Assembly (NCBI GenBank): GCA_003141555.1 | Contig: PLMN01000003.1 | Location: 62,001 to 126,000 of the forward strand | Source: Candidatus Aminicenantota bacterium | GTDB lineage: Bacteria; Acidobacteriota; Aminicenantia; Aminicenantales; UBA4085 | Direction: 5' to 3' | DNA length: 64,000 bases | Shown: piece by piece, positions 1-64,000 of the stretch | How positions within the stretch are numbered: position 1 is the stretch's first letter | How the letters are laid out: each line of letters opens with the position of its first letter | Made by a program: the position numbers and the translations under genes | Notes under the pieces: model-generated | What the model was told of the DNA's origin: nothing | The model's input: the letters and a program-made list of their open reading frames with translations, nothing else | Databases searched by the model: none

Positions 1-1
1 G

Positions 2-37
2 ACGATGGCGACCGTGGCCTTCAAGGTCGGGAGCTGA
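2..37 (+). CDS. C-terminal end of an unidentified upstream protein (partial)
   Basis: Reading from base 2 gives eleven sense codons ending ...VAFKVGS and a TGA at 35-37. The alternating hydrophobic ending would fit the last strand of an exported β-rich protein, but this is too short to identify. The gene begins outside the window, about 100 bases before the next gene on the same strand. Confidence 0.3.
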   Translation, partial: TMATVAFKVGS

Positions 38-136
38 GCCGACTGCTCGATCGTCCCATTTTTTCATTCTGACGGTTCGTGCCGGAGGGCGGCCGCCGTG
101 GAGGCGGCCCTCTTTCGGCCGAAGTGCGAGTACATC

Positions 137-2662
137 ATGAAGTCGTGCATGCCGATTTTCCTGGGCGTCGCGTTCGCATTCGCCCTTGTCCTGCCGGCCC
201 AAGCCCAGCAAGGCCAGATCCCCGACGGCGCGGAATTGGCCCTGGCTCTCCAGAAGCTCAATGTCCTCGGGACCGCCCTCTTCGTCGGCGCCCATCCGGA
301 CGACGAGAATTCCTCCATCCTGGCCTATCTCTCGAAGGGCCGGAACCTCCGGTCCGCCTATCTTTCCGTCACCCGGGGAGAAGGCGGCCAGAATCTGATC
401 GGCTCGGAAAAGGGGCCCGAGATCGGCCTCCTCCGGACGCAGGAGCTCCTGTCGGCCCGCCGGATCGACGGGGCCGAGCAGTTCTTCACCCGGGCCGTCG
501 ATTTCGGCTACACCAAGACCTCCGAGGAGACCTTCGAATTCTGGGGCAAGGAGAAGATCCTGGGCGACATCGTCTGGGTGATCCGCATGTTCCGGCCGGA
601 CGTCATCCTCACCCGCTTCACCCCCGAGAACAGCGGCGGGCACGGCCACCACATCGCCACCGGCCTGCTGATCAAGGAAGCGTTCCTCGCCTCCGCCGAC
701 CCGAAGAGGTTTCCCGAGCAACTGAAATACGCGCCGGTCTGGAAGGCCAAGCGGCTGCTGTGGAATACCTTCCGCGCCCCTCAATCCCAAGGAGGCCAGT
801 CACCCCTGCGGGTCGACACGGGCGAATACAATCCCTGGCTGGGGAAATCGTACACGGAAATCGCCGGCGAAAGCCGGTCCCAGCACAAGAGCCAGGGATT
901 CGGCTCCGCCGGGCGGCGGGGGACCCAGATCGAGAGCTTCGACATTATGGATGGCGATCCTGCGACGACGGACATCTTCGACGGGGTCGACGTCACCTGG
1001 AACCGCGTCCCCGGCGGCGGGGCCGTCGGGAAGCTTCTGGCCGAAAGCCTGAAGTCCTTCGACCCCGGCCATCCTTCGAAATCGATACCCGGCCTGCTGG
1101 CCGCCTACGGGGAGATGAACAAGCTCGCCGCCGACGAATGGGTCCGGATCAAGAAGGCGGAATTGCTACGGGTCATCCAAGGCTGCGCCGGGCTCTGGAT
1201 GGAGGCCATCGTCGGCGATTACAGCGCCACCCCGGGCGACGCCGTCCAGATCAAGACGACGATCGTCAACCGATCGGACCAGGCCCTCACCCTCCACAGC
1301 CTCGGCTTCGCCGATCTCGCTCCGGAATCGATTGTCGACCGCGCTCTCAAGACCAACGAGCCCGCGGCGATCGACACGACGGTCCGGCTCCCCAAGGATT
1401 TTCCCCTCTCCCAGCCCTACTGGCTGAACGGCGCGCCGCAGGACGGCTTCTTCTTCTTCGGGGGCCAGAACGTCACCGGGCTGGCCGAGAATCCGCCGTC
1501 CCTCGGTGCGAAGATCGTCCTGGATGCCGGCGGACAACGGCTCGAATACCTCATCCCCGTGTCCTTCCGCTGGACGGATCAAGTCAATGGCGAGCTCTAC
1601 CGGGGCTTCGAGGTCCGGCCGCCGGTCACGATCCAGATCGAGGACAAGGTCAGCATTTTCCCGGGCGACGCTCCCAAGAGAATCAAAGTCAAGCTCCGGA
1701 GCAACTCCCAGAATGTCGCCGGCCAGGTCCGGCTCAAGGGGCCCGACGCGTGGAAGATCACGCCGGCCGTCCTTCCGTTCTCTCTCGCCGCCAAATACGA
1801 TGAAGCCGAGGTCGCGTTCGACATCGCCCCGCCGAAAGGCGCGGCCGAAGCGGACCTCATCGCCGAGGCCGAATTCGCCGGCGAGAAATGGAGCCGGGCC
1901 CTGGTGGAAGTCGTCTACCCCCACATCCATCGGCAGGTTTATTTTCCCGAGAGCCGGCTCCGGGTCGTCAAGCTGGACGTAAAGTCCGAAGGCAAAAAGA
2001 TCGGCTACGTCATGGGGGCGGGGGACGAAGTCCCCGACGCCCTGCGCAACCTCGGCTATGAGGTGACGTCTCTCACTGACGAGATGCTCGAAAGCGCTGA
2101 TCTCGCCCCATTCGACGCGATCGTGACCGGCGTGCGGGCTTACAACACGCGCGACCGGCTCCGGCTGGCGAAGGACAAGCTCCTCCGCTATGTCGAGCGC
2201 GGCGGGACTCTCGTCGTCCAATACAACGTCGCCTCCAACGTGCTGGCCGACCGCATCGGCCCGTATCCGCTGACCATCGGCCGCGACCGCGTGGACGTGG
2301 AAACCGCGCCGGTGACCTTTCTCGTCCCGGACCATTCTCTTCTCAATTTCCCCAACAAGATCACGGCCAAGGATTTCGACGGCTGGGTCCAGGAGCGGGG
2401 CCTGAATTTCGCGTCCCAGTGGGACGAGAAATACGAGGCGATCCTCGCCTGCCACGATCCCGGGGAGCCCGATAAAAAGGGCGGCCTCCTTTACACGCGC
2501 TACGGGAAAGGCGCTTTCGTCTTCACGGCCCTGGCCTGGTTCCGGCAGCTGCCCGAGGGCGTGCCGGGCGCGTACCGGATTTTCGCCAACCTGGTCTCGG
2601 CGGGCAAATACGCCCGGCCGCGGACCGGCGGAAAAAACGAGGCCGGACAAGCTATCAAGTAA
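137..2662 (+). CDS. Secreted PIG-L (LmbE-like) family deacetylase with long C-terminal extension
   Basis: About 841 residues. A signal peptide (MKSCMPIF..., cut near AQA-QQ) is followed by a PIG-L/LmbE deacetylase domain with the zinc-site motif AHPDDE at about residues 52-57. That family removes N-acetyl groups from GlcNAc conjugates. The middle, about residues 400-600, looks β-rich and may be a sugar-associated sandwich. The last 200 residues resemble a class I glutamine-amidotransferase-like fold (GYVMGAGDEVPDAL). I chose the ATG at 137 because it starts directly with the signal peptide; an ATG at 98 would add 13 residues that spoil it. The stop codon overlaps the start of bshC (TAATG), so the two are probably cotranscribed. 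Whether it takes part in bacillithiol metabolism or in periplasmic glycan turnover cannot be told. Confidence 0.8.
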   Translation: MKSCMPIFLGVAFAFALVLPAQAQQGQIPDGAELALALQKLNVLGTALFVGAHPDDENSSILAYLSKGRNLRSAYLSVTRGEGGQNLIGSEKGPEIGLLRTQELLSARRIDGAEQFFTRAVDFGYTKTSEETFEFWGKEKILGDIVWVIRMFRPDVILTRFTPENSGGHGHHIATGLLIKEAFLASADPKRFPEQLKYAPVWKAKRLLWNTFRAPQSQGGQSPLRVDTGEYNPWLGKSYTEIAGESRSQHKSQGFGSAGRRGTQIESFDIMDGDPATTDIFDGVDVTWNRVPGGGAVGKLLAESLKSFDPGHPSKSIPGLLAAYGEMNKLAADEWVRIKKAELLRVIQGCAGLWMEAIVGDYSATPGDAVQIKTTIVNRSDQALTLHSLGFADLAPESIVDRALKTNEPAAIDTTVRLPKDFPLSQPYWLNGAPQDGFFFFGGQNVTGLAENPPSLGAKIVLDAGGQRLEYLIPVSFRWTDQVNGELYRGFEVRPPVTIQIEDKVSIFPGDAPKRIKVKLRSNSQNVAGQVRLKGPDAWKITPAVLPFSLAAKYDEAEVAFDIAPPKGAAEADLIAEAEFAGEKWSRALVEVVYPHIHRQVYFPESRLRVVKLDVKSEGKKIGYVMGAGDEVPDALRNLGYEVTSLTDEMLESADLAPFDAIVTGVRAYNTRDRLRLAKDKLLRYVERGGTLVVQYNVASNVLADRIGPYPLTIGRDRVDVETAPVTFLVPDHSLLNFPNKITAKDFDGWVQERGLNFASQWDEKYEAILACHDPGEPDKKGGLLYTRYGKGAFVFTALAWFRQLPEGVPGAYRIFANLVSAGKYARPRTGGKNEAGQAIK

Positions 2663-4284
2663 TGGCCATCGCGATCAAGGACCTGCCGCGGCTCCCGACG
2701 CTCGTCCGCGACTATTTCTACGATTACGCCAAGGTCGCCGGATTCTTCAACGGCGACTTCCGGGATCCCGCCGCGTTCGACGGGCTCGCGGAGCGCGTGA
2801 GCTCACGCTCCCTTCCGCGCGCCTCCCTCGCCGAAGTCCTGGCCGAGCAGAACCGAAGCTATGGCTGCGGGGACGCGACGCTCGCGAACATCCGGAAGAT
2901 CGCGGACGACCGGGCCTGCGCGGTCGTGACCGGCCAGCAGGTCGGGCTCTTTTCCGGGCCGCTCTACACGATCTACAAGGCCTTGACCGCGATCAAGCTC
3001 GCCGAGCGGCTCGAACGGCGCGGCCACGGGGCGTTCGTCCCGGTTTTCTGGCTGGCCTCGGACGATCACGATCTGGCCGAGATCGATCATATCCTCCTCC
3101 TGGACAAGGATCACCGGCTCGAAGAGGTCCGCTGCCCGATGCCGTCCGTCGCCGCGACCCGGATCCCGGCTTCGGGCATGATCCTCCCGCCCGAGATCGA
3201 GGATTGCCTCCGGCGCATCGGGGACCTCACCCGCGATACCGAGTTCAAGGCGGGCATCCTCGCCCGCTTGCACGACGCCTACCGGCCCGGCCTGTCGATG
3301 GTCGAAGCGTTCGCCCGCTGGATGACGGGCTTGTTCGCTTCCTCGGGGTTGATCTTTATTGATGCAACCCATCCGAAGCTCAGGGCCTTGGGAAAAGAGG
3401 TGTTCCGCCGGGAGATCGCCGACGAATCGCCCTCGACTCGGGCCGCCTTGGAAACGTCCCAGAAGCTGCATCTAGCCGGCTACGGCGAGCAGATCCACCT
3501 TCATGAGCGGATCCTCAACGTCTTCTACGCGGAACGGGGCCGGCGGTCCATCCAGCGGACCGACTCCGGGTTCGAGATCAAAGATCCTCCCCAGGCGTTT
3601 GCGAAAGAGGAGCTTCTTGCCCTGGCCGAGGACAAGCCGTTTCTGTTCAGCCCAAACGTCCTTCTCCGCCCCATCTATCAGGACGTTCTCCTCCCGACCG
3701 TGGCCTATGTCGGCGGACCCGGCGAAATCGCCTATTTCGCCCAGATGAAGGGCGTCTATGAGCGCTTCGGGCTGCCGATGCCCGTGATCTACCCGCGCAA
3801 GAGCGTGACCCTCGTCGAAAAGAACGTCGATCACATCCTGAAGAAGTACGGCCTCGACGTGATCGACGTCTGGACGAAGGCGGACCAGCTCGTATCGACC
3901 GTCGCGGAAGAGGGGATTCCCGCATCCCTGGCCGCGGCGCTCGGACTTGCCCGATCGGACCAGGACCGGGATTTCGGCGCCCTCGCCGCGGAGATCGCGG
4001 CATTCGAGCCGACCCTGAAGAATTCCGTGGACCTCGCCCGGAGCAAGATGGACCAGCAGTGGGATTTCCTGGAAAAGAAAATCCTCGGGGCGGTGAAGAA
4101 GCGGAGCGAGATCGTGGTCCGGCAGCTCGCCACGGCCGTCGACAATCTCTACCCGAACCGGAGCCTCCAGGAGCGGGTCTTCAACATCGTGCCCTATCTC
4201 CTGAAATATGGCCCCACCTTCATGGACGCGCTCGACCGGGCGGTCGAGATCGACGACTACGATCACAAGGTGGCGGAGATATAA
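2662..4284 (+). CDS. bshC: Putative cysteine ligase BshC, bacillithiol synthesis
   Basis: 540 residues, the usual BshC length. The N-terminal half has the Rossmann-like landmarks of the family, including VTGQQVGLFSGPLYTIYKA and FWLASDDHDLAEI; the C-terminal half has VAYVGGPGEIAYFAQ and the long helical stretch that forms a coiled coil in known structures. BshC is thought to add cysteine to glucosaminyl-malate as the last step of bacillithiol synthesis in the cytoplasm. The ATG overlaps the stop of the PIG-L gene, and bshB1 follows after 10 bases, so this is an operon. The clustering with bshB1 and bshA makes the assignment firm. Confidence 0.93.
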   Translation: MAIAIKDLPRLPTLVRDYFYDYAKVAGFFNGDFRDPAAFDGLAERVSSRSLPRASLAEVLAEQNRSYGCGDATLANIRKIADDRACAVVTGQQVGLFSGPLYTIYKALTAIKLAERLERRGHGAFVPVFWLASDDHDLAEIDHILLLDKDHRLEEVRCPMPSVAATRIPASGMILPPEIEDCLRRIGDLTRDTEFKAGILARLHDAYRPGLSMVEAFARWMTGLFASSGLIFIDATHPKLRALGKEVFRREIADESPSTRAALETSQKLHLAGYGEQIHLHERILNVFYAERGRRSIQRTDSGFEIKDPPQAFAKEELLALAEDKPFLFSPNVLLRPIYQDVLLPTVAYVGGPGEIAYFAQMKGVYERFGLPMPVIYPRKSVTLVEKNVDHILKKYGLDVIDVWTKADQLVSTVAEEGIPASLAAALGLARSDQDRDFGALAAEIAAFEPTLKNSVDLARSKMDQQWDFLEKKILGAVKKRSEIVVRQLATAVDNLYPNRSLQERVFNIVPYLLKYGPTFMDALDRAVEIDDYDHKVAEI

Positions 4285-4294
4285 GGAGACCGAC

Positions 4295-5026
4295 GTGAAC
4301 TTGGACGCATTAGCCTTCGGAGCGCACGCCGACGACGTGGAACTCGCCTGCGGCGGGACGCTGATCAAGCTCGGCGCGCTGGGCCATCGGACGGGCGCCG
4401 TCGCCCTCACCCGGGGCGAGATGGGCACGCGGGGCACGCCCGAGATCCGGGCCCGGGAGTTCGACCGCGCGGCCGAGATCATGGGTCTGGCGGCGCACGC
4501 CATGCTCGACATTCCCGACGCGCGGATCGAGGCGAGCTGGGAGAACAAGCTCAAGATCATCGCCGTCATCCGCGCCCACAGGCCGAGAATCGTCTTCGCC
4601 CCTTACTGGGTCGAGCGCCATCCGGACCACGAACAGGCGTCGCGCCTCGTGCGCGAATCGGCCTACCTCGCCGGCCTGCAGAAGATCGATACGGGGCAGG
4701 AGGCCTTCCGGCCGTTCCGCGTCCTTTATTACCAGAGCCGCTACGAATTCACGCCGTCCTTCGTCGTCGACATCTCCGCATATCACGACGGAAAGATGAG
4801 CGCGGTCCTCGCCTATCAATCCCAGTTCTATCATCGCCTCGAGCAGGGCGAGCCGGAGACGATCCTCAGCCGCCCCGAATTCCTGGACGCGATCGAGACA
4901 AGGGACAGGCGATATGGGGCCCAGATCGGGGCGAAATACGGGGAGCCCTTCGTCGTCCGCGAGCCCCTGGCCGTGGATGACCCGGCCGCCTTTTTCGGAC
5001 CGGGCGCCCTCGGGATGAATCCATGA
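4295..5026 (+). CDS. bshB1: N-acetylglucosaminyl-malate deacetylase BshB1
   Basis: 243 residues in the PIG-L fold, without a signal peptide. It opens with LAFGAHADDVELACGG, where AHADD is the metal site, and later has ERHPDHEQAS, the other histidine motif of the family. It removes the acetyl group from GlcNAc-malate, giving the substrate for BshC. I placed the start at GTG 4295 because TAAGGAG lies just upstream (4282-4288) and the protein then begins exactly like BshB1; the reading frame is open further upstream but overlaps bshC. It sits between bshC and bshA. Confidence 0.92.
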   Translation: MNLDALAFGAHADDVELACGGTLIKLGALGHRTGAVALTRGEMGTRGTPEIRAREFDRAAEIMGLAAHAMLDIPDARIEASWENKLKIIAVIRAHRPRIVFAPYWVERHPDHEQASRLVRESAYLAGLQKIDTGQEAFRPFRVLYYQSRYEFTPSFVVDISAYHDGKMSAVLAYQSQFYHRLEQGEPETILSRPEFLDAIETRDRRYGAQIGAKYGEPFVVREPLAVDDPAAFFGPGALGMNP

Positions 5027-5034
5027 TGCCCATC

Positions 5035-5048
5035 ATGACGCGCGTCAT
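5035..5048. promoter_or_regulatory. 14-base perfect palindrome between bshB1 and bshA
   Basis: ATGACGCGCGTCAT reads the same on both strands. A second, imperfect dyad (ATGATG/CATCAT) overlaps the bshB1 stop just before it. The palindrome lies 76 bases before bshA. It could be an operator or only a small hairpin; no promoter could be assigned with it. Confidence 0.3.
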
Positions 5049-5123
5049 AAAGCCCGGCGTGCCTCCCGCCTGCCGCCTCCGCAGGGCGCACGAGGGAACG
5101 ACGAACGCGGGAAGGACAATCGG

Positions 5124-6245
5124 ATGAACATCGGCATCGTCTGCTATCCGACCCACGGGGGAAGCGGCGTCGTGGCTTCGGAATTGGCGATCGGCCTGGC
5201 CCAGAAAGGCCACGTCATCCATATCGTCAGCTACGCGCCGCCCTTCAGGCTGCGGACGTTCCACCAGAATATCTTCATCCACGAGGTCGAGGCGGCCGCG
5301 TATCCCTTGTTCAAGGCCCCGTCCTACGAGCTGGGCCTGGCCGCCAAATTGGTCGAGCTGGCGGAGCATCACGGCCTCGAGATCATCCACGCCCATTACG
5401 CGCTGCCCCACGCGGCCAGTGCGTACCTCGCGAAGCAGATCTTCAATTCCGGGCGGCTGAAAACGCTCACGACCCTCCACGGCACGGACATCACCCTGGT
5501 CGGGGCCGACCCGTCGTACCGCCGGGTCGTCAAGTTCGCGATCGAGCAGTCGGATGGGGTGACGGCGGTCTCGACTTATCTGAAGAACCGGACGGTCGAG
5601 GAATTCGGCATCCGGCGCGAGATCCGGGTCATCCCCAATTTCATCGACCCCGGCCGGCCGGACCGGAACCGCGGCCAGTGCTCGCGGGAGGCGTTCGCCC
5701 CCCACGGGGAGGCGATCCTGATGCACGCCTCCAATTTCCGCCCGGTCAAGAGGGTCGCGGACGTCGTCCGGATCTTCGCCCGGGTCCGCGCCCGGATCCC
5801 GGCCAAGCTCCTGCTTGTCGGCGACGGGCCCGACCGGCCGATGGTCGAGGAGCTGGCGGCCGGGATGAACCTCGGCGCCGACGTCCACTTCCTCGGCGAG
5901 CAGGACCAGCTGGAGCCGCTCTTTTTCTGCGCCGACCTGTTCCTCCTGCCCAGCGAGCAGGAGAGCTTCGGGCTGACCGCCCTCGAGGCCATGAATTGCG
6001 GAGTCCCCGTGATCGCGGCCGACGTAGGAGGATTGCCCGAGGTCGTCGTCCACGGCGAAACGGGCTTCTTGTTTCCCGTCGGCGACATCGCGGCCATGGC
6101 CGACAAGGCCGTCGAGATCATGGGCGACGCGGCTGCGCGCGAACGCTTGGTCGCCCAAGCCCGCCTGCGGGCCGTGCAATGTTTCGACGCCGCCCAAATC
6201 ATCCCTCAATACGAGGCCTTTTACCGGGATCTCGTAAGCTCATAG
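5124..6245 (+). CDS. bshA: GlcNAc-malate synthase BshA (GT4 glycosyltransferase)
   Basis: 373 residues, the standard BshA size. The start MNIGIVCYPTHGGSGVVASE is the family hallmark: the glycine-rich loop binds UDP-GlcNAc. LHGTDITLVG follows mid-protein, and the C-terminal GT4 half has the donor-site motif SEQESFGLTALEAM with its EX7E glutamates. It joins GlcNAc to L-malate, the first step of bacillithiol synthesis. It comes last in the cluster bshC-bshB1-bshA, separated from bshB1 by about 97 bases, and the symporter gene follows after 6 bases. Confidence 0.94.
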   Translation: MNIGIVCYPTHGGSGVVASELAIGLAQKGHVIHIVSYAPPFRLRTFHQNIFIHEVEAAAYPLFKAPSYELGLAAKLVELAEHHGLEIIHAHYALPHAASAYLAKQIFNSGRLKTLTTLHGTDITLVGADPSYRRVVKFAIEQSDGVTAVSTYLKNRTVEEFGIRREIRVIPNFIDPGRPDRNRGQCSREAFAPHGEAILMHASNFRPVKRVADVVRIFARVRARIPAKLLLVGDGPDRPMVEELAAGMNLGADVHFLGEQDQLEPLFFCADLFLLPSEQESFGLTALEAMNCGVPVIAADVGGLPEVVVHGETGFLFPVGDIAAMADKAVEIMGDAAARERLVAQARLRAVQCFDAAQIIPQYEAFYRDLVSS

Positions 6246-6251
6246 CAGCCC

Positions 6252-7952
6252 ATGAGTTCACTGGACTGGATCGTCCTCAGCTCCTTCCTCCTGTTCGTGG
6301 CCGCCTACGGCATCTGGAAGACCCGCGGCCAGAAGGACATCCAGGGCTATTTCCTGGCCGACAAGTCCATGCCCTGGTACGCCATCACGATCTCGGTCAT
6401 GGCCACCCAGGCCAGCGCCGTCACGTTCCTTTCCACCCCGGGCCAGGCCTACGTGGACGGGATGCGGTTCGTCCAGTTCTATTTCGGCGTGCCGATCGCC
6501 ATGGTCGTCCTCTCCGTCACCTTCGTCCCCCTGTTCCATCGGCTCAAGGTTTACACGGCCTACGAATTCCTGGAGCAGCGCTTCGACCTGAAAAACCGCG
6601 CCCTGGGGAGCCTTCTCTTTCTCATTCAGCGCGGCCTGGCGGCCGGGTTCACGATCCTCGCCCCGGCCCTGGTCATTTCCGTCATTCTCGGCTGGGATTT
6701 CCGCCTGACGATCCTGATAATCGGAGGCTTGGTCATTGTTTATACGACGATCGGGGGGACGCGGGCGGTTCAGAAAACCCAGCTCCTGCAGATGATCATC
6801 ATCACCGTGGGCATGGGGGCGGCCCTCTACATGATTTTCCGGCGCCTTCCGCCCGACATCTCCCCGGCCGCGGCCGTCCGCGTCGCCGGCCGGCTCGGCC
6901 GCCTGAACATCGTGAATTTCGCCTTCGACTGGAAGGACCGCTACAACGTCTGGTCGGGGCTCATCGGGGGGGCCTTCGTCGCCCTCGCCTATTTCGGGAC
7001 GGACCAATCCCAGGTCCAGCGCTACCTGTCCGGCCGGTCGGTCGCCCAGATTCGGGCCGGGCTGCTGGCCAACGGCGTCCTGAAAATCCCCATGCAGATG
7101 ATCATCCTCTTCATCGGGGCCATGGTCTTCGTCTTCTATCAGTTCGTCACGCCGCCCCTGTTTTTCAACCGGGTCGAAACCGACGCCCTGAAGAACGGAC
7201 CCACCGCGGAGGCATACGCGGCCGCGGAATCGAAATTCGCCCTGGTCCACGGCGAAAAGAGCGAATCCCTCAGGAAAATGCTGGCCGCGATCGACGCCCG
7301 GAGCGACTCGGACCTCGATGGCGCTCTGCGCGAAATCCAAAAGGCCAAGGACGCCGAGCTCGGCCTGCGGAACGAGACCATCGATCTCATCAAGAAAAGG
7401 AATCCCCTGGCCGAAACGAATGACACCAATTACATTTTCCTGAATTTCGTGACCACGTATCTGCCGGCGGGGCTCGTGGGGCTCATCCTGGCCGCGATCC
7501 TCTCGGCCTCGATGTCGGCCTCCTCCGCCGAGCTCAACGCCTTGGCCTCGGTCACCGTGCTCGACATCTACAAGCGGATGATCCGGAAGAACGCGCCGGA
7601 CCGGCATTATCTCCGGGTCTCCAAGATGGCCACGGTTTTTTGGGGGATTTACGCCATCGGCTTCGCCCAGTTCGCGAATCACGTCGGCTCCCTGATCGAA
7701 GCCGTGAACATCCTGGGGTCGCTTTTCTACGGCACGATCCTCGGGATCTTCCTCGTCGCCTTCTATTTCAAGAAGGTCGGGGGGAACGCCACGTTCATCG
7801 CGGCCATCGCCGCCGAGCTGACCGTCCTGGCCTGCTTCTTCTTCACGCCGATCCCATTCCTCTGGTTCAATGTCATCGGCTGCCTGATCCTCATCACTCT
7901 GGCCAATCTGATGAATCCCTTCATGGCCGATAATAAACGCCGGATTGCTTAG
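6252..7952 (+). CDS. Sodium:solute symporter (SSS family)
   Basis: 566 residues with the repeated hydrophobic segments of an SSS-family carrier (LeuT fold, about 13 membrane segments). FLADKSMPWYAITISVMAT near residue 35 and the GGTRAVQKTQ region are typical of the family. Residues of about 310-380 form a charged soluble insert (KKRNPLAETND) between membrane segments. The substrate (sugar, amino acid or other) cannot be read from the sequence. It follows bshA by 6 bases and is the last gene of the GC-rich stretch before the AT-rich island. Confidence 0.88.
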   Translation: MSSLDWIVLSSFLLFVAAYGIWKTRGQKDIQGYFLADKSMPWYAITISVMATQASAVTFLSTPGQAYVDGMRFVQFYFGVPIAMVVLSVTFVPLFHRLKVYTAYEFLEQRFDLKNRALGSLLFLIQRGLAAGFTILAPALVISVILGWDFRLTILIIGGLVIVYTTIGGTRAVQKTQLLQMIIITVGMGAALYMIFRRLPPDISPAAAVRVAGRLGRLNIVNFAFDWKDRYNVWSGLIGGAFVALAYFGTDQSQVQRYLSGRSVAQIRAGLLANGVLKIPMQMIILFIGAMVFVFYQFVTPPLFFNRVETDALKNGPTAEAYAAAESKFALVHGEKSESLRKMLAAIDARSDSDLDGALREIQKAKDAELGLRNETIDLIKKRNPLAETNDTNYIFLNFVTTYLPAGLVGLILAAILSASMSASSAELNALASVTVLDIYKRMIRKNAPDRHYLRVSKMATVFWGIYAIGFAQFANHVGSLIEAVNILGSLFYGTILGIFLVAFYFKKVGGNATFIAAIAAELTVLACFFFTPIPFLWFNVIGCLILITLANLMNPFMADNKRRIA

Positions 7953-8353
7953 TCCGCGACTACTGGCCATATAATCGCGGTAGTCTTCGATGCTGAGCTG
8001 GACGCTCAACGAGATCAAGACGAGGCATCTTAAGAAGCCGACTAGCAAGCAAATTGGTATTCGCGATTTCCTACTTTGCGCGTGAACAATTTTAAAATTT
8101 CAATATATTCGTATGATCACAGGACTTTGGGACAAACTAGCTTTCTATTCGTCGTATGACTGATCTCATTTTTTTCAGCTTCCGAAAAGAAACCGGGAAC
8201 TTGAATCATAATTTGACTTTATTTCTATCGAAAATGTAAAATCTCAATAAAATGTGCTAACTTTCGGTTTCTATTTATTGAGTTAGCTAGCGCATATGAT
8301 AAAGAATCAATTGTTACAATGAATTCGTAGTACACGAAGAGGGGGCTCTTAGC
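7953..8353. other. Gene-free junction into the AT-rich island
   Basis: Composition changes within about 100 bases from GC-rich to AT-rich near 8050-8100. No integrase, tRNA or direct repeat is visible. A weak -10-like TACAAT lies at 8315-8320 without a convincing -35 box, and a ribosome site (AGAGGGGG) sits at about 8338-8345 before the methyltransferase ATG. One 16-codon ORF (from 8116) is not convincing. Confidence 0.6.
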
Positions 8354-9580
8354 ATGTCCAGGCTCAAGAATGGATATATTCCGAAAGTCCTTGCGACCGA
8401 ATATGCAAGTTATCGCGATACTGTGTTAAGAACTCTTATAACTAGATTAGAGACTGCCCAAGCCTCAATTTCACGGCCAATATCGATATATGATCCTATG
8501 GCCGGGACTGGGCCGCTTATTCCAGAAGTGGAGCGATCCGGCTATGTGGGTTATTTCAATGATTTGAATTCTTTACATCTATATGTTAATAAAGCAAAAA
8601 CTTATCGTTCATATAAAACTTTTAAAAGAATCGGATCTGCAACTTTATTAAAAAAATTATGTAATTTTACATCACGATTAGATCGGAATACACCTATGCC
8701 CACCGAAAAGTGGATAGATGATGTTTCGTTAAGAATTCTTTCGTCTGCGTGGAGTAGCTGCGAAGACGAAATTAAGCCCGTTACGATAATACTTAAAGCA
8801 ATAATACTTCTTTCAATTCGTGATTTTTCATCATTCGTAAAAACGAAGAATCCAACCTGGCTCAAACCCGGAGGAACTCGTCGAAATATAACTGTCGAAC
8901 AAGCCTTTTCATATGCTATAAATATGTTAGAGAATTATTATCAGCACACCTACTGCGGTTATCAGGCAATAAAAGGAGGGGAAATCAATTTGACGGATCG
9001 GGATTGTACTAAATATGTACCAAAGAGCGGAGTTGATATTGTTCTGACTTCGCCCCCATATTGCAACCGTGTAGATTGGGATCGTCTTTATGCGCCAGAA
9101 CATTATTTTTTAAGAGCCGTAGGAGTTTGGCATACAAGATGTGAGTTTATTGGTACGACTGCTGTTCGACATTACGACAACTTTGATTCCGATATCGCTT
9201 TTATCTCAGAACATTCAAAATATTTGAATATTTTTCTTACAAAAGTAAAAGAAAGACAAATTGGAAATGAGAAGAGATCAGATTATTACCTAAAGTATTT
9301 CACGCGATATTTCGCTGGCTTATTCAGAGTTTTCGAAGTCGCTGCTTCAAGTTTGCATAAAAATAATTTTGGCATCTACTTTGTTGTTCAAGATAATTGT
9401 CATCGCGGTATGTCTATCGATATTGGCCGGGTAATATCTCAATATCTTTCCATTAAAGGCTTCCAAACGCGTGTCCTTAAAATATGGAATCAGCATCATC
9501 TTGGAATGCGAAATATTTCTAGAAAATATCGAGCGGTGAATCCAAGGCAGCGAGAAAGCTTGTGGCACGCAATCAAATAA
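8354..9580 (+). CDS. SPPY-type DNA methyltransferase (amino-methylating, N4-C or N6-A)
   Basis: 408 residues. An AdoMet-binding motif I, DPMAGTG, is at residues 47-53, and the catalytic motif IV, SPPY, is at 233-236 in LTSPPYCNRVDW. The order I then IV matches α- or γ-type amino-methyltransferases; SPPY favours N4-cytosine but does not prove it. No target-recognition domain could be delimited, although 180 residues lie between the motifs. The gene is AT-rich, unlike the flanking chromosome. It overlaps the radical SAM gene by 19 bases, so the two are translationally linked. A methylated base in nucleic acid other than DNA cannot be excluded. No partner restriction gene is adjacent on this strand. 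Confidence 0.75.
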   Translation: MSRLKNGYIPKVLATEYASYRDTVLRTLITRLETAQASISRPISIYDPMAGTGPLIPEVERSGYVGYFNDLNSLHLYVNKAKTYRSYKTFKRIGSATLLKKLCNFTSRLDRNTPMPTEKWIDDVSLRILSSAWSSCEDEIKPVTIILKAIILLSIRDFSSFVKTKNPTWLKPGGTRRNITVEQAFSYAINMLENYYQHTYCGYQAIKGGEINLTDRDCTKYVPKSGVDIVLTSPPYCNRVDWDRLYAPEHYFLRAVGVWHTRCEFIGTTAVRHYDNFDSDIAFISEHSKYLNIFLTKVKERQIGNEKRSDYYLKYFTRYFAGLFRVFEVAASSLHKNNFGIYFVVQDNCHRGMSIDIGRVISQYLSIKGFQTRVLKIWNQHHLGMRNISRKYRAVNPRQRESLWHAIK

Positions 9581-10575
9581 TCGAACGAAATGAAAATTGG
9601 GGTTGCCTAAGATATAACACATCTTTGCATCAGTTTTCCTACACCGAGAAATTACCTAAAACAAGCGAACCTTACGCTAGTTTGCCAGTTGTGCTCAACA
9701 TAGTCATTTCCAGACGCTGTAATATGAATTGTAGATATTGTGTCGCTAAAGACTTTGCCGGAATTGTAAATGAAGACCTAATCCTTTCAAATGATTTGAT
9801 TAGATGGCTTAATAATTCGCCATTCATGCTTTTGGTGTTGACCGGTGGCGAACCACTCATGCCCCCATATGATGCAGTTTCGTTGCGCTTAATTAATTCC
9901 ATAAAAAGGCGGGGGATTATTATAGATACGAATGGCACTTGGCTTCCTGATCGCACTGTCCTAAATCAATTAAAAAAGCACAATGTCATGGTGCGAGTTT
10001 CGATGGATTCAATCAGCCCTGAAGAAGAAATTGAACAACGAAAAGTTGGGCGAGGACAAAAACTCGATGATCATTCTGCATATTATGAAAAACTAAATAA
10101 TATTTTAAAATTTCAATCTGCGGGCATTTGTACCGCCGTTCAGACGGTAATTTGGCGCTCAAATTCGAGCTCCCTTTATCAAATGATCTATTGGCTAGCA
10201 GATCATGGGATAAAGCGATGGTATCTTCAGCGATTAATTCCGTCCCATAGATTTAAAAAGCCTACAGGTCGTTTTGTATTAGAGAAGTCCAAATATTACA
10301 GCGAAGCAACTTCTATTGCGAAAAAAGCTCGCGCTGTTGGAATTGAGTGTGTCGCAAAAATGGATCTTAGGCACAATAGTGTTTTTCTGCTGACAGCCGA
10401 TGGTGAGCTTTATACTCAAGGAAATGCCCCGGGACAAAAGGTGCGGTTAGGGAGATTCCATGATATAAATAACTATTTTGACTATGTAAGTGCAGCTGAC
10501 CATGCATGTAGATATTATATTGCCGACGTGACTACGGAAGATCCAAAAACACGTCAGGGCATAGAGAAAGGCTAA
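9562..10575 (+). CDS. Radical SAM protein of unknown substrate
   Basis: 337 residues. The iron-sulfur motif CxxxCxxC is C53, C57, C60 (RRCNMNCRYC), and the AdoMet-binding LTGGEP is at about 94-98. There is no clear SPASM cysteine cluster at the C-terminus, only one late HACRYY. Residues 285-300 (FLLTADGELYTQGNAPG) resemble the end of the radical SAM barrel in peptide- or cofactor-modifying enzymes. The start overlaps the methyltransferase end by 19 bases. No small precursor peptide was found nearby, which argues against peptide maturation. A role in modifying a nucleotide or base is a guess from the neighbours. It is not viperin: the N-terminal motifs of that family are absent. Confidence 0.8.
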   Translation: MARNQIIERNENWGCLRYNTSLHQFSYTEKLPKTSEPYASLPVVLNIVISRRCNMNCRYCVAKDFAGIVNEDLILSNDLIRWLNNSPFMLLVLTGGEPLMPPYDAVSLRLINSIKRRGIIIDTNGTWLPDRTVLNQLKKHNVMVRVSMDSISPEEEIEQRKVGRGQKLDDHSAYYEKLNNILKFQSAGICTAVQTVIWRSNSSSLYQMIYWLADHGIKRWYLQRLIPSHRFKKPTGRFVLEKSKYYSEATSIAKKARAVGIECVAKMDLRHNSVFLLTADGELYTQGNAPGQKVRLGRFHDINNYFDYVSAADHACRYYIADVTTEDPKTRQGIEKG

Positions 10576-10657
10576 TTAGAAATTTTAATATTTGCTCCAA
10601 TAAATCATTGTTTAATTTTAAGTTTTATCATTTTGAAAACGAATTGAGGGGATAATA

Positions 10658-11629
10658 ATGACTGCACCGAACTTAATAAGTGATTGGGCGAATGGATTTG
10701 CGAAGCTGTATAGTAAGCAAGACCTAACTAGAAGTCCAGAAGAAATGTGGATTGCAACTATGGCGCATTGTAGTTCAATTGGGGAAGCAATCCGAAAATC
10801 AGATTATGTTGAGCTAATGTTTTTTGCATGCAAAGTTTTCTGCTGGATGCTATCATTTTCAGTTCGCATTAAAAAAGATCCACACCCCTTATTCCGTATC
10901 GATAATGAGTTTTGCGATATTGTGTATTTTAAATTCCCTGAGGTTTGTGGCCACTGTACGGATAGCCAATGTACTTGCCAACCAGTCGAAATGGATGCCA
11001 AGAAAGATAAAGCTGGGAAATACAAGAAACTTCTAGAGAAATGGGAAAGAGCCCATAGAGGCAAAGGTAATTCAACCAGTTATTCTATTGCTGATTGGTT
11101 AAAAATATTTACTGATATATATGGAGGTCGTATCCACCTTCAAACTCTTGAGACGCTTGGATTTCATTTTCTTGAAGAAGCGGGTGAAGAAGCGTTTGCG
11201 ATTCGAAAGTTAATTCAATTGAGAGGGGCTTTGGGGGCGAAGATAGCGGGGTTAGACGAAGCGAGTATCAAAAAATTGACGACTATACCGAATATCGCAA
11301 AAGCATATATTAGTCTTGGAAAAGGAAAGCTGGATGGTAAACCTCATTTTAAACTGAATGCAGCAACAAAAGAAAACATATTTAGTCGCATCGTGGATGC
11401 AAAAATGGATCTAATGATAGAACTTGCAGATGCATTTTCGTTTTTTTGTTCAATACTCATTAAGCTTAGTAAAGTCACCATAGCCGAAAATAAACATTTT
11501 GTTGCCGATTTAGAGAGTAGACTGATAAAAATGTATGGTGAGCCTAAGACAGGTTTAATTTGTCCTGAGTGCAAGAAGGATGTGTGCGATTGTTCCTTCT
11601 TTTCAAATATAGATGTTGTTGGAAAATAA
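10658..11629 (+). CDS. Cys-rich helical protein, possibly MazG-like
   Basis: 323 residues, largely helical. Residues 173-178 read EEAGEE and 255-258 ELAD, which resemble the EExxE and ExxD metal motifs of all-α NTP pyrophosphohydrolases (MazG/dUTPase-like). The gap between them, about 77 residues, is longer than in MazG, so this is a tentative match. Two cysteine clusters, CGHCTDSQCTC (about 105-115) and CPECKKDVCDC (near the C-terminus), look like metal knuckles. A good ribosome site (GAGGGG) precedes ATG 10658. It stands 82 bases after the radical SAM gene and 36 bases before the deaminase, in the same AT-rich cassette. If it hydrolyses a nucleotide, it would fit beside the dCMP deaminase. 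Confidence 0.45.
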   Translation: MTAPNLISDWANGFAKLYSKQDLTRSPEEMWIATMAHCSSIGEAIRKSDYVELMFFACKVFCWMLSFSVRIKKDPHPLFRIDNEFCDIVYFKFPEVCGHCTDSQCTCQPVEMDAKKDKAGKYKKLLEKWERAHRGKGNSTSYSIADWLKIFTDIYGGRIHLQTLETLGFHFLEEAGEEAFAIRKLIQLRGALGAKIAGLDEASIKKLTTIPNIAKAYISLGKGKLDGKPHFKLNAATKENIFSRIVDAKMDLMIELADAFSFFCSILIKLSKVTIAENKHFVADLESRLIKMYGEPKTGLICPECKKDVCDCSFFSNIDVVGK

Positions 11630-11665
11630 TCAATACTATTTATCCTATATTTCTATCAAAGAAAA

Positions 11666-13009
11666 ATGAGACCATCAAAAGACGAATATTATTTGAATGT
11701 CGCGGAGCAAATAGCACTCAGAAGCACGTGCATCAGGGCGAACTATGGTGCCGTTATTGTAAATAACGATCAAATTATTGCGACTGGATACAATGGTGCG
11801 CCGAGAAATACGCTTAATTGTATAGATGTAGGAACCGAATGCTATAGAAGTAAGCTTGCAATAAGAAGCGGTGAGAATTATGAACTATGTAGAGCTGTTC
11901 ATGCCGAACAAAATGCAATTATTGAAGCTTCAAGGATTGATATGTTGGGCGCGGCACTTTATTTAGTTTGTCTTGATGCTAAAACCAAGGAACCATATTC
12001 AAACTCTGAGCCGTGCCGCATATGTAAAAGATTCATTATTAATGCTGGGATAAATAAAGTAATTGCCCGCGTCACGAGAAATAGATTCAAGACGTACCAT
12101 GTCAGGAATTGGATCGATAATAATTTGTGGGAATATAGAAAGCGGGGGAGAAAAATTGTTCCTGTTGAAGCACCGCGAACACTTAGCGAAGCAGTAGATA
12201 TCATAAGGGCAAAGAAATTAATAAATCATTTTTCGCTTGCAGATGCTTTAGTTGTTCAATTACGAAGTGGGGAGATGGCAAAGCAAGCTATAGGAAGAGT
12301 TGCGGCTCGCTACTTTTTTAATAATGTTAAGAATATGAATTCTGTTGCTCTTTCTTGTGGAGACACAATACTTAGTATGCTTGAACATCTCCCATATCAG
12401 CCTCACCTTCAGCTAGTGATAAACCAATTGTCAATAGAAGGCGATCCTTCAATGATCCATCAAGCGCCTGCTACCCTTGTAGGTCTTCTCAGAGCGAAAT
12501 CTTCACCTAAATCGAAGGTTTTTGGCCTGCAGCTTCCTCCGCGTAATATGTTTAAAATTCCTTATAAAGTTGAGCAGGATGAATTCAATCCGCGATTAAT
12601 TAAAAAACTTTGGGCGGAAGCGCGTTGTTCAGAATACGCTTTCCTCGGGGTGGGTTCTGCTGCATCTGACTCAGCTAGTTTTTGGGCAATGGCTCAATCA
12701 GCGACTGAAGGAAGATTTTCAAAAATAGCAAAGAAAATTGGCATTATAGGTGAGATTAATAATCAGGTATTTAATGAAAATGGAGAAGATTGTTCTCATC
12801 TGATTCCCGGATTTGATAGTCATGTTGTTAATATTTTGAAATTAACTGATTTAAAATCAATGGCCAAGGACCGGTCGAAGCAAAAAGTCGTTTTGGTCGC
12901 AACTGGCGAGAGTAAAACAAAGGCTTTGCGAACCGCTTTAAAATATGGTTTTGCCAATGTTATAATTACTAGCCGAGAAGATGCCGATAGGCTATTAGAG
13001 AAAGAGTAA
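11666..13009 (+). CDS. dCMP deaminase domain fused to a SorC-type sugar-binding domain
   Basis: 447 residues. Residues 1-165 are a zinc-dependent (deoxy)cytidylate deaminase: HAE at 79-81 and PCRIC at 116-120, with the dCMP-deaminase-type insert SGENYELCRAVHAEQNAI before it. Residues of about 180-447 match the effector domain of SorC/DeoR-family regulators: VALSCGDTI, AFLGVGSAASDS, IGIIGEINNQVF, and the closing phosphate-site pattern VLVATGESKTKALRTAL...VIITSREDADRLL. The helix-turn-helix that normally precedes this domain is missing; the deaminase stands in its place. The SorC domain binds phosphosugars in known regulators, so it could sense a nucleotide or sugar phosphate here. It is the last gene of the + strand cassette. 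I know no characterised protein with this architecture. Confidence 0.8.
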   Translation: MRPSKDEYYLNVAEQIALRSTCIRANYGAVIVNNDQIIATGYNGAPRNTLNCIDVGTECYRSKLAIRSGENYELCRAVHAEQNAIIEASRIDMLGAALYLVCLDAKTKEPYSNSEPCRICKRFIINAGINKVIARVTRNRFKTYHVRNWIDNNLWEYRKRGRKIVPVEAPRTLSEAVDIIRAKKLINHFSLADALVVQLRSGEMAKQAIGRVAARYFFNNVKNMNSVALSCGDTILSMLEHLPYQPHLQLVINQLSIEGDPSMIHQAPATLVGLLRAKSSPKSKVFGLQLPPRNMFKIPYKVEQDEFNPRLIKKLWAEARCSEYAFLGVGSAASDSASFWAMAQSATEGRFSKIAKKIGIIGEINNQVFNENGEDCSHLIPGFDSHVVNILKLTDLKSMAKDRSKQKVVLVATGESKTKALRTALKYGFANVIITSREDADRLLEKE

Positions 13010-13274
13010 AAAGCGAATCGATAATATTTGATTATATTCAAAAGCCCTATTCAGGCGAATTGACATTCCAGCGAAAGCATACTCCTCTTTCGTCTTTACG
13101 CTTCCCGTGAGGGGGATGCGCCTATTCTGGAAGTCGAGTTTTTATAGATGGCCCTGGAGCTGATCGCCGGAGGGGCTCGAAGTTCCCTAAAAGGCTTGAA
13201 ATACTCCAACGGCCGTTTCAAAAAGATTGCGATCACTGGCGCCATTACGGATTATACTTTACTGATATTTTCTT
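13010..13274. other. Convergent intergenic region with a GC-rich patch
   Basis: The two halves of the island converge here. About 13060-13260 is clearly richer in GC than both sides. Open frames can be drawn through it on both strands, but none has a ribosome site or a recognisable sequence. It may be leftover chromosomal or mobile DNA between two separately acquired modules. Confidence 0.45.
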
Positions 13275-14210
13275 TTAATGATTTGATATTCTTGATGATT
13301 TATGTATGCAATCATGGCATAAAGTACAGAGTGTTTGTAGGTTTTCCTTCGTATTCTCTCCTCTTTCCACGTGGGGCTTTATGTGGTGAAGTTCTAAATG
13401 CCTGGGATCCGATGGATTCCATTCCTGATGCGTCCATCCGCAAGAGCTGCATTTATACGCATCTCGCCTGAGAACTTCTCTACGTACGGAGTCCGGAATA
13501 ATTCGGTCATGTTCATGACTCTGTCGATCCGCTTGAAGAACATATTCCCCGACCTGCAAATCAGGCCGCCCGGTATTCTTTGTCGCTATCGGCCAACCGT
13601 ATTCCGTACGTAGTTCCCTTATCCTTCGCGCCCATTCGGTTTTTTGATTAGCGACATATCTCAGCTCTTCCCCGCTAATGGGCTGTCCCACATTTTCTCT
13701 TAAAAACTCCAATATTTTATCTCGCACGGAAAGTCTTTTCCTCCTAATAATATTGGCCGTATTCCATCTGTGTGCGGCATCACGATCTTGGCGAGTACTG
13801 ATCAGAATATAATCATCCGGCTTCATAGATCCCAAATCATCTTCTCTAAGCGAGAAATCACCTTCAATATTCATTTGTTTTGCCGTTATCCCATTAATGA
13901 TCTTCCAACCGAGTTGAACTCGGAGTTCTCTAAGTCTTCGAGGCCATTCTTGAATTCCTGAAACTACTAATAATTCATCGCCTTTAATCACGGTTTGAGG
14001 ATATTTTTGGAAATAACGTAGGATTCGTTCTCGCGCGGAATTTGTTCCATCTACAAGAATTAAAGATTTCCCTAAATCACGTAGGCCGTGAAAAATGTCA
14101 ACCAATGCCAATACCTTCTTGCGAAGATCATGATTTTTAAGTTCAGATTCAAAATTCCGAATAAGATCTTCAATCTGATTTCTAAGAGATTCGGAATTCT
14201 TGCGGCTCAT
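13275..14210 (-). CDS. HNH endonuclease, probable restriction enzyme of the m5C system
   Basis: 311 residues from ATG 14210. The C-terminus (about 240-311) is an HNH nuclease: CSSC...LELHHIKP...ENLQTLCTLCHDCIH, with paired cysteines that would hold a structural zinc. Before it lie two copies of one domain, each with a xxxILxxxx...GxELxxV...EWxRRxRELRxxxGW pattern (about 77-125 and 170-225), probably winged-helix-like DNA readers. I chose ATG 14210 because it overlaps the vsr stop as ATGA and follows GAAGGGA; an upstream in-frame start would lie within vsr. The position next to vsr and an m5C methyltransferase makes it the likely restriction enzyme. Its target is unknown. Confidence 0.75.
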   Translation of the reverse strand: MSRKNSESLRNQIEDLIRNFESELKNHDLRKKVLALVDIFHGLRDLGKSLILVDGTNSARERILRYFQKYPQTVIKGDELLVVSGIQEWPRRLRELRVQLGWKIINGITAKQMNIEGDFSLREDDLGSMKPDDYILISTRQDRDAAHRWNTANIIRRKRLSVRDKILEFLRENVGQPISGEELRYVANQKTEWARRIRELRTEYGWPIATKNTGRPDLQVGEYVLQADRQSHEHDRIIPDSVRREVLRRDAYKCSSCGWTHQEWNPSDPRHLELHHIKPHVERGENTKENLQTLCTLCHDCIHKSSRISNH

Positions 14211-14641
14211 CGGCTTTTCCCTTCCGCGTCTTGCGGTAATAAAAAACGAGAGATTTTCGCTTTTAAGCAATCCGGGTTCCTAGTTTGGCATTCCCATATG
14301 ACTAAGTATTTCCAACCGATTTTACGTAATTGCCCTTGTTGATATTTGTCTCTCATAATATTTTCATTGAGCTTTTTATTCCAAAACTTCTTATTTGAAA
14401 CCGGCCGTTTTGAACGTCGGCATCCCGCGTGTCCATGCCAAAAACAACCATGAATGAAAATAACCTTCTTGTGTCTCTTAAGGACAATATCCGGATTACC
14501 CGGCAATAATTTCTGATAAATTCGGAAACGATATCCCATCCTATGAATAATCGATCTTACGGTTAATTCCGGTCGCGTATTTTCGCTTTTGACATGGCTC
14601 ATTATCCAACTGCGTTTGGTCGGCGAAAATACGTCCGCCAT
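14207..14641 (-). CDS. vsr: Very-short-patch mismatch endonuclease Vsr
   Basis: 144 residues, the normal Vsr length. It has the family start (MSHVKSENTRPELTVR), the catalytic region GNPDIVLKRHKKVIFIHGC and the zinc-site FWHGHAGC, then the conserved WKYLVIWEC. Vsr nicks beside T:G mismatches that arise when 5-methylcytosine deaminates, so it protects sites methylated by the adjacent enzyme. Its ATG directly follows the methyltransferase stop (TAG at 14642-14644), and its own stop overlaps the nuclease start. The trio is therefore one transcription unit on the - strand. Confidence 0.95.
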   Translation of the reverse strand: MADVFSPTKRSWIMSHVKSENTRPELTVRSIIHRMGYRFRIYQKLLPGNPDIVLKRHKKVIFIHGCFWHGHAGCRRSKRPVSNKKFWNKKLNENIMRDKYQQGQLRKIGWKYLVIWECQTRNPDCLKAKISRFLLPQDAEGKSR

Positions 14642-15868
14642 CTATTTCCGGTTCATCGAGAGGAGTAAAAGCACGACATCCGCGACGCGTGAGGCGAGTA
14701 GAGGCGGGACGGCGTTGCCAATTTGTCTTGCTATTTCGATTTTAGTGCCCGAAAAAATAAAATCATCCGGAAACGATTGAAGCCGAGCCGCTTCTCTATG
14801 CGTAATAGGCCGATGCTGTTTCGGATGAAGATATCGTCCCTTTTCGGGCTTGAAGAATTCGGTTCTTATGGTGAATGCGGGTCTATCCCACCAAAGTCGA
14901 CCGAAAAGATCGGTTCCCCCGGATTTTTTTCTTATCCAACATTGAGGCGTTAGTTCGGGAGCGTTTTTTTGAAGATCGAAACGATTCATTCCTTCATCGG
15001 GTATCGCCTTATATCTGGCAAGGCTTTCGCGGGTGGGAGTTCTTCCGAAATGTAGGTTGAAGGGAGGAGCCTCATTTCTTATTTCAGTCCCCTTGGGGGT
15101 CGGTAAGTCTCCAATTGCGTCCCTGACGGTTCTCCATTTCTGAGCATTGGGCATATATTCACCGAGAACGTTCACTAGATATTTTGGAGAAGATGACATC
15201 TTGTTGGGATTGTAATGTGTTTTTCTGGGGGGGAAGAGCATCCGAGGATCGGCGAATTTACATCCTACGATAATAGCCCTTTTCCTTGTTTGAGGTACTC
15301 CGAAATCGGCGGCGCAAAGAATATCTCCCCACACCTGAAATCCCAACGCCTCGGCTGCTCCCATTATTTCCGCATGTTCAAAAGAACCTAAAAGTTGGGG
15401 GACATTTTCCATTACGAATATTTCGGCCTTGGCGATCTCCACGATATTTAAAAAAGGCCGCCACAATTGTTTTCTGGGATCCCCTTCACGATTCTTATTT
15501 AATAGACTGAAACCTTGGCATGGTGGGCCGCCTATAACGACATCCGCCTCGGGAATGTGAGATCTTCCTGATCGCAGAATTTCATTGATATCGCCCGGAA
15601 CGCAATGATTACCGAAATTTACGTTATACGTATTTACACAATCTTCATTGAAATCATTGGCCCAAACGGACGTAAATAGATGGCCGCATCTTTCCGAAAA
15701 GCCGAGGGACATGCCTCCGGCACCGGAAAAAAGATCGATTAGGCGATAACGTTTTCTTTTCTTTACTAATTTGCCGGAATTCCTGGCCCCATAAATCCGT
15801 TCATCTTCCTTCAAGAACGAAGCGATTTTCGATTCAATCGAGTATGGGACTATTCTTGTTTTCGTCAA
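14642..15868 (-). CDS. DNA (cytosine-5) methyltransferase of a type II restriction system
   Basis: 408 residues with the ordered m5C methyltransferase motifs: I LFSGAGG (46-52), IV GGPPCQGFS (catalytic Cys about 116), VI ENVP (154-157), VIII QTRKRAIIVG, then a short target-recognition region and the closing RQIGNAVPP. The 38-residue leader before motif I is basic and unassigned. The gene is AT-rich, as are its neighbours vsr and the HNH nuclease downstream. It is transcribed away from the sigma-54 export locus, from the region 15869-16200. The recognition sequence cannot be read from the protein. Confidence 0.95.
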   Translation of the reverse strand: MTKTRIVPYSIESKIASFLKEDERIYGARNSGKLVKKRKRYRLIDLFSGAGGMSLGFSERCGHLFTSVWANDFNEDCVNTYNVNFGNHCVPGDINEILRSGRSHIPEADVVIGGPPCQGFSLLNKNREGDPRKQLWRPFLNIVEIAKAEIFVMENVPQLLGSFEHAEIMGAAEALGFQVWGDILCAADFGVPQTRKRAIIVGCKFADPRMLFPPRKTHYNPNKMSSSPKYLVNVLGEYMPNAQKWRTVRDAIGDLPTPKGTEIRNEAPPFNLHFGRTPTRESLARYKAIPDEGMNRFDLQKNAPELTPQCWIRKKSGGTDLFGRLWWDRPAFTIRTEFFKPEKGRYLHPKQHRPITHREAARLQSFPDDFIFSGTKIEIARQIGNAVPPLLASRVADVVLLLLSMNRK

Positions 15869-16200
15869 ATTATCAACTCGATGTAGAGGAAATCATGATG
15901 AGCAATCCATCATTTTCATTTAAGAGACGCTTGTTCTTCTTATCCTCGTCATATTAATTGAGAAATCGATCATATCGTTCTTTCCCATACGGCTCGTCCT
16001 AATTAGTAATACAATTATTTTTGGGTAAAAAGATTCCCATGCCCAAGTAATTAGTTGCTCGGATTAATTACACTAGTCCTTTCAGGTTCGTTTTAAATAT
16101 TACCACTTTTTGGTTAGCTTCCAAAGCATTCGGGAGAAGTAGGTAATATTCTCTTATTACTTGCGTATATAATCCCATTATTGCCACGTCATTTCTCCCT
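15869..16200. other. AT-rich divergent intergenic region
   Basis: This separates the methyltransferase (leftward) from the export locus (rightward) and is the right edge of the AT-rich island. No gene is seen. It holds the inverted repeat at 16096-16150 and presumably the promoter of the restriction set, which I could not fix with confidence. The GC content rises again from about 16200. Confidence 0.55.
16096..16150. promoter_or_regulatory. Inverted repeat, candidate activator site for the sigma-54 promoter
   Basis: AATATTACC (16096-16104) and its exact complement GGTAATATT (16142-16150) are 37 bases apart. They lie about 75-130 bases before the predicted start of transcription at about 16227, where enhancer-binding proteins usually bind. 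The site could instead serve the leftward restriction operon, or be a single wide operator. Confidence 0.4.
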
Positions 16201-16216
16201 TGGCACAAAACCTGCA
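16201..16216 (+). promoter_or_regulatory. Sigma-54 promoter of the export locus
   Basis: TGGCACAAAACCTGCA matches the -24/-12 consensus TGGCACRNNNNTTGCW at every defined position but one (C for the first T before TGC). Spacing of GG to GC is exact. Transcription should start near 16227, 33 bases before the TolC-like ATG, with a ribosome site (CGGAG) in between. This implies control by an activator of the NtrC type, none of which is encoded in the window. Confidence 0.72.
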
Positions 16217-16259
16217 CTATGTACCTTGAAATGCGATTTTCTGCATCCGGAGAACGATC

Positions 16260-17858
16260 ATGAAGAAATGGCGAAGAACGACCATAGCGCCGGCACTTGC
16301 GGCCGCGCTTATCCTCTTATCCCTCAGCGGGTTGCGAGCTGATCAAGCCGGCGCCCCCCCCACCGCCAAACCCGCCTCTCTCACCCTCGAGGACGCTGTG
16401 GTTCAGGCGGTACGGCGCAACCTCGGGGTGACGGCCCAGGTCTACAGCTTCCAGCAGGCCGACGACTCCGTGATCCAGGCCGGCGAGAAGTTCATCCCCT
16501 CGCTCTCGTTCCGGTTCAACCAGGAGAACATGAATTCGGCCTCCTATTCCTGGATGGACGCGAGCGACGTCACCATCACGAAGTCCGCGGTCGCCTCGGC
16601 CACCGTCACCCAACAGGGCCCGCTTGGCGGCAGCTTCTCGATCCAGCTCAGCGGCGACAAGTACGACACCAACAGCCGCTTCCAGACGATCAACCCCCGC
16701 TACGACGGCCAGCTTACCTTCAGTTACACCCAGCCCCTGCTCCGGAACTTCGGCTGGCAGACCAGCCGGCGGGACATCCTCGTCGCCCGCAACGGCCGGG
16801 ACATCGCCGAGAACACGCTCAAGAGCACCTTGCTCTCCACGATCTACTCGGTCGAGCAGGCTTACTGGAACTACGTCTACATGATCGAGTCGCTCAAGGT
16901 CGAGCGCCAGTCGCTCTCGCTGGCCGAGGCCCTGCTCGACAAGAGCCGCAAGGAGATCGCCATCGGCACTCTGGCCCCCAAGGAGATCCTTAGCTCCCAG
17001 GCCGAGGTGTCGTCGATCAAGGCCGACATCCTCCAGGCCGAGGAGGCGGTCAAGGACGCGGCCGACCAGCTCCGCGGCCTGATCAACACGCCTCTCGACA
17101 AGGAGCCGGCCGAGGTCGTGCCGGCCGACACGCCGGGCTTCGCCAAGCGCGACGTCACCCTGGACGGGGCGCTGGCCACGGCCTTCAAGTACCGGCCCGA
17201 CCTTCAATCCGGCGCGCTCGGGGTCCGCAACCAAGAGATCAACTGGTCCTACGCCAAGAACCAGATCCTGCCCCAGCTCGACCTGACGGCTCAGTACTGG
17301 AGCCCCGGCCTCTCGGGCGACCAGCTCATCTACCAGGACAACAACCCGCTGACCGGCGTCATCCTGGGTGTCATCCCGGGCGGCGCGTCCCAGGCCCTCA
17401 AAGACGCCATGGCCTTCAAGTACAACAACTGGTCGATCCAGCTCCAGCTCACCGTGCCTTTGAGCTCGATGTTCACGCGCGCGGCCGTGGCCCTGGCCCG
17501 GTCGGAGCTCGACCAGCAGATCGCGGCGATGAAGCAGACCGAGCAGACGGCGTACCTGGAGGTGCGGTCGGCGGTGCGCGCGGTCGAGACCAACTTCGAG
17601 CGCGTCGGGGCGCGCAAGGAGGCGCGGACGCTCGCCGAGCAGAAGCTCGATGCCGAGGAGGCCAAGCTCAAGGTCGGCCTGAGCAATAACTTCTTCGTGC
17701 TGAACTACCAGCGCGACCTGGCGCTCGCCCGAACGAACGAGCTGCGGGCCATGATCGACTATACGCTCTCGCTCGCGTTCCTGGACAAGGTGACGGGCGT
17801 CAGCCTCGACAAGCGGAATATCAAGATCGTCGATGCGGGCGAAGGAGCGATGAAGTGA
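16260..17858 (+). CDS. TolC-family outer membrane efflux protein
   Basis: 532 residues. A signal peptide (to about residue 27, LSGLRADQAG) precedes two homologous halves of long helices, the TolC/OEP pattern: LTLEDAVVQAVRRNLGV near the start and LDGALATAFKYRPDLQSG at mid-protein are the two repeats' opening motifs. It should form the outer membrane channel for the ABC exporter encoded next to it. It is the first gene behind the sigma-54 promoter, with CGGAG as ribosome site, and is followed after 14 bases by the adaptor-like gene. It is slightly longer than E. coli TolC, with Ala-rich helices. Confidence 0.9.
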   Translation: MKKWRRTTIAPALAAALILLSLSGLRADQAGAPPTAKPASLTLEDAVVQAVRRNLGVTAQVYSFQQADDSVIQAGEKFIPSLSFRFNQENMNSASYSWMDASDVTITKSAVASATVTQQGPLGGSFSIQLSGDKYDTNSRFQTINPRYDGQLTFSYTQPLLRNFGWQTSRRDILVARNGRDIAENTLKSTLLSTIYSVEQAYWNYVYMIESLKVERQSLSLAEALLDKSRKEIAIGTLAPKEILSSQAEVSSIKADILQAEEAVKDAADQLRGLINTPLDKEPAEVVPADTPGFAKRDVTLDGALATAFKYRPDLQSGALGVRNQEINWSYAKNQILPQLDLTAQYWSPGLSGDQLIYQDNNPLTGVILGVIPGGASQALKDAMAFKYNNWSIQLQLTVPLSSMFTRAAVALARSELDQQIAAMKQTEQTAYLEVRSAVRAVETNFERVGARKEARTLAEQKLDAEEAKLKVGLSNNFFVLNYQRDLALARTNELRAMIDYTLSLAFLDKVTGVSLDKRNIKIVDAGEGAMK

Positions 17859-17872
17859 GAAAGGATGGAACG

Positions 17873-19390
17873 ATGAATACGATGAAGAAGTTCTTTGCGG
17901 CGGCCGTGTGCGCCGCGGTGATGCTGGCGATCGCGGCCACGGTGGCGCCCGCCGCGCCCCAAACCGGCGCCGGCGCCGAAGGCCAGTCCCAGACGATGAA
18001 GCTCCTGACGCTCAAGAAGGCCCAGCTCCAGCTCGAGAAGACCAGGGGCGACTACGAGCGCTCGCTCAAACTCCTGGAACAGGGCCTCACTTCCGAGCAG
18101 GAGTTCGCCCTGGTCAAAACGACCTACCAGCAGGCTCAGGTGGACTTCCAGCAGGCCCTCATCAACTTCATGGGCAGCGAGGCCCGGATCTCGGTCGCGA
18201 GCGCGGTCAAGTTCCAGGACGCGGGCGGCAAGAAGTTCGTCCGGGTCACGCTCCGCTACTCCAGCAAGGAGCTCAAGCAGCTGGATAACTTGAACATCAA
18301 GGCCGACGACCTCTTCCCCCTCGGTTTCATGAAGGAGCTCAAGGACGTCTCGGTCTCGCTGAAGTCGGAGGCCAAGATCGTCTCCGACCCGTACGAAAAG
18401 GTCATCGCCGCGCTGCCGCTCGAGACCGAGCGTGACGTCACCTTCCAGCTCCTCAAGGACGTCGAGAACCTCGACGTCAGCGTCTTCTACTCGGGCAAGA
18501 CCGAGACGACGTCGGTCTATCTCCAGAAAGGCGTCAGCGCCAACATCGTGACCATCAACTCGGCCCAGTTCTCGCAGGAAGCCGATCTCGAGAGCACGGC
18601 GACCTATGACCTGTCGCTTGAGAAGTTCTCGGGCGAGGCCAACGTCTTCAAGCTCGACGTCGTGAACCTGCCCCACGCGATCAACTACGAGTTCTCCGAC
18701 CCGACGACGGCGGCCCGCCTCTCCCAGATCAAGTTCACCGAGGGTGTCACCAGCATGAAGCTCCAGCTCAAGCTCTTCCTGCCCAAGAATCCCGACGCCC
18801 AGGTGGTGATCGACAAGCCGCTCGAGCTCTACGTCCTGACGCTCGAGGCCGAGCGCGCCGGCGTTCTCCAGGATATGCTCGCCAAGAGCCCGGTGATCGG
18901 CCCCAAGGAGATCGACGCCATGAAGGCCGGCAGCGTCCGGCTGATGCTCGTGCCGCGCGGCGTGGGCAAGATCGAGGTCCAGGCCGTCAACCTCTACCAC
19001 GAGATCAAGGTGGGGGAGAACGTCGAGATGGAGGTCCGGGTCAAGAACGCCGGCACGCGCAAGCTCAACAACATCCGGGTGTTCGCCGACCTGCCGCTCA
19101 ACTGGCGGGCCGAGATCGCGCCCGACCTGATCTCCTCGCTCGAACAGAACAAGGAGCAGGTGGTCACGATCAAGTTCCAGCCGCCGGCCGATGTCGCGGT
19201 CGGCGACTACGAGCCCAAGATCAAGACCGAGTGCAGCGCCGACAACCGCAAGGTCGAGTCCGAGGACAAGATCGTCCGGGTTCACGTCGCGGCCAAGACC
19301 AACTTCATCGGCATCGCCCTGCTGGTGCTGCTGCTGGTCGGCCTGCTCGTCGGGATCGTGGTGTTCGGGATCAAATTGACGAGGAGATGA
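17873..19390 (+). CDS. Adaptor-like envelope protein with a helical hairpin, β-domains and C-terminal membrane anchor
   Basis: 505 residues from ATG 17873, chosen because AAAGGA lies 8 bases before it; an in-frame GTG at 17855 is weaker. After a signal peptide (AAVMLAIAATVAPAAP), residues of about 40-100 form a charged heptad-like stretch (LKKAQLQLEKTRGDYERSL) resembling the coiled-coil hairpin of HlyD-type adaptors. β-rich domains follow; the last, about 385-470, looks like a NEW3/CARDB-type sandwich (VKNAGTRKLNNIRVFADLP). A single membrane helix (IGIALLVLLLVGLLVGIVVFG) and a basic tail end the protein. That places the β-domains outside the inner membrane. Sitting between the channel and the permeases, it is the natural candidate to bridge them, but it is not a standard HlyD protein. 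Confidence 0.6.
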   Translation: MNTMKKFFAAAVCAAVMLAIAATVAPAAPQTGAGAEGQSQTMKLLTLKKAQLQLEKTRGDYERSLKLLEQGLTSEQEFALVKTTYQQAQVDFQQALINFMGSEARISVASAVKFQDAGGKKFVRVTLRYSSKELKQLDNLNIKADDLFPLGFMKELKDVSVSLKSEAKIVSDPYEKVIAALPLETERDVTFQLLKDVENLDVSVFYSGKTETTSVYLQKGVSANIVTINSAQFSQEADLESTATYDLSLEKFSGEANVFKLDVVNLPHAINYEFSDPTTAARLSQIKFTEGVTSMKLQLKLFLPKNPDAQVVIDKPLELYVLTLEAERAGVLQDMLAKSPVIGPKEIDAMKAGSVRLMLVPRGVGKIEVQAVNLYHEIKVGENVEMEVRVKNAGTRKLNNIRVFADLPLNWRAEIAPDLISSLEQNKEQVVTIKFQPPADVAVGDYEPKIKTECSADNRKVESEDKIVRVHVAAKTNFIGIALLVLLLVGLLVGIVVFGIKLTRR

Positions 19391-19402
19391 GCGGGGTGCG
19401 AC

Positions 19403-20788
19403 ATGTTTAAGACGATCTTCAAGAAGGAGCTGCTCGACCAGATCCTCAGCCCCAAGTTCCTGATCGTCTCCCTGCTCTGCCTGGTCCTGGTGCCGGCCAG
19501 CCTTCTCCTCAACTCAGCCGGCTACGACGACGCCTTCCGGGAGTACGATGCGGCCCGCAAGGAGGCCGGGAATTCGACGGAGATCTTCCGGGAACCGAGC
19601 GCTTTGAGCGCATTCGGTATCGGCCTGGAAAACGTCATGCCGAAATCCGTCGTCTTTTCCAAATACCAGATGGAGGCCCGGGGGGCGCAGGTCCAAAGCG
19701 AAGTCCTCAGCAACATCAACGGCAAGATCGATTTTGTGGTCATCGTCAGCTTCCTTCTTGGTCTTATCGCCGTCCTCTACGCCGGGACGATGGCCTGCGA
19801 GGAGAAGGAGATCGGGACGCTCAAGCTAGTCCTGGCCAATCCGGTCAAGCGAAGCACGGTCATCGGGGCCAAGTTCGCGGGAGGCTTCAGCGTCCTCCTG
19901 ATTCCCTTCGCCCTCAGTACATTGATCGCCCTGCTGCTTCTCCTCGGCCAGGGATTCCCCATCTTCGCCTCCGGCAATGCGGCCCGGATAGCGGCGGTCA
20001 TCGTCCTATCGGTCCTCTACCTTGCAGCCATGTTTTCCCTGGGGCTGTTCATTTCCACCCGGACGCACAAGACGAGCCTGGCCCTCCTGGCCGGCTTCTT
20101 CGCCTGGATTTTCCTGACCTTTATCATTCCGAAGACCGGCGAACCCCTGGCCGGCCTCATCCGGCGGATTCCGAGCGAGGACGCCATGAAGGCCAACCGG
20201 GCCCAGGTCCGCAGCCAGATCGAAAAGGAAAAAGGAAAGGCCCTGGCTCCCCTGATGGAGAAGTATTTGCACGTTGACGGGCGAGGGAAGTGGGACTGGG
20301 ATGCCTATACGAAGGCCCGTGGGCCGGTGGCCCAGAATTACGAGGAACGGATCGACCAGACGCTCCAGAAGTTCGATGCGGCCTACGAACAAAAGAAAAG
20401 CGATCGCCGGAACCTCAGCCTCAATATCGCCCGCATATCGCCGGCTTCGGCGTTTACCCAGGCGGCCTTGAACTTCTGCGATACGGGCGTCGCCGATCTC
20501 GAAAATTTTTCGCGAAGTCTCCAAAACCACGGCATTCTGCTCTCCCGGGCCGTCTTCAAATACTCCTTCCAGGACACGTTTACGTCCGACGACGGAAAGA
20601 CCAATAGGTCCATGGGAGGAGCTTCGTCGCCGGAGGGCAAGATCGACTACCCGAAATTCCGCTATCAGTTCCCGGCTTTCGAGGAGACCCTGCGGGCCGC
20701 CGCGCCCGATCTCGTCCTCCTCATCTTCTTCAATCTCATCTTCTTCGCCGCCGCGTACGTTTCGTTCGGCGGCTACGACGTCCGTTAA
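19403..20788 (+). CDS. ABC-2 type permease 1 of the export locus
   Basis: 461 residues. It starts FKTIFKKELLDQI (an amphipathic stretch) and has a first membrane segment at about 22-40, an outer loop, then a core of about four segments. EEKEIGTLKLVLANP at about 132 is this family's cytoplasmic motif after the second segment. A second soluble region (about 255-425) with ISPASAF...DTG precedes the last segment and the ending YDVR. This is the ABC-2/NosY-GldF-like class. It comes just before the only ATPase gene of the locus. Confidence 0.85.
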   Translation: MFKTIFKKELLDQILSPKFLIVSLLCLVLVPASLLLNSAGYDDAFREYDAARKEAGNSTEIFREPSALSAFGIGLENVMPKSVVFSKYQMEARGAQVQSEVLSNINGKIDFVVIVSFLLGLIAVLYAGTMACEEKEIGTLKLVLANPVKRSTVIGAKFAGGFSVLLIPFALSTLIALLLLLGQGFPIFASGNAARIAAVIVLSVLYLAAMFSLGLFISTRTHKTSLALLAGFFAWIFLTFIIPKTGEPLAGLIRRIPSEDAMKANRAQVRSQIEKEKGKALAPLMEKYLHVDGRGKWDWDAYTKARGPVAQNYEERIDQTLQKFDAAYEQKKSDRRNLSLNIARISPASAFTQAALNFCDTGVADLENFSRSLQNHGILLSRAVFKYSFQDTFTSDDGKTNRSMGGASSPEGKIDYPKFRYQFPAFEETLRAAAPDLVLLIFFNLIFFAAAYVSFGGYDVR

Positions 20789-20805
20789 CCAAGGAGGTTA
20801 TCGAT

Positions 20806-21546
20806 ATGACGACACTTCAACCCATTCTCAAGGCGGACGACCTGTCCAAGCGCTATGAGGACGGCGTCCTGGCTCTCGACCACCTCAACCTGGAGGTCCG
20901 CGGGGGCGAGGTCTACTGCCTGCTCGGGGCCAACGGCGCGGGCAAGACGACGACGATCAACCTCTTCCTGAACTTCATCCCGCCCACCACCGGGACGTGC
21001 TTCATCAAGGGGATCGACGTCAACAAGGACCCGCTCGAGGCGAAGAAGTACGTCGCCTTCGTCTCGGAGAACGTCATGCTCTACGGCAACTTCACCGCCC
21101 GCCAAAACCTCGACTTCTTCGCCAAGCTGGGCGGCAAGCCGAACCTGACCAAGGAGCAGTACTATCAGGTCATGCGCCGGGTCTCGCTCCAGGAGAAAGC
21201 CTTCGAGCAGCGGGTCAAGACGTATTCAAAGGGGATGCGCCAGAAGCTCGGGATCTCGATCGCGATCATCAAGGACGCGGCCGGCATCCTGCTCGACGAG
21301 CCGACGTCCGGATTGGACCCCAAGGCCGCCGAGGAGTTCCAGGAGACCCTGGCCGAGCTCAAGGGCGAGGGTAAGGCCATCCTCATGTCCACCCACGACA
21401 TCTTCCGGGCCAAGGAAATCGGCGACCGGGTGGGGATCATGAAGGAGGGCCGCCTCGTCATGGAGCGGACGCGCGAAGAGCTCCAGTATGAGGACCTGGT
21501 CAAGATCTACATCGACTACATGAAGTCGGAACCGTTGACGGCGTAA
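20806..21546 (+). CDS. ABC transporter ATP-binding protein of the export locus
   Basis: 246 residues with all the motor motifs: Walker A GANGAGKTTT (about 43-52), signature YSKGMRQKLG, Walker B GILLDEPTSG and the switch His in MSTHD. It resembles the ATPases that pair with ABC-2 permeases. It stands after permease 1 and before permeases 2-8, and is the only ATP-binding cassette gene in this 15-kb locus. One ATPase homodimer would have to serve several different permeases. A ribosome site (AAGGAGG) is clear. Confidence 0.95.
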   Translation: MTTLQPILKADDLSKRYEDGVLALDHLNLEVRGGEVYCLLGANGAGKTTTINLFLNFIPPTTGTCFIKGIDVNKDPLEAKKYVAFVSENVMLYGNFTARQNLDFFAKLGGKPNLTKEQYYQVMRRVSLQEKAFEQRVKTYSKGMRQKLGISIAIIKDAAGILLDEPTSGLDPKAAEEFQETLAELKGEGKAILMSTHDIFRAKEIGDRVGIMKEGRLVMERTREELQYEDLVKIYIDYMKSEPLTA

Positions 21547-21571
21547 GGGGCGGGCGCCTTCGCCCCGCCCC
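21547..21571 (+). other. Strong GC hairpin after the ATPase gene
   Basis: GGGGCGGGCG and CGCCCCGCCCC pair around a CTT-type loop directly after the ATPase stop. There is no U-run, so it is not a standard terminator. It may stabilise the upstream mRNA or partly dampen readthrough into the following permeases. Confidence 0.5.
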
Positions 21572-21607
21572 CGCCCAGCCGCTCCGCTTCGCACTCTGGA
21601 GTCCGAC

Positions 21608-23050
21608 ATGTTGAAAAATATCCTCCGCAAGGAGCTGTTGGAGAACATCCACAGCTACAGATTTCCCCTGTTCGCCCTGATCTGCGTCGTCCTCATCCCG
21701 CTGGGCATGTCCGTCAACAACGCCCAGTACGCCAAGCGCCTGAAGGACTACAACGAGCAGGTCCGCCTGGCCGACGAGGCCCAGACCGGCCTCAAGATCC
21801 AGGACCTGATGGCCGGCCGCGTGACCATCAAGGGCTTCCGCCCGCCCTCGCAGCTCTCGGTCTTCTCCCAAGGCCTCGAAAACTCCCTCCCGCGCTACTA
21901 CCAGTTCGGCCAGGACGGGTATTCGCAAGGCGAGTCCTCGAGCGGTGACGAGACGCTGGCCTCCACGCAGGGCAAGTTCGATTTCGTCTTTCTCATTCAA
22001 ATGGTCATCAGCCTGGTCGGGCTGCTGTTCGCCTCGGACATGATCTCGGGCGAAAAGGAATCGGGGACCCTGCGAGCCATGCTGTCCAACAGCCTGCCGC
22101 GCGACGCCATCCTCCTGGGCAAGATCGTGGGTGGGTATCTGGCTCTGCTCGCGCCGTTTCTGGTGGCGCTCGTGATAGGCGTGCTCCTCCTGCTCCCGGG
22201 TGGGTTCCCGGTTTTCGCCGGCGGCACCCCCGCGCGCATCGTGGTGATGGCCGCGGCGGCCGCGCTCTTCATTTTGATTTATTACGTGATAGGAACGATG
22301 GTCTCGGCCACGTCGGCCAAGGCCCGGACGTCGCTGGTGGCCATCTTATTGATTTGGTGCGGCTTCCAGCTGGTCATCCCCAAGCTGTCCGACATCGCCG
22401 CAGCGCTGATCTATCCCGTCCGGACCGATACGCAGGTCTCGCTCGAGAAGTCGCTGCTCATCAACACGCTCGAGACCGAGTCGGCCAAGGAGCTGGGGCG
22501 CCAATTCGATTTGATCTTCGCCGGCGCTAAGCCCGATGCGCCCAACGATCCCAATTCGCCCGAATTTAAGAAATGGGCGCCGATCCGCGACGATCTCCAG
22601 CTCAAGACGCGCGAGCAGAAGGCCGCCCAGCTCGCGGCCATCGACGAGACGTTCCTCCAACAGCAGCGCCGCCAGCGGAGCCTGGCCGCGGCGCTGTCGC
22701 TCATCTCGCCGAGCTCCGCCTTCGGGAGGCTCGCGGCCGACATCTGCGGGACGGGCGACCTGGCCCGGACGAAGTACATCGAGGCGGTCCGCTCGCACCA
22801 GAAGGCGCTCGACAACGAGCTGTTCAGCAAGGTCAAGCGGACGCTGATGATGCACGACAACGGCCGGACGACGATGATGTTCAGCGCCGAGCCGGTGGAC
22901 CCCAAGAAGCTTCCCAAGTTCGCCATCGCGGACGCCTCGCTGGGCGAAGCGCTCAAGGCGAACGCGGCCAGCATCGCGGCGCTGCTCTTCTGGCTCATCG
23001 TGCCCTTCGCCTTCGCGTACGTGCGGTTCCTGAAATATGACGTGAGGTAG
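21608..23050 (+). CDS. ABC-2 type permease 2 of the export locus
   Basis: 480 residues. N-terminus ILRKELLENIHSYRF, then a hydrophobic segment ending VLIPLGMSV. The family motif SGEKESGTLRAMLSNSLPR is near 147, ISPSSAF...GTG near 366, and the end is FLKYDVR. Layout is the same as in the other seven: one segment, outer loop, four segments, about 170 outer residues, last segment. It lies 61 bases after the ATPase, beyond the GC hairpin. The closest relative in the window by eye is permease 4. Confidence 0.85.
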   Translation: MLKNILRKELLENIHSYRFPLFALICVVLIPLGMSVNNAQYAKRLKDYNEQVRLADEAQTGLKIQDLMAGRVTIKGFRPPSQLSVFSQGLENSLPRYYQFGQDGYSQGESSSGDETLASTQGKFDFVFLIQMVISLVGLLFASDMISGEKESGTLRAMLSNSLPRDAILLGKIVGGYLALLAPFLVALVIGVLLLLPGGFPVFAGGTPARIVVMAAAAALFILIYYVIGTMVSATSAKARTSLVAILLIWCGFQLVIPKLSDIAAALIYPVRTDTQVSLEKSLLINTLETESAKELGRQFDLIFAGAKPDAPNDPNSPEFKKWAPIRDDLQLKTREQKAAQLAAIDETFLQQQRRQRSLAAALSLISPSSAFGRLAADICGTGDLARTKYIEAVRSHQKALDNELFSKVKRTLMMHDNGRTTMMFSAEPVDPKKLPKFAIADASLGEALKANAASIAALLFWLIVPFAFAYVRFLKYDVR

Positions 23051-23092
23051 GGGCGTGCGCGAGGAAATAGGCGACTCCGAAAGAGAAATGAC

Positions 23093-24559
23093 ATGAGCGG
23101 CAAACGCGACCGCGATCACACATTCCGGGCGATCTTCCGCAAAGAGCTTCTCGAAGGCTTCGTCACGCGGCGGTTCCTCGCCGTCCTCGTCCTGTGCCTG
23201 ATCGTCTTCCCGGTGGGGAGCTATATGAGCCGGCGCGACTACCAGTCGCGCCTCCAAAACTATCAGGAAGCCCAGCGCCTCTACGAAAGCACGAAGAAGA
23301 CGGTTGGGTCCATTCTCTTTCAGACGGGAGGGGCCAAGGGCTTCCGCGCGCCCTCCGGCCTCAGCTTCCTGTCGACGGGCCTCGAGATCGTCTTGCCCGA
23401 CGCGGCCGAGACCGTCAAGAAGTACAACACGAACTATGCCGACATGCGCCTGACCAACGGCCAGGGGCTCGACAACCTCTACGGCTTCTTCCACGGCCCG
23501 CTCGACTTATCCTTCCTCGTGACCGTGGTCATGACCTTCCTGGCCCTGGCCTTCTCCTACAATGCGGTCTCGGGCGAGAAGGAGAGCGGCACGCTCGGCC
23601 TGATGCTGTCGAACTCGGTCCTGCGGTCGCGGATCGTCACCGCTAAAGCGGCGGCCCAGTTCCTGATGCTGGTCGTGCCGTTCCTGGCCGGCGTGGCCTT
23701 GAGCCTGGCGCTCGCCCCGCCCCCGGCCGCGGCGGCCGGCGCGGCCTCGCCCTGGCCGGCCGTGCTGACGGCGGTGGCCTTCTCGCTGCTGACCATCGCC
23801 GTTTTCTTCAACCTGGGCCTGCTGGTCTCGAGCCTGACCCGCCAGGCCGTCACGTCGATCGTCGTCCTCCTCCTCGTCTGGACGGCGCTCTTCGCCGTCG
23901 TGCCGCGGCTCAGCGTCATCGCCACGCGCCTCCTCGCGCCGGCGCCGTCCGAGCAGGCCTTCGCCCAGGAGAAGGCCCGCATCCGCCTGGCCAACGAGAA
24001 GGATTGCGAGGCCGAGGTCGACAAGCTCATCAAGGAAAACCCCATTCCGCAGGGTCGCGGCAACGGCTATCTGGAGTGGCAGAAATTGAGCGCCGATTTC
24101 CGGGCCAAGCAGGACGCGATCCGGGCCAAGTTCCAGGGCGACCTCATGGCGGCGGTGGACAAGGCCCGCCAGACTTACGAGCGCAAGCGCGACGCCCAGA
24201 TCCGGACGTCGATGCTCGTGTCGCGCGTTTCGCCCGTCAGCTGCTATGTCCGGTCCATGGCCGAGATCTCGGGGACCGGCTGGCTCGAATACAAGCGCTT
24301 CACGGCCGCGGCGGACCGGTTCCTGCGGACGCTGAACGACCAGGTTTACAGCAAGAATCAGTTCACGCGGATGGAGGGCGGGGCCATGATGAGCTTTACC
24401 GGCAAGGCCACCGATCCGGCGCCGCGGATGCCCGAGGTCCGCATCCCGTTCGGCGACGTGGCCCGCGACGTGCTGCCGGACCTCGTCCTGCTCCTCCTCT
24501 TCAACGCGCTCTTCTTCGCGGGGGCATTCGTCGCCTTCCTGCGCTACGATCCGAGATAA
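23093..24559 (+). CDS. ABC-2 type permease 3 of the export locus
   Basis: 488 residues. FRAIFRKELLEGF opens the protein, SGEKESGTLGLMLSNSVLR is near 160, VSPVSCY...GTG near 378 and the end is FLRYDPR. An Ala/Pro-rich turn (APPPAAAAGAAS) lies in the membrane core. The outer region between the fifth and last segments is charged and helical. It shares the order and spacing of motifs with its neighbours but only modest overall identity, so these are old paralogues and not recent copies. It stands 15 bases before permease 4. Confidence 0.85.
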   Translation: MSGKRDRDHTFRAIFRKELLEGFVTRRFLAVLVLCLIVFPVGSYMSRRDYQSRLQNYQEAQRLYESTKKTVGSILFQTGGAKGFRAPSGLSFLSTGLEIVLPDAAETVKKYNTNYADMRLTNGQGLDNLYGFFHGPLDLSFLVTVVMTFLALAFSYNAVSGEKESGTLGLMLSNSVLRSRIVTAKAAAQFLMLVVPFLAGVALSLALAPPPAAAAGAASPWPAVLTAVAFSLLTIAVFFNLGLLVSSLTRQAVTSIVVLLLVWTALFAVVPRLSVIATRLLAPAPSEQAFAQEKARIRLANEKDCEAEVDKLIKENPIPQGRGNGYLEWQKLSADFRAKQDAIRAKFQGDLMAAVDKARQTYERKRDAQIRTSMLVSRVSPVSCYVRSMAEISGTGWLEYKRFTAAADRFLRTLNDQVYSKNQFTRMEGGAMMSFTGKATDPAPRMPEVRIPFGDVARDVLPDLVLLLLFNALFFAGAFVAFLRYDPR

Positions 24560-24574
24560 GGCCGGGGAGACGCC

Positions 24575-26035
24575 ATGAGACATTCGACCTTTGGCACGAT
24601 CTTCCGCAAGGAGCTCCTCGAGAACATCCGCAACCAGCGCTTCCTCCTGGCCCTGGGGCTGTGCGTCGTCCTCATTCCGCTGGGGTTCGCCGTCCAGTAC
24701 ACGGACTACGCGGCCAAGGATGCGGCCTACCGGGATGCGGTCCGGACCTTCGAAGACGGCCACAAGACGCTGGGCGATTTCGTCCAAAGCGCCTCGATGT
24801 TCCGCCCCCCGTCGCCCCTGGCCCCGATCTCGACCGGCGTCGAAGCGCTGCTGCCGACGTCGATCGACACGGTCGGCTTCGTCAACGAGAGCGGGGCGAC
24901 GCTCGGCTACGTCAATGCGAACGGGCTCGGCGATCCCTTCCGCTTCCTCTACGGCCCGCTCGACTTGGCCACGATCGCGGCGGTCGTCCTGTCGATCCTA
25001 GCAGTCCTCTTCGTCTTCAACGGCGTGAGCGGCGAGAAGGAGCGCCGGACGCTGGCCCAGGTCTTCTCCAACGCCGTCCCGCGCTCGACGCTCATCACGG
25101 CCAAGATGGCCGCGGCCTTCGCCCTGATCGCGGCCGCGTTCCTCGTCGGGCTGCTGCTCGGGGTGCTGACGTTAGCCCTCCAGGGCTTCGAGGTCTGGGG
25201 GAGCTCCGCGACCCTGGTCCCGTTCGCGATCGCGACGGGTGCGGTCCTCGTCTACATCTTCGTCATGGTCAACCTGGGGCTGCTCGTCTCGACGCGGGCC
25301 CGGAGCTCCCTTTCGGCCATGGTCACCCTGGTCATGGTCTGGGTCGCCCTCTTCATGCTGGTGCCCAAAGCGGCGGTCGTCGCCTCCAAGATCGTCCGGC
25401 CGGTCAAGTCCCAGCAGGTCGTGGACCTCGAGAAGAGCCAAGTCCGCGCCCAGCTGACCAAGGAGAGCGGGGGCGAGATCGACAAGATGCGGAAGACGAT
25501 GCCGGGCATCAAGGATATGACCATGGACGCGTTCTTCAAGGCCCAGCGCGAAAAAAACCCGCTCATCGACGAGTATCAGAAGAAGCAGGACGAGATCATG
25601 AGCGCCTACAACGAGCGGATCGACGGGGAAATGGCCAAGCTCGACACCCTGTACGGGACGCAGCGGGACGGCCAGACCCGCCTCGCCCGCAACCTGTCGC
25701 GGCTATCGCCGGTCAGCTGCTTCCTCCACGGCGTCACGGAGATCGCCGGCACCGGGCTGGCCGAGGTCGGCCGCCTGAAGGAGAACAGGACGGCGCTCAC
25801 GAGCCTCCTCGTGAACGAGATCAGCCGCAAGATCAAGTCTCTCCGCTTCGAGAACACGACCTGGGGCAGCGATGGGGTCGACAACGAGACGCCCGCCCCC
25901 AGGCTGGTCTACAAGTCGGCGACGCTCGGCGACGAGCTGGCCGGCGCCTGGCCGGACATGGCGCTGCTTTTCTTCTACGGAATTCTGTTCTTCGCCGGGG
26001 CGTACGTCTCGTTCCTGAGGTACGATTTGAGGTGA
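24575..26035 (+). CDS. ABC-2 type permease 4 of the export locus
   Basis: 486 residues. FRKELLENIRNQRF at the start is nearly the same as in permease 2. SGEKERRTLAQVFSNAVPR near 153 departs from the usual GTL. LSPVSCF...GTG is near 377, and the end is FLRYDLR. A Lys/Glu-rich outer segment (ESGGEIDKMRKTMPG) lies before the second motif. It is packed between permeases 3 and 5 in the same orientation, so it is part of one long transcript. Confidence 0.85.
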   Translation: MRHSTFGTIFRKELLENIRNQRFLLALGLCVVLIPLGFAVQYTDYAAKDAAYRDAVRTFEDGHKTLGDFVQSASMFRPPSPLAPISTGVEALLPTSIDTVGFVNESGATLGYVNANGLGDPFRFLYGPLDLATIAAVVLSILAVLFVFNGVSGEKERRTLAQVFSNAVPRSTLITAKMAAAFALIAAAFLVGLLLGVLTLALQGFEVWGSSATLVPFAIATGAVLVYIFVMVNLGLLVSTRARSSLSAMVTLVMVWVALFMLVPKAAVVASKIVRPVKSQQVVDLEKSQVRAQLTKESGGEIDKMRKTMPGIKDMTMDAFFKAQREKNPLIDEYQKKQDEIMSAYNERIDGEMAKLDTLYGTQRDGQTRLARNLSRLSPVSCFLHGVTEIAGTGLAEVGRLKENRTALTSLLVNEISRKIKSLRFENTTWGSDGVDNETPAPRLVYKSATLGDELAGAWPDMALLFFYGILFFAGAYVSFLRYDLR

Positions 26036-26090
26036 AGGGCGCGATGCGAAATGCGGCGAAACTGTGCGAGCGGTTGAGAGGAGAAGGGCG

Positions 26091-27416
26091 ATGATCGGCG
26101 TCATCTATAAGCGCGAGATCCTCGACCACCTGAAATCGGCCAAGTTCCTGATCGGCTTCTGCCTGACCCTCGCCATCGCGGTCGCGGCCACGGTCATCAA
26201 CGTCCAGGACTACGGCCGGCGCCTGCAGGATTATCGGGCCGCGCAGCGCGACCTCCCGGCCAACAAGTTCGATATTCAGATCTTCCGGCCGCCCGAAGTC
26301 CTGAGCGTCCTCGTCCAGGGCAAGGACCGGACGCTCGGCAACAAGGCGTCCGTCAACTATATGAACATCCCCGACCGGCTGACGGGCTACATGTCCGAGC
26401 GGAGCACGCCCCGCCCCAAGTCCCTTTCAGGATTCGGATCGGTGGATTTCGCCTTTCTGGTGCGCGTCGTCCTCAGCCTGCTCGTGATCTTCCTGGCCTA
26501 CGACGCGGTGGCTGAGGAGAAACAGTCCGGGACGCTGAAGCTAGCCCTGGCCAACGCCCTGCCGCGCTCGAGCCTGCTCATCGGCAAGGCCGCGGCAGGG
26601 CTGACGGTGGTCCTGGGCTCCCTCCTCGCGGCCGCGGCGGTAGCGGTCCTGATCATGATGGTCCACCCGGCAGTCGATTTATCGGGGGCGGACGCGGCCC
26701 GGATTCTCAGCCTGGTTGCGGCCTCGGCCCTCTACCTGACCGTGTTCTATATGCTGAGCCTGTTGGTCAGCGCGGCGGTCAAGCGGCCGGCGACCGCGCT
26801 CATGGTCCTGCTTCAGCTCTGGATCTTCCTCGTGGTCGTGTATCCCAATCTCGGGGTGAGCATCGCTGAGAACTTCTATAAGCTGCCGACCGACCGCGAG
26901 ATGGCCGAGAAGAAGGTCGCCGCTTTCGCGCCATACGGCGACGAGCTGAAAAAGGTCCAGGCGGCGTATTTCGGAGGGGATCGGTCGCAGCCGACGGGCA
27001 TGCGCTATTTCGAGCTCCAGTCGCTCCGGTCGCGCCTCTGGAACGACGTGGACCGGGAATTGAGCCTTCGCTTGAGCGGCCAGCTCGAGCGGGCCCGGTG
27101 GATTTCCATCCTCTCCCCGGCGGCGCTCTTCAACCGGGTCGTGGAGCGCTACGCCCGGACGGACATCGAGGAATACGACCGATTCCTGGCCAGCGTGGAG
27201 CGGTACTGGAAGACGAAATATATGGACTTCCAGGTTCTTTTTTACAAAGACCTGCCGGCGTACCGGAAGGCCGCCACGCCGCCCTTCGAGCACCCCGCCG
27301 AGGGGACGTCCGAAGCCTGGGCGGCGACAGCGCCGCAGATTGTCGTCCTAGCGCTGCTGGCCCTGATCTTTTTCGCCGCGGCCTCGACTGCCTTCCTCCG
27401 CAAGGACGTGAGGTAG
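26091..27416 (+). CDS. ABC-2 type permease 5 of the export locus
   Basis: 441 residues from ATG 26091, which follows AGGAGAAGGG; an in-frame ATG 27 bases earlier adds residues unlike the family start. MIGVIYKREILDHLKSAKF opens the protein, AEEKQSGTLKLALANALPR is near 141, LSPAALF is near 341 and the end is FLRKDVR. The TG after the second motif is replaced by TD. It has a shorter outer region than permeases 2-4. The gene ends 4 bases before permease 6. Confidence 0.85.
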   Translation: MIGVIYKREILDHLKSAKFLIGFCLTLAIAVAATVINVQDYGRRLQDYRAAQRDLPANKFDIQIFRPPEVLSVLVQGKDRTLGNKASVNYMNIPDRLTGYMSERSTPRPKSLSGFGSVDFAFLVRVVLSLLVIFLAYDAVAEEKQSGTLKLALANALPRSSLLIGKAAAGLTVVLGSLLAAAAVAVLIMMVHPAVDLSGADAARILSLVAASALYLTVFYMLSLLVSAAVKRPATALMVLLQLWIFLVVVYPNLGVSIAENFYKLPTDREMAEKKVAAFAPYGDELKKVQAAYFGGDRSQPTGMRYFELQSLRSRLWNDVDRELSLRLSGQLERARWISILSPAALFNRVVERYARTDIEEYDRFLASVERYWKTKYMDFQVLFYKDLPAYRKAATPPFEHPAEGTSEAWAATAPQIVVLALLALIFFAAASTAFLRKDVR

Positions 27417-27420
27417 GCCG

Positions 27421-28815
27421 ATGCGAACGATTATCTTCCGTGAGATCCGGGAATACATCCAGAGCCTGCAGTTCGTCGTCCTGCTGCTCTTCAGTGTCGT
27501 GCTCTTTTCGGCCAACGGGATCGTCTTCGCCCGCAAGTTCCAGGCGGAAAACGCCGCGTATTCCGCGGCGGCCGCCCAGTTCGCGCCGAACACGCAGTAT
27601 CTTTTCTTGACGCGGCAACCCAGCCCGCTCCTCTTCCTGGCCGAGGGCGGCGACCTGGACCGCCCCGCGTCGTATGATATGAAGGCCAAGGGCTATATCA
27701 GCGCGTCCGCGCCGCGGCCGCGCGACTACAAGCTGCCCGATATCCCCAAGCTCGACTGGTCGTTCATCGTCAAGACGGTCTTCAGCCTGTACGTTGTGCT
27801 GCTGGGCTACGCGGCGGTGAGCGGCGAGAGAGAACAGGGAACGCTCCGGCTTGTCCTGTCCAATCCCGTGGGGCGAGTGCGATTCCTGATCGGGAAATAC
27901 CTGGCGATTCTCGCCGCGGCCTTTATCCCGTTGGCCGTGGGATGCGTCATTAGCCTGGGGATTCTGGGCGTCAGCCTGCCCCAGATCCTGACCTGGGGAC
28001 TGGCCTCGCGCGTCCTGGCGCTGCTGGCGTTGAGCGCGGCGTATTTGTCGCTCTTCGCGTTTCTGAGCCTGCTCGTCTCGTCGGTGATGCGCCGCTCGTC
28101 GCTCGCCCTGCTTTGTCTGCTCACGGCCTGGGTGCTCTTCGCCGTCCTGATCCCCGACACGTCGGGCATCCTGGCCGAGAAGTTCGCCAAGGTGCAGAGC
28201 GACTACGACGCCGCCAAGAGCATCGGGCCCATGATCGAGAAGGAAGTCTGGGCCAAGATCGGCGCCCTCCAGGGGCGGATCGACAAGGGCGAGCTGAAGA
28301 CGGAGGAGGCGGTGAAAGCCGAGGCGGACAAGGCATTCGAAGACGGCCAGGAGAAGGTTCGGTTCTTCGAGAAGGGCTACGAGGACGCGCTGGCGGCGCG
28401 GGCGTCGCTCGCGAGAAGCCTGGCCCGCGTCTCGCCGGTCGCCCTGTTCCAGTACGCGGCCGAGGACCTGGCGGGCTCGGGCGTGGACCGGGAGGAGGCG
28501 TTCCGTGAGGATTTGCGGGCGTATTCGCGGGAGTTCGACGCCTATGTGTTGAAGAAGATGGGCAAGCTGGTCGGCCAGTCGAACTGGTCGTTCAGCACTT
28601 GGGTCATGCTGAACGGCAAAGAGATCGAAATCCGTTCGCCCCAGGCGGAAGCCTATCGCGGCGGCATGTCGGATTTCCCCCGGTTCGTCGAGCGGGCGCC
28701 ACGGCTGGCGGATGGCGTGAAGGGTGCGGCGGGCGATATCGCCGGACTGCTTTTGTGGAATATCGTCCTGGCGATGCTGGCCTTCGCGGCGTTTTTAAAG
28801 GCGGATGTGAGGTGA
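27421..28815 (+). CDS. ABC-2 type permease 6 of the export locus
   Basis: 464 residues. IIFREIREYIQSLQF at the start, SGEREQGTLRLVLSNPVGR near 135, VSPVALF...GSG near 336, end FLKADVR. The first outer loop has FLTRQPSPLLFLAEGG, the counterpart of the pattern 'P-S-x-L-x-x-x-x-x-G' seen in the first loops of the other permeases. Overlapping short gaps with permeases 5 and 7 (4 bases each) point to coupled translation. Confidence 0.85.
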   Translation: MRTIIFREIREYIQSLQFVVLLLFSVVLFSANGIVFARKFQAENAAYSAAAAQFAPNTQYLFLTRQPSPLLFLAEGGDLDRPASYDMKAKGYISASAPRPRDYKLPDIPKLDWSFIVKTVFSLYVVLLGYAAVSGEREQGTLRLVLSNPVGRVRFLIGKYLAILAAAFIPLAVGCVISLGILGVSLPQILTWGLASRVLALLALSAAYLSLFAFLSLLVSSVMRRSSLALLCLLTAWVLFAVLIPDTSGILAEKFAKVQSDYDAAKSIGPMIEKEVWAKIGALQGRIDKGELKTEEAVKAEADKAFEDGQEKVRFFEKGYEDALAARASLARSLARVSPVALFQYAAEDLAGSGVDREEAFREDLRAYSREFDAYVLKKMGKLVGQSNWSFSTWVMLNGKEIEIRSPQAEAYRGGMSDFPRFVERAPRLADGVKGAAGDIAGLLLWNIVLAMLAFAAFLKADVR

Positions 28816-28819
28816 GGCC

Positions 28820-30079
28820 ATGACGGGAACGATTATCAAGAAAGAGATCGCGTCCAACCTGCTGAGCTATAAATTCTTCATCGTCATCCTGCTCACCACC
28901 CTCCTGCTGGCGACCAGCTTCTTCGTCCTGGCCAAGGACTTCAAGGGGCGCAAGGCCGACTACGAGCTGGTCCGGCCCAAGCCGGGCGAGGCGATGGCCG
29001 TGCTGCCGCCCAACCCGCTCTCAATCTTCGCCAAAGGCCTGGACGAGGCCATGACCCGGTCGTTCGAGATCGGCGCATATGGGATGGGGGTGCGCGCCGG
29101 CCAGAAGTCGGGAAACGCGATATTCGCCTTTTTCCCGACGCCGGACTTCGTCTACATCGTCAAGGTCGTCCTGTCGTTAGTGGCGATGCTGTTCGGGTTC
29201 GACCAGATCAGCCGCGAGCGCGAGAACGGCGTGCTGCGCCTCGTGCTGTCGAATTCGGTGTCGCGGGCCAAGGTGCTGGCGGGCAAGTGGCTGGGCAACT
29301 ATCTCAGCCTGGCCGTGCCGTTCACCCTGGTTACGCTCATCGGGTTCGCCCTGATGAACCTGGACCCGCAGATCAGCTTCGGCGCGGCGGGGACGATGCG
29401 GTTTCTGCTGCTGCTCGCGGTGGCTCTGCTGTATGTGGCCCTCTTCCTGAGCTTGGGACTGCTGATCTCGGCCCTGACCAAGAAGGCGGCCTCGTCGCTC
29501 GTCGTGCTGCTCCTGATCTGGGCCGTGGCGGTGTTCGTCCTGCCCAACATCGGGACGCTCGTGGCGCGGCAGCTGGTGGACGTCCCGTCGGTTAAGGCGC
29601 TAAGCGAGAAGCGGCAGCAGACCTGGACGCGGGAGATCCTGTTGGCGATCGTCGAATCGCGGGGCAAGGGCGACGCGGCGTGGGACGCATCGCGGAAGGA
29701 GCATTTCGGCAAGATCGACGTCGAGTTCGACCAGCTCGAGAACGATTATCGGGTGAAATTCGACAGGCTCGTCCGGCTGACGAAGAACATCAACCGCGTC
29801 TCGCCGGCGGCGAGCTTCGTCTACGCGGAGACCGAGCTGGCCGGGACGGGGATCGCGGAGGAGGGCCGGCTGAAGGAGGGCGTCGTGCGCTACAAGGACG
29901 CCGTCCTGAAGGAGTCCGATCAGGGAAAGAAGGAGCATACCGCGTTCAGCTACAAGTACCGGTCGGTCGGGCAGGTGATGGTCCAGGGCGGGCTGTTCGA
30001 CGTGGCCTGGCTGGCGGTGTTCACGATCGTCCTCTTCGCCGGCGCCTACGCGGCCTTCGTCCGCTACGACGTCAGATAA
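28820..30079 (+). CDS. ABC-2 type permease 7 of the export locus
   Basis: 419 residues, the shortest of the eight. TIIKKEIASNLLSYKF at the start, SRERENGVLRLVLSNSVSR near 131 (GVL for GTL), VSPAASF...GTG near 326, end FVRYDVR. Its first loop has LPPNPLSIFAKGLDEAM. It is followed by about 150 bases that hold palindromic repeats before permease 8. Confidence 0.85.
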   Translation: MTGTIIKKEIASNLLSYKFFIVILLTTLLLATSFFVLAKDFKGRKADYELVRPKPGEAMAVLPPNPLSIFAKGLDEAMTRSFEIGAYGMGVRAGQKSGNAIFAFFPTPDFVYIVKVVLSLVAMLFGFDQISRERENGVLRLVLSNSVSRAKVLAGKWLGNYLSLAVPFTLVTLIGFALMNLDPQISFGAAGTMRFLLLLAVALLYVALFLSLGLLISALTKKAASSLVVLLLIWAVAVFVLPNIGTLVARQLVDVPSVKALSEKRQQTWTREILLAIVESRGKGDAAWDASRKEHFGKIDVEFDQLENDYRVKFDRLVRLTKNINRVSPAASFVYAETELAGTGIAEEGRLKEGVVRYKDAVLKESDQGKKEHTAFSYKYRSVGQVMVQGGLFDVAWLAVFTIVLFAGAYAAFVRYDVR

Positions 30080-30082
30080 AAT

Positions 30083-30147
30083 GGAGACACAATACCTATT
30101 ACCCTATTTCCCTTTCTTCCCAGTGGAGCGGCAGGGTGTGATTAAAT
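30083..30147. repeat. Truncated copy of palindromic repeat family A
   Basis: It begins with the family end GGAGACACAATACCTATT directly after the permease 7 stop and has no matching right end of its own; a second left end starts at 30148. It is therefore a half copy or a copy interrupted by insertion of the next one. Confidence 0.7.
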
Positions 30148-30219
30148 GGAGACACAATATCAATTTCCTCATTTCCAGGAGCCTAATCTGGAAAATAGGG
30201 AAATAGGTATTGTGTCTCC
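30148..30219. repeat. Palindromic repeat family A, copy between permeases 7 and 8
   Basis: 72 bases. The left end is GGAGACACAATAT, one or two changes from the family end, and the right end is its complement GGTATTGTGTCTCC (30206-30219). As RNA it would fold into a long hairpin inside the export transcript, so it may affect how much of permease 8 is made. The ribosome site of permease 8 lies just after it. Confidence 0.8.
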
Positions 30220-30234
30220 AAATTGGAGATGGAT

Positions 30235-31662
30235 ATGCTTAGCGCGTTGATAAAGAAGGAAATACGGGCGAACCTCGTCTCCTTTCGCTTCGTCGCCGTC
30301 GCGGCGATGGTCTTGATCGTGGTGCCGGTGGCGATCCTCGTCCTGGCCAACGACGCCGTGAAGAAAGTCGACGAGTTCTCCATGCGCCGGACCGAGACCG
30401 AGAACTATCTGAAATCCTACGCCCACTTCAACCGGCTGCAGAACGTCGTCCAGCCCGCGCAGCCGCCGCTGCCCGCGTACGCGCTGGTGCGCGGCATCTC
30501 GTCGGACGTCAACATCGAGGAGTTCGACGACGATCCGCTGCCGGTCATGTTCCCCCTGCTCGATCTGACCTTCGTCGTGGCCATTCTGCTCAGCCTGGCA
30601 GCGTTGATCTTTTCCTACGACGCCGTCTGCGGCGAAAAGGAGGACGGCACGCTCAAGCTGATGCTGGCCAACGGGCTGCCCCGGGCGAAAATCCTGCTCG
30701 GGAAAGTGATCGGCGGGACGGTGACGCTTCTCGTGCCGTTTGTCGCGTCGCTCATCCTGGGGTTGTTCGTCATCCTGCTCAACCCTCGCCTCGCCTGGAG
30801 CGGGTCGGATTGGGCCGCGCTAGGCGTTCTCTTGGCGGGCGCGGCGCTCTACGTCTTTTTCTTTTTCGTGCTCGGCGTATTCATCTCGGCCCGTCACCAG
30901 TCGTCCTCGGCCTCGATCATGACCTCGCTCTGCGCCTGGGTCGTGTTCGTCCTCGTCCTGCCCAACTTGAGTCCGTACATGGCCTCGCTCGTCGCGCCCG
31001 CGCCGTCGCGGATCAAAGTGGGGCGCGAGGTGTTCCGCCTAACCGACTTAGAACGCGACGACCTGGGGCGGAAGCTGCAGGCGGATCGGCTGCGGGAGCT
31101 CGTCAAGAAATATCCTGTGCTGACCGAAAGAGTATCCGATACCGAAGCCAAGGCGCGGGCGGACAGGGACCCCGCCTACAAGGAGGCGATGCAAGCCCGG
31201 GTGCGCGAAGTCCAAGCCGCGTGGGACGAGGCCAACCGCATCCAGAACGGGAAGGCGAACGCCCTCTGGGACGACCTAAGGCTCAAGGAGGAGGCCCAGA
31301 CCAGATTGGCGAAGGCGATCTCCATGATCTCGCCGGCGGCGGATTTCACCTATGCGGCCACGGACCTCACGTCCACGGGGCTGATGAACCAGAAGCATTT
31401 CGACGATCTGAGCACGTTGTGGGAGCAGTCGTACGAGGATTACGTCCGGGCGCGGACCGCGGCCCTCCAGAAGCAGGATTCGACCGTCGACTGGTGGAAC
31501 TCGCCCGTCGACGTCAGCGACATGCCACGCTTCCAGTACAGGGAGGAGGCGGTCGATGCGCGGATCGCGGGCGCCCTCCCACCGCTCGGCATTCTGGCCG
31601 CGCTGGCGTTGCTTGCCTTTGGCGCGGCCTATTTTTCCTTCGTGAAATATGACGTTCGCTGA
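30235..31662 (+). CDS. ABC-2 type permease 8 of the export locus
   Basis: 475 residues from ATG 30235, chosen because GGAG lies 6 bases before it and the protein then starts LSALIKKEIRANLVSFRF like its paralogues. CGEKEDGTLKLMLANGLPR is near 132, ISPAADF...STG near 365, end FVKYDVR. It has a long charged helical outer region (about 255-365). It is separated from permease 7 by the repeat cluster and is the last permease; the next gene, 12 bases on, is a PfkB kinase. Confidence 0.85.
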   Translation: MLSALIKKEIRANLVSFRFVAVAAMVLIVVPVAILVLANDAVKKVDEFSMRRTETENYLKSYAHFNRLQNVVQPAQPPLPAYALVRGISSDVNIEEFDDDPLPVMFPLLDLTFVVAILLSLAALIFSYDAVCGEKEDGTLKLMLANGLPRAKILLGKVIGGTVTLLVPFVASLILGLFVILLNPRLAWSGSDWAALGVLLAGAALYVFFFFVLGVFISARHQSSSASIMTSLCAWVVFVLVLPNLSPYMASLVAPAPSRIKVGREVFRLTDLERDDLGRKLQADRLRELVKKYPVLTERVSDTEAKARADRDPAYKEAMQARVREVQAAWDEANRIQNGKANALWDDLRLKEEAQTRLAKAISMISPAADFTYAATDLTSTGLMNQKHFDDLSTLWEQSYEDYVRARTAALQKQDSTVDWWNSPVDVSDMPRFQYREEAVDARIAGALPPLGILAALALLAFGAAYFSFVKYDVR

Positions 31663-31674
31663 TAAAATAGGCGC

Positions 31675-32658
31675 ATGAGTCGATTTGGCCTCATCGGAAC
31701 GATCACCTCGGACCACATCATCGTCGAGGACCGTCCGCCCCTCCGCAGCCTTGGCGGCATCCTCTACCAGGCCGCCGTCCTGTGCGGGTTGGGGGAGGAC
31801 GTCGAGCTCTTCTCGAACTGCGGGGAGGAGCTGAGGGCCGAAGTCGAGGCGGCCACGGCCGGCTGGCGGACGCTCCGCCGCGAGGGCGTGGCCTTCGTTC
31901 CGGGTCCGGGCAACCAGGTCCATCTCCGCTATTCAGAGCGCCTCAAGGAACGCGAGGAGGTCCTGGCTTCCGCCGTCCCGGCGCTCGCCCCCGAGCCCGT
32001 CATTGCCGCCCTTCCCCGCCTCGACATGCTCCTGATGGTCTTCAATTCCGGCTTCGAGCTCCGGTTGGAGGATTGGCGGCGGATCGTCGCGGCGGAGCGC
32101 CGCGCGATCTGGCTCGACGTCCACTCGCTCGTCCTGGCCAAGATCGTCGGCTCGCACCGCGATTACGTGGCCGTGCCCGACTGGCGCGATTGGGTGGCCG
32201 GGGTTTCCTATCTCCAGGCGAACCGCCAGGAGCTCTCCTCGCTGCGGGGCCATCCCGAGCGCTGGCCGTCGCGGGCGGAGATCGAGTCGTTCGCCGGGCA
32301 AGCCTTCGACGTCGGCGTCCGGGCGGTGATGGTGACCCTGGGCAAGGACGGGGTGCTGCTGCTGACCCCCGGCGCCCGCGGAGCTGCGGGTGTGGGCGCG
32401 ATCGCCGGGGCCGGCACCGCCGCGCGCCCAATCGTGCGCCACATCCAAGCGCCGGCGGCGGACCGCGTCGTGGATGCGACCGGCTGCGGCGACGTGTTCT
32501 GCGCCGCGGCCATGCGCCTCCTCGCGCGCGGCGCGTCCATCGCCGAGGCGGCCGAGGCGGGCGTCGTCCTCGCCTCCGAGGCCGTCGGCCTGGCGGGGAT
32601 CGCCGAAACATTCGGGTTGGCCGCCTCGCTCTGCCGGCCCGGCCAGCCCGGCAAATAA
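31675..32658 (+). CDS. PfkB-family carbohydrate kinase
   Basis: 327 residues in the ribokinase/PfkB fold. GLIGTITSDHIIVED starts it, and the catalytic signature DATGCGDVFCAAA is near the C-terminus; GCGD replaces the commoner GAGD, with the catalytic Asp kept. The usual N-terminal GG substrate motif is present as LGGILYQAA. The sugar or nucleoside it phosphorylates is not evident. It follows permease 8 by 12 bases and may be carried on the end of the export transcript without belonging to its function. Confidence 0.85.
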   Translation: MSRFGLIGTITSDHIIVEDRPPLRSLGGILYQAAVLCGLGEDVELFSNCGEELRAEVEAATAGWRTLRREGVAFVPGPGNQVHLRYSERLKEREEVLASAVPALAPEPVIAALPRLDMLLMVFNSGFELRLEDWRRIVAAERRAIWLDVHSLVLAKIVGSHRDYVAVPDWRDWVAGVSYLQANRQELSSLRGHPERWPSRAEIESFAGQAFDVGVRAVMVTLGKDGVLLLTPGARGAAGVGAIAGAGTAARPIVRHIQAPAADRVVDATGCGDVFCAAAMRLLARGASIAEAAEAGVVLASEAVGLAGIAETFGLAASLCRPGQPGK

Positions 32659-32684
32659 GGCTTCTCCCATCGGGCCGTTTATGC

Positions 32685-32690
32685 TATAAT
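32685..32690 (+). promoter_or_regulatory. -10 box for a possibly leaderless transcript
   Basis: TATAAT preceded by TATGC lies 10 bases before the ATG at 32700. Transcription starting 6-8 bases downstream would begin within a few bases of the ATG. No ribosome site is present. No clear -35 box is seen, but TATGCTATAAT has the extended -10 TG at the right place. Confidence 0.45.
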
Positions 32691-32699
32691 TTCAATCAA

Positions 32700-33521
32700 A
32701 TGGATAGGAAAGATATCTTAGGGATCTCGTATTTTTCCGATTACATCAAACCCGGGCACATCATCCACGACCTCAAGGCCAAGGACAAGGTCCACGCCAT
32801 CGAGGAGTTGCTCGACGTCCTGGCCAAGCAAAAGCAAATCAAGAACAAGAAGCTGCTCCTGACCCGGCTGATCGACCGCGAAAACCTTGTGTCCACGGCC
32901 CTGGGCGACGGCATCGCCGTTCCCCACGCGCGCGTCGACATCGACGGCGACCTCTCCATCGTGGCCGGCCGCTCGGAAAAGGGCCTGGACTTCGAAGCGC
33001 CCGACAAGAAAAAGGTCCACCTCATCATCCTGATCATCTGGAACCCGTCCCTGCCCGGCCTCTTCAATCACCTGTTCGCCGGGCTGGCCCAGTTCCTCCG
33101 GAAGCCGGAGTTCCGGCAGCGGATCTTCGACGCCAAGGACAAGAACGAGCTCTACAGCGTCCTGTCCGAGATCGAGCTCCGCTTCCCCCAGGATGACAAG
33201 ATCATCAGCCGGGCCGGGCTGTTGCGCAAGCTCCAGGAAATCGAGAGCAAGAAACAAAAAGCCCACAAAGCCCAGCTCAAGACGCTCCAGGCCCAGGCGG
33301 CTATCATCCGGGAAGAGCTCGACCAGGCCGTCCTGGTCCGCTTCGACAGGCTCATGGAGCGCTACGGGTTCGCGGTCGCCGAGGTCCAGGACGGCGCCTG
33401 CCAGGGCTGCAACATCAACGTCTCGACGCTGATGAGCTCAGCCATCGAGGACTCCAACGACATCTACATTTGCGAGAACTGCGGGAAATACCTGGTCGCG
33501 GCCAAGAAGAAGAAAAAGTAA
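32700..33521 (+). CDS. PtsN-like EIIA domain fused to a C4 zinc ribbon
   Basis: 273 residues. Residues 1-150 are a PTS EIIA of the fructose/nitrogen type, with the phosphorylatable His in GDGIAVPHARVD. A helical coiled coil of about 60 residues follows (LQEIESKKQKAHKAQ), and the C-terminus is a zinc ribbon, CQGCNIN...CENCGKYL. This helical hairpin plus ribbon resembles the zinc-ribbon family once called DUF164. No EIIB, EIIC or HPr gene is near, which suggests a regulatory role of the PtsN kind; the ribbon could bind a protein or nucleic acid target. The start follows a TATAAT so closely that the mRNA may be leaderless. Confidence 0.8.
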   Translation: MDRKDILGISYFSDYIKPGHIIHDLKAKDKVHAIEELLDVLAKQKQIKNKKLLLTRLIDRENLVSTALGDGIAVPHARVDIDGDLSIVAGRSEKGLDFEAPDKKKVHLIILIIWNPSLPGLFNHLFAGLAQFLRKPEFRQRIFDAKDKNELYSVLSEIELRFPQDDKIISRAGLLRKLQEIESKKQKAHKAQLKTLQAQAAIIREELDQAVLVRFDRLMERYGFAVAEVQDGACQGCNINVSTLMSSAIEDSNDIYICENCGKYLVAAKKKKK

Positions 33522-33570
33522 GCGTGGTCGGGGCGTCGCCCGCGCGCGATTCTAATCAATTCATCAATGA

Positions 33571-33636
33571 GGAGACACAATACCGTTTCCTATTTATTGC
33601 CTTCGAACGAAATAGGGTAACAGGTATTGTGTCTCC
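33571..33636. repeat. Palindromic repeat family A, copy 2
   Basis: 66 bases bounded by GGAGACACAATACC and GGTATTGTGTCTCC, exact complements. It fills the gap between the convergent zinc-ribbon and M14 peptidase genes, where its hairpin may act as a two-way transcription barrier. Confidence 0.85.
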
Positions 33637-33643
33637 AATATAA

Positions 33644-35611
33644 TTACCTGACGATATCCTTAACGAGGACGGGCTGCTTCATCAGCTTGTAGATCGGGAA
33701 GCTGACCGTTCCGCCGCCCCCGAATCCACCGGCTCCCCGCTGACCCGCAGGAGGGGCGCTTGGGGCGACTTGGGGCGGGGCACCAGTCGTTCCCGTCCCC
33801 GCAGCTCCGGCGGCTCCGCCTCTCTGACCGCCGGCCGCGCCGGGCGGCAGGCCACCGCCCCTCTGTCCGGCCGTGCCCGGCGGGGGGCCGCCGAAGCCGC
33901 CCGAGGCCAGGTCCTTGTCGAAGAAGTTCCAGGCGATCAGGCCGTCGTCGCTCTCCGGTTCGAGCAGGCAGGCCGCCAGGTTGCCCAGCGGCTGGGCCGT
34001 GGTGACGAAGATCGACCCCGCGGCGAACTCCTGCTTGCCCGGCGTCGGCGTGCCCTTGACCGTATTCGTCCGGTGGCCTTGGTAGAGCCGGTCGGCGCCC
34101 TTGATCTCGGTCATCCGGAAGCTCTCGACCTCGAGTGTCGCCGGCTGGATCAAGCGCTCGACGACCAATCCGTGCTGCCGCAGCTTGTGGATGACTTCAG
34201 CCGACGCGGCCGAAGCGGGGATCATGTAGCCCGCCGGAAAGGGGACGGTCCGCTTCGGGACGAAGTCGGCGAAATAGGGAATCGTGTAGGCGTGCTTCTT
34301 GTCCGTCCGGCGCATCTGGGGATACTGCGAGCCGGGCTGGGTGACGGTCTCCATCTCGTAGCCGAGGACCGTGACCGGGTTGGGCAGGGCCTTGAGCTCG
34401 AGTTCGACGCCGAACGCGTCCTTCGGCTGGGGCGCCAGGCCGCGGGCGATCGTGCGCGCGTCGGCCTCGGCGATCATCCCGGCCAGCAGGTCGGCGTTGG
34501 CCGAGAAGTAGTCGAGGATGGCCTTGAGGCAGGCGTAGTTGCCCGCGACGCGGGTCTTGAAGTCGGCATGGACATAGTTCTCGATCAGGATGCCGAAGCG
34601 GTTGCGGATCCCGATGTAGTTCGTGATGTAGCGCGGCTGCGGGTCGAGCGTCTCCCAGCCCTTGGAGGGGTCGCGCTGGTCGCGGAACCCGCCGTAGCCG
34701 AGGCCCAGCGTCTTGTAGCGGTCCTTCATGATCCTCTCCATCTCGGGGAAAAGCTTGGAGCGCTGGAACTCGAGGAGGGTCATGTCGCCGTTGGGGTTGA
34801 TCGGCCAGGAGTAGGTGACGGTCTGCTCGTGCCAGGCGCCGTCCGTGGTGTGGCAGTCGACGAGAAGGATCGGGTCCCAGCGGTTGAGCACGCGCTCGAG
34901 CAGGCCCTGGACCTCGATGCTCTCGGCCTTCATCGCGTCGCGGTTGAGGTCGTAGTTCTGGCCGCTCGTCCGGACGCCGACCCCTTGCTCGGGGCCGGGC
35001 TGGTTGCGGCGGTTGTTGGGGTCGATCTTGTCGTTGCCGTCGGCGTTGAAGATCGGGCAGATGACCAGGACGAGCTTGTCGAGGTAGGGCACCTTCGGGT
35101 CGAGGAGGATGTCCCGGACGAGCATGAGGACCGCTTCCTTGCCCTCGACCTCGCCGGCGTGGATGTTGGCCTGGATGTAGAGGACCGGCTTCTTGAGGCT
35201 GCGGGCGTCGAACGGCGAGGCGGGCAGCGGATTGCCGACGATCATGAGCGGCACGTCGCGGCCTTCGAAGCTTCGGAAATAGGTCTCGACCCGGAGGAGC
35301 GGGCTGAGCTTCTGGAGATCGCGGATGAAGGCCATGACGTCGGCGTGGCGCGACGTGGCGGCATAGTTCGTCGCCTCGGCCACGGTTACGGGGCCGGAGG
35401 CGGGGGGTGGCGGGGGAACGGTCTGGGGCGCTGAAGGCGCGGCTTGCGACGCGGCGCCGGGAGATACGGCGGCCCCGGGTTTTTGCCCGGGCTTGGCCTG
35501 GGAGGCAAGTGCCGAGGAGGGCGAGGCGAGCACGGCCTGGCCGATACCGAAGATCAGGGCGATCATGGCGAGGCGAGAGAGGGGGCCGAGAGTCGGGCGA
35601 TGGTTGATCAT
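33644..35611 (-). CDS. Secreted M14-family zinc carboxypeptidase-like protein
   Basis: 655 residues with a signal peptide ([22 protein letters not shown]). The M14 zinc site is [11 protein letters not shown] (His and Glu) followed by [11 protein letters not shown] (second His). A Pro/Ala-rich linker leads into the catalytic domain. The last 120 residues include a Gly/Pro/Ala/Gln low-complexity tract ([20 protein letters not shown]) before a conserved-looking β end. It probably trims peptides outside the cytoplasm. It is transcribed alone on the - strand. Confidence 0.87.
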
Positions 35612-35752
35612 GGGGACTCCTCTCGCGATGGCGGTCGTGGAAGAGGAGCTGCCAGGGCGAAAACTGAAGTCTATTCAAATTACAGGGCGGGGTCAATAAA
35701 GGGGCATGACGCCGTCCGTCAAATATGCTATATGTGGAGCGGGAATAAACAA

Positions 35753-36172
35753 ATGGCCTTGGGGAGCGTCAGTCCGGAAAAAGAGGCCGCCCTACGCCTC
35801 AAGATGGAGGAGCTCGGGATCCGCGAAGCGGACATCGTCGAGAAGTTCGTCCGGTCGGGCGGCAAGGGCGGGCAGAATGTCAATAAGGTCGAGACGTGCG
35901 TCTATCTCAAGCACGTGCCGACCGGGATCGAAGTCAAGTGCCAGCAGGAGCGGTCGCAGGGGCTGAACCGGTTTTTTGCCCGGCGCATCCTGACCGACAA
36001 GATCGAGACGAAGGTCCGGGGCGCGGCGAGCGCGGAACAGGCCCGGATCGAGAAGATCCGGCGCCAGAAGCGGAAGCGCTCGAAGCGGGCCAAAGACAAG
36101 ATGCTGGCCGACAAGAAAAAGCACGGCGAGATCAAGCGCGACCGCTCGTTCCAGCCGGACGGGGACAATTAA
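35753..36172 (+). CDS. Release-factor-like protein (GGQ domain)
   Basis: 139 residues. The peptidyl-tRNA hydrolysis motif [13 protein letters not shown] is near residue 40, followed by [13 protein letters not shown], and a highly basic tail ([16 protein letters not shown]). It lacks the codon-recognition domain of RF1/RF2 and resembles the short RF-1-domain proteins (ArfB/YaeJ-like) that rescue stalled ribosomes. The ATG at 35753 has GGAGCGGG about 10 bases upstream; an in-frame ATG at 35732 is possible. Its TAA stop touches the left end of repeat B. Confidence 0.85.
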
Positions 36173-36328
36173 ATCGGTGACAGTAACCTGATTTCCGAAT
36201 TCCGCAAGTAATCTTGTTGATTCCCATGAAATAATAAAAAGGCGGGGATCTCTTTTGTGTTCGATTTTTTGGCTAACGCATTGATTAAATACAAAATAAA
36301 TTCGGAAATCAGGTTACTGTCACCGATT
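36172..36328. repeat. Palindromic repeat family B, copy 1
   Basis: 157 bases. The left end AATCGGTGACAGTAACC TGATTTCCGAAT is mirrored exactly at the right end. The 95-base interior is AT-rich and unlike that of copy 2. It lies between two convergent genes. Confidence 0.85.
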
Positions 36329-36332
36329 AAAA

Positions 36333-37724
36333 TTAGCGCAGGCACATCAGGCGTAAATCCATGACATTCGTGCCCGTGGGGCCGGGGACGATCAGGCCGC
36401 CAGCGCGTGAAAAGAACCCGTAGGAATCGTTGTCGTTGAGCAGCGCCTGGACGTCAAGGCCGAGCTCGCGGGCGCGCGTAAAATTGAGCGGCGAAATCCA
36501 GGCGCCGGCGGCCTCCGTGTTCCCATCGATCCCGTCCGTGCCGAGGCTCGCAACGAACCAATCCAGGTCTTCCAAGATCGAGGCTGGGGTGCGTTCGGAT
36601 CGAGCCAGCTCCGAAAGGACGCCGAGGGCGAACTCTTGATTCCTGCCGCCACGGCCGGATCCCTTGACCTGGACCGTGAGCTCGCCGCCGCTTAGAACAC
36701 AGATCGGACGGCTGCCATTTTGCCGTTTTCGGGCCGCGGCTAGATCGAGGAGGCGGCGGGCATATGCTTTCGCCGCGAGGCGTGCCTCGCCTTGGTCGGG
36801 CGCGGCGGCGACTTGCGTTTCGAATCCCAGCTTCTCCGCTTCGCGGCGTGCCGCCTCGAGCGCAAGGGCGTTGTCGCCGATGATAAAGGACGAGACTCGC
36901 TCGAAGGCCGGGTGGTCCTTCTTCGGCGTTTCGGGGATCCGGCCGGCCAGCCCGTCTTCGATGATTTGCCGCGCCGTTGCGGGAACGGGTGCGGGCCCGT
37001 CTTCCCAAAGGCCGAATTTCTCGAGAACCCGCCGCGCATCCTCGTAAGTAGATGAATCCCAATAAGATGCGCCCGAGGCGATGGTTTCCAGGTCATCGCC
37101 GATCACGTCGGAGATGACGATATTGACGACCTCAGCCGGGAACGCGGCTTCGGCGAGCCGCCCGCCTTTGATCGCCGAGAGATGTTTGCGGACGATGTTG
37201 AGCTCGGTGATGTCGGCGCCGCGGAGCATGAGCGCGCGCCCGATTCGCGACTTGTCCTCGAGTGAGATCCCGGGCAACGGCAGGGCGACCTGGGCCGAAC
37301 CGCCTCCTGAAAGAAGAATGAAAACAAGATCCCTTGCCGATGCCGCGTAGGCGAGAGTGAGAATTTCGCGCGCCGCTTCGGAGCTTCGCATATCGGGCAG
37401 CGGGTGCGGCGCTTCGATCAATCTTATTCCGGGAGCATCAGCGGCCGGCGGGCCTTCTCCTGGAAGCGCGACCACGACGCCGGACAGCACGCGGCGTCCC
37501 AGGATCTCCATAAAAGCCGCGGCCATGCCGGGCGCCGCCTTGCCGAACGCGATCAGGTAGATGTTCTCATAGGCGGACAGATCAAAAATTTTCGACGGGC
37601 GGCTGAGCCCGGCGATCTCGAGAGCATTTCCTCGAATCCCGACGCTGTCGGAAATAAGCCGCCGCGGCGCGGCGGCGTCCAAGCCGGCGCGCCAAATGCG
37701 TTCGGCTATGTCTTTCAATGTCAT
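36333..37724 (-). CDS. Glycerate 2-kinase (DUF4147/MOFRL family)
   Basis: 463 residues, the usual length of the GckA/GLYCTK type. An N-terminal domain with VFILLSGGGSAQVALP and DITELNIVRKHLSAIKGGRLA, and a C-terminal MOFRL domain with CVLSGGELTVQVKGSGRGGRNQEFAL and LGTDGIDGNTEAAG. It phosphorylates glycerate, usually giving 2-phosphoglycerate, feeding serine or sugar-acid breakdown into glycolysis. It is transcribed on the - strand after the M20 gene, with a palindromic repeat in the 146-base gap. Confidence 0.92.
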   Translation of the reverse strand: MTLKDIAERIWRAGLDAAAPRRLISDSVGIRGNALEIAGLSRPSKIFDLSAYENIYLIAFGKAAPGMAAAFMEILGRRVLSGVVVALPGEGPPAADAPGIRLIEAPHPLPDMRSSEAAREILTLAYAASARDLVFILLSGGGSAQVALPLPGISLEDKSRIGRALMLRGADITELNIVRKHLSAIKGGRLAEAAFPAEVVNIVISDVIGDDLETIASGASYWDSSTYEDARRVLEKFGLWEDGPAPVPATARQIIEDGLAGRIPETPKKDHPAFERVSSFIIGDNALALEAARREAEKLGFETQVAAAPDQGEARLAAKAYARRLLDLAAARKRQNGSRPICVLSGGELTVQVKGSGRGGRNQEFALGVLSELARSERTPASILEDLDWFVASLGTDGIDGNTEAAGAWISPLNFTRARELGLDVQALLNDNDSYGFFSRAGGLIVPGPTGTNVMDLRLMCLR

Positions 37725-37742
37725 TGCGGGCCGACGCCCTGC

Positions 37743-37835
37743 GTCGTCCCGAGGTCTTGCCGAGCGATCTCCTCTTCCTGAACGAGAGACTTCGGGTTCT
37801 TTGAGAGGAGATCCCTCGCTAGGGCTCGGGATGAC
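37743..37835. repeat. Palindromic repeat family C
   Basis: The arms 37743-37776 and 37803-37835 are imperfect complements: GTCGTCCCGAG...GATCTCCTCTT against GAGAGGAGATCC...CTCGGGATGAC. The GTCATCCCGAG/GAGGGATCTC type of dispersed repeat is familiar from many bacterial genomes. One copy is present here. Confidence 0.7.
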
Positions 37836-37870
37836 AATCTAACCATTCGCTTCGATCGGAATGATGTCCT

Positions 37871-39166
37871 TCACGTCGCCAATCTTACGAGCGCCTGCAA
37901 CAGCAGGTTCGCGCCTTTCTCCAGGTCCTCCCAGCGGACCGTCTCCTTGGGCGAATGGCTGATCCCGTCGGGCGAGGGGATGAAGATCATGGCCGTATCC
38001 GCGACCTCGGCCAGGATCTGGGCGTCGTGGCCGGCGCCGCTCGGCATCATCAGCCAAGGATAGCCGAGCTTTTGGCATTCCGCCCGCAGGATTTCCGTGA
38101 GGCGGGGCGAGATCGCGACGGGCTTCGTCTCGTCCACGATCCTCGACGAGAAGCCGAGGCCGCGCGTCACGGCGATGTCGTCGGCCATGTTGAACAGGAC
38201 GCGCTCGAGGGTTTTCAGCGTCTCGGCCGAGTGGCTCCGGAACTCGAACGAGAAGTCCGCCTGTCCCGGCACGATGCTGAACACCCCCGGCTTCACCTGG
38301 ACCTTTCCCACCGTGACCATGCTTCCGTAGTGGTGCGTGGCCACGAGCTGCGTGCTCCGGAGGGCGAAATCGGCCAGGCCGAGGAACGCGTCCTGCCGCA
38401 GCTCGAGAGGCGTCGTCCCCGCATGGCTGGCCGTGCCGGTGAACGAGCACCAGCGGTAGTGCTTGCCGGCGATGTTGTTGACGATGCCGATCGGGACGTC
38501 CTCGGTTTCGAGGACGGGGCCTTGTTCGATGTGGAGCTCGAGGTAGGCTTCGAGCTCGGGCGCCGCGTAATGGGCGTTGAGGATCGATTCGACCGTGAAC
38601 TCGGTCCGCTTGAGGATGTCCTTGAGCGGGCGGCCGTAGGACGTGAGCTCCTTCTCGAGGACGTCCCGTTTCAGGCGCCCGAGGAACGCCCGGCTGCCGA
38701 GGAAATCGCCGACAAGGTTGCCCTCCTCGTCGGTGAAGGCCGCGACTTCGAGGGGGCGGGCGAGCCGCCGGCCGCTCTCCTTGATGACGCGCAGGCACTC
38801 GAGAGCGGCGAGCACGCCCAGCGCGCCGTCGAATATCCCGCCGTTGATCACCGTGTCGATATGCGAGCCGGCCATGACGGTCTTGGGGGGGCGAGGGGCG
38901 CCGCGGTCGGCCCCGGCGGCGCCGGAACCCGGGCCCGTTGCCGCGCCCCCGGCCGTATCCGCGCCCTCGAGCCGGCCGAAGATGTTGCCCGCGCCGTCGA
39001 CTCGATAGGCGAGGCCGACGGCCTCGATCCGCGCCTTGAGCCAGGCGCGCGCTTCGAGGTCGGGCGTGCTGAAGGACGGCCGGGTCACGCCGCCGTTCTC
39101 GTCGCGGCCGATGCGGCCGAGCTCCTCGAGGTCGCGCTTGAGGCCTCCGATATCGATTTTCATCAT
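37871..39166 (-). CDS. M20-family amidohydrolase (N-carbamoyl-amino-acid hydrolase/allantoate amidohydrolase type)
   Basis: 431 residues from ATG 39166, chosen because GGAGAAAAGGGG lies before it; a start at 39190 would fall in the repeat. The family metal motifs are visible: MAGSHIDTVINGGIFDGALG, FTDEEGNLVGDFLGSRAF, and ELHIEQGPVLE. Members cut N-carbamoyl-L-amino acids or allantoate and use two metal ions. Which substrate applies here cannot be told. A Gly/Ala/Pro-rich insertion (GGAATGPGSGAAGADRGA) at about residue 75 is unusual for the family. It precedes the glycerate kinase on the same strand. Confidence 0.88.
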   Translation of the reverse strand: MMKIDIGGLKRDLEELGRIGRDENGGVTRPSFSTPDLEARAWLKARIEAVGLAYRVDGAGNIFGRLEGADTAGGAATGPGSGAAGADRGAPRPPKTVMAGSHIDTVINGGIFDGALGVLAALECLRVIKESGRRLARPLEVAAFTDEEGNLVGDFLGSRAFLGRLKRDVLEKELTSYGRPLKDILKRTEFTVESILNAHYAAPELEAYLELHIEQGPVLETEDVPIGIVNNIAGKHYRWCSFTGTASHAGTTPLELRQDAFLGLADFALRSTQLVATHHYGSMVTVGKVQVKPGVFSIVPGQADFSFEFRSHSAETLKTLERVLFNMADDIAVTRGLGFSSRIVDETKPVAISPRLTEILRAECQKLGYPWLMMPSGAGHDAQILAEVADTAMIFIPSPDGISHSPKETVRWEDLEKGANLLLQALVRLAT

Positions 39167-39182
39167 CCCCTTTTCTCCATTT

Positions 39183-39248
39183 GGAGACACAATACCTATT
39201 TCCCTAATTTGTCCTGCCTGATAATTGGGTAATAGGTATTGTGTTTCC
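39183..39248. repeat. Palindromic repeat family A, copy 3
   Basis: 66 bases, the same length as copy 2. Left end GGAGACACAATACC, right end GGTATTGTGTTTCC with a single change. It touches the last base of the pdxJ stop and ends 17 bases before the M20 start, so it could weaken readthrough from pdxJ into the M20 gene. Confidence 0.85.
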
Positions 39249-39958
39249 TATTTCAGGAGGGCGACCATTTCGCCCACGGCCTGGGTAATGCCGACGATGG
39301 CCGCGCGGGCCACGATCGAGAAGCCGATGCTGAGCTCGGTGAGCTCGGGGATGGCCATGATCGGGCCGACGTTATGGTAATCGAGGCCGTGGCCGGCCGT
39401 GACTTCGAGGCCGAGCTTGGCGCCCTGCGCGGCCGCCTTCGCCACGTCGGCCAGCGCCCGATTGCGCTCCTTCCCCGGCTTCAGGTCCGCGTAGATCCCT
39501 GTGTGGATCTCGATCTGGGGGATGCCGAGTGCGGCGCAAGCTTCGATCTGGCGGGGCGCGGGATCGACGAAGATCGAGACCCGGATCCCCGCCCGGGTCA
39601 GCGCCGCCGCGTACGGGGCGAGGCGCCGCCGCCCGGCGACGACGTCCAGTCCGCCCGTCGTGGTCAGCTCCTCGGGCTTTTCCGGGACCAGGCAGACCGT
39701 GTCGGGCTTGATCTCGAGGGCGACTTTCTTCAGGTCGGCCGTGGCCGCCATCTCGAGCGTGATCTTGGTCTTGACGACCTCGCGGAGGACCCGCAGGTCG
39801 CGCTCGTTGATGTGCCGCCGGTCGCTCCGGATGTGGGTCGTGATGCCGGCCGCGCCGGCCTGCTCGGCGAGGAGCGCGGCTAGGGCCGGCTCGGGCTCCG
39901 CCGCCCGCCGGGCCTGCCGCAGCGTGGCGAAATGATCGATGTTGACCGACAATCTCAT
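39248..39958 (-). CDS. pdxJ: Pyridoxine 5'-phosphate synthase PdxJ
   Basis: 236 residues, the normal length. MRLSVNIDHFATLRQAR opens it, then HIRSDRRHINERD and the late GHGLDYHNVGP, all family hallmarks in an (βα)8 barrel. It joins aminoacetone phosphate and deoxyxylulose phosphate to make vitamin B6 phosphate. It is the last gene of the ftsH-to-pdxJ cluster, 25 bases after glmM. Confidence 0.96.
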   Translation of the reverse strand: MRLSVNIDHFATLRQARRAAEPEPALAALLAEQAGAAGITTHIRSDRRHINERDLRVLREVVKTKITLEMAATADLKKVALEIKPDTVCLVPEKPEELTTTGGLDVVAGRRRLAPYAAALTRAGIRVSIFVDPAPRQIEACAALGIPQIEIHTGIYADLKPGKERNRALADVAKAAAQGAKLGLEVTAGHGLDYHNVGPIMAIPELTELSIGFSIVARAAIVGITQAVGEMVALLK

Positions 39959-39983
39959 CGTTGACTCCTTAAATGTCGAGGCC

Positions 39984-41321
39984 TCACCCTAAGGTGCGGT
40001 GAATGGCATCGGCGATGGCATGGGCGAAGTCTTGGATGGCGTCGAGATCCTCGCCCTCGACCATCACCCGCGCGACCGGCTCCGTGCCCGAGTACCGCAC
40101 TTCGAGCCGCCCGCGCCCGGCGAGGCCGGCGAGCACGCGGTCCATGGCCGCCGCGACCTCCGGGATCTTGCTGAAATCGTCCTTTCGGGCCACCGGGACG
40201 TTCAACAGGACCTGGGGATATTCGCGGAGATCCTCCGCGAGTCCCGAAAGGGACCGTCCTTCAACCGCCATGACCTCGAGCATCTTCAGCCCGGTCAGGA
40301 TGCCGTCGCCCGTCGGGCATTCGTCGAGAAAGATCGTGTGCCCCGACTGCTCGCCGCCCAGGTTCGCCCCGAGCTCGACCATCTTGTCGAGAACGTATTT
40401 GTCGCCCACCCTGGTCCGGACGAGCGCCAGGCCCAGATTCCCGAGCGCGTTTTCGAGCCCCATGTTGCTCATGCCCGTGGCCACGACGGACGTGGTCTTC
40501 AGCCGCCCCCGGCCGCCCATGAACCGGGCCAGGACGAACAGGGTGTGGTCGCCGTTGAGGATGCGGCCCGTCTCGTCCACCCACAGGGCGCGGTCGGCGT
40601 CGCCGTCGTAGGCGATGCCGATGTCGGCCCGCGCCTGGACCACGGTCCTGGCCAGGTCGTGGGGATGGAGAGACCCGCAGGCCTTGTTGATGTTCTTCCC
40701 GTCGGGGGAGCACCCGCCGGCGATGACCTCGAGCCCTAGCTCGCGCAGGACGCCGGGCGCGACCGCCGACGCCGCCCCGTTGGCGCAGTCGAGCGCGACC
40801 TTCAGCTTCCGCGGGAACGCGACGCCCGCCAGCGCGCCCTTGAGGAACACCGCGTATTCGGCCCCGAAGGCGGGGTCGGTCCGGACGACCGCTTCCCTCC
40901 GTACGGCGTGCTTCGGAGCGCGGAGGACCACGTCCTCGAGGCGCGCCTCCCAAGCGTCGGAAATCTTGCGGCCCTCCGAGGAAAAGATCTTGATCCCGTT
41001 ATCGTGGTAGGGATTGTGCGAGGCGGAGATCACGACGCCCGCGTTGAAGTGGTGCTTGTTCGTGATGTAGGAAACGGCCGACGTCGGGATGACTCCCGCC
41101 GACATCGGGTGGCCGCCCGCCTCCCGGATTCCCCCGGCCAGGGCCGCTTCCATCCATGGTCCCGATTCGCGCGTGTCGCGGCCGATGAGCACGTCCGGCG
41201 CGAGCCCCTCCTCGCGCAGGAGCCCGACCAGGGCCTTGCCCAGGGCGTGGATGGCGGGCGCATCCAGGGGGTATTCCCCGGCTACGGCCCGGATTCCATC
41301 CGTCCCGAACAGTCTCTTCAT
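39984..41321 (-). CDS. glmM: Phosphoglucosamine mutase GlmM
   Basis: 445 residues. FGTDGIRAVAG at the start, the active-site serine in ISASHNPYHDNGIK, the metal loop AYDGDADRALWVDE and the C-terminal phosphate site RYSGTEPVARVMVEG. It converts glucosamine-6-phosphate to the 1-phosphate on the way to UDP-GlcNAc. In other bacteria GlmM binds and restrains the diadenylate cyclase; the adjacency to cdaR and cdaA here keeps that arrangement. The start is 3 bases from the cdaR stop. Confidence 0.97.
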   Translation of the reverse strand: MKRLFGTDGIRAVAGEYPLDAPAIHALGKALVGLLREEGLAPDVLIGRDTRESGPWMEAALAGGIREAGGHPMSAGVIPTSAVSYITNKHHFNAGVVISASHNPYHDNGIKIFSSEGRKISDAWEARLEDVVLRAPKHAVRREAVVRTDPAFGAEYAVFLKGALAGVAFPRKLKVALDCANGAASAVAPGVLRELGLEVIAGGCSPDGKNINKACGSLHPHDLARTVVQARADIGIAYDGDADRALWVDETGRILNGDHTLFVLARFMGGRGRLKTTSVVATGMSNMGLENALGNLGLALVRTRVGDKYVLDKMVELGANLGGEQSGHTIFLDECPTGDGILTGLKMLEVMAVEGRSLSGLAEDLREYPQVLLNVPVARKDDFSKIPEVAAAMDRVLAGLAGRGRLEVRYSGTEPVARVMVEGEDLDAIQDFAHAIADAIHRTLG

Positions 41322-41324
41322 GAA

Positions 41325-41990
41325 TTATACCGGGGCGATGACGACGCGCACCTTGACCTTGGTCTGGGCGGTCGTCAGGCGCAGCTCGGGCTTGGGGAGG
41401 ATGAGGTCGGCCTCGAAGTCGGCGGTCTGGGCCAGGCCGTTGACGTCGACCGGGCTGGTCCGGATCTTGTCCTTGGGCTTGATCTTGCTCTCCGGGCCCC
41501 GGACGAAGGCTTTCGAGGGGACGAGCTCGGTCCGCACCACCTTGAACCCCGGCTTGGGGGTGCCGATGATCTCGGGGGCGATCTCCATCGAGACTTCCTT
41601 GGCCCGTTCGATCTTGATCCGGACCTTGTTGGGCATGACCCGGACGACCTTCGCCTCGGCCGGAGCGGCGATCATGTCGGGGTTCAGGGGGTAGTCCTCC
41701 TGGTTGATCGTGGCCTTTTCCAGGCTCAGGAGGCAGCGGACGTTGGCCGCCGACACCTGGTTGAGCACCCGGTTGTTCGCCCGAAGCGTGACCTCGATCG
41801 TGGCTTGCGGCTTTTCCACGACCTCGAAATCGGCCGGGAGGCTCCGCATCTCGAGGGCGACCATGAGTGTCTTGTCCGAGTTGATCTTCTCCTCGGGGAT
41901 CAGCGTCATCCACAGGATGAACGACAGCAGCAGCGCGGTAAGCTTGAGGGGCCAGTTGTGGGTGATGAGGGTCACGGGATTGGGGTTCAT
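41325..41990 (-). CDS. cdaR: YbbR-like protein (CdaR-type regulator of diadenylate cyclase)
   Basis: 221 residues. An N-terminal membrane anchor (WPLKLTALLLSFILWMTL) precedes β-repeats of YbbR type (PADFEVVEKPQATIEVTLR; a second near 110). YbbR proteins sit outside the membrane and modulate the cyclase CdaA. With two or so repeats it is shorter than the four-repeat Bacillus protein. It overlaps cdaA by 4 bases. The gene name is given from context as much as from sequence. Confidence 0.85.
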   Translation of the reverse strand: MNPNPVTLITHNWPLKLTALLLSFILWMTLIPEEKINSDKTLMVALEMRSLPADFEVVEKPQATIEVTLRANNRVLNQVSAANVRCLLSLEKATINQEDYPLNPDMIAAPAEAKVVRVMPNKVRIKIERAKEVSMEIAPEIIGTPKPGFKVVRTELVPSKAFVRGPESKIKPKDKIRTSPVDVNGLAQTADFEADLILPKPELRLTTAQTKVKVRVVIAPV

Positions 41991-42757
41991 GATTTCAGGT
42001 ACTCGAGCAGGCGTTCCTTGAGCTTGTCGGTGTCCTGGATCCCTTCGAGGACGCCGCGCGCCGCGAGCGAGATGCCGCCCGTTTCCTCGGAGACGATGAT
42101 GACCGCCGCGTCGGTCTCCTGGCTGAGCCCGAGGGCGGCCAGGTGCCTCGTCCGGGCCAGGAACTCCGTGCGCAGGTTGTGCGAGGCCGGGAGGGGCAGC
42201 AGGCAGCCGGCCGCCTCGATCGTCCCACCCTTGATGATCACCGCCCCGTCATGGAGGGGCGAGTGGGGATAGAACAGGCTGACGATCAGGTCCTTGGAGA
42301 TGACGGCCTCGATCTTCGTCCCGCGGTCGACGTAGACGGTCAGGGGCAGGTCCTTCTCGACGGCGATCAGGGCCCCGATCTTCTTCTGGGACATATAGTC
42401 CACGGCGATGAACAGGTCCTCGACCTTCTCCTGGAACGAGCGCAGGGCAATGGGCTTGCGGAACGTGCGCGTGCCGAAGCCCGTCAGGAAGCGGCGGATC
42501 TCGCTCTGGAAGAGGACGATGACGGCGATGATCAGGTACGTGACGAAATTCCTGAGGAGCCAGTTGGAGACCACCATTCGGCTCCATTGGGTGAAGAGGA
42601 ACAAGATTCCGATGATTCCGAGGCCGATGGCCATCCGGTAGGCCTTGGTTTCCTTGATCAGCAGCAAGAACGAATAGAGGATGACGGCCACGAGGAGGAT
42701 GTCGAGAAGGTCCAGGATCGTGGACCTGTGGAGGGCGGTGAGGACATTAGCGAACAC
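41987..42757 (-). CDS. cdaA: Diadenylate cyclase CdaA (c-di-AMP synthase)
   Basis: 256 residues. Three membrane helices occupy the first 80 residues (LLDILLVAVILYSFLLLI). The DAC domain follows with the catalytic LHDGAVII and the nucleotide-site RHLAALGLSQETDAAVIIVSEE. It makes c-di-AMP from two ATP at the inner membrane, a messenger tied to potassium, turgor and wall synthesis. It overlaps folP by 11 bases and cdaR by 4. Confidence 0.96.
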   Translation of the reverse strand: MFANVLTALHRSTILDLLDILLVAVILYSFLLLIKETKAYRMAIGLGIIGILFLFTQWSRMVVSNWLLRNFVTYLIIAVIVLFQSEIRRFLTGFGTRTFRKPIALRSFQEKVEDLFIAVDYMSQKKIGALIAVEKDLPLTVYVDRGTKIEAVISKDLIVSLFYPHSPLHDGAVIIKGGTIEAAGCLLPLPASHNLRTEFLARTRHLAALGLSQETDAAVIIVSEETGGISLAARGVLEGIQDTDKLKERLLEYLKS

Positions 42758-43658
42758 GGCCGGCCTCCTCTCCGATCGTTCCGGCCGCGCCGGCGAGCGA
42801 GTCTGGCGGGGAGCCGGTGATCGCTTCGGCCACCAGGACGGCCCGGCGGACGGCGCGGACGTCGTGGACGCGGAGGATGTGCGCCCCGCGGACGACGGCC
42901 ACGACCGCGGCCGCGATCGATCCCTCGAGCCGGTCGTCGGCCGAGGGAAGATCCAGGAGCCGGCCGATGAATCCCTTCCGCGACGGTCCCACGAGGAGCG
43001 GCCGGCCGAGGCCGGCGAACGCGCCGAGTCCGTTGAGCAGGGCCAGGTTATCCTCGAGCCGCTTGCCGAAGCCGATCCCCGGGTCGAGGACGATATTTTC
43101 GAAGGGAAGCCCGTACGCCCGGGCGATTTCCAGCCGGGCGGCGAAGAATCCCCGGATCTCGCCGAGGACGTCGTCGTAGAGGGGCTTGTCCTGCATGGTC
43201 TTGGGCGCGCCCTTCATGTGCATCAGGACGAAGCCGGCGTTGCGGTGGGCGGCCAGGCCGAGCATCCGGTGGTCAAGGCCCTCCCCGGCGGTGATGTCGT
43301 TGATGATGTCCGCGCCCGCGTCGAGGGCGGCTTCCGCGACCTCGGGCTTGGTCGTATCGACCGAGATCAGGACGGGCGATTGCCGCCGCAGCCCGGCGAT
43401 GACGGGCACGACGCGCCCGAGCTCGTCTGCGGCGGGGATGGGAGTGGAGCCGGGCCGGGTGCTTTCGCCGCCGACGTCGAGGATGTCGGCCCCTTCCCCG
43501 GCGAGCTCCAGGGCGTGATCGACGGCGCGTGCGGGGTCGGCGAACCGGCCGCCGTCATAAAAGGAATCGGGGGTGACGTTGACGATGCCCATGATCCAGG
43601 TCCGGCCGGCGAGACGGTGGCCCGTCCCGCGGACCCGGAATACGGCTTCGTTCTTCAT
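42747..43658 (-). CDS. folP: Dihydropteroate synthase FolP
   Basis: 303 residues from ATG 43658. It has the family motifs WIMGIVNVTPDSFYDGG, DVGGESTRPGS, SVDTTKPEVAEAAL, and DPGIGFGKRLEDN, in a TIM barrel. It joins p-aminobenzoate to dihydropterin pyrophosphate in folate synthesis. The start lies 12 bases after ftsH. The C-terminus (about 25 residues, SPPDSLAGAAGTIGEE) extends beyond the barrel. Pairing of folP with ftsH and cdaA-glmM is frequent in bacteria. Confidence 0.96.
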   Translation of the reverse strand: MKNEAVFRVRGTGHRLAGRTWIMGIVNVTPDSFYDGGRFADPARAVDHALELAGEGADILDVGGESTRPGSTPIPAADELGRVVPVIAGLRRQSPVLISVDTTKPEVAEAALDAGADIINDITAGEGLDHRMLGLAAHRNAGFVLMHMKGAPKTMQDKPLYDDVLGEIRGFFAARLEIARAYGLPFENIVLDPGIGFGKRLEDNLALLNGLGAFAGLGRPLLVGPSRKGFIGRLLDLPSADDRLEGSIAAAVVAVVRGAHILRVHDVRAVRRAVLVAEAITGSPPDSLAGAAGTIGEEAGRVR

Positions 43659-43669
43659 CCCGCCTTGCT

Positions 43670-45634
43670 CTATCCCTTGTCCGGCTCGGACTCCTTCTCG
43701 GGCGTGGCCGCCGGGGCCGCGGAGGGTGGCGGGGCGGCGGACGCGGCCGAAGACGCGGGCGCCGCGGGCCCCGCGGGCATTCCGGCCGCGTGGAAGGGTG
43801 TCCCGTCGGGCGCGGACTTGGCCGGCTTCGCCCGGCGGCCCTTGACGATGGCGTTGATGTCGTCGGAGGAGATGATTTCCTTCTCGAGCAGAAGCTTGGC
43901 GATCTTCTTCAGCTTGGGCTTGTTGGCGTCGAGGAGCTGCTGGGCCCGCTCGAAATTCCGGTGGATGATCTTCTTGACTTCGTCGTCGATCCGCTCCGCC
44001 GTCCGCTCGCTGAAGTTCTTGTTCACGGCCAGTTCGCGGCCGAGGAAGATCAGGTCGTCGCGCTCGCCGTAGGTCAGCGGCCCGAGCTCGGACATGCCCC
44101 ACTGGCAGACCATCTTCCGGGCGATCTCGGTCGCCTTCTCGAAGTCGTTGGCCGCGCCCGTCGTGGTCTGGCCGAGGAAGATGTTCTCCGCGACCCGGCC
44201 GGCCAGGAGGACGGAGAGCTGGGCTTCGAGGTATTCCTTGCTGTAGGTGTAGCGGTCGTCGAGCGGCAGCTGCTGGGTGATGCCCAGGGCCATGCCGCGG
44301 GGGATGATCGTGACCTTGTGGATCGGGTCGGCCTCGGGGATGAGGGCCGCGACCAGGGCGTGGCCGGCCTCGTGGTAGGCCGTGCTCCGCTTCTCCTCGT
44401 CGCTGATGATCATGCTCTTGCGCTCGACGCCCATCAGGACCTTGTCCTTGGCGTATTCCATGTCCTTCATGGTGACGACGCTCTGGCTGTTTCGGGCGCC
44501 GATGAGGGCCGCTTCGTTGACCATGTTGGCCAGATCGGCGCCGGAGAATCCCGGGGTGGAACGGGCCAGGACGGTGAGGTCGACGTCCTTGTCGAGCGGA
44601 ATCTTGCGGATGTGGACTTTGAGGATCTCCTCGCGGCCCTTGACGTCGGGCATGTTGACCACGACCCGGCGGTCGAACCGGCCGGGCCGGAGCAGGGCGC
44701 TGTCCAGGATGTCGGGCCGGTTGGTGGCGGCGATGAGGATGACGCCCTCGTTCGAGTCGAAGCCGTCCATCTCGACGAGGAGCTGGTTCAGGGTCTGCTC
44801 GCGTTCGTCGTGGCCGCCGCCGAGGCCCGCCCCGCGCTGGCGTCCGACGGCGTCGATCTCGTCGATGAAGATCAGGCAGGGGGCGTGCTTCTTGCCGTTG
44901 TCGAACAGGTCGCGGACGCGCGAGGCGCCCACGCCGACGAACATCTCGACGAAGTCCGAGCCGCTGATCGAGAAGAAAGGCACGTCGGCCTCGCCGGCGA
45001 CGGCCCGGGCGAGAAGGGTCTTGCCCGTGCCGGGCGCGCCGACCAGGATGACGCCCTTGGGGATGCGGCCGCCGAGCTTCTGGAACTTCTGGGGCTCCTT
45101 GAGGAACCCGACGATCTCCTGGAGCTCGTCCTTGGCCTCCTGGACGCCGGCCACGTCCTTGAACGTGGTTTTCTTCTGTTGCTGGCCGGAGAAGACCTTG
45201 GCCCGGCTCTTGCCGAAGGACATGGCCTTGTTTCCGCCCGACTGCATCTGGCGCATGAAGAACACCCAGAACAGGATCAGGAGGATGATCGGGAACCAGG
45301 AGAATAAGACCGAGAACCAAGGCGTCTTGTTGGCGTCCTTGACGTCGATGCCGACCTTGTTGTCCTCGAGGAGCTTGACCAGGTCGTTATATTGCTGGGG
45401 GATGTTGGTCTTAAACTGGGACTGGTCGGCCTTGTATGTGCCCTTGATCTGGGTTCCGGTGATCTGGACTTCGGCCACTTTTCCGTCCTGAACATCCTTG
45501 ATGAACTGGCTGAACTTGATCTCGGAGTTGACCAGGGCGGGCGCCTGGAGGAGGCTCCAGAGGAGGATGATGATGGCGCCGGCCGCCATCCAGAATATGA
45601 TATTTTTGGCGGGTTTGATTTTCTTTGGGGTCAT
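43670..45634 (-). CDS. ftsH: ATP-dependent membrane zinc protease FtsH
   Basis: 654 residues. Two N-terminal membrane helices enclose an outer domain (about 30-115). The AAA domain has Walker [12 protein letters not shown], Walker [13 protein letters not shown], and the pore FVGVG; the protease has HEAGH with the third metal ligand region later. It extracts and degrades membrane proteins. The last 50 residues are Ala/Pro-rich ([16 protein letters not shown]) and probably disordered. It is first in the - strand cluster with its own promoter. Confidence 0.97.
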
Positions 45635-45655
45635 CTAAATTTCCTTTTCCCTGAT

Positions 45656-45684
45656 ACTTTAACATTTTTGGGAGGATTTGTTAA
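45656..45684 (-). promoter_or_regulatory. Sigma-70-type promoter before ftsH
   Basis: On the - strand, TTAACA (45684-45679), 17 bases, then TAAAGT (45661-45656). Transcription would start near 45649, 15 bases before the ftsH ATG; AAGGA lies between. Confidence 0.5.
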
Positions 45685-45754
45685 GAAAAAAGCTTCGAAA
45701 TTCAAATTTTTTTCCGATTTTTTCGGTTTTTAACGGGTTCCGCAAAGGCTGGTG

Positions 45755-45782
45755 TTGACTTTGGCTTGGAACCTAATATAAA
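45755..45782 (+). promoter_or_regulatory. Sigma-70-type promoter before the second symporter
   Basis: TTGACT (45755-45760), a 16-base spacer, then TATAAA (45777-45782). Transcription would start near 45789, 33 bases before the symporter ATG at 45822. Confidence 0.6.
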
Positions 45783-45821
45783 CGTAGGACAGGAAAAAAA
45801 GTTGCAAAACAGGGGTCAAGG

Positions 45822-47579
45822 ATGAATCTTCACTGGATCGACCTGGTCATCATCGTCGTCTATCTCGTCGCCGTGTCCATGATCGGTTTCATCGTCAAGA
45901 AGCAGGCCACCAAAAAGCTCGACTCCTATTATCTGGCCGACCGGAACATCCCCTGGTGGATGCTCGGCTTGTCGGGCTGTTCAAGTTATATCGACATCGG
46001 GGGGACGATGTCGATGATCGGGGTGATCTTCTACCTGGGCCTGAAATCGCTCTGGGCGACCCACATCTTCTGGGGCTGGTTCATGATGTGCTTCTACATG
46101 GCCTTCCAGGCGAAGTGGATCCGCCGCTCGGGGGTCATGACCTTCGCCGAGTGGAACGAGACGCGCTTCGGGGCGACGAGGGACGCCGAGGCCGCCCGCT
46201 TGGCCGCGGCGATTTTTCTCCTGATCCTGATGGTCTGCAACCTGATGTTCATCTCGGTCGGGACGGGAAAGTTCGCCGAAGAATTCCTGCCCTTCCCGCG
46301 CTGGGAGGCGACCCTGATCGTCCTGGCCGTCGTGGGCGTATATGTGACTTTGGGCGGCTTTTTCGGCGTCATCCTGACCGACGTCTTTCAGACGATCCTC
46401 ATCGGGATCGGGGCGGTCATCATGGCCTTCATGGTCTTCGCCAAGGCGCCGGCGATGAGCTTCATCGCCAGGGATCCGGGTTGGTTCTCCCTGGCGCCGA
46501 CGTGGAAGCTCTGGCCGAGCTTCATGGCGACAACTCCGCCGGCCTACCAGCATTTCGGCGCGTTCGGGCCGATCCTGCTGGCCGGGTTCGGCTGGATGGT
46601 CTTCCGCCTGCTCGCCGGCCCGAACGTCTGGGACTTCCAGTTCTTCCTGACGACGCGCTCGCCCCGCGACGCCCAGCTCGCGGCCGGGCTCTGGACGGTC
46701 GGCTACACGCTTCGCTGGATCCTGGCTTGCGCGTTCATGGTCCTCGGCATCCTGTTCCTGGGGTCATCGGCCGGGTTCGATGCCGAGAAGATCATGCCCC
46801 TCGTCCTGCAGAGGTTCCCGATCGGGCTGCGGGGCTTCTTCATGGCCGTGCTGCTCGCGGCGCTGATGTCCACCATCAGCGCCATGATCAACGTCACGAG
46901 CTCGGTCGTCATCAACGACTTCATCAAGCGCTATTTCGCCAAGGACATGTCCCAGAAGCGGCTCGTCCGGTGGGGACAGCTCGTCTCGGTCGGGGCGGTC
47001 CTCGTCGGGTTCGTGCTCAGCCTGTCGTTCTCGAACATCATCTCCGCCTGGGAAAGCATGGTCTTCGTCGTGGTCACGGTGATCCTCGTGCCCGCGACGC
47101 TGCGCTGGCACTATTGGCGGTTCGGGGCGCGGGCGTTCGTGGGGAGCATGGCCGTCTCGGCCGCGCTGATCACCCTCCGGGTCCTCCTCGTCAAGGGGCT
47201 CCACGCCTCGGCCTCGCTCGGCCTGGACATGGGATTGTGCTTCCTGACGACGATGATCTTCAGCTTTTTCACCAAGCCGGCCGACATGGAGGTCCTGGTG
47301 AAGTTCTACACCCGCATCCGGCCGTTCGGCGTCTGGGGGCCCGTCCGGCGGGAGGCGGTCCGGCGCGGGCTGGTGCCGGCGCGGGACAAGATGCCGGCGA
47401 TCGACGCCCTGAACGGCCTGATCACGGCCGTCTTCCAGTTCTCGCTGGCTCTGCTGCCGTTCTTCGCTTTTATGCGGAACTGGCGCCAGCTCGGCCTTTG
47501 GGCGGCGGTCGTGGCGATCGTATCCGTCGTGCTTTACTTCACCTGGTACAAGAACCTGCCGGCCAAGGACGAAATTTGA
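45822..47579 (+). CDS. Sodium:solute symporter (SSS family)
   Basis: 585 residues, about 13 membrane segments. LDSYYLADRNIPWWMLGLSGCSSYIDIGGT near residues 30-60 has the SSS core pattern, and a C-terminal soluble loop (about 485-540) carries PFGVWGPVRREAVRRGL. It differs from the carrier at 6252, with low similarity outside core motifs. The gene directly precedes the α-mannosidase (TTGA overlap), so a sugar is a reasonable guess for its substrate. Confidence 0.9.
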   Translation: MNLHWIDLVIIVVYLVAVSMIGFIVKKQATKKLDSYYLADRNIPWWMLGLSGCSSYIDIGGTMSMIGVIFYLGLKSLWATHIFWGWFMMCFYMAFQAKWIRRSGVMTFAEWNETRFGATRDAEAARLAAAIFLLILMVCNLMFISVGTGKFAEEFLPFPRWEATLIVLAVVGVYVTLGGFFGVILTDVFQTILIGIGAVIMAFMVFAKAPAMSFIARDPGWFSLAPTWKLWPSFMATTPPAYQHFGAFGPILLAGFGWMVFRLLAGPNVWDFQFFLTTRSPRDAQLAAGLWTVGYTLRWILACAFMVLGILFLGSSAGFDAEKIMPLVLQRFPIGLRGFFMAVLLAALMSTISAMINVTSSVVINDFIKRYFAKDMSQKRLVRWGQLVSVGAVLVGFVLSLSFSNIISAWESMVFVVVTVILVPATLRWHYWRFGARAFVGSMAVSAALITLRVLLVKGLHASASLGLDMGLCFLTTMIFSFFTKPADMEVLVKFYTRIRPFGVWGPVRREAVRRGLVPARDKMPAIDALNGLITAVFQFSLALLPFFAFMRNWRQLGLWAAVVAIVSVVLYFTWYKNLPAKDEI

Positions 47580-49924
47580 AGCCCACCCTTCACCTCATCT
47601 GCAATGCCCATCTCGATCCCGTCTGGCAGTGGCGCTGGGAGGAGGGGGCGGCGGAAGCCCTGTCCACGTTCCGGGCCGCGGCTTCGATTCTAAGGGAGCG
47701 CGAGGACCTCATCTTCAACCACAACGAGGCGGTGCTCTACCGCTGGGTCGAGAGCTACGACCCGCCGCTGTTCCGCGAGATCAGGCGGCTGGTGAAGATG
47801 GGCCGGTGGGCCATCGGGGGCGGGTGGCATCTCCAGCCCGACCTCAACCTGCCCGGATTGGAGTCGCTCGTGCGGCAGATCGAGGAGGGGCGGCGTTATT
47901 TCCGGGAAAAGTTCGATGCGGCACCCAAGGTCGCCTACTGCTTCGATTCGTTCGGGCACGGCGCCGGCCTGCCCCAGATTCTCGCGCAAGCCGGCTACAA
48001 GATGTATATCCACATGCGGCCCCAGGCCGCGGAGATGGCCCTGCCCGCGGACCTCTACAGATGGCGGGGGTGCGACGGATCGGAGATTCCCGTCTACCGG
48101 ATCGAATTCGGCCTGTACCACACAGAACGCGACAACATCGAGCGCCGGCTCGAGGAAGGGACGGAGCTTGCCCTGGCGAGAGGCCGCGATGTCGCGGTCT
48201 TCTGGGGGATCGGCGACCACGGCGGCGGGGCGACGAGAGTGGATCTCGAGCGGATCGACGCGTTCAAGCGGCGGGAAAAGCGGGTGCGCGTCGTCCACGG
48301 CACGCCCGACGGGTTTTATGCGGCGATCAAGCGGTGGATCCCGGCGGCGCCGGTGGTCGAGGGCGACCTGCAGCACGTGTTCACCGGGTGCTACACTTCG
48401 CTCTCGCGGCTGAAGCGGGAGGCGCAGGCGAGCCTCGGGCTCCTCGTCCAGACCGAAGCGCTGCGGGCGGCGGCTTGGTGGGCGAAGGGGCTGCCCTATC
48501 CGGCGGAGGAGCTGGGCGAGGCCTGGCGCGGGCACCTGTTCAACGATTTCCACGACATCCTGACGGGCAGCTGCGTCGAGCCCGCGGAGCGGGACGCGCT
48601 GGCGCTCTACGGCAAGGTCGAGGAGGAGGCGCGGCGGCTGAGGCTGGGGGCGGCCGCGGCGCTCAACCGCGGCCCGGACCGGCGGCTGCATATTCCGGTC
48701 ACGGTCGTGAACGCGAATCCCGCGGGAACGGCGGGCCCGATCGAATTCGAATGCATGTCCGATCTCCGGCCGCTCTGGACGGGCGAGTGGGAGCTCAGGC
48801 TCTTCCGGCTGGACGGGACCGAGATCGAATGCCAGAAGGAGCAGCCCGAAGCGCTCCTGCCGTTCCATGACTGGCGACGGAAATTATGCTTCATCGACGA
48901 TCTGCCGGGCGTGGGCGTGTCGCGCTACGAGGTCCGGGCTGTCGAGAAGCGCGTCGACAGCCCGGCCGGCGCCGCGAATGGCGGCGCCGAGGACGCCGGC
49001 CGAGACGTCGCGGCGGGCCCCGCGCCCGTTCCGCGGGCGCTCGTGATCGACGACGATGCCGATTCGTGGGGCACGGACCGGCGGGCCTACGGAAAGATCG
49101 CGGGCGAATTCCGGGCGATCGGACCGGCGCGAGTCGTCAAGCGAGGCCCGGTCCGGACGATCACCGAGTTCGTGCTCGAATGCGGCCGCAGCCGGATCGT
49201 GATGCAATCGCTCGTCTATCCGAAGTGGCCCGTCGTCGAGTGGCGGCTGCGCGTCGAATGGAACGAGGAGAGGCGGCGGCTGAAACTGGCGTTTGACGCG
49301 GGGATCGAACGGCCTTCGATCCTCGTTGAAGTCCCGGGCGGAGCGATTGACCGGCCGGCCGATGGGAACGAGCATGTCCACGGACGGTGGCTACTCGTCG
49401 AGGGCAAGGCGGAGGATGGAAGGCGGACGGCGCTCGGGATCGTGAATTCGGGCCAGCCCGGTTTCGATTTTGCGGGCGGCGAGATCCGGCTGTCCGTCCT
49501 GCGGAGCGCGGCCTATTGCCACGAGCAGGGATTTGCCCTGGGCGCGCCGCCGGAGTCGCCCGCGCGGAAATACGCCGATATCGGCGTGCACGATGTGCGC
49601 CTGTTCGTGATTGCGGGCGAGTCCGGCGACGTGCGCAGGCGATTGCCCGGCCTGGCCGATCGGATGAGCGCCCCGCCTTTCGCCCTGGCCCATTTGCCGA
49701 TCGGCGCCGGCGTGGCGCAGCGAGAAGAATTCCTCTCCCTCGAGCCCGCGCACGTCCGGCTGACCGCCCTCAAGCGCTCGGCCGATGGCCGGGCGCTCGT
49801 CGTCCGGCTGCACGAGGCGGCTGGTATTGCAGCGGATTGCCGCCTCCGGCTGGCGATGGGAAAGGAACGAACGATCGCCCTGAAGCTCCGCCCTTACGAA
49901 ATTAAATCGGTGACAGTAACCTGA
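47576..49924 (+). CDS. GH38-family α-mannosidase
   Basis: 782 residues from TTG 47576, overlapping the symporter stop as TTGA; no better start exists before the first motif. LICNAHLDPVWQWRWEEG holds the zinc His and Asp, and CFDSFGHGAGLPQIL the nucleophile Asp. NDFHDILTGSCVEPAE is another family landmark. There is no signal peptide, so it acts in the cytoplasm on imported mannosides. β-domains fill the C-terminal half. The end is odd: the last residues SVTVT and the TGA lie in repeat family B, after a normal-looking family ending LRPYEIK. Confidence 0.92.
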   Translation: MKPTLHLICNAHLDPVWQWRWEEGAAEALSTFRAAASILREREDLIFNHNEAVLYRWVESYDPPLFREIRRLVKMGRWAIGGGWHLQPDLNLPGLESLVRQIEEGRRYFREKFDAAPKVAYCFDSFGHGAGLPQILAQAGYKMYIHMRPQAAEMALPADLYRWRGCDGSEIPVYRIEFGLYHTERDNIERRLEEGTELALARGRDVAVFWGIGDHGGGATRVDLERIDAFKRREKRVRVVHGTPDGFYAAIKRWIPAAPVVEGDLQHVFTGCYTSLSRLKREAQASLGLLVQTEALRAAAWWAKGLPYPAEELGEAWRGHLFNDFHDILTGSCVEPAERDALALYGKVEEEARRLRLGAAAALNRGPDRRLHIPVTVVNANPAGTAGPIEFECMSDLRPLWTGEWELRLFRLDGTEIECQKEQPEALLPFHDWRRKLCFIDDLPGVGVSRYEVRAVEKRVDSPAGAANGGAEDAGRDVAAGPAPVPRALVIDDDADSWGTDRRAYGKIAGEFRAIGPARVVKRGPVRTITEFVLECGRSRIVMQSLVYPKWPVVEWRLRVEWNEERRRLKLAFDAGIERPSILVEVPGGAIDRPADGNEHVHGRWLLVEGKAEDGRRTALGIVNSGQPGFDFAGGEIRLSVLRSAAYCHEQGFALGAPPESPARKYADIGVHDVRLFVIAGESGDVRRRLPGLADRMSAPPFALAHLPIGAGVAQREEFLSLEPAHVRLTALKRSADGRALVVRLHEAAGIAADCRLRLAMGKERTIALKLRPYEIKSVTVT

Positions 49925-50061
49925 TTTCCGAATTTATATTATTGATAATAAAAACATTGTGTAGATTTATGGACCTGTGAAGTATCATGCGTTATCGGCA
50001 TTTCATTGTTTTTCAACTACAAAATGTTTGAAATACGGAAATCAGGTTACTGTCACCGATT
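49905..50061. repeat. Palindromic repeat family B, copy 2
   Basis: 157 bases, the same length as copy 1. The ends AATCGGTGACAGTAACC and their complement are the same, while the interior differs. It overlaps the last 20 bases of the α-mannosidase gene, supplying its stop codon, and ends 12 bases before the UroD-like gene. Confidence 0.85.
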
Positions 50062-50072
50062 AAGATGATAAA

Positions 50073-51326
50073 ATGACAGACATGACGCGGCGCGAACGGG
50101 TTCTGCGGACCATCGGACACAAGGAGCCGGACCGCGTGCCCGTCGATCTCGGGGCGATGCGGTCCACGGGCATCACGGGCGGGGCCTACGGACGGCTGAA
50201 GCGGCACTTGGGCATGACGGGCGGCCAGACTCGCGTCTATGACGTCATCCAGCAGCTGGCCCTCCCCGAGGAGGCGATCCTCGATTACGTGGAGTCCGAT
50301 GTCGTGGACCTCGGCCGCGCCTGGTTCGAGGACGAGAGCGACTGGAAGGACTTCACCCTGCCGGACGGCGCTCCGGCCAAGATCCCGGCCTACATCGATT
50401 TCGTCCCCCGCGACGGGGGATGGGTGGCGCGGAACGGCCGCGGGATCGAGATCGGGGCGATGCCCCAAGGCGCCTATTATCTCAGCCAGACCCGGTTCCC
50501 GCTCAAGGACTGGGACGGCGCGGATCTCTCCATTCTCGACCGCCTGCCCGAGCTCATGGACGACGTGACCTGGGGCGCTCTGCCGTGCGCGCCTTATCAC
50601 AAGCCGCTCACGCCCGACCACCTGGCCGACATCCGGCGCCGGGCCAAGCGCCTCTACGAAACGACGGACTATGCGATCATGGTCGCGTTCGGGGCGAATC
50701 TGCTCGAATGGGGGCAGTACCTTTGCCGCATGGACCAGTTCCTGATCGATCTCGTCGAAAATCGCCCCAAGGCGGAGGCGCTGCTCGACAAGCTCGTCGA
50801 GTCGCACCTCGATAGCTTGGCCAAGGTGCTGGACGCGGTCGAGGGTTATGTCCAGATCATTCAGATGGGCGACGACCTGGGGACGCAGCAGGCCCTTCAG
50901 ATTTCGCCGCGCCTGTATCGCGAGGTCTTCAAGCCCCGCGAGCGGATGATCTTCGAAACCGTCCGGAAGCGCTCGAGCCTGCACGTCTTCCTCCACTCCT
51001 GCGGGGCGATTGCGGACATCCTCCCGGACCTCATCGAGGCCGGCGTCGAGATCATCAACCCCGTCCAGACGAGCGCCCGCGGGATGGACCCGGCCCGCCT
51101 CAAGCGCGAGTTCGGGAAAGACCTCGTGTTCTGGGGCGGCGGCTGTGACACGCAGCGGGTCCTGCCGATGGGAACGCCCGACGAGATCGACGCCCACGTG
51201 CGCGAGCGGATCGGCGTGTTCGCCCCGGGCGGCGGGTTCGTCTTTACTCAGGTCCACAACATCATGCCCCATGTCCCGCCGCGGAACATCGAGGCGATGT
51301 ACGCCGCCGTCAAAAAGTACCGGTGA
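50073..51326 (+). CDS. UroD-like (uroporphyrinogen decarboxylase family) protein 1
   Basis: 417 residues, a TIM barrel of the UroD/corrinoid-methyltransferase superfamily. RERVLRTIGHKEPDRVPVD is the typical start; LHSCGAIADILPDLIEAGVEIINPVQ holds the His/Cys that bind zinc in the methyltransferases, and FVFTQVHNIMPHVPPRNIEA ends it. True heme UroD is about 350 residues and lacks this Cys, so a methyl transfer or an unknown role is more likely. It overlaps the next gene by 4 bases (GTGA). Confidence 0.85.
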   Translation: MTDMTRRERVLRTIGHKEPDRVPVDLGAMRSTGITGGAYGRLKRHLGMTGGQTRVYDVIQQLALPEEAILDYVESDVVDLGRAWFEDESDWKDFTLPDGAPAKIPAYIDFVPRDGGWVARNGRGIEIGAMPQGAYYLSQTRFPLKDWDGADLSILDRLPELMDDVTWGALPCAPYHKPLTPDHLADIRRRAKRLYETTDYAIMVAFGANLLEWGQYLCRMDQFLIDLVENRPKAEALLDKLVESHLDSLAKVLDAVEGYVQIIQMGDDLGTQQALQISPRLYREVFKPRERMIFETVRKRSSLHVFLHSCGAIADILPDLIEAGVEIINPVQTSARGMDPARLKREFGKDLVFWGGGCDTQRVLPMGTPDEIDAHVRERIGVFAPGGGFVFTQVHNIMPHVPPRNIEAMYAAVKKYR

Positions 51327-52369
51327 AAGACAGCCGCGCGCTCATCCGCGACATCGTCGCCCTGCGGCCCGCGCCGCGGCGCGGCTTTTGGTTAGGCAAT
51401 CCCCACCCCGATACCTGGCCCCTCTACCACCGCTACTTCGGAACGCGGACCGAGGAGGAGCTCCGCCTGAAGCTGGGCGACGACTTCCGCTGGATCACGC
51501 CCCAGTACATGGCGACGACGTATCGCCATCCCGCCGGCAAGAAGATCTTCGACTCCCGCGAGTACAAGGTCTTCCACGGGCAGCCGGGCCCGCTGGCCGG
51601 CGCGGAGACCGAGGCCGACGTCGCGGCCTTCGACTGGCCCGATCCCGGCTATTTGGATTTCAGCGAATGCCTGGCCGCCTTGCGGGGCGCCGGCCCGTAT
51701 TACCGGGCCAGCGGCTTCTGGGCGCCGTTCTTCCATGACGTGATGGACCTCTTCGGCCTGGAGGAGTATTTCGTCAAGATGCACACGAATCCGGCCGTCG
51801 TCCACGCCGTGACGGCCCGGGTCTGCGGGTTCTACCTCGAAGCCAACCGGCGTTTCTTCGACGCTGCGGACGCCTTTTCCGCGGAACAAGGCTCTGCGGG
51901 CCTGGTTGACGCCTATTTCTTCGGCAACGATTTCGGCACGCAGCGCGACCTGATCATCAGCCCCCGGCACTTCGAGGAATTCATCCTGCCCTGGTTCCGC
52001 CGCTTCACCGACCAGGCGCGGTCGCGCGGCTGCCAGGTCATCCTCCATTCGTGCGGGGCGATCGCCCGGGTGATTCCCCACCTCATCGCCTCGGGGGTGA
52101 ACTGCCTGCACCCCCTCCAGGCCCGCGCCGCCGGCATGGAGGCCGAGCTGCTGGCGCGGGACTTCCGGGGGAAGATCGCCTTCCTGGGCGGGATCGATAC
52201 CCAGCAGCTCCTCGTGCGCGGCTCGCCGGCGGATGTGCGTGCGGAAGTGCGGCGGCTGAAGGACGTTTTCGGCCCCTGGTGGATCGTCAGCCCGAGCCAC
52301 GAAGCGCTGCTACCCAACGTCCCGCCAGAGAACGTGGCGGCCATGGCCGAGGCCGCCCGCGAAGTCTGA
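51323..52369 (+). CDS. UroD-like (uroporphyrinogen decarboxylase family) protein 2
   Basis: 348 residues from GTG 51323, overlapping the stop of its paralogue. LHSCGAIARVIPHLIASGVNCLHPLQ repeats the zinc-type motif of protein 1, and VSPSHEALLPNVPPENVAAM replaces its C-terminal counterpart. The N-terminal half (WLGNPHPDTWPLYHRYFG) is quite different from protein 1. They may form a heterodimer. No corrinoid protein gene is next to them. Confidence 0.83.
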   Translation: MKDSRALIRDIVALRPAPRRGFWLGNPHPDTWPLYHRYFGTRTEEELRLKLGDDFRWITPQYMATTYRHPAGKKIFDSREYKVFHGQPGPLAGAETEADVAAFDWPDPGYLDFSECLAALRGAGPYYRASGFWAPFFHDVMDLFGLEEYFVKMHTNPAVVHAVTARVCGFYLEANRRFFDAADAFSAEQGSAGLVDAYFFGNDFGTQRDLIISPRHFEEFILPWFRRFTDQARSRGCQVILHSCGAIARVIPHLIASGVNCLHPLQARAAGMEAELLARDFRGKIAFLGGIDTQQLLVRGSPADVRAEVRRLKDVFGPWWIVSPSHEALLPNVPPENVAAMAEAAREV

Positions 52370-52395
52370 TCGCCCGCCCCCCGCCCTATGCCCCC

Positions 52396-52938
52396 CTAAT
52401 CGATCGTCGGCATGCGCCTGATGCGCGGATTGCTAAAGACGTCGGCCTCGTCGATGTTTTTGGACGAGAACTCGCTCACGACCGCGCCCCCGTCGCCCGC
52501 CTGGAACCAGTGAAGGCGGCCGGGCGGCAGGGTGTATTGATCTCCGGGATTCAAGATGATCTCGTGCCGAGCCGTGAACAGCGTCTCGTCGCCGGGTGGG
52601 ATGATCGCCTTGGGATGGGTCGCCGGCGCGCCCTCCACATAAAGGTAGACGACTCCCCAGCGGCAGCGGAACGTCTCTTGTTTGCCGGGATTTCCGGCAT
52701 CGATCGGCGGGTGATAGTGCTCGGGGCAGATCTGGCGCGGGAAGATGACGAGCTCCTTGGCGCTGTAGCGGTCGTTCGTCTCGTAGATGACCAACTGGAG
52801 GCCATAGCGCTCCAAGTCGTTCAACCCTAAGTCCACGATCTCCATCTCGTCCTTCTCGCGCGCCGTGATTACGATACCCGCCCGGGCTAGGATAGCGGCG
52901 GCCCGCTCCCGAGCTCTCCTGACATCCTCGATCTTCAT
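52396..52938 (-). CDS. D-lyxose isomerase-like cupin protein
   Basis: 180 residues, a single cupin domain. The metal site is CPEHYHPPID with the later QETFRCRWG and LPPGRLHWFQAG; the ending FSSKNIDEADVFSNPRI is typical of the D-lyxose (D-mannose) isomerase family. It would interconvert lyxose and xylulose, or mannose and fructose, in the cytoplasm. The neighbouring α-mannosidase makes mannose a plausible substrate. It is convergent with the UroD-like pair. Confidence 0.82.
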   Translation of the reverse strand: MKIEDVRRARERAAAILARAGIVITAREKDEMEIVDLGLNDLERYGLQLVIYETNDRYSAKELVIFPRQICPEHYHPPIDAGNPGKQETFRCRWGVVYLYVEGAPATHPKAIIPPGDETLFTARHEIILNPGDQYTLPPGRLHWFQAGDGGAVVSEFSSKNIDEADVFSNPRIRRMPTID

Positions 52939-53021
52939 GTTCGCTCCCCGGCGATGGGCCCGCCCGCGCCCGGAACGGAAATTCCCCGACGGAGGCCGAG
53001 AATCCTCCGCTCAGGTCGTCC

Positions 53022-53050
53022 TTGACGGACGGGGCCTTTTTCGGTAGTAT
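53022..53050 (+). promoter_or_regulatory. Promoter of tRNA-Ala
   Basis: TTGACG (53022-53027), a 17-base spacer, then TAGTAT (53045-53050). Transcription would begin about 5 bases before the tRNA. Confidence 0.65.
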
Positions 53051-53062
53051 AGCAACCCCAGT

Positions 53063-53139
53063 GGGGCTGTAGCTCAGTTCGGGAGAGCGCTTGACTGGCA
53101 GTCAAGAGGTCGCCAGTTCGATCCTGGTCAGCTCCACCA
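53063..53139 (+). tRNA. tRNA-Ala (anticodon GGC), CCA encoded
   Basis: A complete cloverleaf: acceptor GGGGCTG with CAGCTCC, anticodon stem CTTGA/TCAAG with GGC at 53097-53099, T arm GCCAG-TTCGATC-CTGGT, discriminator A and CCA. The third pair is G·U, the identity mark of alanine tRNAs. It reads GCC (and GCU) codons. Confidence 0.97.
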
Positions 53140-53480
53140 ACAAAATCCTTTATAATCCTTTGTTTTTCTCAGGTCAAGATTTAAGCCGTTTTAAGCCGTA
53201 GTGGCCGTTTTTAAGCCCTCCGTGTCAAACCTGTGTCAAACGGCGGGCAAATGGATTGTTGAGGTCTGGCCGGAATCTCAGCGGTCCAGTGCTTTCATAC
53301 ATGCGAACATCCGTTGACACGGCCATCAGGCACTTAGGCGCGCCAGTGCCATGTCTCTGCTCTCGCGCAATATCCCTCGTTTTCCTGCAACTTCCTATCG
53401 GATTCGCATCAATCCGTCATCGGGAACTCACGTCTTGACCGCCGCCGGCGTTCGCGGTAGATTTAGAAATGGGGGGCGGA
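53140..53480. other. Region after tRNA-Ala with TTAAGCC repeats
   Basis: No gene is evident. TTAAGCC occurs at 53181, 53191 and 53211, and half of a 19-base direct repeat lies at 53302-53320. Runs like these after a tRNA are common at integration sites of tyrosine-recombinase elements. No integrase remains. Confidence 0.5.
53302..53320 (+). repeat. Direct repeat, left copy
   Basis: TGCGAACATCCGTTGACAC recurs with one change at 54137-54155, on both sides of the HExxH gene. Confidence 0.6.
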
Positions 53481-53996
53481 ATGATGAACCGTGATAAGAT
53501 TATGAAAGCCATGACCGGCCGCGGGCCCAGGCAGCGCGACCTATTTGCCCGAGCGAATTCAATTATTCAAGAATTATTGAAATCCGAGTTTCATAATATC
53601 AAGCGCCCGGTTGTCGCCTTTTGGCACCCCCTAGGAATAGACCCTCTTTTAGACAAGATTTGCGCGGACCCGGAAGCGGCCATTATTGCCTTTCCGCATG
53701 GGATGATTAGGGAAAGCTTGAACCTGGGCGAGTTAGATGTGGATATGATAATTTTCAATTCCCGACCTCGAGCCAAAAAGCTCTTATTTAAGCTATCGGA
53801 CAAATTACTTCGAGAGTTACTGCGCCATGAGCTATTACATATCGACCTTGGCGAGATTGAAATGTCGACAATCAGCGACGACGGGCATCATAGCCAGAGA
53901 TTCGTTGAGGCGGCTCTTGCTCGCAGGATAGAAGTTGACCCGGATGATGTAGCATGGAGACGAAGGGCATGTGCGTTCAATCCAGGCCTAGAATAG
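53481..53996 (+). CDS. Unknown protein with a HExxH metal-site motif
   Basis: 171 residues from ATG 53481; GGGGG at 53471-53475 serves as ribosome site, and an ATG at 53484 is equally possible. LLRHELLHIDLGEIEM (HELLH at 116-120) is a zinc-peptidase-type motif, and a later DDGHHSQRF could give the third ligand, as in SprT-like or minigluzincin-like proteins. The N-terminal part has no recognisable domain. There is no signal peptide. The gene is less GC-rich than its surroundings and stands alone between the tRNA and the tRNA fragment, so it may be cargo of a lost mobile element. Confidence 0.6.
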   Translation: MMNRDKIMKAMTGRGPRQRDLFARANSIIQELLKSEFHNIKRPVVAFWHPLGIDPLLDKICADPEAAIIAFPHGMIRESLNLGELDVDMIIFNSRPRAKKLLFKLSDKLLRELLRHELLHIDLGEIEMSTISDDGHHSQRFVEAALARRIEVDPDDVAWRRRACAFNPGLE

Positions 53997-54136
53997 CTCC
54001 CGAACGGCGGAATATCCCCGTCCGCCTGGCCCGGGATATCGAGCGGAATTAGGCTCTGAAAGAGATGGTCCTCGGGTCCCTGGAGTTAGTAATAGCTCAA
54101 GCGGCTAACTGAAGAGGCTTACGATGGCCCCGAAGT

Positions 54137-54155
54137 TGCGAACATCAGTTGACAC
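54137..54155 (+). repeat. Direct repeat, right copy
   Basis: TGCGAACATCAGTTGACAC, 18 of 19 bases identical to 53302-53320, about 50 bases before the tRNA-Thr fragment. Confidence 0.6.
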
Positions 54156-54204
54156 GACCTGGGGCCCGAGTGACCACTGCCGTATTTTGATCGAATTATC
54201 TTGA

Positions 54205-54254
54205 CGGACTGATTCGTAATCAGTAGGTCGGAGGTTCGATTCCTCTCGCTGGCT
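54205..54254 (+). pseudogene. 3' fragment of tRNA-Thr (anticodon CGT)
   Basis: The anticodon arm (ACTGA-TTCGTAA-TCAGT), variable loop, T arm and acceptor 3' strand (CGCTGGC) are intact, but the acceptor 5' strand and D arm are absent, and CTC stands where CCA would be. Such 3' halves are left at the far end of elements that integrate into a tRNA gene. TTAAGCC follows at 54272 and 54331, as it does after tRNA-Ala. Confidence 0.75.
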
Positions 54255-54423
54255 CTCGATTTTCTCCCCTGTTAAGCCTGATAAATAGGACATTTGTGCC
54301 CATAATACCCAAATCGGCTTTTATGCCCCTTTAAGCCGATTTATGTCCGGTTTAGGAGTAAACACGTCACAAAAGTCGACATACTTTCGGAGCAAGAATA
54401 TTTGTGCAAGTCTACGTTTTCGG

Positions 54424-54511
54424 GACCTCATCCCTGAAAAATGGTCCGAATTTAATAAGAGCTTTCTAGCAAAATAAAGGCTTTCCCAACGGACCAGGAT
54501 CCGGGGCATAA
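54424..54511 (-). repeat. Diverged inverted repeat, left copy
   Basis: Read on the - strand, this matches 61859-61946: blocks such as CCCCGGATC, TTGGGAA, GCTAGAAA and CGGACCATTT, TCAGGGATGAGGTC line up, about three quarters identical by eye. The two copies enclose the secreted-protein block. No protein is encoded. Confidence 0.65.
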
Positions 54512-54553
54512 ATCACGCTCAAGTCGAAGTTTCCAGTTAGACACGGCGCGGCT

Positions 54554-55162
54554 TCACATCGTGCAACTGACGCTGACGTTTTGGCACTGCACAATGCTGG
54601 GATTGCCGGTCGGACAGCCGTATCCGTCATGGTCGGAATACTTGAAATCCACCGAATGGCTTCCGACGGTCAGCGCATAGTCGATTGAGGCGTTGGCTTT
54701 CAAGCGTCCCCGATCGACACCGTCGATGATGATGTTGTAATCATTGCTGTGCGAGGACAGGTTGGAGACGTGTAGAACCCCGGTGTGGAGCCTTTCGCAA
54801 TCCGGGAGGATGACCGACACGGCGGCCGTGCTCGAAAGCGTCTGCGTTCCGCTGGCGGCTGTCAGCGTGTATACGGTATCGATGACGGGACTGACTTGCG
54901 TCGTTCCCGAAGCGGAGACCGCGCCGATGCCCTGGTCGATCGAGATCGACGTGGAATTGGAAGCGTCCCAGGACAGGGTCGACGATTGGCCTTTGTTGAT
55001 CGAGGTCGGAGACGCAGAAAACGAGTTGATGGTCAATGGCTTGGAAGCAGGCGTCGAGGGCGTCGTCGGGGTGCTATTTTTACAATGTTGAAAGGTCAGC
55101 AAGACCAGGGCCAACCATATTAGCGTGGACCCTTTTAAGGATGCGGATTTTAAAGATCTCAT
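54554..55162 (-). CDS. Secreted or lipid-anchored protein with an Ig-like domain
   Basis: 202 residues from ATG 55162, chosen for the GAAAGGGAAAG just before it. A basic start (MRSLKSASLKG) and a hydrophobic run end at LLTFQHCKNS, a poor but possible lipobox. A Ser/Thr/Pro linker (TPTTPSTPASKP) leads into an Ig-like β-domain (FSASPTSINKGQSSTLSWDAS, YTLTAASG), and a second β-region with three Cys follows (YGCPTGNPSIVQCQNVSVSC). The role is unknown; such domains often bind surface partners. It is transcribed away from the arylsulfotransferase. Confidence 0.65.
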   Translation of the reverse strand: MRSLKSASLKGSTLIWLALVLLTFQHCKNSTPTTPSTPASKPLTINSFSASPTSINKGQSSTLSWDASNSTSISIDQGIGAVSASGTTQVSPVIDTVYTLTAASGTQTLSSTAAVSVILPDCERLHTGVLHVSNLSSHSNDYNIIIDGVDRGRLKANASIDYALTVGSHSVDFKYSDHDGYGCPTGNPSIVQCQNVSVSCTM

Positions 55163-55469
55163 CTTTCCCTTCTTCCTGGCTAAGGAGCCTAATGCCGGAG
55201 CAAATTTATCTGGAATTATAACAAAAAAAGCAATCCTAATCTGTTTCCTCAATCGTCGTCAGTTAGTAGGCATTTTTTGATCTAAGTTCTCACAATATCT
55301 GGGCCATTTTGGGGGGATGATGTCTCCCATTCAACCGCTAATAAAAAATGGGAGAAATGTAGTATTGACCTTCTCTTAATATCCAGCTAGCCTATCTATA
55401 TATGAAAAATGATGATGTTTTCAACCCAAAGGAGCTACTGGCTTATCTTAAGACAGAGAGAAGACAAAA

Positions 55470-57074
55470 ATGAATATTCATCGTCCAGCTTCCACGTTCC
55501 GAAAAACAGCTGTCCTGGCCCTCGGGGTATTCCTGATAGGCTGCGCCGCCCAAGCTCTGCCGGCCAACCCGCTGGAGCTCTTGGCGACGCCGGTCACCGT
55601 CACCCTGAACCCGAGCGGGATCTCCCCGCTCACGGCGATGATCGATTTCACGACCACGCAGGATAGTCTAGTTAAGGTCGTGATCCAGGGTGCCGTCCCC
55701 GTGACTCATGCCGATACCGTCTTCGGCAAGACCCATTCTATCCCTATCCTTGGCCTCTACCCCGGCCGGATGAATTCCGTCGTCGTAACCATTTCCGCTC
55801 CCCGTCATCCCGTTGAAACCCAGACCCTTCAGATCCAGACCTATCCTCTGCCCGCGTTTTTCCCGAGCATCGCCGTAACGGCGATGAACTCCGCACTCAT
55901 GGAACCGGGGTTGAGCCTGAGTACTCTTCTCCTGGCCAACGGTTCTACGCTCTGGACGTACCCGATCATGTTTGACGCCAACGGCGCGATCCGCTGGTAT
56001 CTTGATCTCTCCTCCTACGCAGGCCCCTGCTTGCCTTTCCGCCGGATCAAGGACGGGAATTTCGTCTTCGGCTTCGAACATTCCGTTTTTGAATACGACA
56101 TCATGGGAAAGCTGGTCAACAAGATAACGGTTCCCAGTTTCACATTTCACGACGAGATCATCGAGCTGCCCAACGGTAATTTCGTGGCCGCCGTGAACAA
56201 GCCGGGGACGATCGTCGGCAACGACGTCGGCCTTGTCCCGAGCCGCGGGGACGTCATGATCGAAGTGGATCCGAAGTCCGGGGCTGTCCTGACGGAATGG
56301 GACATCTTCGATATTATGGATGTCGATCGGCTCCAGGGTCTCGGCATCGGCCTGGACGGCGACTGGTTCCATATGAACGGAATCGTCTATCGCCCGAGCG
56401 ACGATAGCTTCATCGTCTCGGGAAAGTATCAGGCCGTCTGCCGTATTACCCGGGACAACCAACTGAAATGGATTCTCGCCGCCAACCGGGGCTGGGAGGG
56501 CGCCGGCTGGCCTGAAACCGGGATCAACACCCCGGATTATCTCTTATGGGCTTACTCTCTCGCCGGCCAAGGCTATCCCCTGGCCATTCAGACCGGGTAT
56601 CAGGCAGATCCCGGCTTCGATTGGCCGTGGCAGCAGAGCTCACCCGTACTTTTAGCGAACGGAAACCTTTTTCTCTTCGACAACGGAAATATGCGATTCT
56701 TCCTGGACCGTCCTCCCTATTATTCCCGCGGCGTCGAATACAAGATCGGCGACGCCGGCCTGAGTGTCCAGCAAGTCTGGCAATACGGCCTAGAGCGTGG
56801 CACGGATCTCTATTCTCCCCTCTTCGGCAACGTCGACGAGCTGCCCGCAACGCACAATCGCCTCATCGCCACCGGGATGGATCAGGGCGCAAGCGGCTCG
56901 TACGCGAAAGTCGTGGAAGTGACGTACCCCGACAAGACTGTTGTTTTTGAAGCCGCTCTTCAATTCAAGAACGCGCCGTTCCCGGCGGCGACATATGGCC
57001 AATACGATCTTGTCCATCGAACCGTGCGGACCGCGTTGTATCTTGTTGAGCCGATCTTTCGCAAAGGCAATTGA
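55470..57074 (+). CDS. Arylsulfotransferase (AssT-type), secreted or lipoprotein
   Basis: 534 residues. A signal region ends in LIGCAAQ, a fair lipobox. A small β-domain (about 45-130) precedes a six-bladed propeller typical of bacterial arylsulfate sulfotransferases: SFTFHDEIIELPNGNF, GDWFHMNGIVY and ISPxx-like VSGKYQAVCRIT hold the His and Arg positions used in that family. It would move sulfate between phenolic molecules outside the cytoplasm. A possible TTGACC -35 at about 55366 lies upstream. It is followed after 49 bases by the propeller protein, probably as an operon. Confidence 0.83.
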   Translation: MNIHRPASTFRKTAVLALGVFLIGCAAQALPANPLELLATPVTVTLNPSGISPLTAMIDFTTTQDSLVKVVIQGAVPVTHADTVFGKTHSIPILGLYPGRMNSVVVTISAPRHPVETQTLQIQTYPLPAFFPSIAVTAMNSALMEPGLSLSTLLLANGSTLWTYPIMFDANGAIRWYLDLSSYAGPCLPFRRIKDGNFVFGFEHSVFEYDIMGKLVNKITVPSFTFHDEIIELPNGNFVAAVNKPGTIVGNDVGLVPSRGDVMIEVDPKSGAVLTEWDIFDIMDVDRLQGLGIGLDGDWFHMNGIVYRPSDDSFIVSGKYQAVCRITRDNQLKWILAANRGWEGAGWPETGINTPDYLLWAYSLAGQGYPLAIQTGYQADPGFDWPWQQSSPVLLANGNLFLFDNGNMRFFLDRPPYYSRGVEYKIGDAGLSVQQVWQYGLERGTDLYSPLFGNVDELPATHNRLIATGMDQGASGSYAKVVEVTYPDKTVVFEAALQFKNAPFPAATYGQYDLVHRTVRTALYLVEPIFRKGN

Positions 57075-57123
57075 TTAGTCGCTCCCGGCTGGGTGAAACC
57101 CAATTGGCATTGAAAGGTATTCT

Positions 57124-58728
57124 ATGAAGAAAATCCAGGTCTCCTTTGTTGTAATCATCATGACGATCGTTTTAATCGGCGCAGGAACGCATGATTCTCG
57201 AACGGAAGCATCGAAAAAACCCTATACCGCCGTTTTACCCACGACCAATGAAGGAATGTCCCCGCCCGCTCTGGTTAATCCGGCCGCTCTGCCCGCGGCC
57301 TGGTCGGCTCCGGAGAACGCCTCGAACACCCCGAACTTCAGCCAGACCCCCGTTGCAACCCTCGACGGGAAGGGCAACGTCTATATCTGCTGGGACGAGT
57401 GGTTCGGCCAGCTCGGCGACCGCCGGGACATCATGTTCAACACGAACAAGTCCGGAGCCTGGAACGCGCAGCGGACGAATACGCTCCAATATCCCTTCAT
57501 GGACGAGGTGGGATTCCCCGAGGTCGCCGCGACCCAGAGCGGTACTGACGCCGTATATGTCTGGTTCGACCGCGACGTGGCCCGGGCGCGGATGGTCGTC
57601 GACGCGGACGAGCGGACCGGCGGGACGTGGACCGGGCTCCAATGGATCTCGAGCCAGGTGGGCGATTCCTCCCGGCGGGTGACCATCGCCGCCTCGACGG
57701 TCGACGACACCCTCGGCTTCGTCTGGGAGCAGGACGTCCCTTCCGGCGTCAACCTCATCTATCAATACCGGGACGGTACTACCGGCCGGATGAGCGCCCC
57801 CGCCCTCATCTCCGGCGGCCAAGCCGGCAGCCAGTATCTGCCGAATATGTGCATCGACGCCGGCGGCAAGGCGCACGTCGTCTATTATTCCGGCGCGGCC
57901 GATACCGTGGTCTGGTACACGGAGAACGCCAACCCCAAGAACCTGGGTGGATGGACGACGCCGATCGCCCTGTCGGGAGTGACGGGCGTCGCCCGGGTGT
58001 TCCCCAAAGTGGCGGCCGCCGCCGACGGCGACGCTTACGTCGTCTGGACGGAATACCACGGCGGCGGGAACGAGGAGGTTTTCCTCCGCTACCAGGTGAA
58101 CGGCGTCTGGCAAACGGCCGCCGCGATCTCCCAGACACCCACGTTCTCCGAGTTCCCCTCGGTCGCCGTCCATCCCCTGACCAAGGACGTCTTCCTCTCC
58201 TGGTCGGAGAGCGCGGACGGCATCACGGCCAACATCATGGTCAAGACGTTCGAGACCGACAAGACAACCGGCACGCGCGCCTGGTCGGCTAACTACCAGG
58301 TCGATGCCGCCAACGCGTCCGAGCTGTCCTGCATCCGCGTCTCGGCGCAGGGCGACGTCCACCTCGTCTACGCTGAGGGCGGGGAGATCTGGCACGTCCA
58401 GAGGATCGCCCCGAGGCTGGCCGCCGTGGCGGCGCCCGCGGTCACGTCGCAGCTCGACCGGATCGTCTTCGCCGCCCGGAAATTCAACACGATCGCCTTC
58501 GCCAAGAATCCGGCCAACGATGACGCCACGCTCCAGGAATATCGCCTCTACGGGAAGAAGCTCGAGGACCCAGACACGAGCTATGCCGTTCTGGCGACAT
58601 TCACCCCGGCGGACACGCTCCAATACGTCCACAAGAATCTGGCCGTCGGCCAGAAATACGCGTACCTAGTCGGAGTCGTGAACAAGGCCGGGCTGGAGCT
58701 CAGGTCCGGCGCCACGGTTTCGAACTGA
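57124..58728 (+). CDS. Secreted BNR-type β-propeller protein with C-terminal Fn3-like domain, copy 1
   Basis: 534 residues with a signal peptide (VSFVVIIMTIVLIGAGTHDS). Repeated blades of the type 'ATLDGKGNVYICWDEW', 'AAAADGDAYVVWTEYHGGGNEEVFLR' and 'VAVHPLTKDVFLSWSES' suggest a six-bladed sialidase-like propeller. The last 90 residues (LDRIVFAARKFNTIAFAKN to the end) form a fibronectin-type-3-like domain. No sialidase active-site set could be seen, so binding is as likely as catalysis. It is paralogous to the - strand gene at 59971, with which it converges. Confidence 0.75.
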   Translation: MKKIQVSFVVIIMTIVLIGAGTHDSRTEASKKPYTAVLPTTNEGMSPPALVNPAALPAAWSAPENASNTPNFSQTPVATLDGKGNVYICWDEWFGQLGDRRDIMFNTNKSGAWNAQRTNTLQYPFMDEVGFPEVAATQSGTDAVYVWFDRDVARARMVVDADERTGGTWTGLQWISSQVGDSSRRVTIAASTVDDTLGFVWEQDVPSGVNLIYQYRDGTTGRMSAPALISGGQAGSQYLPNMCIDAGGKAHVVYYSGAADTVVWYTENANPKNLGGWTTPIALSGVTGVARVFPKVAAAADGDAYVVWTEYHGGGNEEVFLRYQVNGVWQTAAAISQTPTFSEFPSVAVHPLTKDVFLSWSESADGITANIMVKTFETDKTTGTRAWSANYQVDAANASELSCIRVSAQGDVHLVYAEGGEIWHVQRIAPRLAAVAAPAVTSQLDRIVFAARKFNTIAFAKNPANDDATLQEYRLYGKKLEDPDTSYAVLATFTPADTLQYVHKNLAVGQKYAYLVGVVNKAGLELRSGATVSN

Positions 58729-58819
58729 GTTGAGGGTACCTCACCCAAAAAATAGTCCAGCTAAAGATTAAGTTTTTGGCCATTAGGTTTTCAGCGCTTT
58801 TTCTCAGGGGTCTTCGATG

Positions 58820-58841
58820 GGAGCGCGTCTTCTATCGCTCC
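58820..58841. other. Hairpin between the convergent genes
   Basis: GGAGCG and CGCTCC pair over a 10-base loop. No U-run follows on either strand, so a terminator role is uncertain. Confidence 0.3.
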
Positions 58842-58863
58842 TGGCTAGGACAGGCCGGGATCG

Positions 58864-59541
58864 TCAGAACGACAGGACGCCCTGCTTGAAGAGATTGAAG
58901 CCCAGGCTCAGGCCGATGCCGTACTCGTTGCCGCCGAGCTGGACGCTGACGCTGTTCGCGGTCGCGGTCACCTTGGTGAACTTGTAGTAGAGCTTCACCC
59001 GGAGCATCGAGTCGAGCACGGGCGGGATCAGGTAAACCCCCGCTATGAAGTGGGAGCCGTTGGCTTTGCCCGTCGTGTCCGCGATCGTGCTCGTCTCCGA
59101 GTAGGTGTACCAGTCGATCCCGCCGCCGACGAAGATTTGGAAGTACTTCCATTCGTAGTTCGGCCGGCCGGACAGGGAGATCATGGGGTTGATCTTGAAC
59201 GTGGTCGCTTCCTGGGAGAGGGTCGAGGCGCCCGTCTTGGAATAAAACCGCAGCCCGCCCTCGACGTCGAGCGAGAATCCGCCGACCTGGACCAGCGTCC
59301 GGGAGAGGCTGAACCCGAGGATCATCGGGGCATCCGTGCCGTAGATCAGGGTGTAATTGGCGTCGGGGATCAGGTAGCTGCTCGTGTCGATCCCGATCAT
59401 CGTGTTGGCGAAGCCCTCGCGGCCTTCGCCCGTCTCGGCCTCGGTGATCGTCTCGACCGGCTTTTGCGGCTGCGGCGCCGGCTGCACCCGGACGGGCTGT
59501 TCCCGGACCGGGGGCGCGGCGACGGCCGGTCTTTCGGCCGG
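58864..59541 (-). pseudogene. β-barrel part of an AMIN/outer-membrane protein, cut off by an in-frame TAG
   Basis: Read directly after the TAG at 59544-59542 in the same frame: a Pro-rich linker (PAERPAVAAPPVREQPVRVQ) and then a region of short amphipathic strands ending ...LGFNLFKQGVLSF, with the terminal Phe of outer membrane barrels. GTG at 59487 could start a separate protein of 207 residues, but it has no signal peptide, so a barrel made this way could not be exported. It is therefore best read as the second half of the gene at 59542-59940. Confidence 0.6.
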
Positions 59542-59940
59542 CTAGGCTTCCGTCGAGATGTGGATGAGGAGCCCCGTGTCGGTCTTGGCGATCTCGTAGC
59601 CGGGCAGGGCCCCGCTGAAATCGAGGACCACGCGGGCGATCATCGACGAGTATTGGCCCGTCCGCACGCTGGTCACACCCGCCTGGTTGATCTCGAGGAA
59701 GGGCTGGGCGTCGATCCGGGAGAGGGGCGAAAGGTCGATCGCCAGCCGGGTCGGGCTGGAGAGGGCTAGGGCCTGGTACAGGAATTCGCCGTCGATGGCG
59801 ATCGCGACGTCCGCGCCCTTGTCCGTCCTGTGGAACGAGACGGCTTTGAGCGAGTTGACGCCCTGGGCGGCGGCGGGGACCGCCGTCAGGAATGCGAACA
59901 TAGCGACGACGGCGGCGAGCGCCACGATCTTTGTTTTCAT
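59542..59940 (-). CDS. Secreted AMIN-domain protein (first half of a split AMIN/β-barrel gene)
   Basis: 132 residues. A signal peptide (ALAAVVAMFAFLTAVPAAAQ) and one AMIN domain (ALSSPTRLAIDLSPLSRID, MIARVVLDFSG). AMIN domains target envelope proteins to peptidoglycan or secretion machinery. The frame stays open beyond its TAG into a linker and β-barrel, so the domain has probably lost its barrel by a point mutation or sequencing error, or is read through. It begins 30 bases after the propeller gene on the - strand. Confidence 0.75.
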   Translation of the reverse strand: MKTKIVALAAVVAMFAFLTAVPAAAQGVNSLKAVSFHRTDKGADVAIAIDGEFLYQALALSSPTRLAIDLSPLSRIDAQPFLEINQAGVTSVRTGQYSSMIARVVLDFSGALPGYEIAKTDTGLLIHISTEA

Positions 59941-59970
59941 AATAAAGTGATATCCATCTTGAGACTTCGG

Positions 59971-61557
59971 TTATAGTTCAATCGCGACGCCCGACTTGAG
60001 TTCCAGTCCGTCTTTGTTCACGACGCTGACCTGGTAGGCGTATTTCTGCTTCGGGGCCAGGTTGGCGTCCTTGTATCCGAAGGTCGCGAGATTTAGCGTG
60101 GCCAGCAGAACGAACGCATCGTCTCCCTCTTCGGCTTTCCGGCGGTAGATCCGGTATTCCTGGAGCGTCGCCGGGTCGTTGGCGTCGTTGGGGGTGAACG
60201 ATACGGTATTCACCTTCTTGGCAGCGAACAGAATCCGGTTGACTTGCGTTGTTATGGTCGGGGGCAGCAGGGCTTGGAGCTTGGGCTTCGGCGGCGTCAC
60301 CTTGGAGGTGAACAGGATCTCGGCCCGTCCGCCCGATCCGGGGATCTCATCCTGGTACACCAGATAAAGGTTCCCGCCCGGCATCACCGCGATGTTGGGC
60401 TGGAGCGTCTGCCCGGGGCTGTTCGTCAAGTTGACCGGCCCGGTCCAGGCGAAGGTCGTCGTTCCCGGCGCTTGAACGTAGGAGTTCATGAAGATGTCCC
60501 AGTTCGAGGCGCTGATCTGCTCCTGCCAGACGATGTAGATCTCCTTGCTGTCGGGGTCGACGGCGATGGAGGGGTTTTCCGAGTTCGCCGTGGAGTTGGA
60601 GATGTTCTCGGTCGCCTGCCAGGCGCCGTTGACGGTCCGGCGCAGGCGGACCTCCTCGTTGCCGTCCACGATGTCGTGCCAGACGACGTAGGCGTCGCCG
60701 TCCTTGTCGGCGGCGACCCGGGGCAGAACGTCGCTGAGCCGCGTGTCCGGGGCGATGTTGAAGGCTTCGGACCACGTGGCGAGATTCTTGGGCGTGGGGT
60801 TCTTCGTGTACCAGACCTGGGCCTTGTTGTAGCGCGTCTGGAAGACCGCGTGGGCCGTGCCCATGGGATCGAAGGCGATGTGGTTCACCTGGTAGGTGTA
60901 TTTCGACGAGCCCAGCAGGACAGGCAGAAGGTTGGGCGGCATCCAGGTCCCTGTGGCCCCGTCGCGATAGCGCGTCGTCAGCTCGAACATCATGACCGTG
61001 TCGTCCATGAACATCTCGAAGAGGGATTCGTCCAGGGGGGAGACGCCGAGCACCACGTAAGACGTCGCTCCCGGAGAGCCGGAGATGTTCGTCGAGGGGC
61101 CCATGACGCCGTTGGCGTACCGTGCTCCCCTGATGATCATGTGCTGGGCGGCGAAGTCGCCGTCGTGATAGGCGACCCAGGCCGTTCCGCTCGGGGAGGC
61201 GGCGACCGTCGGGAAGCCGACGTCGTCGATGGCGTCGTAATCCAAGGGGGCGACGACAGTGGCCGGGGACCAGGCGCCGCCGGCGTTAGTGGCGAATATC
61301 ATGTTCCGGCCCCAGCCCGAGCCCGTCCACTCGGTCCAGGCCGTATACACCTGGCCCTTGGCGTCGAGCGAGAGCGTCGGCTGCGTGCTGTGGAACGCGG
61401 TCCGGGAGAGGACGACCGGGGCGGACCACGAAACCGTCGGCGCCGCGGCGGTCGTGCCGAGGCGCACCCTCGAGCCGGCCTGCGGCAGCGCGGCCGGGGC
61501 GGGTCCGAAGGCCGCCAGGGCGGCGAGCCCGACGGCGAATATCATCTTCTTGGACAT
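59971..61557 (-). CDS. Secreted BNR-type β-propeller protein with C-terminal Fn3-like domain, copy 2
   Basis: 528 residues, signal peptide IFAVGLAALAAFGPAPAALPQAG. Blade sequences such as PTLSLDAKGQVYTAWTEW, VAADKDGDAYVVWHDIVDGNEEVRLRR and IAVDPDSKEIYIVWQEQ match those of the + strand copy, and the Fn3-like ending (VNRILFAAKKVNTVSFTPND) is clearly shared. AGGAG lies before the ATG. It heads a - strand unit with the AMIN gene. Function unknown; both copies may bind or display surface polymers. Confidence 0.78.
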   Translation of the reverse strand: MSKKMIFAVGLAALAAFGPAPAALPQAGSRVRLGTTAAAPTVSWSAPVVLSRTAFHSTQPTLSLDAKGQVYTAWTEWTGSGWGRNMIFATNAGGAWSPATVVAPLDYDAIDDVGFPTVAASPSGTAWVAYHDGDFAAQHMIIRGARYANGVMGPSTNISGSPGATSYVVLGVSPLDESLFEMFMDDTVMMFELTTRYRDGATGTWMPPNLLPVLLGSSKYTYQVNHIAFDPMGTAHAVFQTRYNKAQVWYTKNPTPKNLATWSEAFNIAPDTRLSDVLPRVAADKDGDAYVVWHDIVDGNEEVRLRRTVNGAWQATENISNSTANSENPSIAVDPDSKEIYIVWQEQISASNWDIFMNSYVQAPGTTTFAWTGPVNLTNSPGQTLQPNIAVMPGGNLYLVYQDEIPGSGGRAEILFTSKVTPPKPKLQALLPPTITTQVNRILFAAKKVNTVSFTPNDANDPATLQEYRIYRRKAEEGDDAFVLLATLNLATFGYKDANLAPKQKYAYQVSVVNKDGLELKSGVAIEL

Positions 61558-61590
61558 GGTATTCTCCTGTGTTTCGATTTAATCCTATAT

Positions 61591-61618
61591 AATATATAGG
61601 ATAAGTATAAATAGTCAA
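61591..61618 (-). promoter_or_regulatory. Promoter of the - strand propeller unit, with overlapping palindrome
   Basis: TTGACT (61618-61613), a 16-base spacer and TATATT (61596-61591). CCTATATAATATATAGG at 61584-61600 is a near-perfect palindrome over the -10 box, so a repressor could bind there. Confidence 0.55.
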
Positions 61619-62321
61619 GCCAGGTAGGTTCAAATACTCAAATATATCGACTCAGAGATGCTATATTGATCGGGAGCAGGTCACTTGTCTAGCAATGAAA
61701 AACAAAGACAAATCCTCGAGACGAATATAAGTGGCGCCGGCGGCTGAATATAAAAACGTTTTATATGATGGGAGATATTGAGGTAGACCGAACGCCGAAA
61801 CGCTTATTCTGGGATTCTTATAATGATCCGAAATAAGTATCTGGCCAGTTAAAGTGACATGAACCCCGGATCTTGGTCAATTGGGAAGGCAATTTTTTAG
61901 CTAGAAATCTCTCATTCTATACGGACCATTTATCAGGGATGAGGTCTACGCAAGTCCATTTTGTAGCGTTTCGACCAAGGTTCATAATTGCGGGGGCTAT
62001 CCCAGTAACATCCTCCCCTCATCCGGTCTGCCGATCAAAAAGAGATTACGATGGCTCTTCCATTAGCCGAATATATGACTATTTCATTTACTTGTTTTGG
62101 GTAAAGGATACACTTAACATGTGAAGGTAAGGCTAATATGAGTTTAGTGAACTTCCCCCCATTCCTTGGACAGAAAAGAGGGGCAAGGAAGGTGCATCGC
62201 GGCCGGGCTCTTTCGGGACTTTGTTGAGCACGGGACGACCGGAATAAGCGGATTTTCCGAGGCGTCCGAAAAAACATCGCTCCAGGATGCCCTAGGAACG
62301 ACGATCTCTTTTCGATTCATC
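61619..62321. other. Gene-free region before the insertion sequence
   Basis: About 700 AT-rich bases. Several short frames are open but none has a ribosome site and a recognisable protein. It contains the right copy of the diverged inverted repeat (61859-61946). Confidence 0.55.
61859..61946 (+). repeat. Diverged inverted repeat, right copy
   Basis: Counterpart of 54424-54511 in opposite orientation; the last 25 bases (CGGACCATTTATCAGGGATG...) are the best conserved. Confidence 0.65.
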
Positions 62322-63209
62322 TCAAACTCTCAGCTCTGTCGAAGATGGCGGGAACGCATGAGTCGATCCTCCGAAATATACTTCCCGAGGCGTTTGATAA
62401 CCGAGTGATGAATGCAGCCGCTCCGTATTGTAGAAAATGAAGTAGCTCGCCAGACGCCGACGCGCTTCGTCCACCGTTTCGTAGGCATGAAGATAAACTT
62501 CCTCGTACTTCACCGTCCGCCAGAGACGTTCGATGAATATGTTGTCGAACACCCGGCCGCGCCCGTCCATCGAAATCCGGATGCCTTTCGCCTCGAGCCG
62601 GTCTGTAAAATCCGGGCTCGTGAACTGCCCGCCCTGGTCGCTGTTGAAAATCTCCGGCCGAGAAATCCCCAGCGCTCGATCAAGGGCCGTCAGACAGAAC
62701 TCTTTTTCCAGGAAAATCGAGAGTTCCCAAGCCAAGATATAGCGACTGAACCAGTCCATGACCGCGGTCAGAAACACAAAACCATGCGCCAGGCGGATGT
62801 AGGTGATATCCGAGGTCCAGACCTGATCCGGACGGCTAATCTCAAGATGGTCAAGAAGATAGGGGTAGATCCGATTCAACGGATGCGGTTGGCTCGTGTG
62901 CCTTTTGGGATAAATCGCCGCGATCCCCATGACCCGCATCAGGCGTTCAATTCGCTTATGATTGACCTCATACCCTTTTCTTTTCAAGACCTCCGTCATC
63001 CGCGGCGATCCGTAAAACGGCGTCTTCATGTACTGCTCGTCGATCAATCTCATCAGGTCCAGGTTCAAAGCGCTCTCGCCGGCGCTTTCGTAGTAATAGG
63101 ATGATCTCGCCAGGTCCAACAGCCCGCATTGACGCGCCACCGATATCTCATGCTTGGGTTCGATCAAGACACGTCTCGTCCCTAGCGGAGTTCCTGAGAT
63201 TTTTTTTTG
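62322..63209 (-). CDS. IS3-family transposase OrfB (integrase core)
   Basis: About 295 codons downstream of the frameshift site. An HTH_21-type segment (LMRLIDEQYMKTPFYGSPRM) leads into the rve core with the DDE residues in WTSDITYI, FNSDQGGQFTS and DNIFIERLWRTVKYEEV. All three acidic residues are kept and there is no internal stop, so the enzyme may be active. It is expressed as a fusion with OrfA by -1 slippage on nine A residues (plus-strand T9 at 63200-63208). Confidence 0.92.
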   Translation of the reverse strand, partial: QKKISGTPLGTRRVLIEPKHEISVARQCGLLDLARSSYYYESAGESALNLDLMRLIDEQYMKTPFYGSPRMTEVLKRKGYEVNHKRIERLMRVMGIAAIYPKRHTSQPHPLNRIYPYLLDHLEISRPDQVWTSDITYIRLAHGFVFLTAVMDWFSRYILAWELSIFLEKEFCLTALDRALGISRPEIFNSDQGGQFTSPDFTDRLEAKGIRISMDGRGRVFDNIFIERLWRTVKYEEVYLHAYETVDEARRRLASYFIFYNTERLHSSLGYQTPREVYFGGSTHAFPPSSTELRV

Positions 63210-63475
63210 AGCCAGTCGTTCTCGACCTTGAGCCGGCCGATCTGCCGAAAAAGTTCTTCCTCGAGATCCGCATGGTCCTTTTCGCTTTTTGCCGCGCCCT
63301 TGGAAAAAACGGCAGGCAAAGCGGCCAGGGCGCGATCTCGCCACAACCGGATCTGGTTAGGATGGATCCCATACTCTCCGGCGATCTGGGCGATTGCCTT
63401 TTCCCCTTTGATCGCCTCCAACGCTACCTTGGCCTTGACGGCCATGCCTTCGTCCGGCGAATCGTTCAATTTCAT
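63182..63475 (-). CDS. IS3-family transposase OrfA (HTH)
   Basis: 97 residues from ATG 63475. MKLNDSPDEGMAVKAKVALEAIKG is a typical start; IAQIAGEYGIHPNQIRLWRDRAL is the helix-turn-helix, and a leucine-zipper-like coiled coil (LEEELFRQIGRLKVENDWLKKK) ends it. It binds the element's ends. The frame is open upstream to 63751, but that part has no family likeness. Confidence 0.9.
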   Translation of the reverse strand: MKLNDSPDEGMAVKAKVALEAIKGEKAIAQIAGEYGIHPNQIRLWRDRALAALPAVFSKGAAKSEKDHADLEEELFRQIGRLKVENDWLKKKSQELR

Positions 63476-63628
63476 TCCCGCGATTCTCGGACTATTTCCC
63501 GGAAGTCCCGACAACCTGGGATTCCGGCGAGAGGAGTGATATGATAAAAACAAGCTGGCAAATATGCAGGATTGTCCATCCATAAATCGTGGTATTGGCT
63601 TATCTTCAAGATATAAGGAGCTTATATT

Positions 63629-64000
63629 ATGTCCACCCTCGCTCAAACAATCAAAGATGAGATTCGACGAATCTCGCGGCGGGAAATCGGCCTGGCGCTC
63701 TCGAAATTCCGCCGTGACCATATTGCCCTGAAGAAGAGACTCGCCGAGCAAAAGAGCAGAATCTCCGCAATCGAGAAAAATAACAAGGAACTTTCAAAAA
63801 AGCTAGCCGCGTTCGGTCAAGATCGGCAGCTAGAAACCGGTTCAGAACCGACAGCCGAGCAGGCTCCAGTCTATGCCAGGGGGATCAAGAGCCTGCGCCG
63901 GCGGCTGGGTCTCTCCCAAGTCGCCCTTGCCAGGTTGGTCGGCATGAATAGGATTAGCATCTCACATTGGGAGAAGAAGTCCGGCAAAATAACAATCATA
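63629..64000 (+). CDS. XRE-type helix-turn-helix regulator (3' end beyond the window)
   Basis: At least 124 residues; the frame is open to the window end. AAGGAG lies 8 bases before the ATG. The N-terminal 70 residues are a charged coiled coil (KKRLAEQKSRISAIEKNNKEL). After a short linker comes an XRE-type HTH: SLRRRLGLSQVALARLVGM...RISISHWEKKSGK. The coiled coil probably forms a dimer, with DNA contact by the C-terminal HTH. Such proteins accompany toxin-antitoxin or mobile loci, but the neighbours to the right are not visible. Confidence 0.8.
   Translation, partial: MSTLAQTIKDEIRRISRREIGLALSKFRRDHIALKKRLAEQKSRISAIEKNNKELSKKLAAFGQDRQLETGSEPTAEQAPVYARGIKSLRRRLGLSQVALARLVGMNRISISHWEKKSGKITII

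What the first reader, a model, noticed from the sequence alone, without database searches (positions are those of the whole stretch)
9562..10575. Radical SAM gene overlapping a DNA methyltransferase by 19 bases
The overlap implies coupled synthesis of the two enzymes. No SPASM cluster and no precursor peptide are seen, so usual peptide roles are unsupported, while base modification is open.
Basis: partly seen in the sequence, partly recalled or inferred. Interest (0 to 1): 0.52.

Follow-up and report, generated by a model that had tools for sequence, protein, structure and literature searches.

The report
Orphan radical-SAM gene in defence-like island
A radical-SAM enzyme gene of no recognised family overlaps a DNA-methyltransferase gene at the head of a foreign-looking four-gene cluster that also encodes a DNA-building-block deaminase, which hints at nucleotide or DNA chemistry rather than peptide maturation but proves neither.

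Summary
A 337-aa radical-SAM ORF (9562-10575) overlaps a TSPPY-type DNA methyltransferase ORF (8354-9580) by 19 bases, with no SPASM cysteines and no convincing precursor ORF. The pair opens a co-directional four-gene run in an 8-kb low-GC island. ORF3 (10658-11629) belongs to no family. ORF4 (11666-13009) is a dCMP-type deaminase fused to a SorC/DeoR sugar-binding domain. A Vsr/C5-methyltransferase/HNH module faces the run.

The radical-SAM protein is an orphan. PADLOC calls it pVip, but that profile hits 203 of 247 sampled genomes of the phylum. The curated viperin model gives 60 bits against a cut-off of 180, several viperin-invariant residues are missing, and the tree cannot place it. Its modelled fold ties between viperin and the RiPP maturase SkfB.

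The methyltransferase-radical-SAM pair recurs in 0 of 79 distant methyltransferase relatives, so coupling is not shown beyond this locus. ORF3 plus deaminase is seen once more (G022), apparently without this radical-SAM gene.

Best reading: an acquired, defence-type nucleotide/DNA cassette with an unclassified radical-SAM enzyme, substrate unknown. Peptide maturation is less likely but not excluded.

The parts
8000..16150 (.). low-GC island (37-50% G+C in 500-base windows) inside a 58-69% G+C chromosome; edges approximate
   Evidence: composition profile
8354..9580 (+). DNA methyltransferase-like ORF1, 408 aa, DPMAGTG ... TSPPY
9562..9580 (+). 19-base overlap of ORF1 and the radical-SAM ORF, if the GTG at 9562 is the start
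9562..10575 (+). orphan radical-SAM protein, 337 aa, CxxxCxxC, no SPASM
10658..11629 (+). ORF3, 323 aa, no known family; two CxxC...CxC knuckles; EExxEE and ExxD motifs resembling MazG-type NTP pyrophosphohydrolases by eye only
11666..13009 (+). ORF4, 447 aa: dCMP-type deaminase (HAE, PCxxC intact) fused to a SorC/DeoR-type sugar-binding domain
13275..14270 (-). HNH endonuclease (neighbouring module)
14207..14641 (-). Vsr mismatch endonuclease (neighbouring module)
14642..15868 (-). C5-cytosine DNA methyltransferase (neighbouring module)

Best explanation
Shown: an island of foreign composition carries a co-directional run of DNA methyltransferase, orphan radical-SAM protein, ORF3 and deaminase-SorC fusion. 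Inferred: the run is one transcript forming a defence-type, nucleotide/DNA-directed cassette. The radical-SAM enzyme, which has a viperin-like fold without several residues conserved in viperins, alters a nucleotide or nucleoside (less likely a base in DNA). The deaminase, gated by a SorC/DeoR domain that would sense a deoxyribose phosphate, and ORF3 (perhaps a MazG-like NTP pyrophosphohydrolase) change the dNTP pool. The methyltransferase marks host DNA. Substrate and order of steps are unknown.
For: Sharp GC drop at both edges. Four same-strand genes with gaps of -19, +82 and +36 bases and no terminator-like site on the + strand between 7900 and 14700. Radical SAM. Deaminase-SorC fusion with intact HAE and PCxxC, full length in none of the other 246 genomes searched, while its deaminase domain is related to the stand-alone deaminases hit there. 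ORF3-deaminase adjacency repeated in another family of the phylum (G022). Viperin among the two best fold matches (Z 19.5, 234 aligned, rmsd 3.1). GRG...H at the viperin position in this protein and 3 of 4 pVips, 0 of 74 other radical-SAM rows. A Vsr/C5-methyltransferase/HNH module beside it. Six prokaryotic viperins were fetched: four have a nucleotide-kinase gene just upstream, two do not.
Against: No relative of the whole cassette was found, so its unity rests on gene order at one locus. The radical-SAM protein is no more like pVips than generic radical-SAM proteins are (rank 49 of 75 and 27 of 75 for the two halves). G022 has ORF3 and deaminase but only generic radical-SAM matches (best 2.4e-5), although its contig ends inside ORF3. 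MazG likeness of ORF3 failed every statistical test. SkfB, a peptide maturase, ties with viperin in fold. No activity data.
Confidence: 0.4

Rival explanations
1. Stacked modules: the methyltransferase(-radical-SAM) genes and the ORF3-deaminase unit are independent defence or selfish genes that landed side by side in an island hot spot; the overlap is incidental packing.
For: ORF3-deaminase occurs in G022, where only generic radical-SAM matches are found. Methyltransferase relatives have other partners: a DUF262-like gene in 17 of 80 loci, a HEPN-like gene as well in 12 of 80, and a radical-SAM gene in 0 of 79. A further restriction-type module lies next door.
Against: Four same-strand genes with short gaps and an overlap; the G022 contig ends inside ORF3, so what lay upstream there is unseen. 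The methyltransferase relatives are only 20-30% identical over most of their length, so they may not represent this subfamily.
Confidence: 0.3
2. DNA base modification: the radical-SAM enzyme and the methyltransferase act in turn on the same base in DNA.
For: Overlapping genes, DNA methyltransferase motifs, nucleotide enzymes downstream.
Against: No DNA-acting radical-SAM relative found; no recurrent pairing; no paper on such a pair in the searches made.
Confidence: 0.14
3. True prokaryotic viperin making ddh-nucleotides.
For: PADLOC pVip 3.4e-21 over 226 of 257 positions; fold match; GRG...H.
Against: 60.4 bits against a cut-off of 180; the PADLOC profile hits 203 of 247 genomes and 12 of 14 controls; lacks the H of NxH, the N of KxN, the K of RWK, GxN and ExN, all found in 6 of 6 pVips. 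The tree neither supports nor rejects it (p-AU 0.43).
Confidence: 0.06
4. Peptide or protein maturase that has lost SPASM, with a distant or unrecognised substrate.
For: SkfB Z 19.5 and SuiB 18.5, tied with viperin; MftC is among the best BLAST relatives (25.7%); the N-terminus weakly resembles a SPASM-type protein (z 2.6).
Against: No precursor-like ORF beside it; no SPASM cysteines; neighbours are nucleic-acid and nucleotide enzymes.
Confidence: 0.1

Closest known systems
Prokaryotic viperins (pVip; NF038283, PADLOC PDLC02903)
   Same: radical-SAM core without SPASM, similar size, best-tied fold match, GRG...H motif, nucleotide enzymes nearby
   Different: far below the curated cut-off; lacks several residues invariant in 6 fetched pVips; no nucleotide kinase beside it; no tree support
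RiPP radical-SAM maturases (SkfB, SuiB, MftC)
   Same: radical-SAM core; SkfB ties with viperin in fold; MftC among the best BLAST relatives
   Different: no SPASM or auxiliary-cluster cysteines, no precursor ORF
PADLOC MTase_II PDLC03224 / phrog_18146 DNA methyltransferases, some next to DUF262- and HEPN-like genes
   Same: DPxxGxG, (T/S)SPPYC and flanking conserved stretches in the same order
   Different: 19-24% identity to the aligned representatives; the partner here is a radical-SAM gene
dCMP deaminases (ComEB; anti-phage dCTP deaminase NF041025) and SorC/DeoR sugar-binding domains
   Same: both domains recognised, catalytic motifs kept
   Different: the two are fused here; the fusion was not seen full length in the 246 other genomes searched

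Membership tests
prokaryotic viperin | score over the curated NF038283 cut-off (180 bits) | tested here: not met
   60.4 bits; 0 of 247 sampled genomes of the phylum pass
prokaryotic viperin | residues invariant in 6 fetched pVips: N and H of NxH, H after GR(G/A), N of KxN, RWK, G(Q/E)N, ExN | tested here: not met
   alignment: this protein keeps the N of NxH, the H after GRG, and RW; lacks the H of NxH, the N of KxN, the K of RWK, GxN and ExN
prokaryotic viperin | groups with pVips in a tree | tested here: inconclusive
   long end branch 1.76, no starred set; p-AU 0.43 for joining pVips, 0.38 for MoaA, 0.076 for NirJ
prokaryotic viperin | converts an NTP to a ddh-NTP | not testable with these tools
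   needs biochemistry
SPASM peptide maturase | C-terminal SPASM cysteines and a precursor gene nearby | tested here: not met
   cysteine list; small ORFs
radical SAM superfamily | CxxxCxxC and PF04055 over cut-off | tested here: met
   50.4 bits against a cut-off of 29.5; Cys53, 57, 60
amino DNA methyltransferase (N4-C or N6-A) | SAM motif and SPPY catalytic motif | tested here: met
   residues 47 and 232; target base not testable here
MazG-like NTP pyrophosphohydrolase (ORF3) | PF03819 or a profile match | tested here: not met
   no MazG match at E 10 for either half (one unrelated DUF226 row); in the own genome PF03819 finds only another gene; hhalign probability 0.3%; motifs by eye only
dCMP deaminase | PF00383 with HAE and PCxxC | tested here: met
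   66 bits against a cut-off of 25; motifs

The most novel reading that the evidence does not exclude
A new kind of nucleotide-directed immune cassette: a radical-SAM enzyme outside the viperin family makes a modified nucleotide, a deaminase carrying its own deoxyribose-phosphate sensor and a nucleotide hydrolase clear the competing pool, and a paired DNA methyltransferase protects or marks the host genome.
Probability: 0.18. Interest if true: 0.78.

Novelty: new variant of a known kind. Interest (0 to 1): 0.4.

Why it matters
If the cassette acts as one, it would extend nucleotide-based antiviral chemistry beyond viperins and deaminases and show a radical-SAM enzyme working with a DNA methyltransferase. 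It also shows that a PADLOC 'pVip' label can fall on a protein that fails the curated viperin model.

Tried and rejected
Viperin by profile: rejected as proof, because the same profile hits 203 of 247 genomes and 12 of 14 control genomes and no sampled genome passes the curated cut-off. The listed matches mostly end by profile position 200, while this protein runs to 226; but a home-made pVip profile did not favour it.

Close relatives: none of the radical-SAM protein in genome contigs or viral contigs with single-protein patterns, nor in phages; plasmid matches stay at or under 28% identity; 1 of the 395 other phylum genomes at E 1e-12 or better, and that relative (G115) has unrelated neighbours. 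Viral relatives found with an alignment are 24-35% identical over short stretches. ORF3: none in plasmids, phages or viral contigs; one partial relative in 297 phylum genomes. Methyltransferase: 4 viral loci, none with a radical-SAM neighbour by BLAST.

ORF3 structure prediction failed (pLDDT 39). Internal repeat of ORF3 not significant (46 of 500 shuffles reach the score). MazG profile-profile test negative, with only five template sequences. N-terminal likeness to SPASM proteins too weak to use. Repeats at the island edges gave nothing like attachment sites. The GRG...H test was chosen after seeing the sequence, and several of the 74 comparison rows are partial or poorly aligned there. Literature: no held paper on this gene set in the searches made. 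For papers I saw search listings for all, and passages of four: PMC11185175, PMC10732462, PMC12839542, PMC10853773. The roles of individual viperin residues, and the names DUF262 and HEPN for methyltransferase neighbours, are recalled and come from no call.

Full report
Observation. The window holds ORF1 (8354-9580, +) and a radical-SAM ORF (9562-10575, +) that share 19 bases. The radical-SAM domain is certain (PF04055, 3.7e-13). ORF1 is below Pfam's cut-off but matches methyltransferase families in PADLOC (5.5e-10) and PHROGs (6.8e-12), and keeps DPMAGTG and TSPPY. The overlap rests on the GTG at 9562; the next in-frame starts would remove it. The protein has seven cysteines, three of them in CxxxCxxC, so no SPASM set, and no convincing precursor ORF lies beside it.

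Setting. The 500-base windows from 8000 to about 16,000 have 37-47% G+C and the one at 16,000-16,499 has 50%; the flanks have 58-69%. Inside lie, on the + strand, ORF1, the radical-SAM gene, ORF3 and ORF4, with gaps of -19, +82 and +36 bases and no + strand terminator-like site between them. On the - strand lie a C5 methyltransferase, Vsr and an HNH nuclease. ORF4 is a dCMP-type deaminase (66 bits) fused to a SorC-type sugar-binding domain (83 bits) whose best NCBIfam relative is the repressor DeoR, far under its cut-off (61 of 420 bits). In 247 genomes of the phylum, 33 including the own genome have a match to ORF4 at E 1e-25 or better; only the own genome has the full fusion, and it also has a second, separate deaminase on another contig. 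ORF3 matches no family (PHROGs gave one row at E 0.096).

Relatives. The radical-SAM protein has no close relative in what could be searched: genome contigs by exact 8-residue patterns, viral contigs, phages, plasmids (at or under 28% identity), and 396 genomes of the phylum (one other match at E 1e-12 or better, 29%). The phylum is probably Acidobacteriota: a sampled contig of it, G339:C145, has the same length, 139,835 bases, as a named Acidobacteria contig; this is an inference. ORF3 has one partial relative in 297 genomes: G022, where the last 56 residues, with the CxxC...CxC knuckle, precede a stand-alone deaminase 43% identical to ORF4's first domain. The contig ends there. G022 shows only generic radical-SAM matches (best 2.4e-5).

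Is it a viperin? PADLOC says pVip at 3.4e-21. The control is telling: the same profile reaches E 1e-15 or better in 203 of 247 genomes and rings in 12 of 14 control genomes. The curated viperin model gives 60.4 bits against 180, and 12 of 247 genomes have other radical-SAM proteins that score better on it, all under the cut-off. I fetched six plasmid-borne pVips, five annotated as viperin and one as a moaA/nifB/pqqE family protein. A profile of them ranks this protein 49th of 75 (first half) and 27th of 75 (second half) among non-pVip radical-SAM proteins. Aligned to them it keeps the N of NxH, GRG...H and RW, but lacks the H of NxH, the N of KxN, the K of RWK, GxN and ExN. GRG...H itself is found in 3 of 4 pVips and 0 of 74 other rows, a motif chosen after the fact. 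In a 79-row tree pVips form one supported group and this protein a long orphan branch. Joining it to pVips, MoaA or G115 is not rejected (p-AU 0.43, 0.38, 0.41), to NirJ nearly so (0.076); the tree has little power here. So the membership claim fails, while 'works like a viperin' stays possible.

Fold. A model with a 23-row alignment has mean pLDDT 68.6, 82-95 in the core blocks 71-150 and 171-220, and is poor at 1-41 and 304-337. Re-aligned PDB matches are led by viperin (Z 19.5, 234 residues, 3.1 A) and the RiPP maturase SkfB (Z 19.5, 262 residues, 3.3 A); viperins fill most of the top twelve, with SuiB at 18.5. Differences under 1 are ties, so fold does not choose between a nucleotide and a peptide substrate.

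ORF3. By eye it has EExxEE (residue 173) and ELAD (residue 255), as in MazG-type pyrophosphohydrolases, and two CxxC...CxC knuckles. Pfam at E 10, hhalign and an internal-repeat test (46 of 500 shuffles as good) do not support it, and its model was unusable. I treat it as unknown, MazG-like at best.

Reading. The neighbours speak for nucleotide or DNA chemistry and for a defence island. The ORF3-deaminase link is independently seen once; the methyltransferase-radical-SAM link only here. My leading account is one acquired nucleotide/DNA-directed cassette (0.4), closely followed by stacked modules (0.3). Base modification in DNA by the pair is possible (0.14) without any specific evidence. Interest is moderate: an orphan enzyme in a telling place, but one locus and no substrate.

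Noticed in passing
19403-31662: Eight ABC-2 type permease genes on the same strand (19403, 21608, 23093, 24575, 26064, 27421, 28820, 30223), each matching PF12679, with a single ABC ATPase gene (20806-21546) among them.
   Followed up: partly
11666-13009: dCMP-type deaminase fused to a SorC/DeoR sugar-binding domain without a helix-turn-helix match; the full fusion was seen in none of the 246 other genomes searched.
   Followed up: partly
13275-15868: C5 methyltransferase, Vsr and HNH nuclease in a row on the - strand, facing the radical-SAM run: a restriction-type module.
   Followed up: no
L194:4442-7323: Rhizobium plasmid with two abutting radical-SAM genes followed by a gene annotated pyrophosphatase; its sequence has MazG-like EExxE and ELAD motifs by eye.
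   Followed up: no
L196:3989-7613: Parabacteroides plasmid with a radical-SAM gene between a (d)CMP kinase gene and a dehydrogenase and hpt gene: another radical-SAM gene among nucleotide genes.
   Followed up: no
L059:7857-11017, L061:6834-10008: Viral contigs carrying the same methyltransferase family with DUF262-like and HEPN-like genes (names recalled) directly downstream, a set also seen in 12 of 80 genome loci.
   Followed up: partly

Follow-up and report, generated by a model that had tools for sequence, protein, structure and literature searches.

Group II ECF transporters use one energising ATPase for several membrane partners. The same holds for MsmX-type multitask nucleotide-binding domains (NBDs), where one ATPase energises several membrane partners (PMC7658222). 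In tripartite pumps, hairpin adaptors dock to TolC through an RLS motif (PMC3391258). Shared motors have been described for importers, and an exporter in which permease pairs are swapped while the motor, the adaptor, and the channel stay constant would, if true, provide a test of energy coupling versus substrate choice. Our literature search found no paper on multi-permease ABC-2 exporters and none on DUF3526.

The window analysed here, a stretch of 64,000 nucleotides from an uncultured Candidatus Aminicenantes MAG, has eight permeases alongside one ATPase, one TolC-type outer-membrane channel, and one adaptor-like protein, NEW. We propose, with a probability of about 0.6, that the locus encodes a modular tripartite ABC exporter, regulated by sigma-54, whose single motor serves exchangeable permease pairs. 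The gene order is TolC, NEW, permeases, then PfkB, and all features located below lie on the forward strand. The channel gene (positions 16260–17858) matches Pfam OEP at 3e-32, and NEW (17855–19390, with ATG 17873 as its likely start) matches Pfam NPCBM_assoc at 2e-13 and the TIGR00999 CzcB hairpin at 2e-8. The permeases are P1 (19403–20788; PF12679, 8e-26), P2 (21608–23050; 9e-35), P3 (23093–24559; 8e-29), P4 (24575–26035; 2e-27), P5 (26064–27416; 6e-30), P6 (27421–28815; 2e-27), P7 (28820–30079; 3e-28), and P8 (30223–31662; 1.2e-30 in a whole-genome search), with the ATPase gene ATP1 (20806–21546; PF00005, 4e-25) between P1 and P2. The TTG start of P8 is uncertain, and ATG codons occur within a few codons downstream. 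Intergenic gaps are 5–144 bases, and the layout is that of a single transcription unit. The first-pass annotation had described eight head-to-tail permeases with one motif order and low identity, together with a TolC channel and a single ATPase; all of this holds, as the eight reading frames are intact and ATP1 is the only ATPase in the array. Outside the window, the genome has a further permease pair of the same system, A-B, which comes without an ATPase. It occupies contig positions C2:57628-60718, stopping some 1.3 kb short of the window, and brings the permease total from 8 to 10.

All eight permeases (419–488 aa, pairwise identity 23–36%) exceed the curated PF12679 cut-off of 27.2 bits by far, and most of them match DUF3526 too. 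They have a common motif order, consisting of an E-[KR]-[EQ]-x-[GR]-[TV]-L coupling loop, an SP motif in the periplasmic domain, and a YDVR-like C-terminal end. The coupling loop is 45% identical across the eight proteins, whereas the periplasmic domains are 19–20% identical. In the AF2 model of P7, the sole permease modelled (pLDDT 94.6, pTM 0.91), a type V (NosY/ABCG-like) fold is predicted, with an N-terminal elbow and six TM helices, of which TM5 and TM6 are separated by a long helical insert in the periplasm. Its best matches are NosY and ABCG, and NosY is the nearest solved permease fold (TM-score 0.77 by target; profile match 6e-20).

The assignment of NEW as an adaptor survives only in part: it is a real gene, present as a single copy in the genome, but not a standard HlyD/MFP protein, since it carries a NEW3 domain and matches adaptor models by its N-terminal hairpin only. 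No Pfam lipoyl/HlyD match was found in NEW, and the HlyD/MacA/AcrA arrangement of lipoyl and beta-barrel domains with a mid-chain hairpin was not seen. The AF2 model (pLDDT 83.6) has an alpha-hairpin (34–69/75–100), then an Ig-like stack, and then a C-terminal TM helix, and Foldseek against the PDB returned generic Ig-like folds only. In motif alignments, the RLS motif (RxxxLxxxxxxS tip) is present in the window NEW and most orthologs; some distant NEW proteins have an imperfect version or none. The model predicts an unusual adaptor architecture, with an RLS hairpin at the N terminus, followed by stacked Ig-like domains and a membrane anchor at the C terminus; the literature search returned COG1470/NPCBM-associated papers, none of them on such an adaptor. 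If true, the proposal would define a previously uncharacterised adaptor architecture and give DUF3526 a meaning. NEW-type adaptors are present in MAGs of Acidobacteriota, Ignavibacteria, Bacteroidota, and Gemmatimonadota. Most Aminicenantes relatives whose flanks are long enough encode a TolC at the locus, in one orientation or the other. Outside Aminicenantes none was found within the fetched flanks, so that coupling to TolC may be specific to this lineage or depend on a channel supplied in trans.

One may argue that no substrate crosses the inner membrane, and that the periplasmic domains instead drive NEW, TolC, or envelope partners by NosDFY- or MacAB-like mechanotransmission. The proximity to NosY, the long periplasmic insert, and the predicted course of NEW from the inner membrane through the Ig-like stack to the hairpin are consistent with such a mechanism. 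However, the locus has no conserved periplasmic client, be it NosD, NosZ, or another, the fold of P7 is also related to that of ABCG-type exporters, and the nearest solved relatives of ATP1 are the NBDs of lipid-exporting ABCA proteins (1e-63, with NosF at 4e-31). We regard mechanotransmission as unlikely, though the strongest of the alternatives; it fits shared-motor use and differs in mechanism only.

ATP1 has intact motifs as read from its sequence (Walker A GANGAGKT, signature YSKGM, Walker B LLDEPTSGLDP, and H-loop STHD) and is 81–96% identical among relatives in the order. Permeases were counted per locus across about 20 genomes, all of them MAGs, and the one conserved ATPase is accompanied by between 2 and 10 of them (2 to 7 in the relatives). 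Contigs end inside the array in G001, G005, and G010, and in the last two a broken reading frame near the contig end affects ATP1 or P1. The constant core in relatives is NEW, ATP1, and P7-P8, around which other permeases are added; nearly every complete ATP1 locus seen in Aminicenantes has P8. NEW-ATP1-P7-P8 is complete with no other permease in L105, L106, and L133, or with three in L104, L132, and L136. P5-P6 are adjacent in six of six genomes, and A-B are adjacent in every genome carrying them; in L137, the A-B unit has been inserted between P7 and P8. P3-P4 is found in two genomes only, P1 has orthologs in L030, L016/L097, and L135, and P2, with orthologs in about 10 genomes, is often the sole extra permease and frequently has no partner. 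In the permease tree, P6 groups with B (support 98), whereas a sister placement of P5 and A, the first members of their pairs, has low support (44). The comparison shows that permeases are acquired, dropped, and swapped mostly in pre-formed pairs, and the genomes point to fixed pairs, with P2 often alone, rather than free mixing. Neighbouring genes in other phyla (patatin/Omp85, PDZ, BatA, and glycosyltransferase) are inconsistent and gave no clue to the substrate.

Divergence within the array also differs by pair. From the start of P3 to the end of P4 (23093–26033), the window has 86% DNA identity to L099, a locus of another genus (g5), against 65–70% for neighbouring permeases; at the protein level, P3 and P4 are 88% and 84% identical to their L099 orthologs. 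For the same genome pair, dS is 0.37/0.41 for P3/P4 versus 1.0–1.2 for P7/P8. Likewise, dS is 0.34/0.48 for P5/P6 versus 0.61 for NEW, 0.99 for P2, and 1.44 for P7. By these values, P3-P4 and P5-P6 have recently passed between genera as two-gene cassettes. Omega is 0.11–0.55 for every measurable permease comparison, and all permease lineages are old and, where measurable, under purifying selection. Recent tandem duplication was rejected on the low identity and the separate supported lineages, and decay on the eight intact genes with omega <0.6 where measurable; the recent, decaying duplicates against which the first-pass annotation had set its reading are not what the array contains.

The gene clustering could also reflect co-regulation only, with ATP1 serving P7-P8 and the other pairs using unlinked ATPases in trans. 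With about 52 matches to ABC ATPases across the genome, some permease pair may use a trans-acting ATPase, and the separate ATP2-S system, in which ATP2 and a single permease of its own are encoded together on a different contig, is a one-permease, one-ATPase version. Yet ATP2 (65% identical) is the only close relative of ATP1 in the genome, ATPase-less cassettes recur beside ATP1 in different genera, and the coupling loop is retained in all eight permeases. No dedicated ATPase for the array permeases or cassettes was found in the relatives examined, where ATP2-S is the sole ATPase-plus-permease neighbour, and a genome search found no ABC ATPase near A-B. We consider this restricted use of ATP1 distinctly improbable. 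The exchange of ATPase-less pairs, the kept coupling loop, and the single ATPase per 2 to 10 permeases give good support to the earlier suggestion of one motor shared by different permease pairs. Its companion idea, one large envelope complex in which all eight permeases would surround ATPase dimers, is very unlikely: several relatives have no permeases besides P7-P8, others have three, and related genera differ from one another in whole pairs, a change that an obligate machine of eight parts would not withstand. The single-transcription-unit layout, and the purifying selection seen where measurable, would suit such a complex.

Regulation adds to the proposed modular exporter. A sigma-54 (-24/-12) promoter-like site, TGGCACAAAACCTGCA (16201–16216), matches 10 of 12 consensus positions about 45–60 nt upstream of the TolC start. 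Of 21 operon heads at related loci, 18 have such a site upstream (mean in shuffles, 0.13), which connects the array with the distant A-B pair; sigma-70 promoters and terminators had no clear excess over shuffles. Sigma-54 is present in the genome, and a conserved pair of sensor kinase and sigma-54 activator (Pfam HisKA and Sigma54_activat) is linked in many loci; here, kinase and regulator belong to the A-B operon. In the modular exporter that we propose, the TolC-type channel, NEW, and ATP1, acting as a homodimer, would be the constant parts, with NEW held by its C-terminal membrane helix and its N-terminal hairpin meeting TolC. The variable parts would be NosY-like type V permeases, mainly in fixed pairs (P7-P8 as the core, P5-P6, P3-P4, and A-B elsewhere), with P2 alone or with P1. 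Every pair would form a dimer docking the same ATP1 via the conserved cytoplasmic coupling loop, while its divergent helical periplasmic domain would face its own substrate and the shared adaptor and channel. Transport is presumed to be export, the pairs probably differing in substrate, which may be amphipathic or hydrophobic compounds, and the sensor kinase/NtrC-type activator pair would switch expression through sigma-54 promoters.

Each of the known systems resembles part of this locus. NosDFY shares the permease core fold and sequence, and its ATPase is related. However, NosY (~276 aa) is without the ~130–190 aa helical periplasmic insert of the array permeases, and the array locus, where neither a NosD beta-helix partner nor a nosZ context was found, has many permeases per ATPase and a TolC-type channel. 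GldA-GldF-GldG and other DUF3526/ABC2_membrane_2 exporters belong to related Pfam families and have a two-permease, one-ATPase core; scores against the equivalog models fall far below the cut-offs (GldF about 17–27 bits versus 288; GldA 141 versus 403), and no gliding genes were seen near the locus. To our knowledge, array expansion is not known for these exporters. MacAB-TolC and other tripartite pumps with HlyD/MacA-type adaptors share the TolC-type channel, the RLS hairpin adaptor, and an ABC ATPase, and the case for a tripartite exporter here, still putative, rests on TolC linkage and motif evidence. In contrast, MacB has a type VII fold with a fused ATPase, and NEW, without lipoyl and beta-barrel domains, has its hairpin at the N terminus and its anchor at the C terminus. 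In gene content, the array has several ATPase-less membrane modules and one conserved ATPase, like a shared-ATPase modular system. At roughly even odds, it is an export counterpart of group II ECF importers, in which one ATPase, an adaptor of new architecture, and an outer-membrane channel serve up to five interchangeable pairs, with two-gene cassettes crossing genera under sigma-54/two-component control. MsmX and group II ECF systems are importers with mostly unlinked partners, whereas the array is a putative exporter whose pairs lie beside the shared ATPase, adaptor, and channel.

Gaps of only 5-144 bases suggest that the head-to-tail array at 16260-31662, in a Candidatus Aminicenantes MAG (Acidobacteriota) whose ATPase is 96% identical to that of its closest public relative, is one operon: a TolC-type channel, the NEW3-domain protein NEW, and ABC-2 permeases P1-P8, with the ATPase ATP1 between P1 and P2. 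The first-pass annotation's eight permeases with a single ATPase, a TolC channel and an adaptor are borne out; all eight permeases (23-36% mutual identity) are intact and score above the PF12679 cut-off. The most likely reading, to which we give a probability of roughly 0.6, is a tripartite exporter under sigma-54 control in which interchangeable permease pairs draw on a single motor. Permeases would pair as dimers, the pairs would share ATP1, and transport would be outward through a docked TolC; the fold and the ATPase's relatives allow a guess at amphipathic or hydrophobic substrates.

This reading draws first on permease counts in relatives. ATP1 orthologs occur in MAGs of Aminicenantes, other Acidobacteriota, Ignavibacteria, Bacteroidota and Gemmatimonadota; their loci (L numbers) were fetched and each permease typed by homology and tree. 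The smallest locus is NEW-ATP1-two permeases (Ignavibacteria/Bacteroidota L024, L025, L028, L031; Aminicenantes L105, L106, L133). Larger loci, in Aminicenantes, have three permeases (P2 added; L104, L132, L136), four (P5-P6 added, with the A-B permease pair on a separate contig; L010/L091), five (P2 and A-B; L006/L131, L015/L088), six (P5-P6 and a diverged A-B-like pair, L134; or P2, an extra permease and P3-P4, L099), seven (P2, P5-P6, A-B; L137) and eight (P1, P2, P5, P6, P7, P8, A-B, over two contigs; L096/L097). The window genome, with A-B about 17 kb upstream of TolC, has ten for one ATP1; nowhere did this count reveal each permease with its own ATPase, the pattern named beforehand as contrary. 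ATP2 and its single permease S make up a distinct though related system, which frequently adjoins the array (L015, L016, L099) and in the window genome lies on another contig (L003, G000:C31:241909-244024); a lone S-like permease has no ATPase near (L002, G000:C12:3669-5057). Frame breaks near contig ends, due either to assembly error or to real decay, affect ATP1 in G005 (L099) and P1/ATP1 in G010 (L096), and a patatin-Omp85 fusion lies directly 3' of two two-permease loci (L028:8951-11845, L031:11942-14812; Ignavibacteria/Bacteroidota MAGs).

P7-P8 forms the core, and the permeases added to it travel mostly as pairs. P5-P6 are adjacent in constant order in all six genomes possessing them, as are A and B wherever they occur, and in L137 the whole A-B pair separates P7 from P8. 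P3-P4 DNA is 86% identical to L099, from a different genus, over exactly 23093-26033, against 65-70% for neighbouring permeases; synonymous divergence for this genome pair is 0.37/0.41 for P3/P4 versus 1.0-1.2 for P7/P8, and versus G010 it is 0.34/0.48 for P5/P6, 0.61 for NEW, 0.99 for P2 and 1.44 for P7. By these measures, exchange of pairs between genera postdates the divergence of the core. The A-B pair of the window genome is likewise nearer to those of other genera (64-69% identity) than to that of a genus mate (60-62%) whose NEW is 91% identical. Permease omega is 0.11-0.55 throughout, and the tree joins P3 and P4 as sisters (100) and P6 with B (98), remaining groupings being deep.

The P7 model, of very high confidence (pLDDT 94.6, pTM 0.91), runs elbow helix, TM1, small periplasmic domain, TM2, coupling loop, TM3-5, 130-residue helical periplasmic domain and TM6, loop sides being assigned from NosY/ABC-2 topology; among solved structures NosY comes nearest, followed by ABCG transporters. 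Among the eight paralogs identity is 45% in the coupling loop and 19-20% in the periplasmic domains, so that P1-P8 seem to have a common ATPase-facing side and differing periplasmic sides. This would be expected of a shared ATPase but falls short of proof, because coupling loops are conserved across many ABC-2 families. The catalytic motifs of ATP1 are intact, and its closest sequence relatives of solved structure are ABCA lipid-transporter NBDs.

A-B, two further permeases of the array's system, heads an operon with its own sigma-54 site (G000:C2:54748-60718; L001:4749-10719) ending about 1.3 kb before the window. Downstream of A-B, a GAF histidine kinase and NtrC-type response regulator (C2:54748-57481) are probably the system's regulator; their orthologs stand at many relatives' loci, including L107 outside the order, between TolC and NEW or after A-B. 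The genome encodes sigma-54, and -24/-12 consensus matches precede 18 of 21 operon heads (TolC, NEW or A), including 10/12 positions at 16201-16216 in the window, against a shuffled mean of 0.13 and maximum of 2 in 1000; the heads were hand-picked from the available loci following an initial inspection of the sites, and some of them are related, giving fewer than 21 independent trials, but the excess is nevertheless large. These observations tie the unlinked A-B to the array.

Upstream of the array lie genes that, going by sequence alone, resemble BshC, BshB1 and BshA (2662-6245; putative bacillithiol synthesis). Between bacillithiol-type genes/symporter and TolC is a defence-like island (8354-15868), where genus mate L084 has A-B, with a putative methyltransferase, viperin-like radical SAM protein (pVip 3e-21), dCMP-deaminase/sugar-binding fusion, HNH nuclease and C5 cytosine methylase. 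At 9562-13009 the viperin-like protein adjoins an unknown-family protein and the cytidine-deaminase/sugar-binding-domain fusion; together they may make up a nucleotide-based defence set of an unusual kind.

TolC is linked to the locus in Aminicenantes; outside them none was seen within the flanks of the loci. NEW, single-copy in the genome, is modelled with a signal helix leading into a hairpin (34-69/75-100), beyond which come an Ig-like beta stack and, at the C-terminus, a membrane helix. The hairpin region resembles CzcB-type adaptors (2e-8) and has RxxxLxxxxxxS, kept in most orthologs, the TolC-docking motif of MacA, AcrA and MexA (PMC3391258). NEW may thus work like an adaptor, yet because it has neither lipoyl nor beta-barrel domains it lies outside the HlyD/MFP family, with whose adaptors it shares the docking motif.
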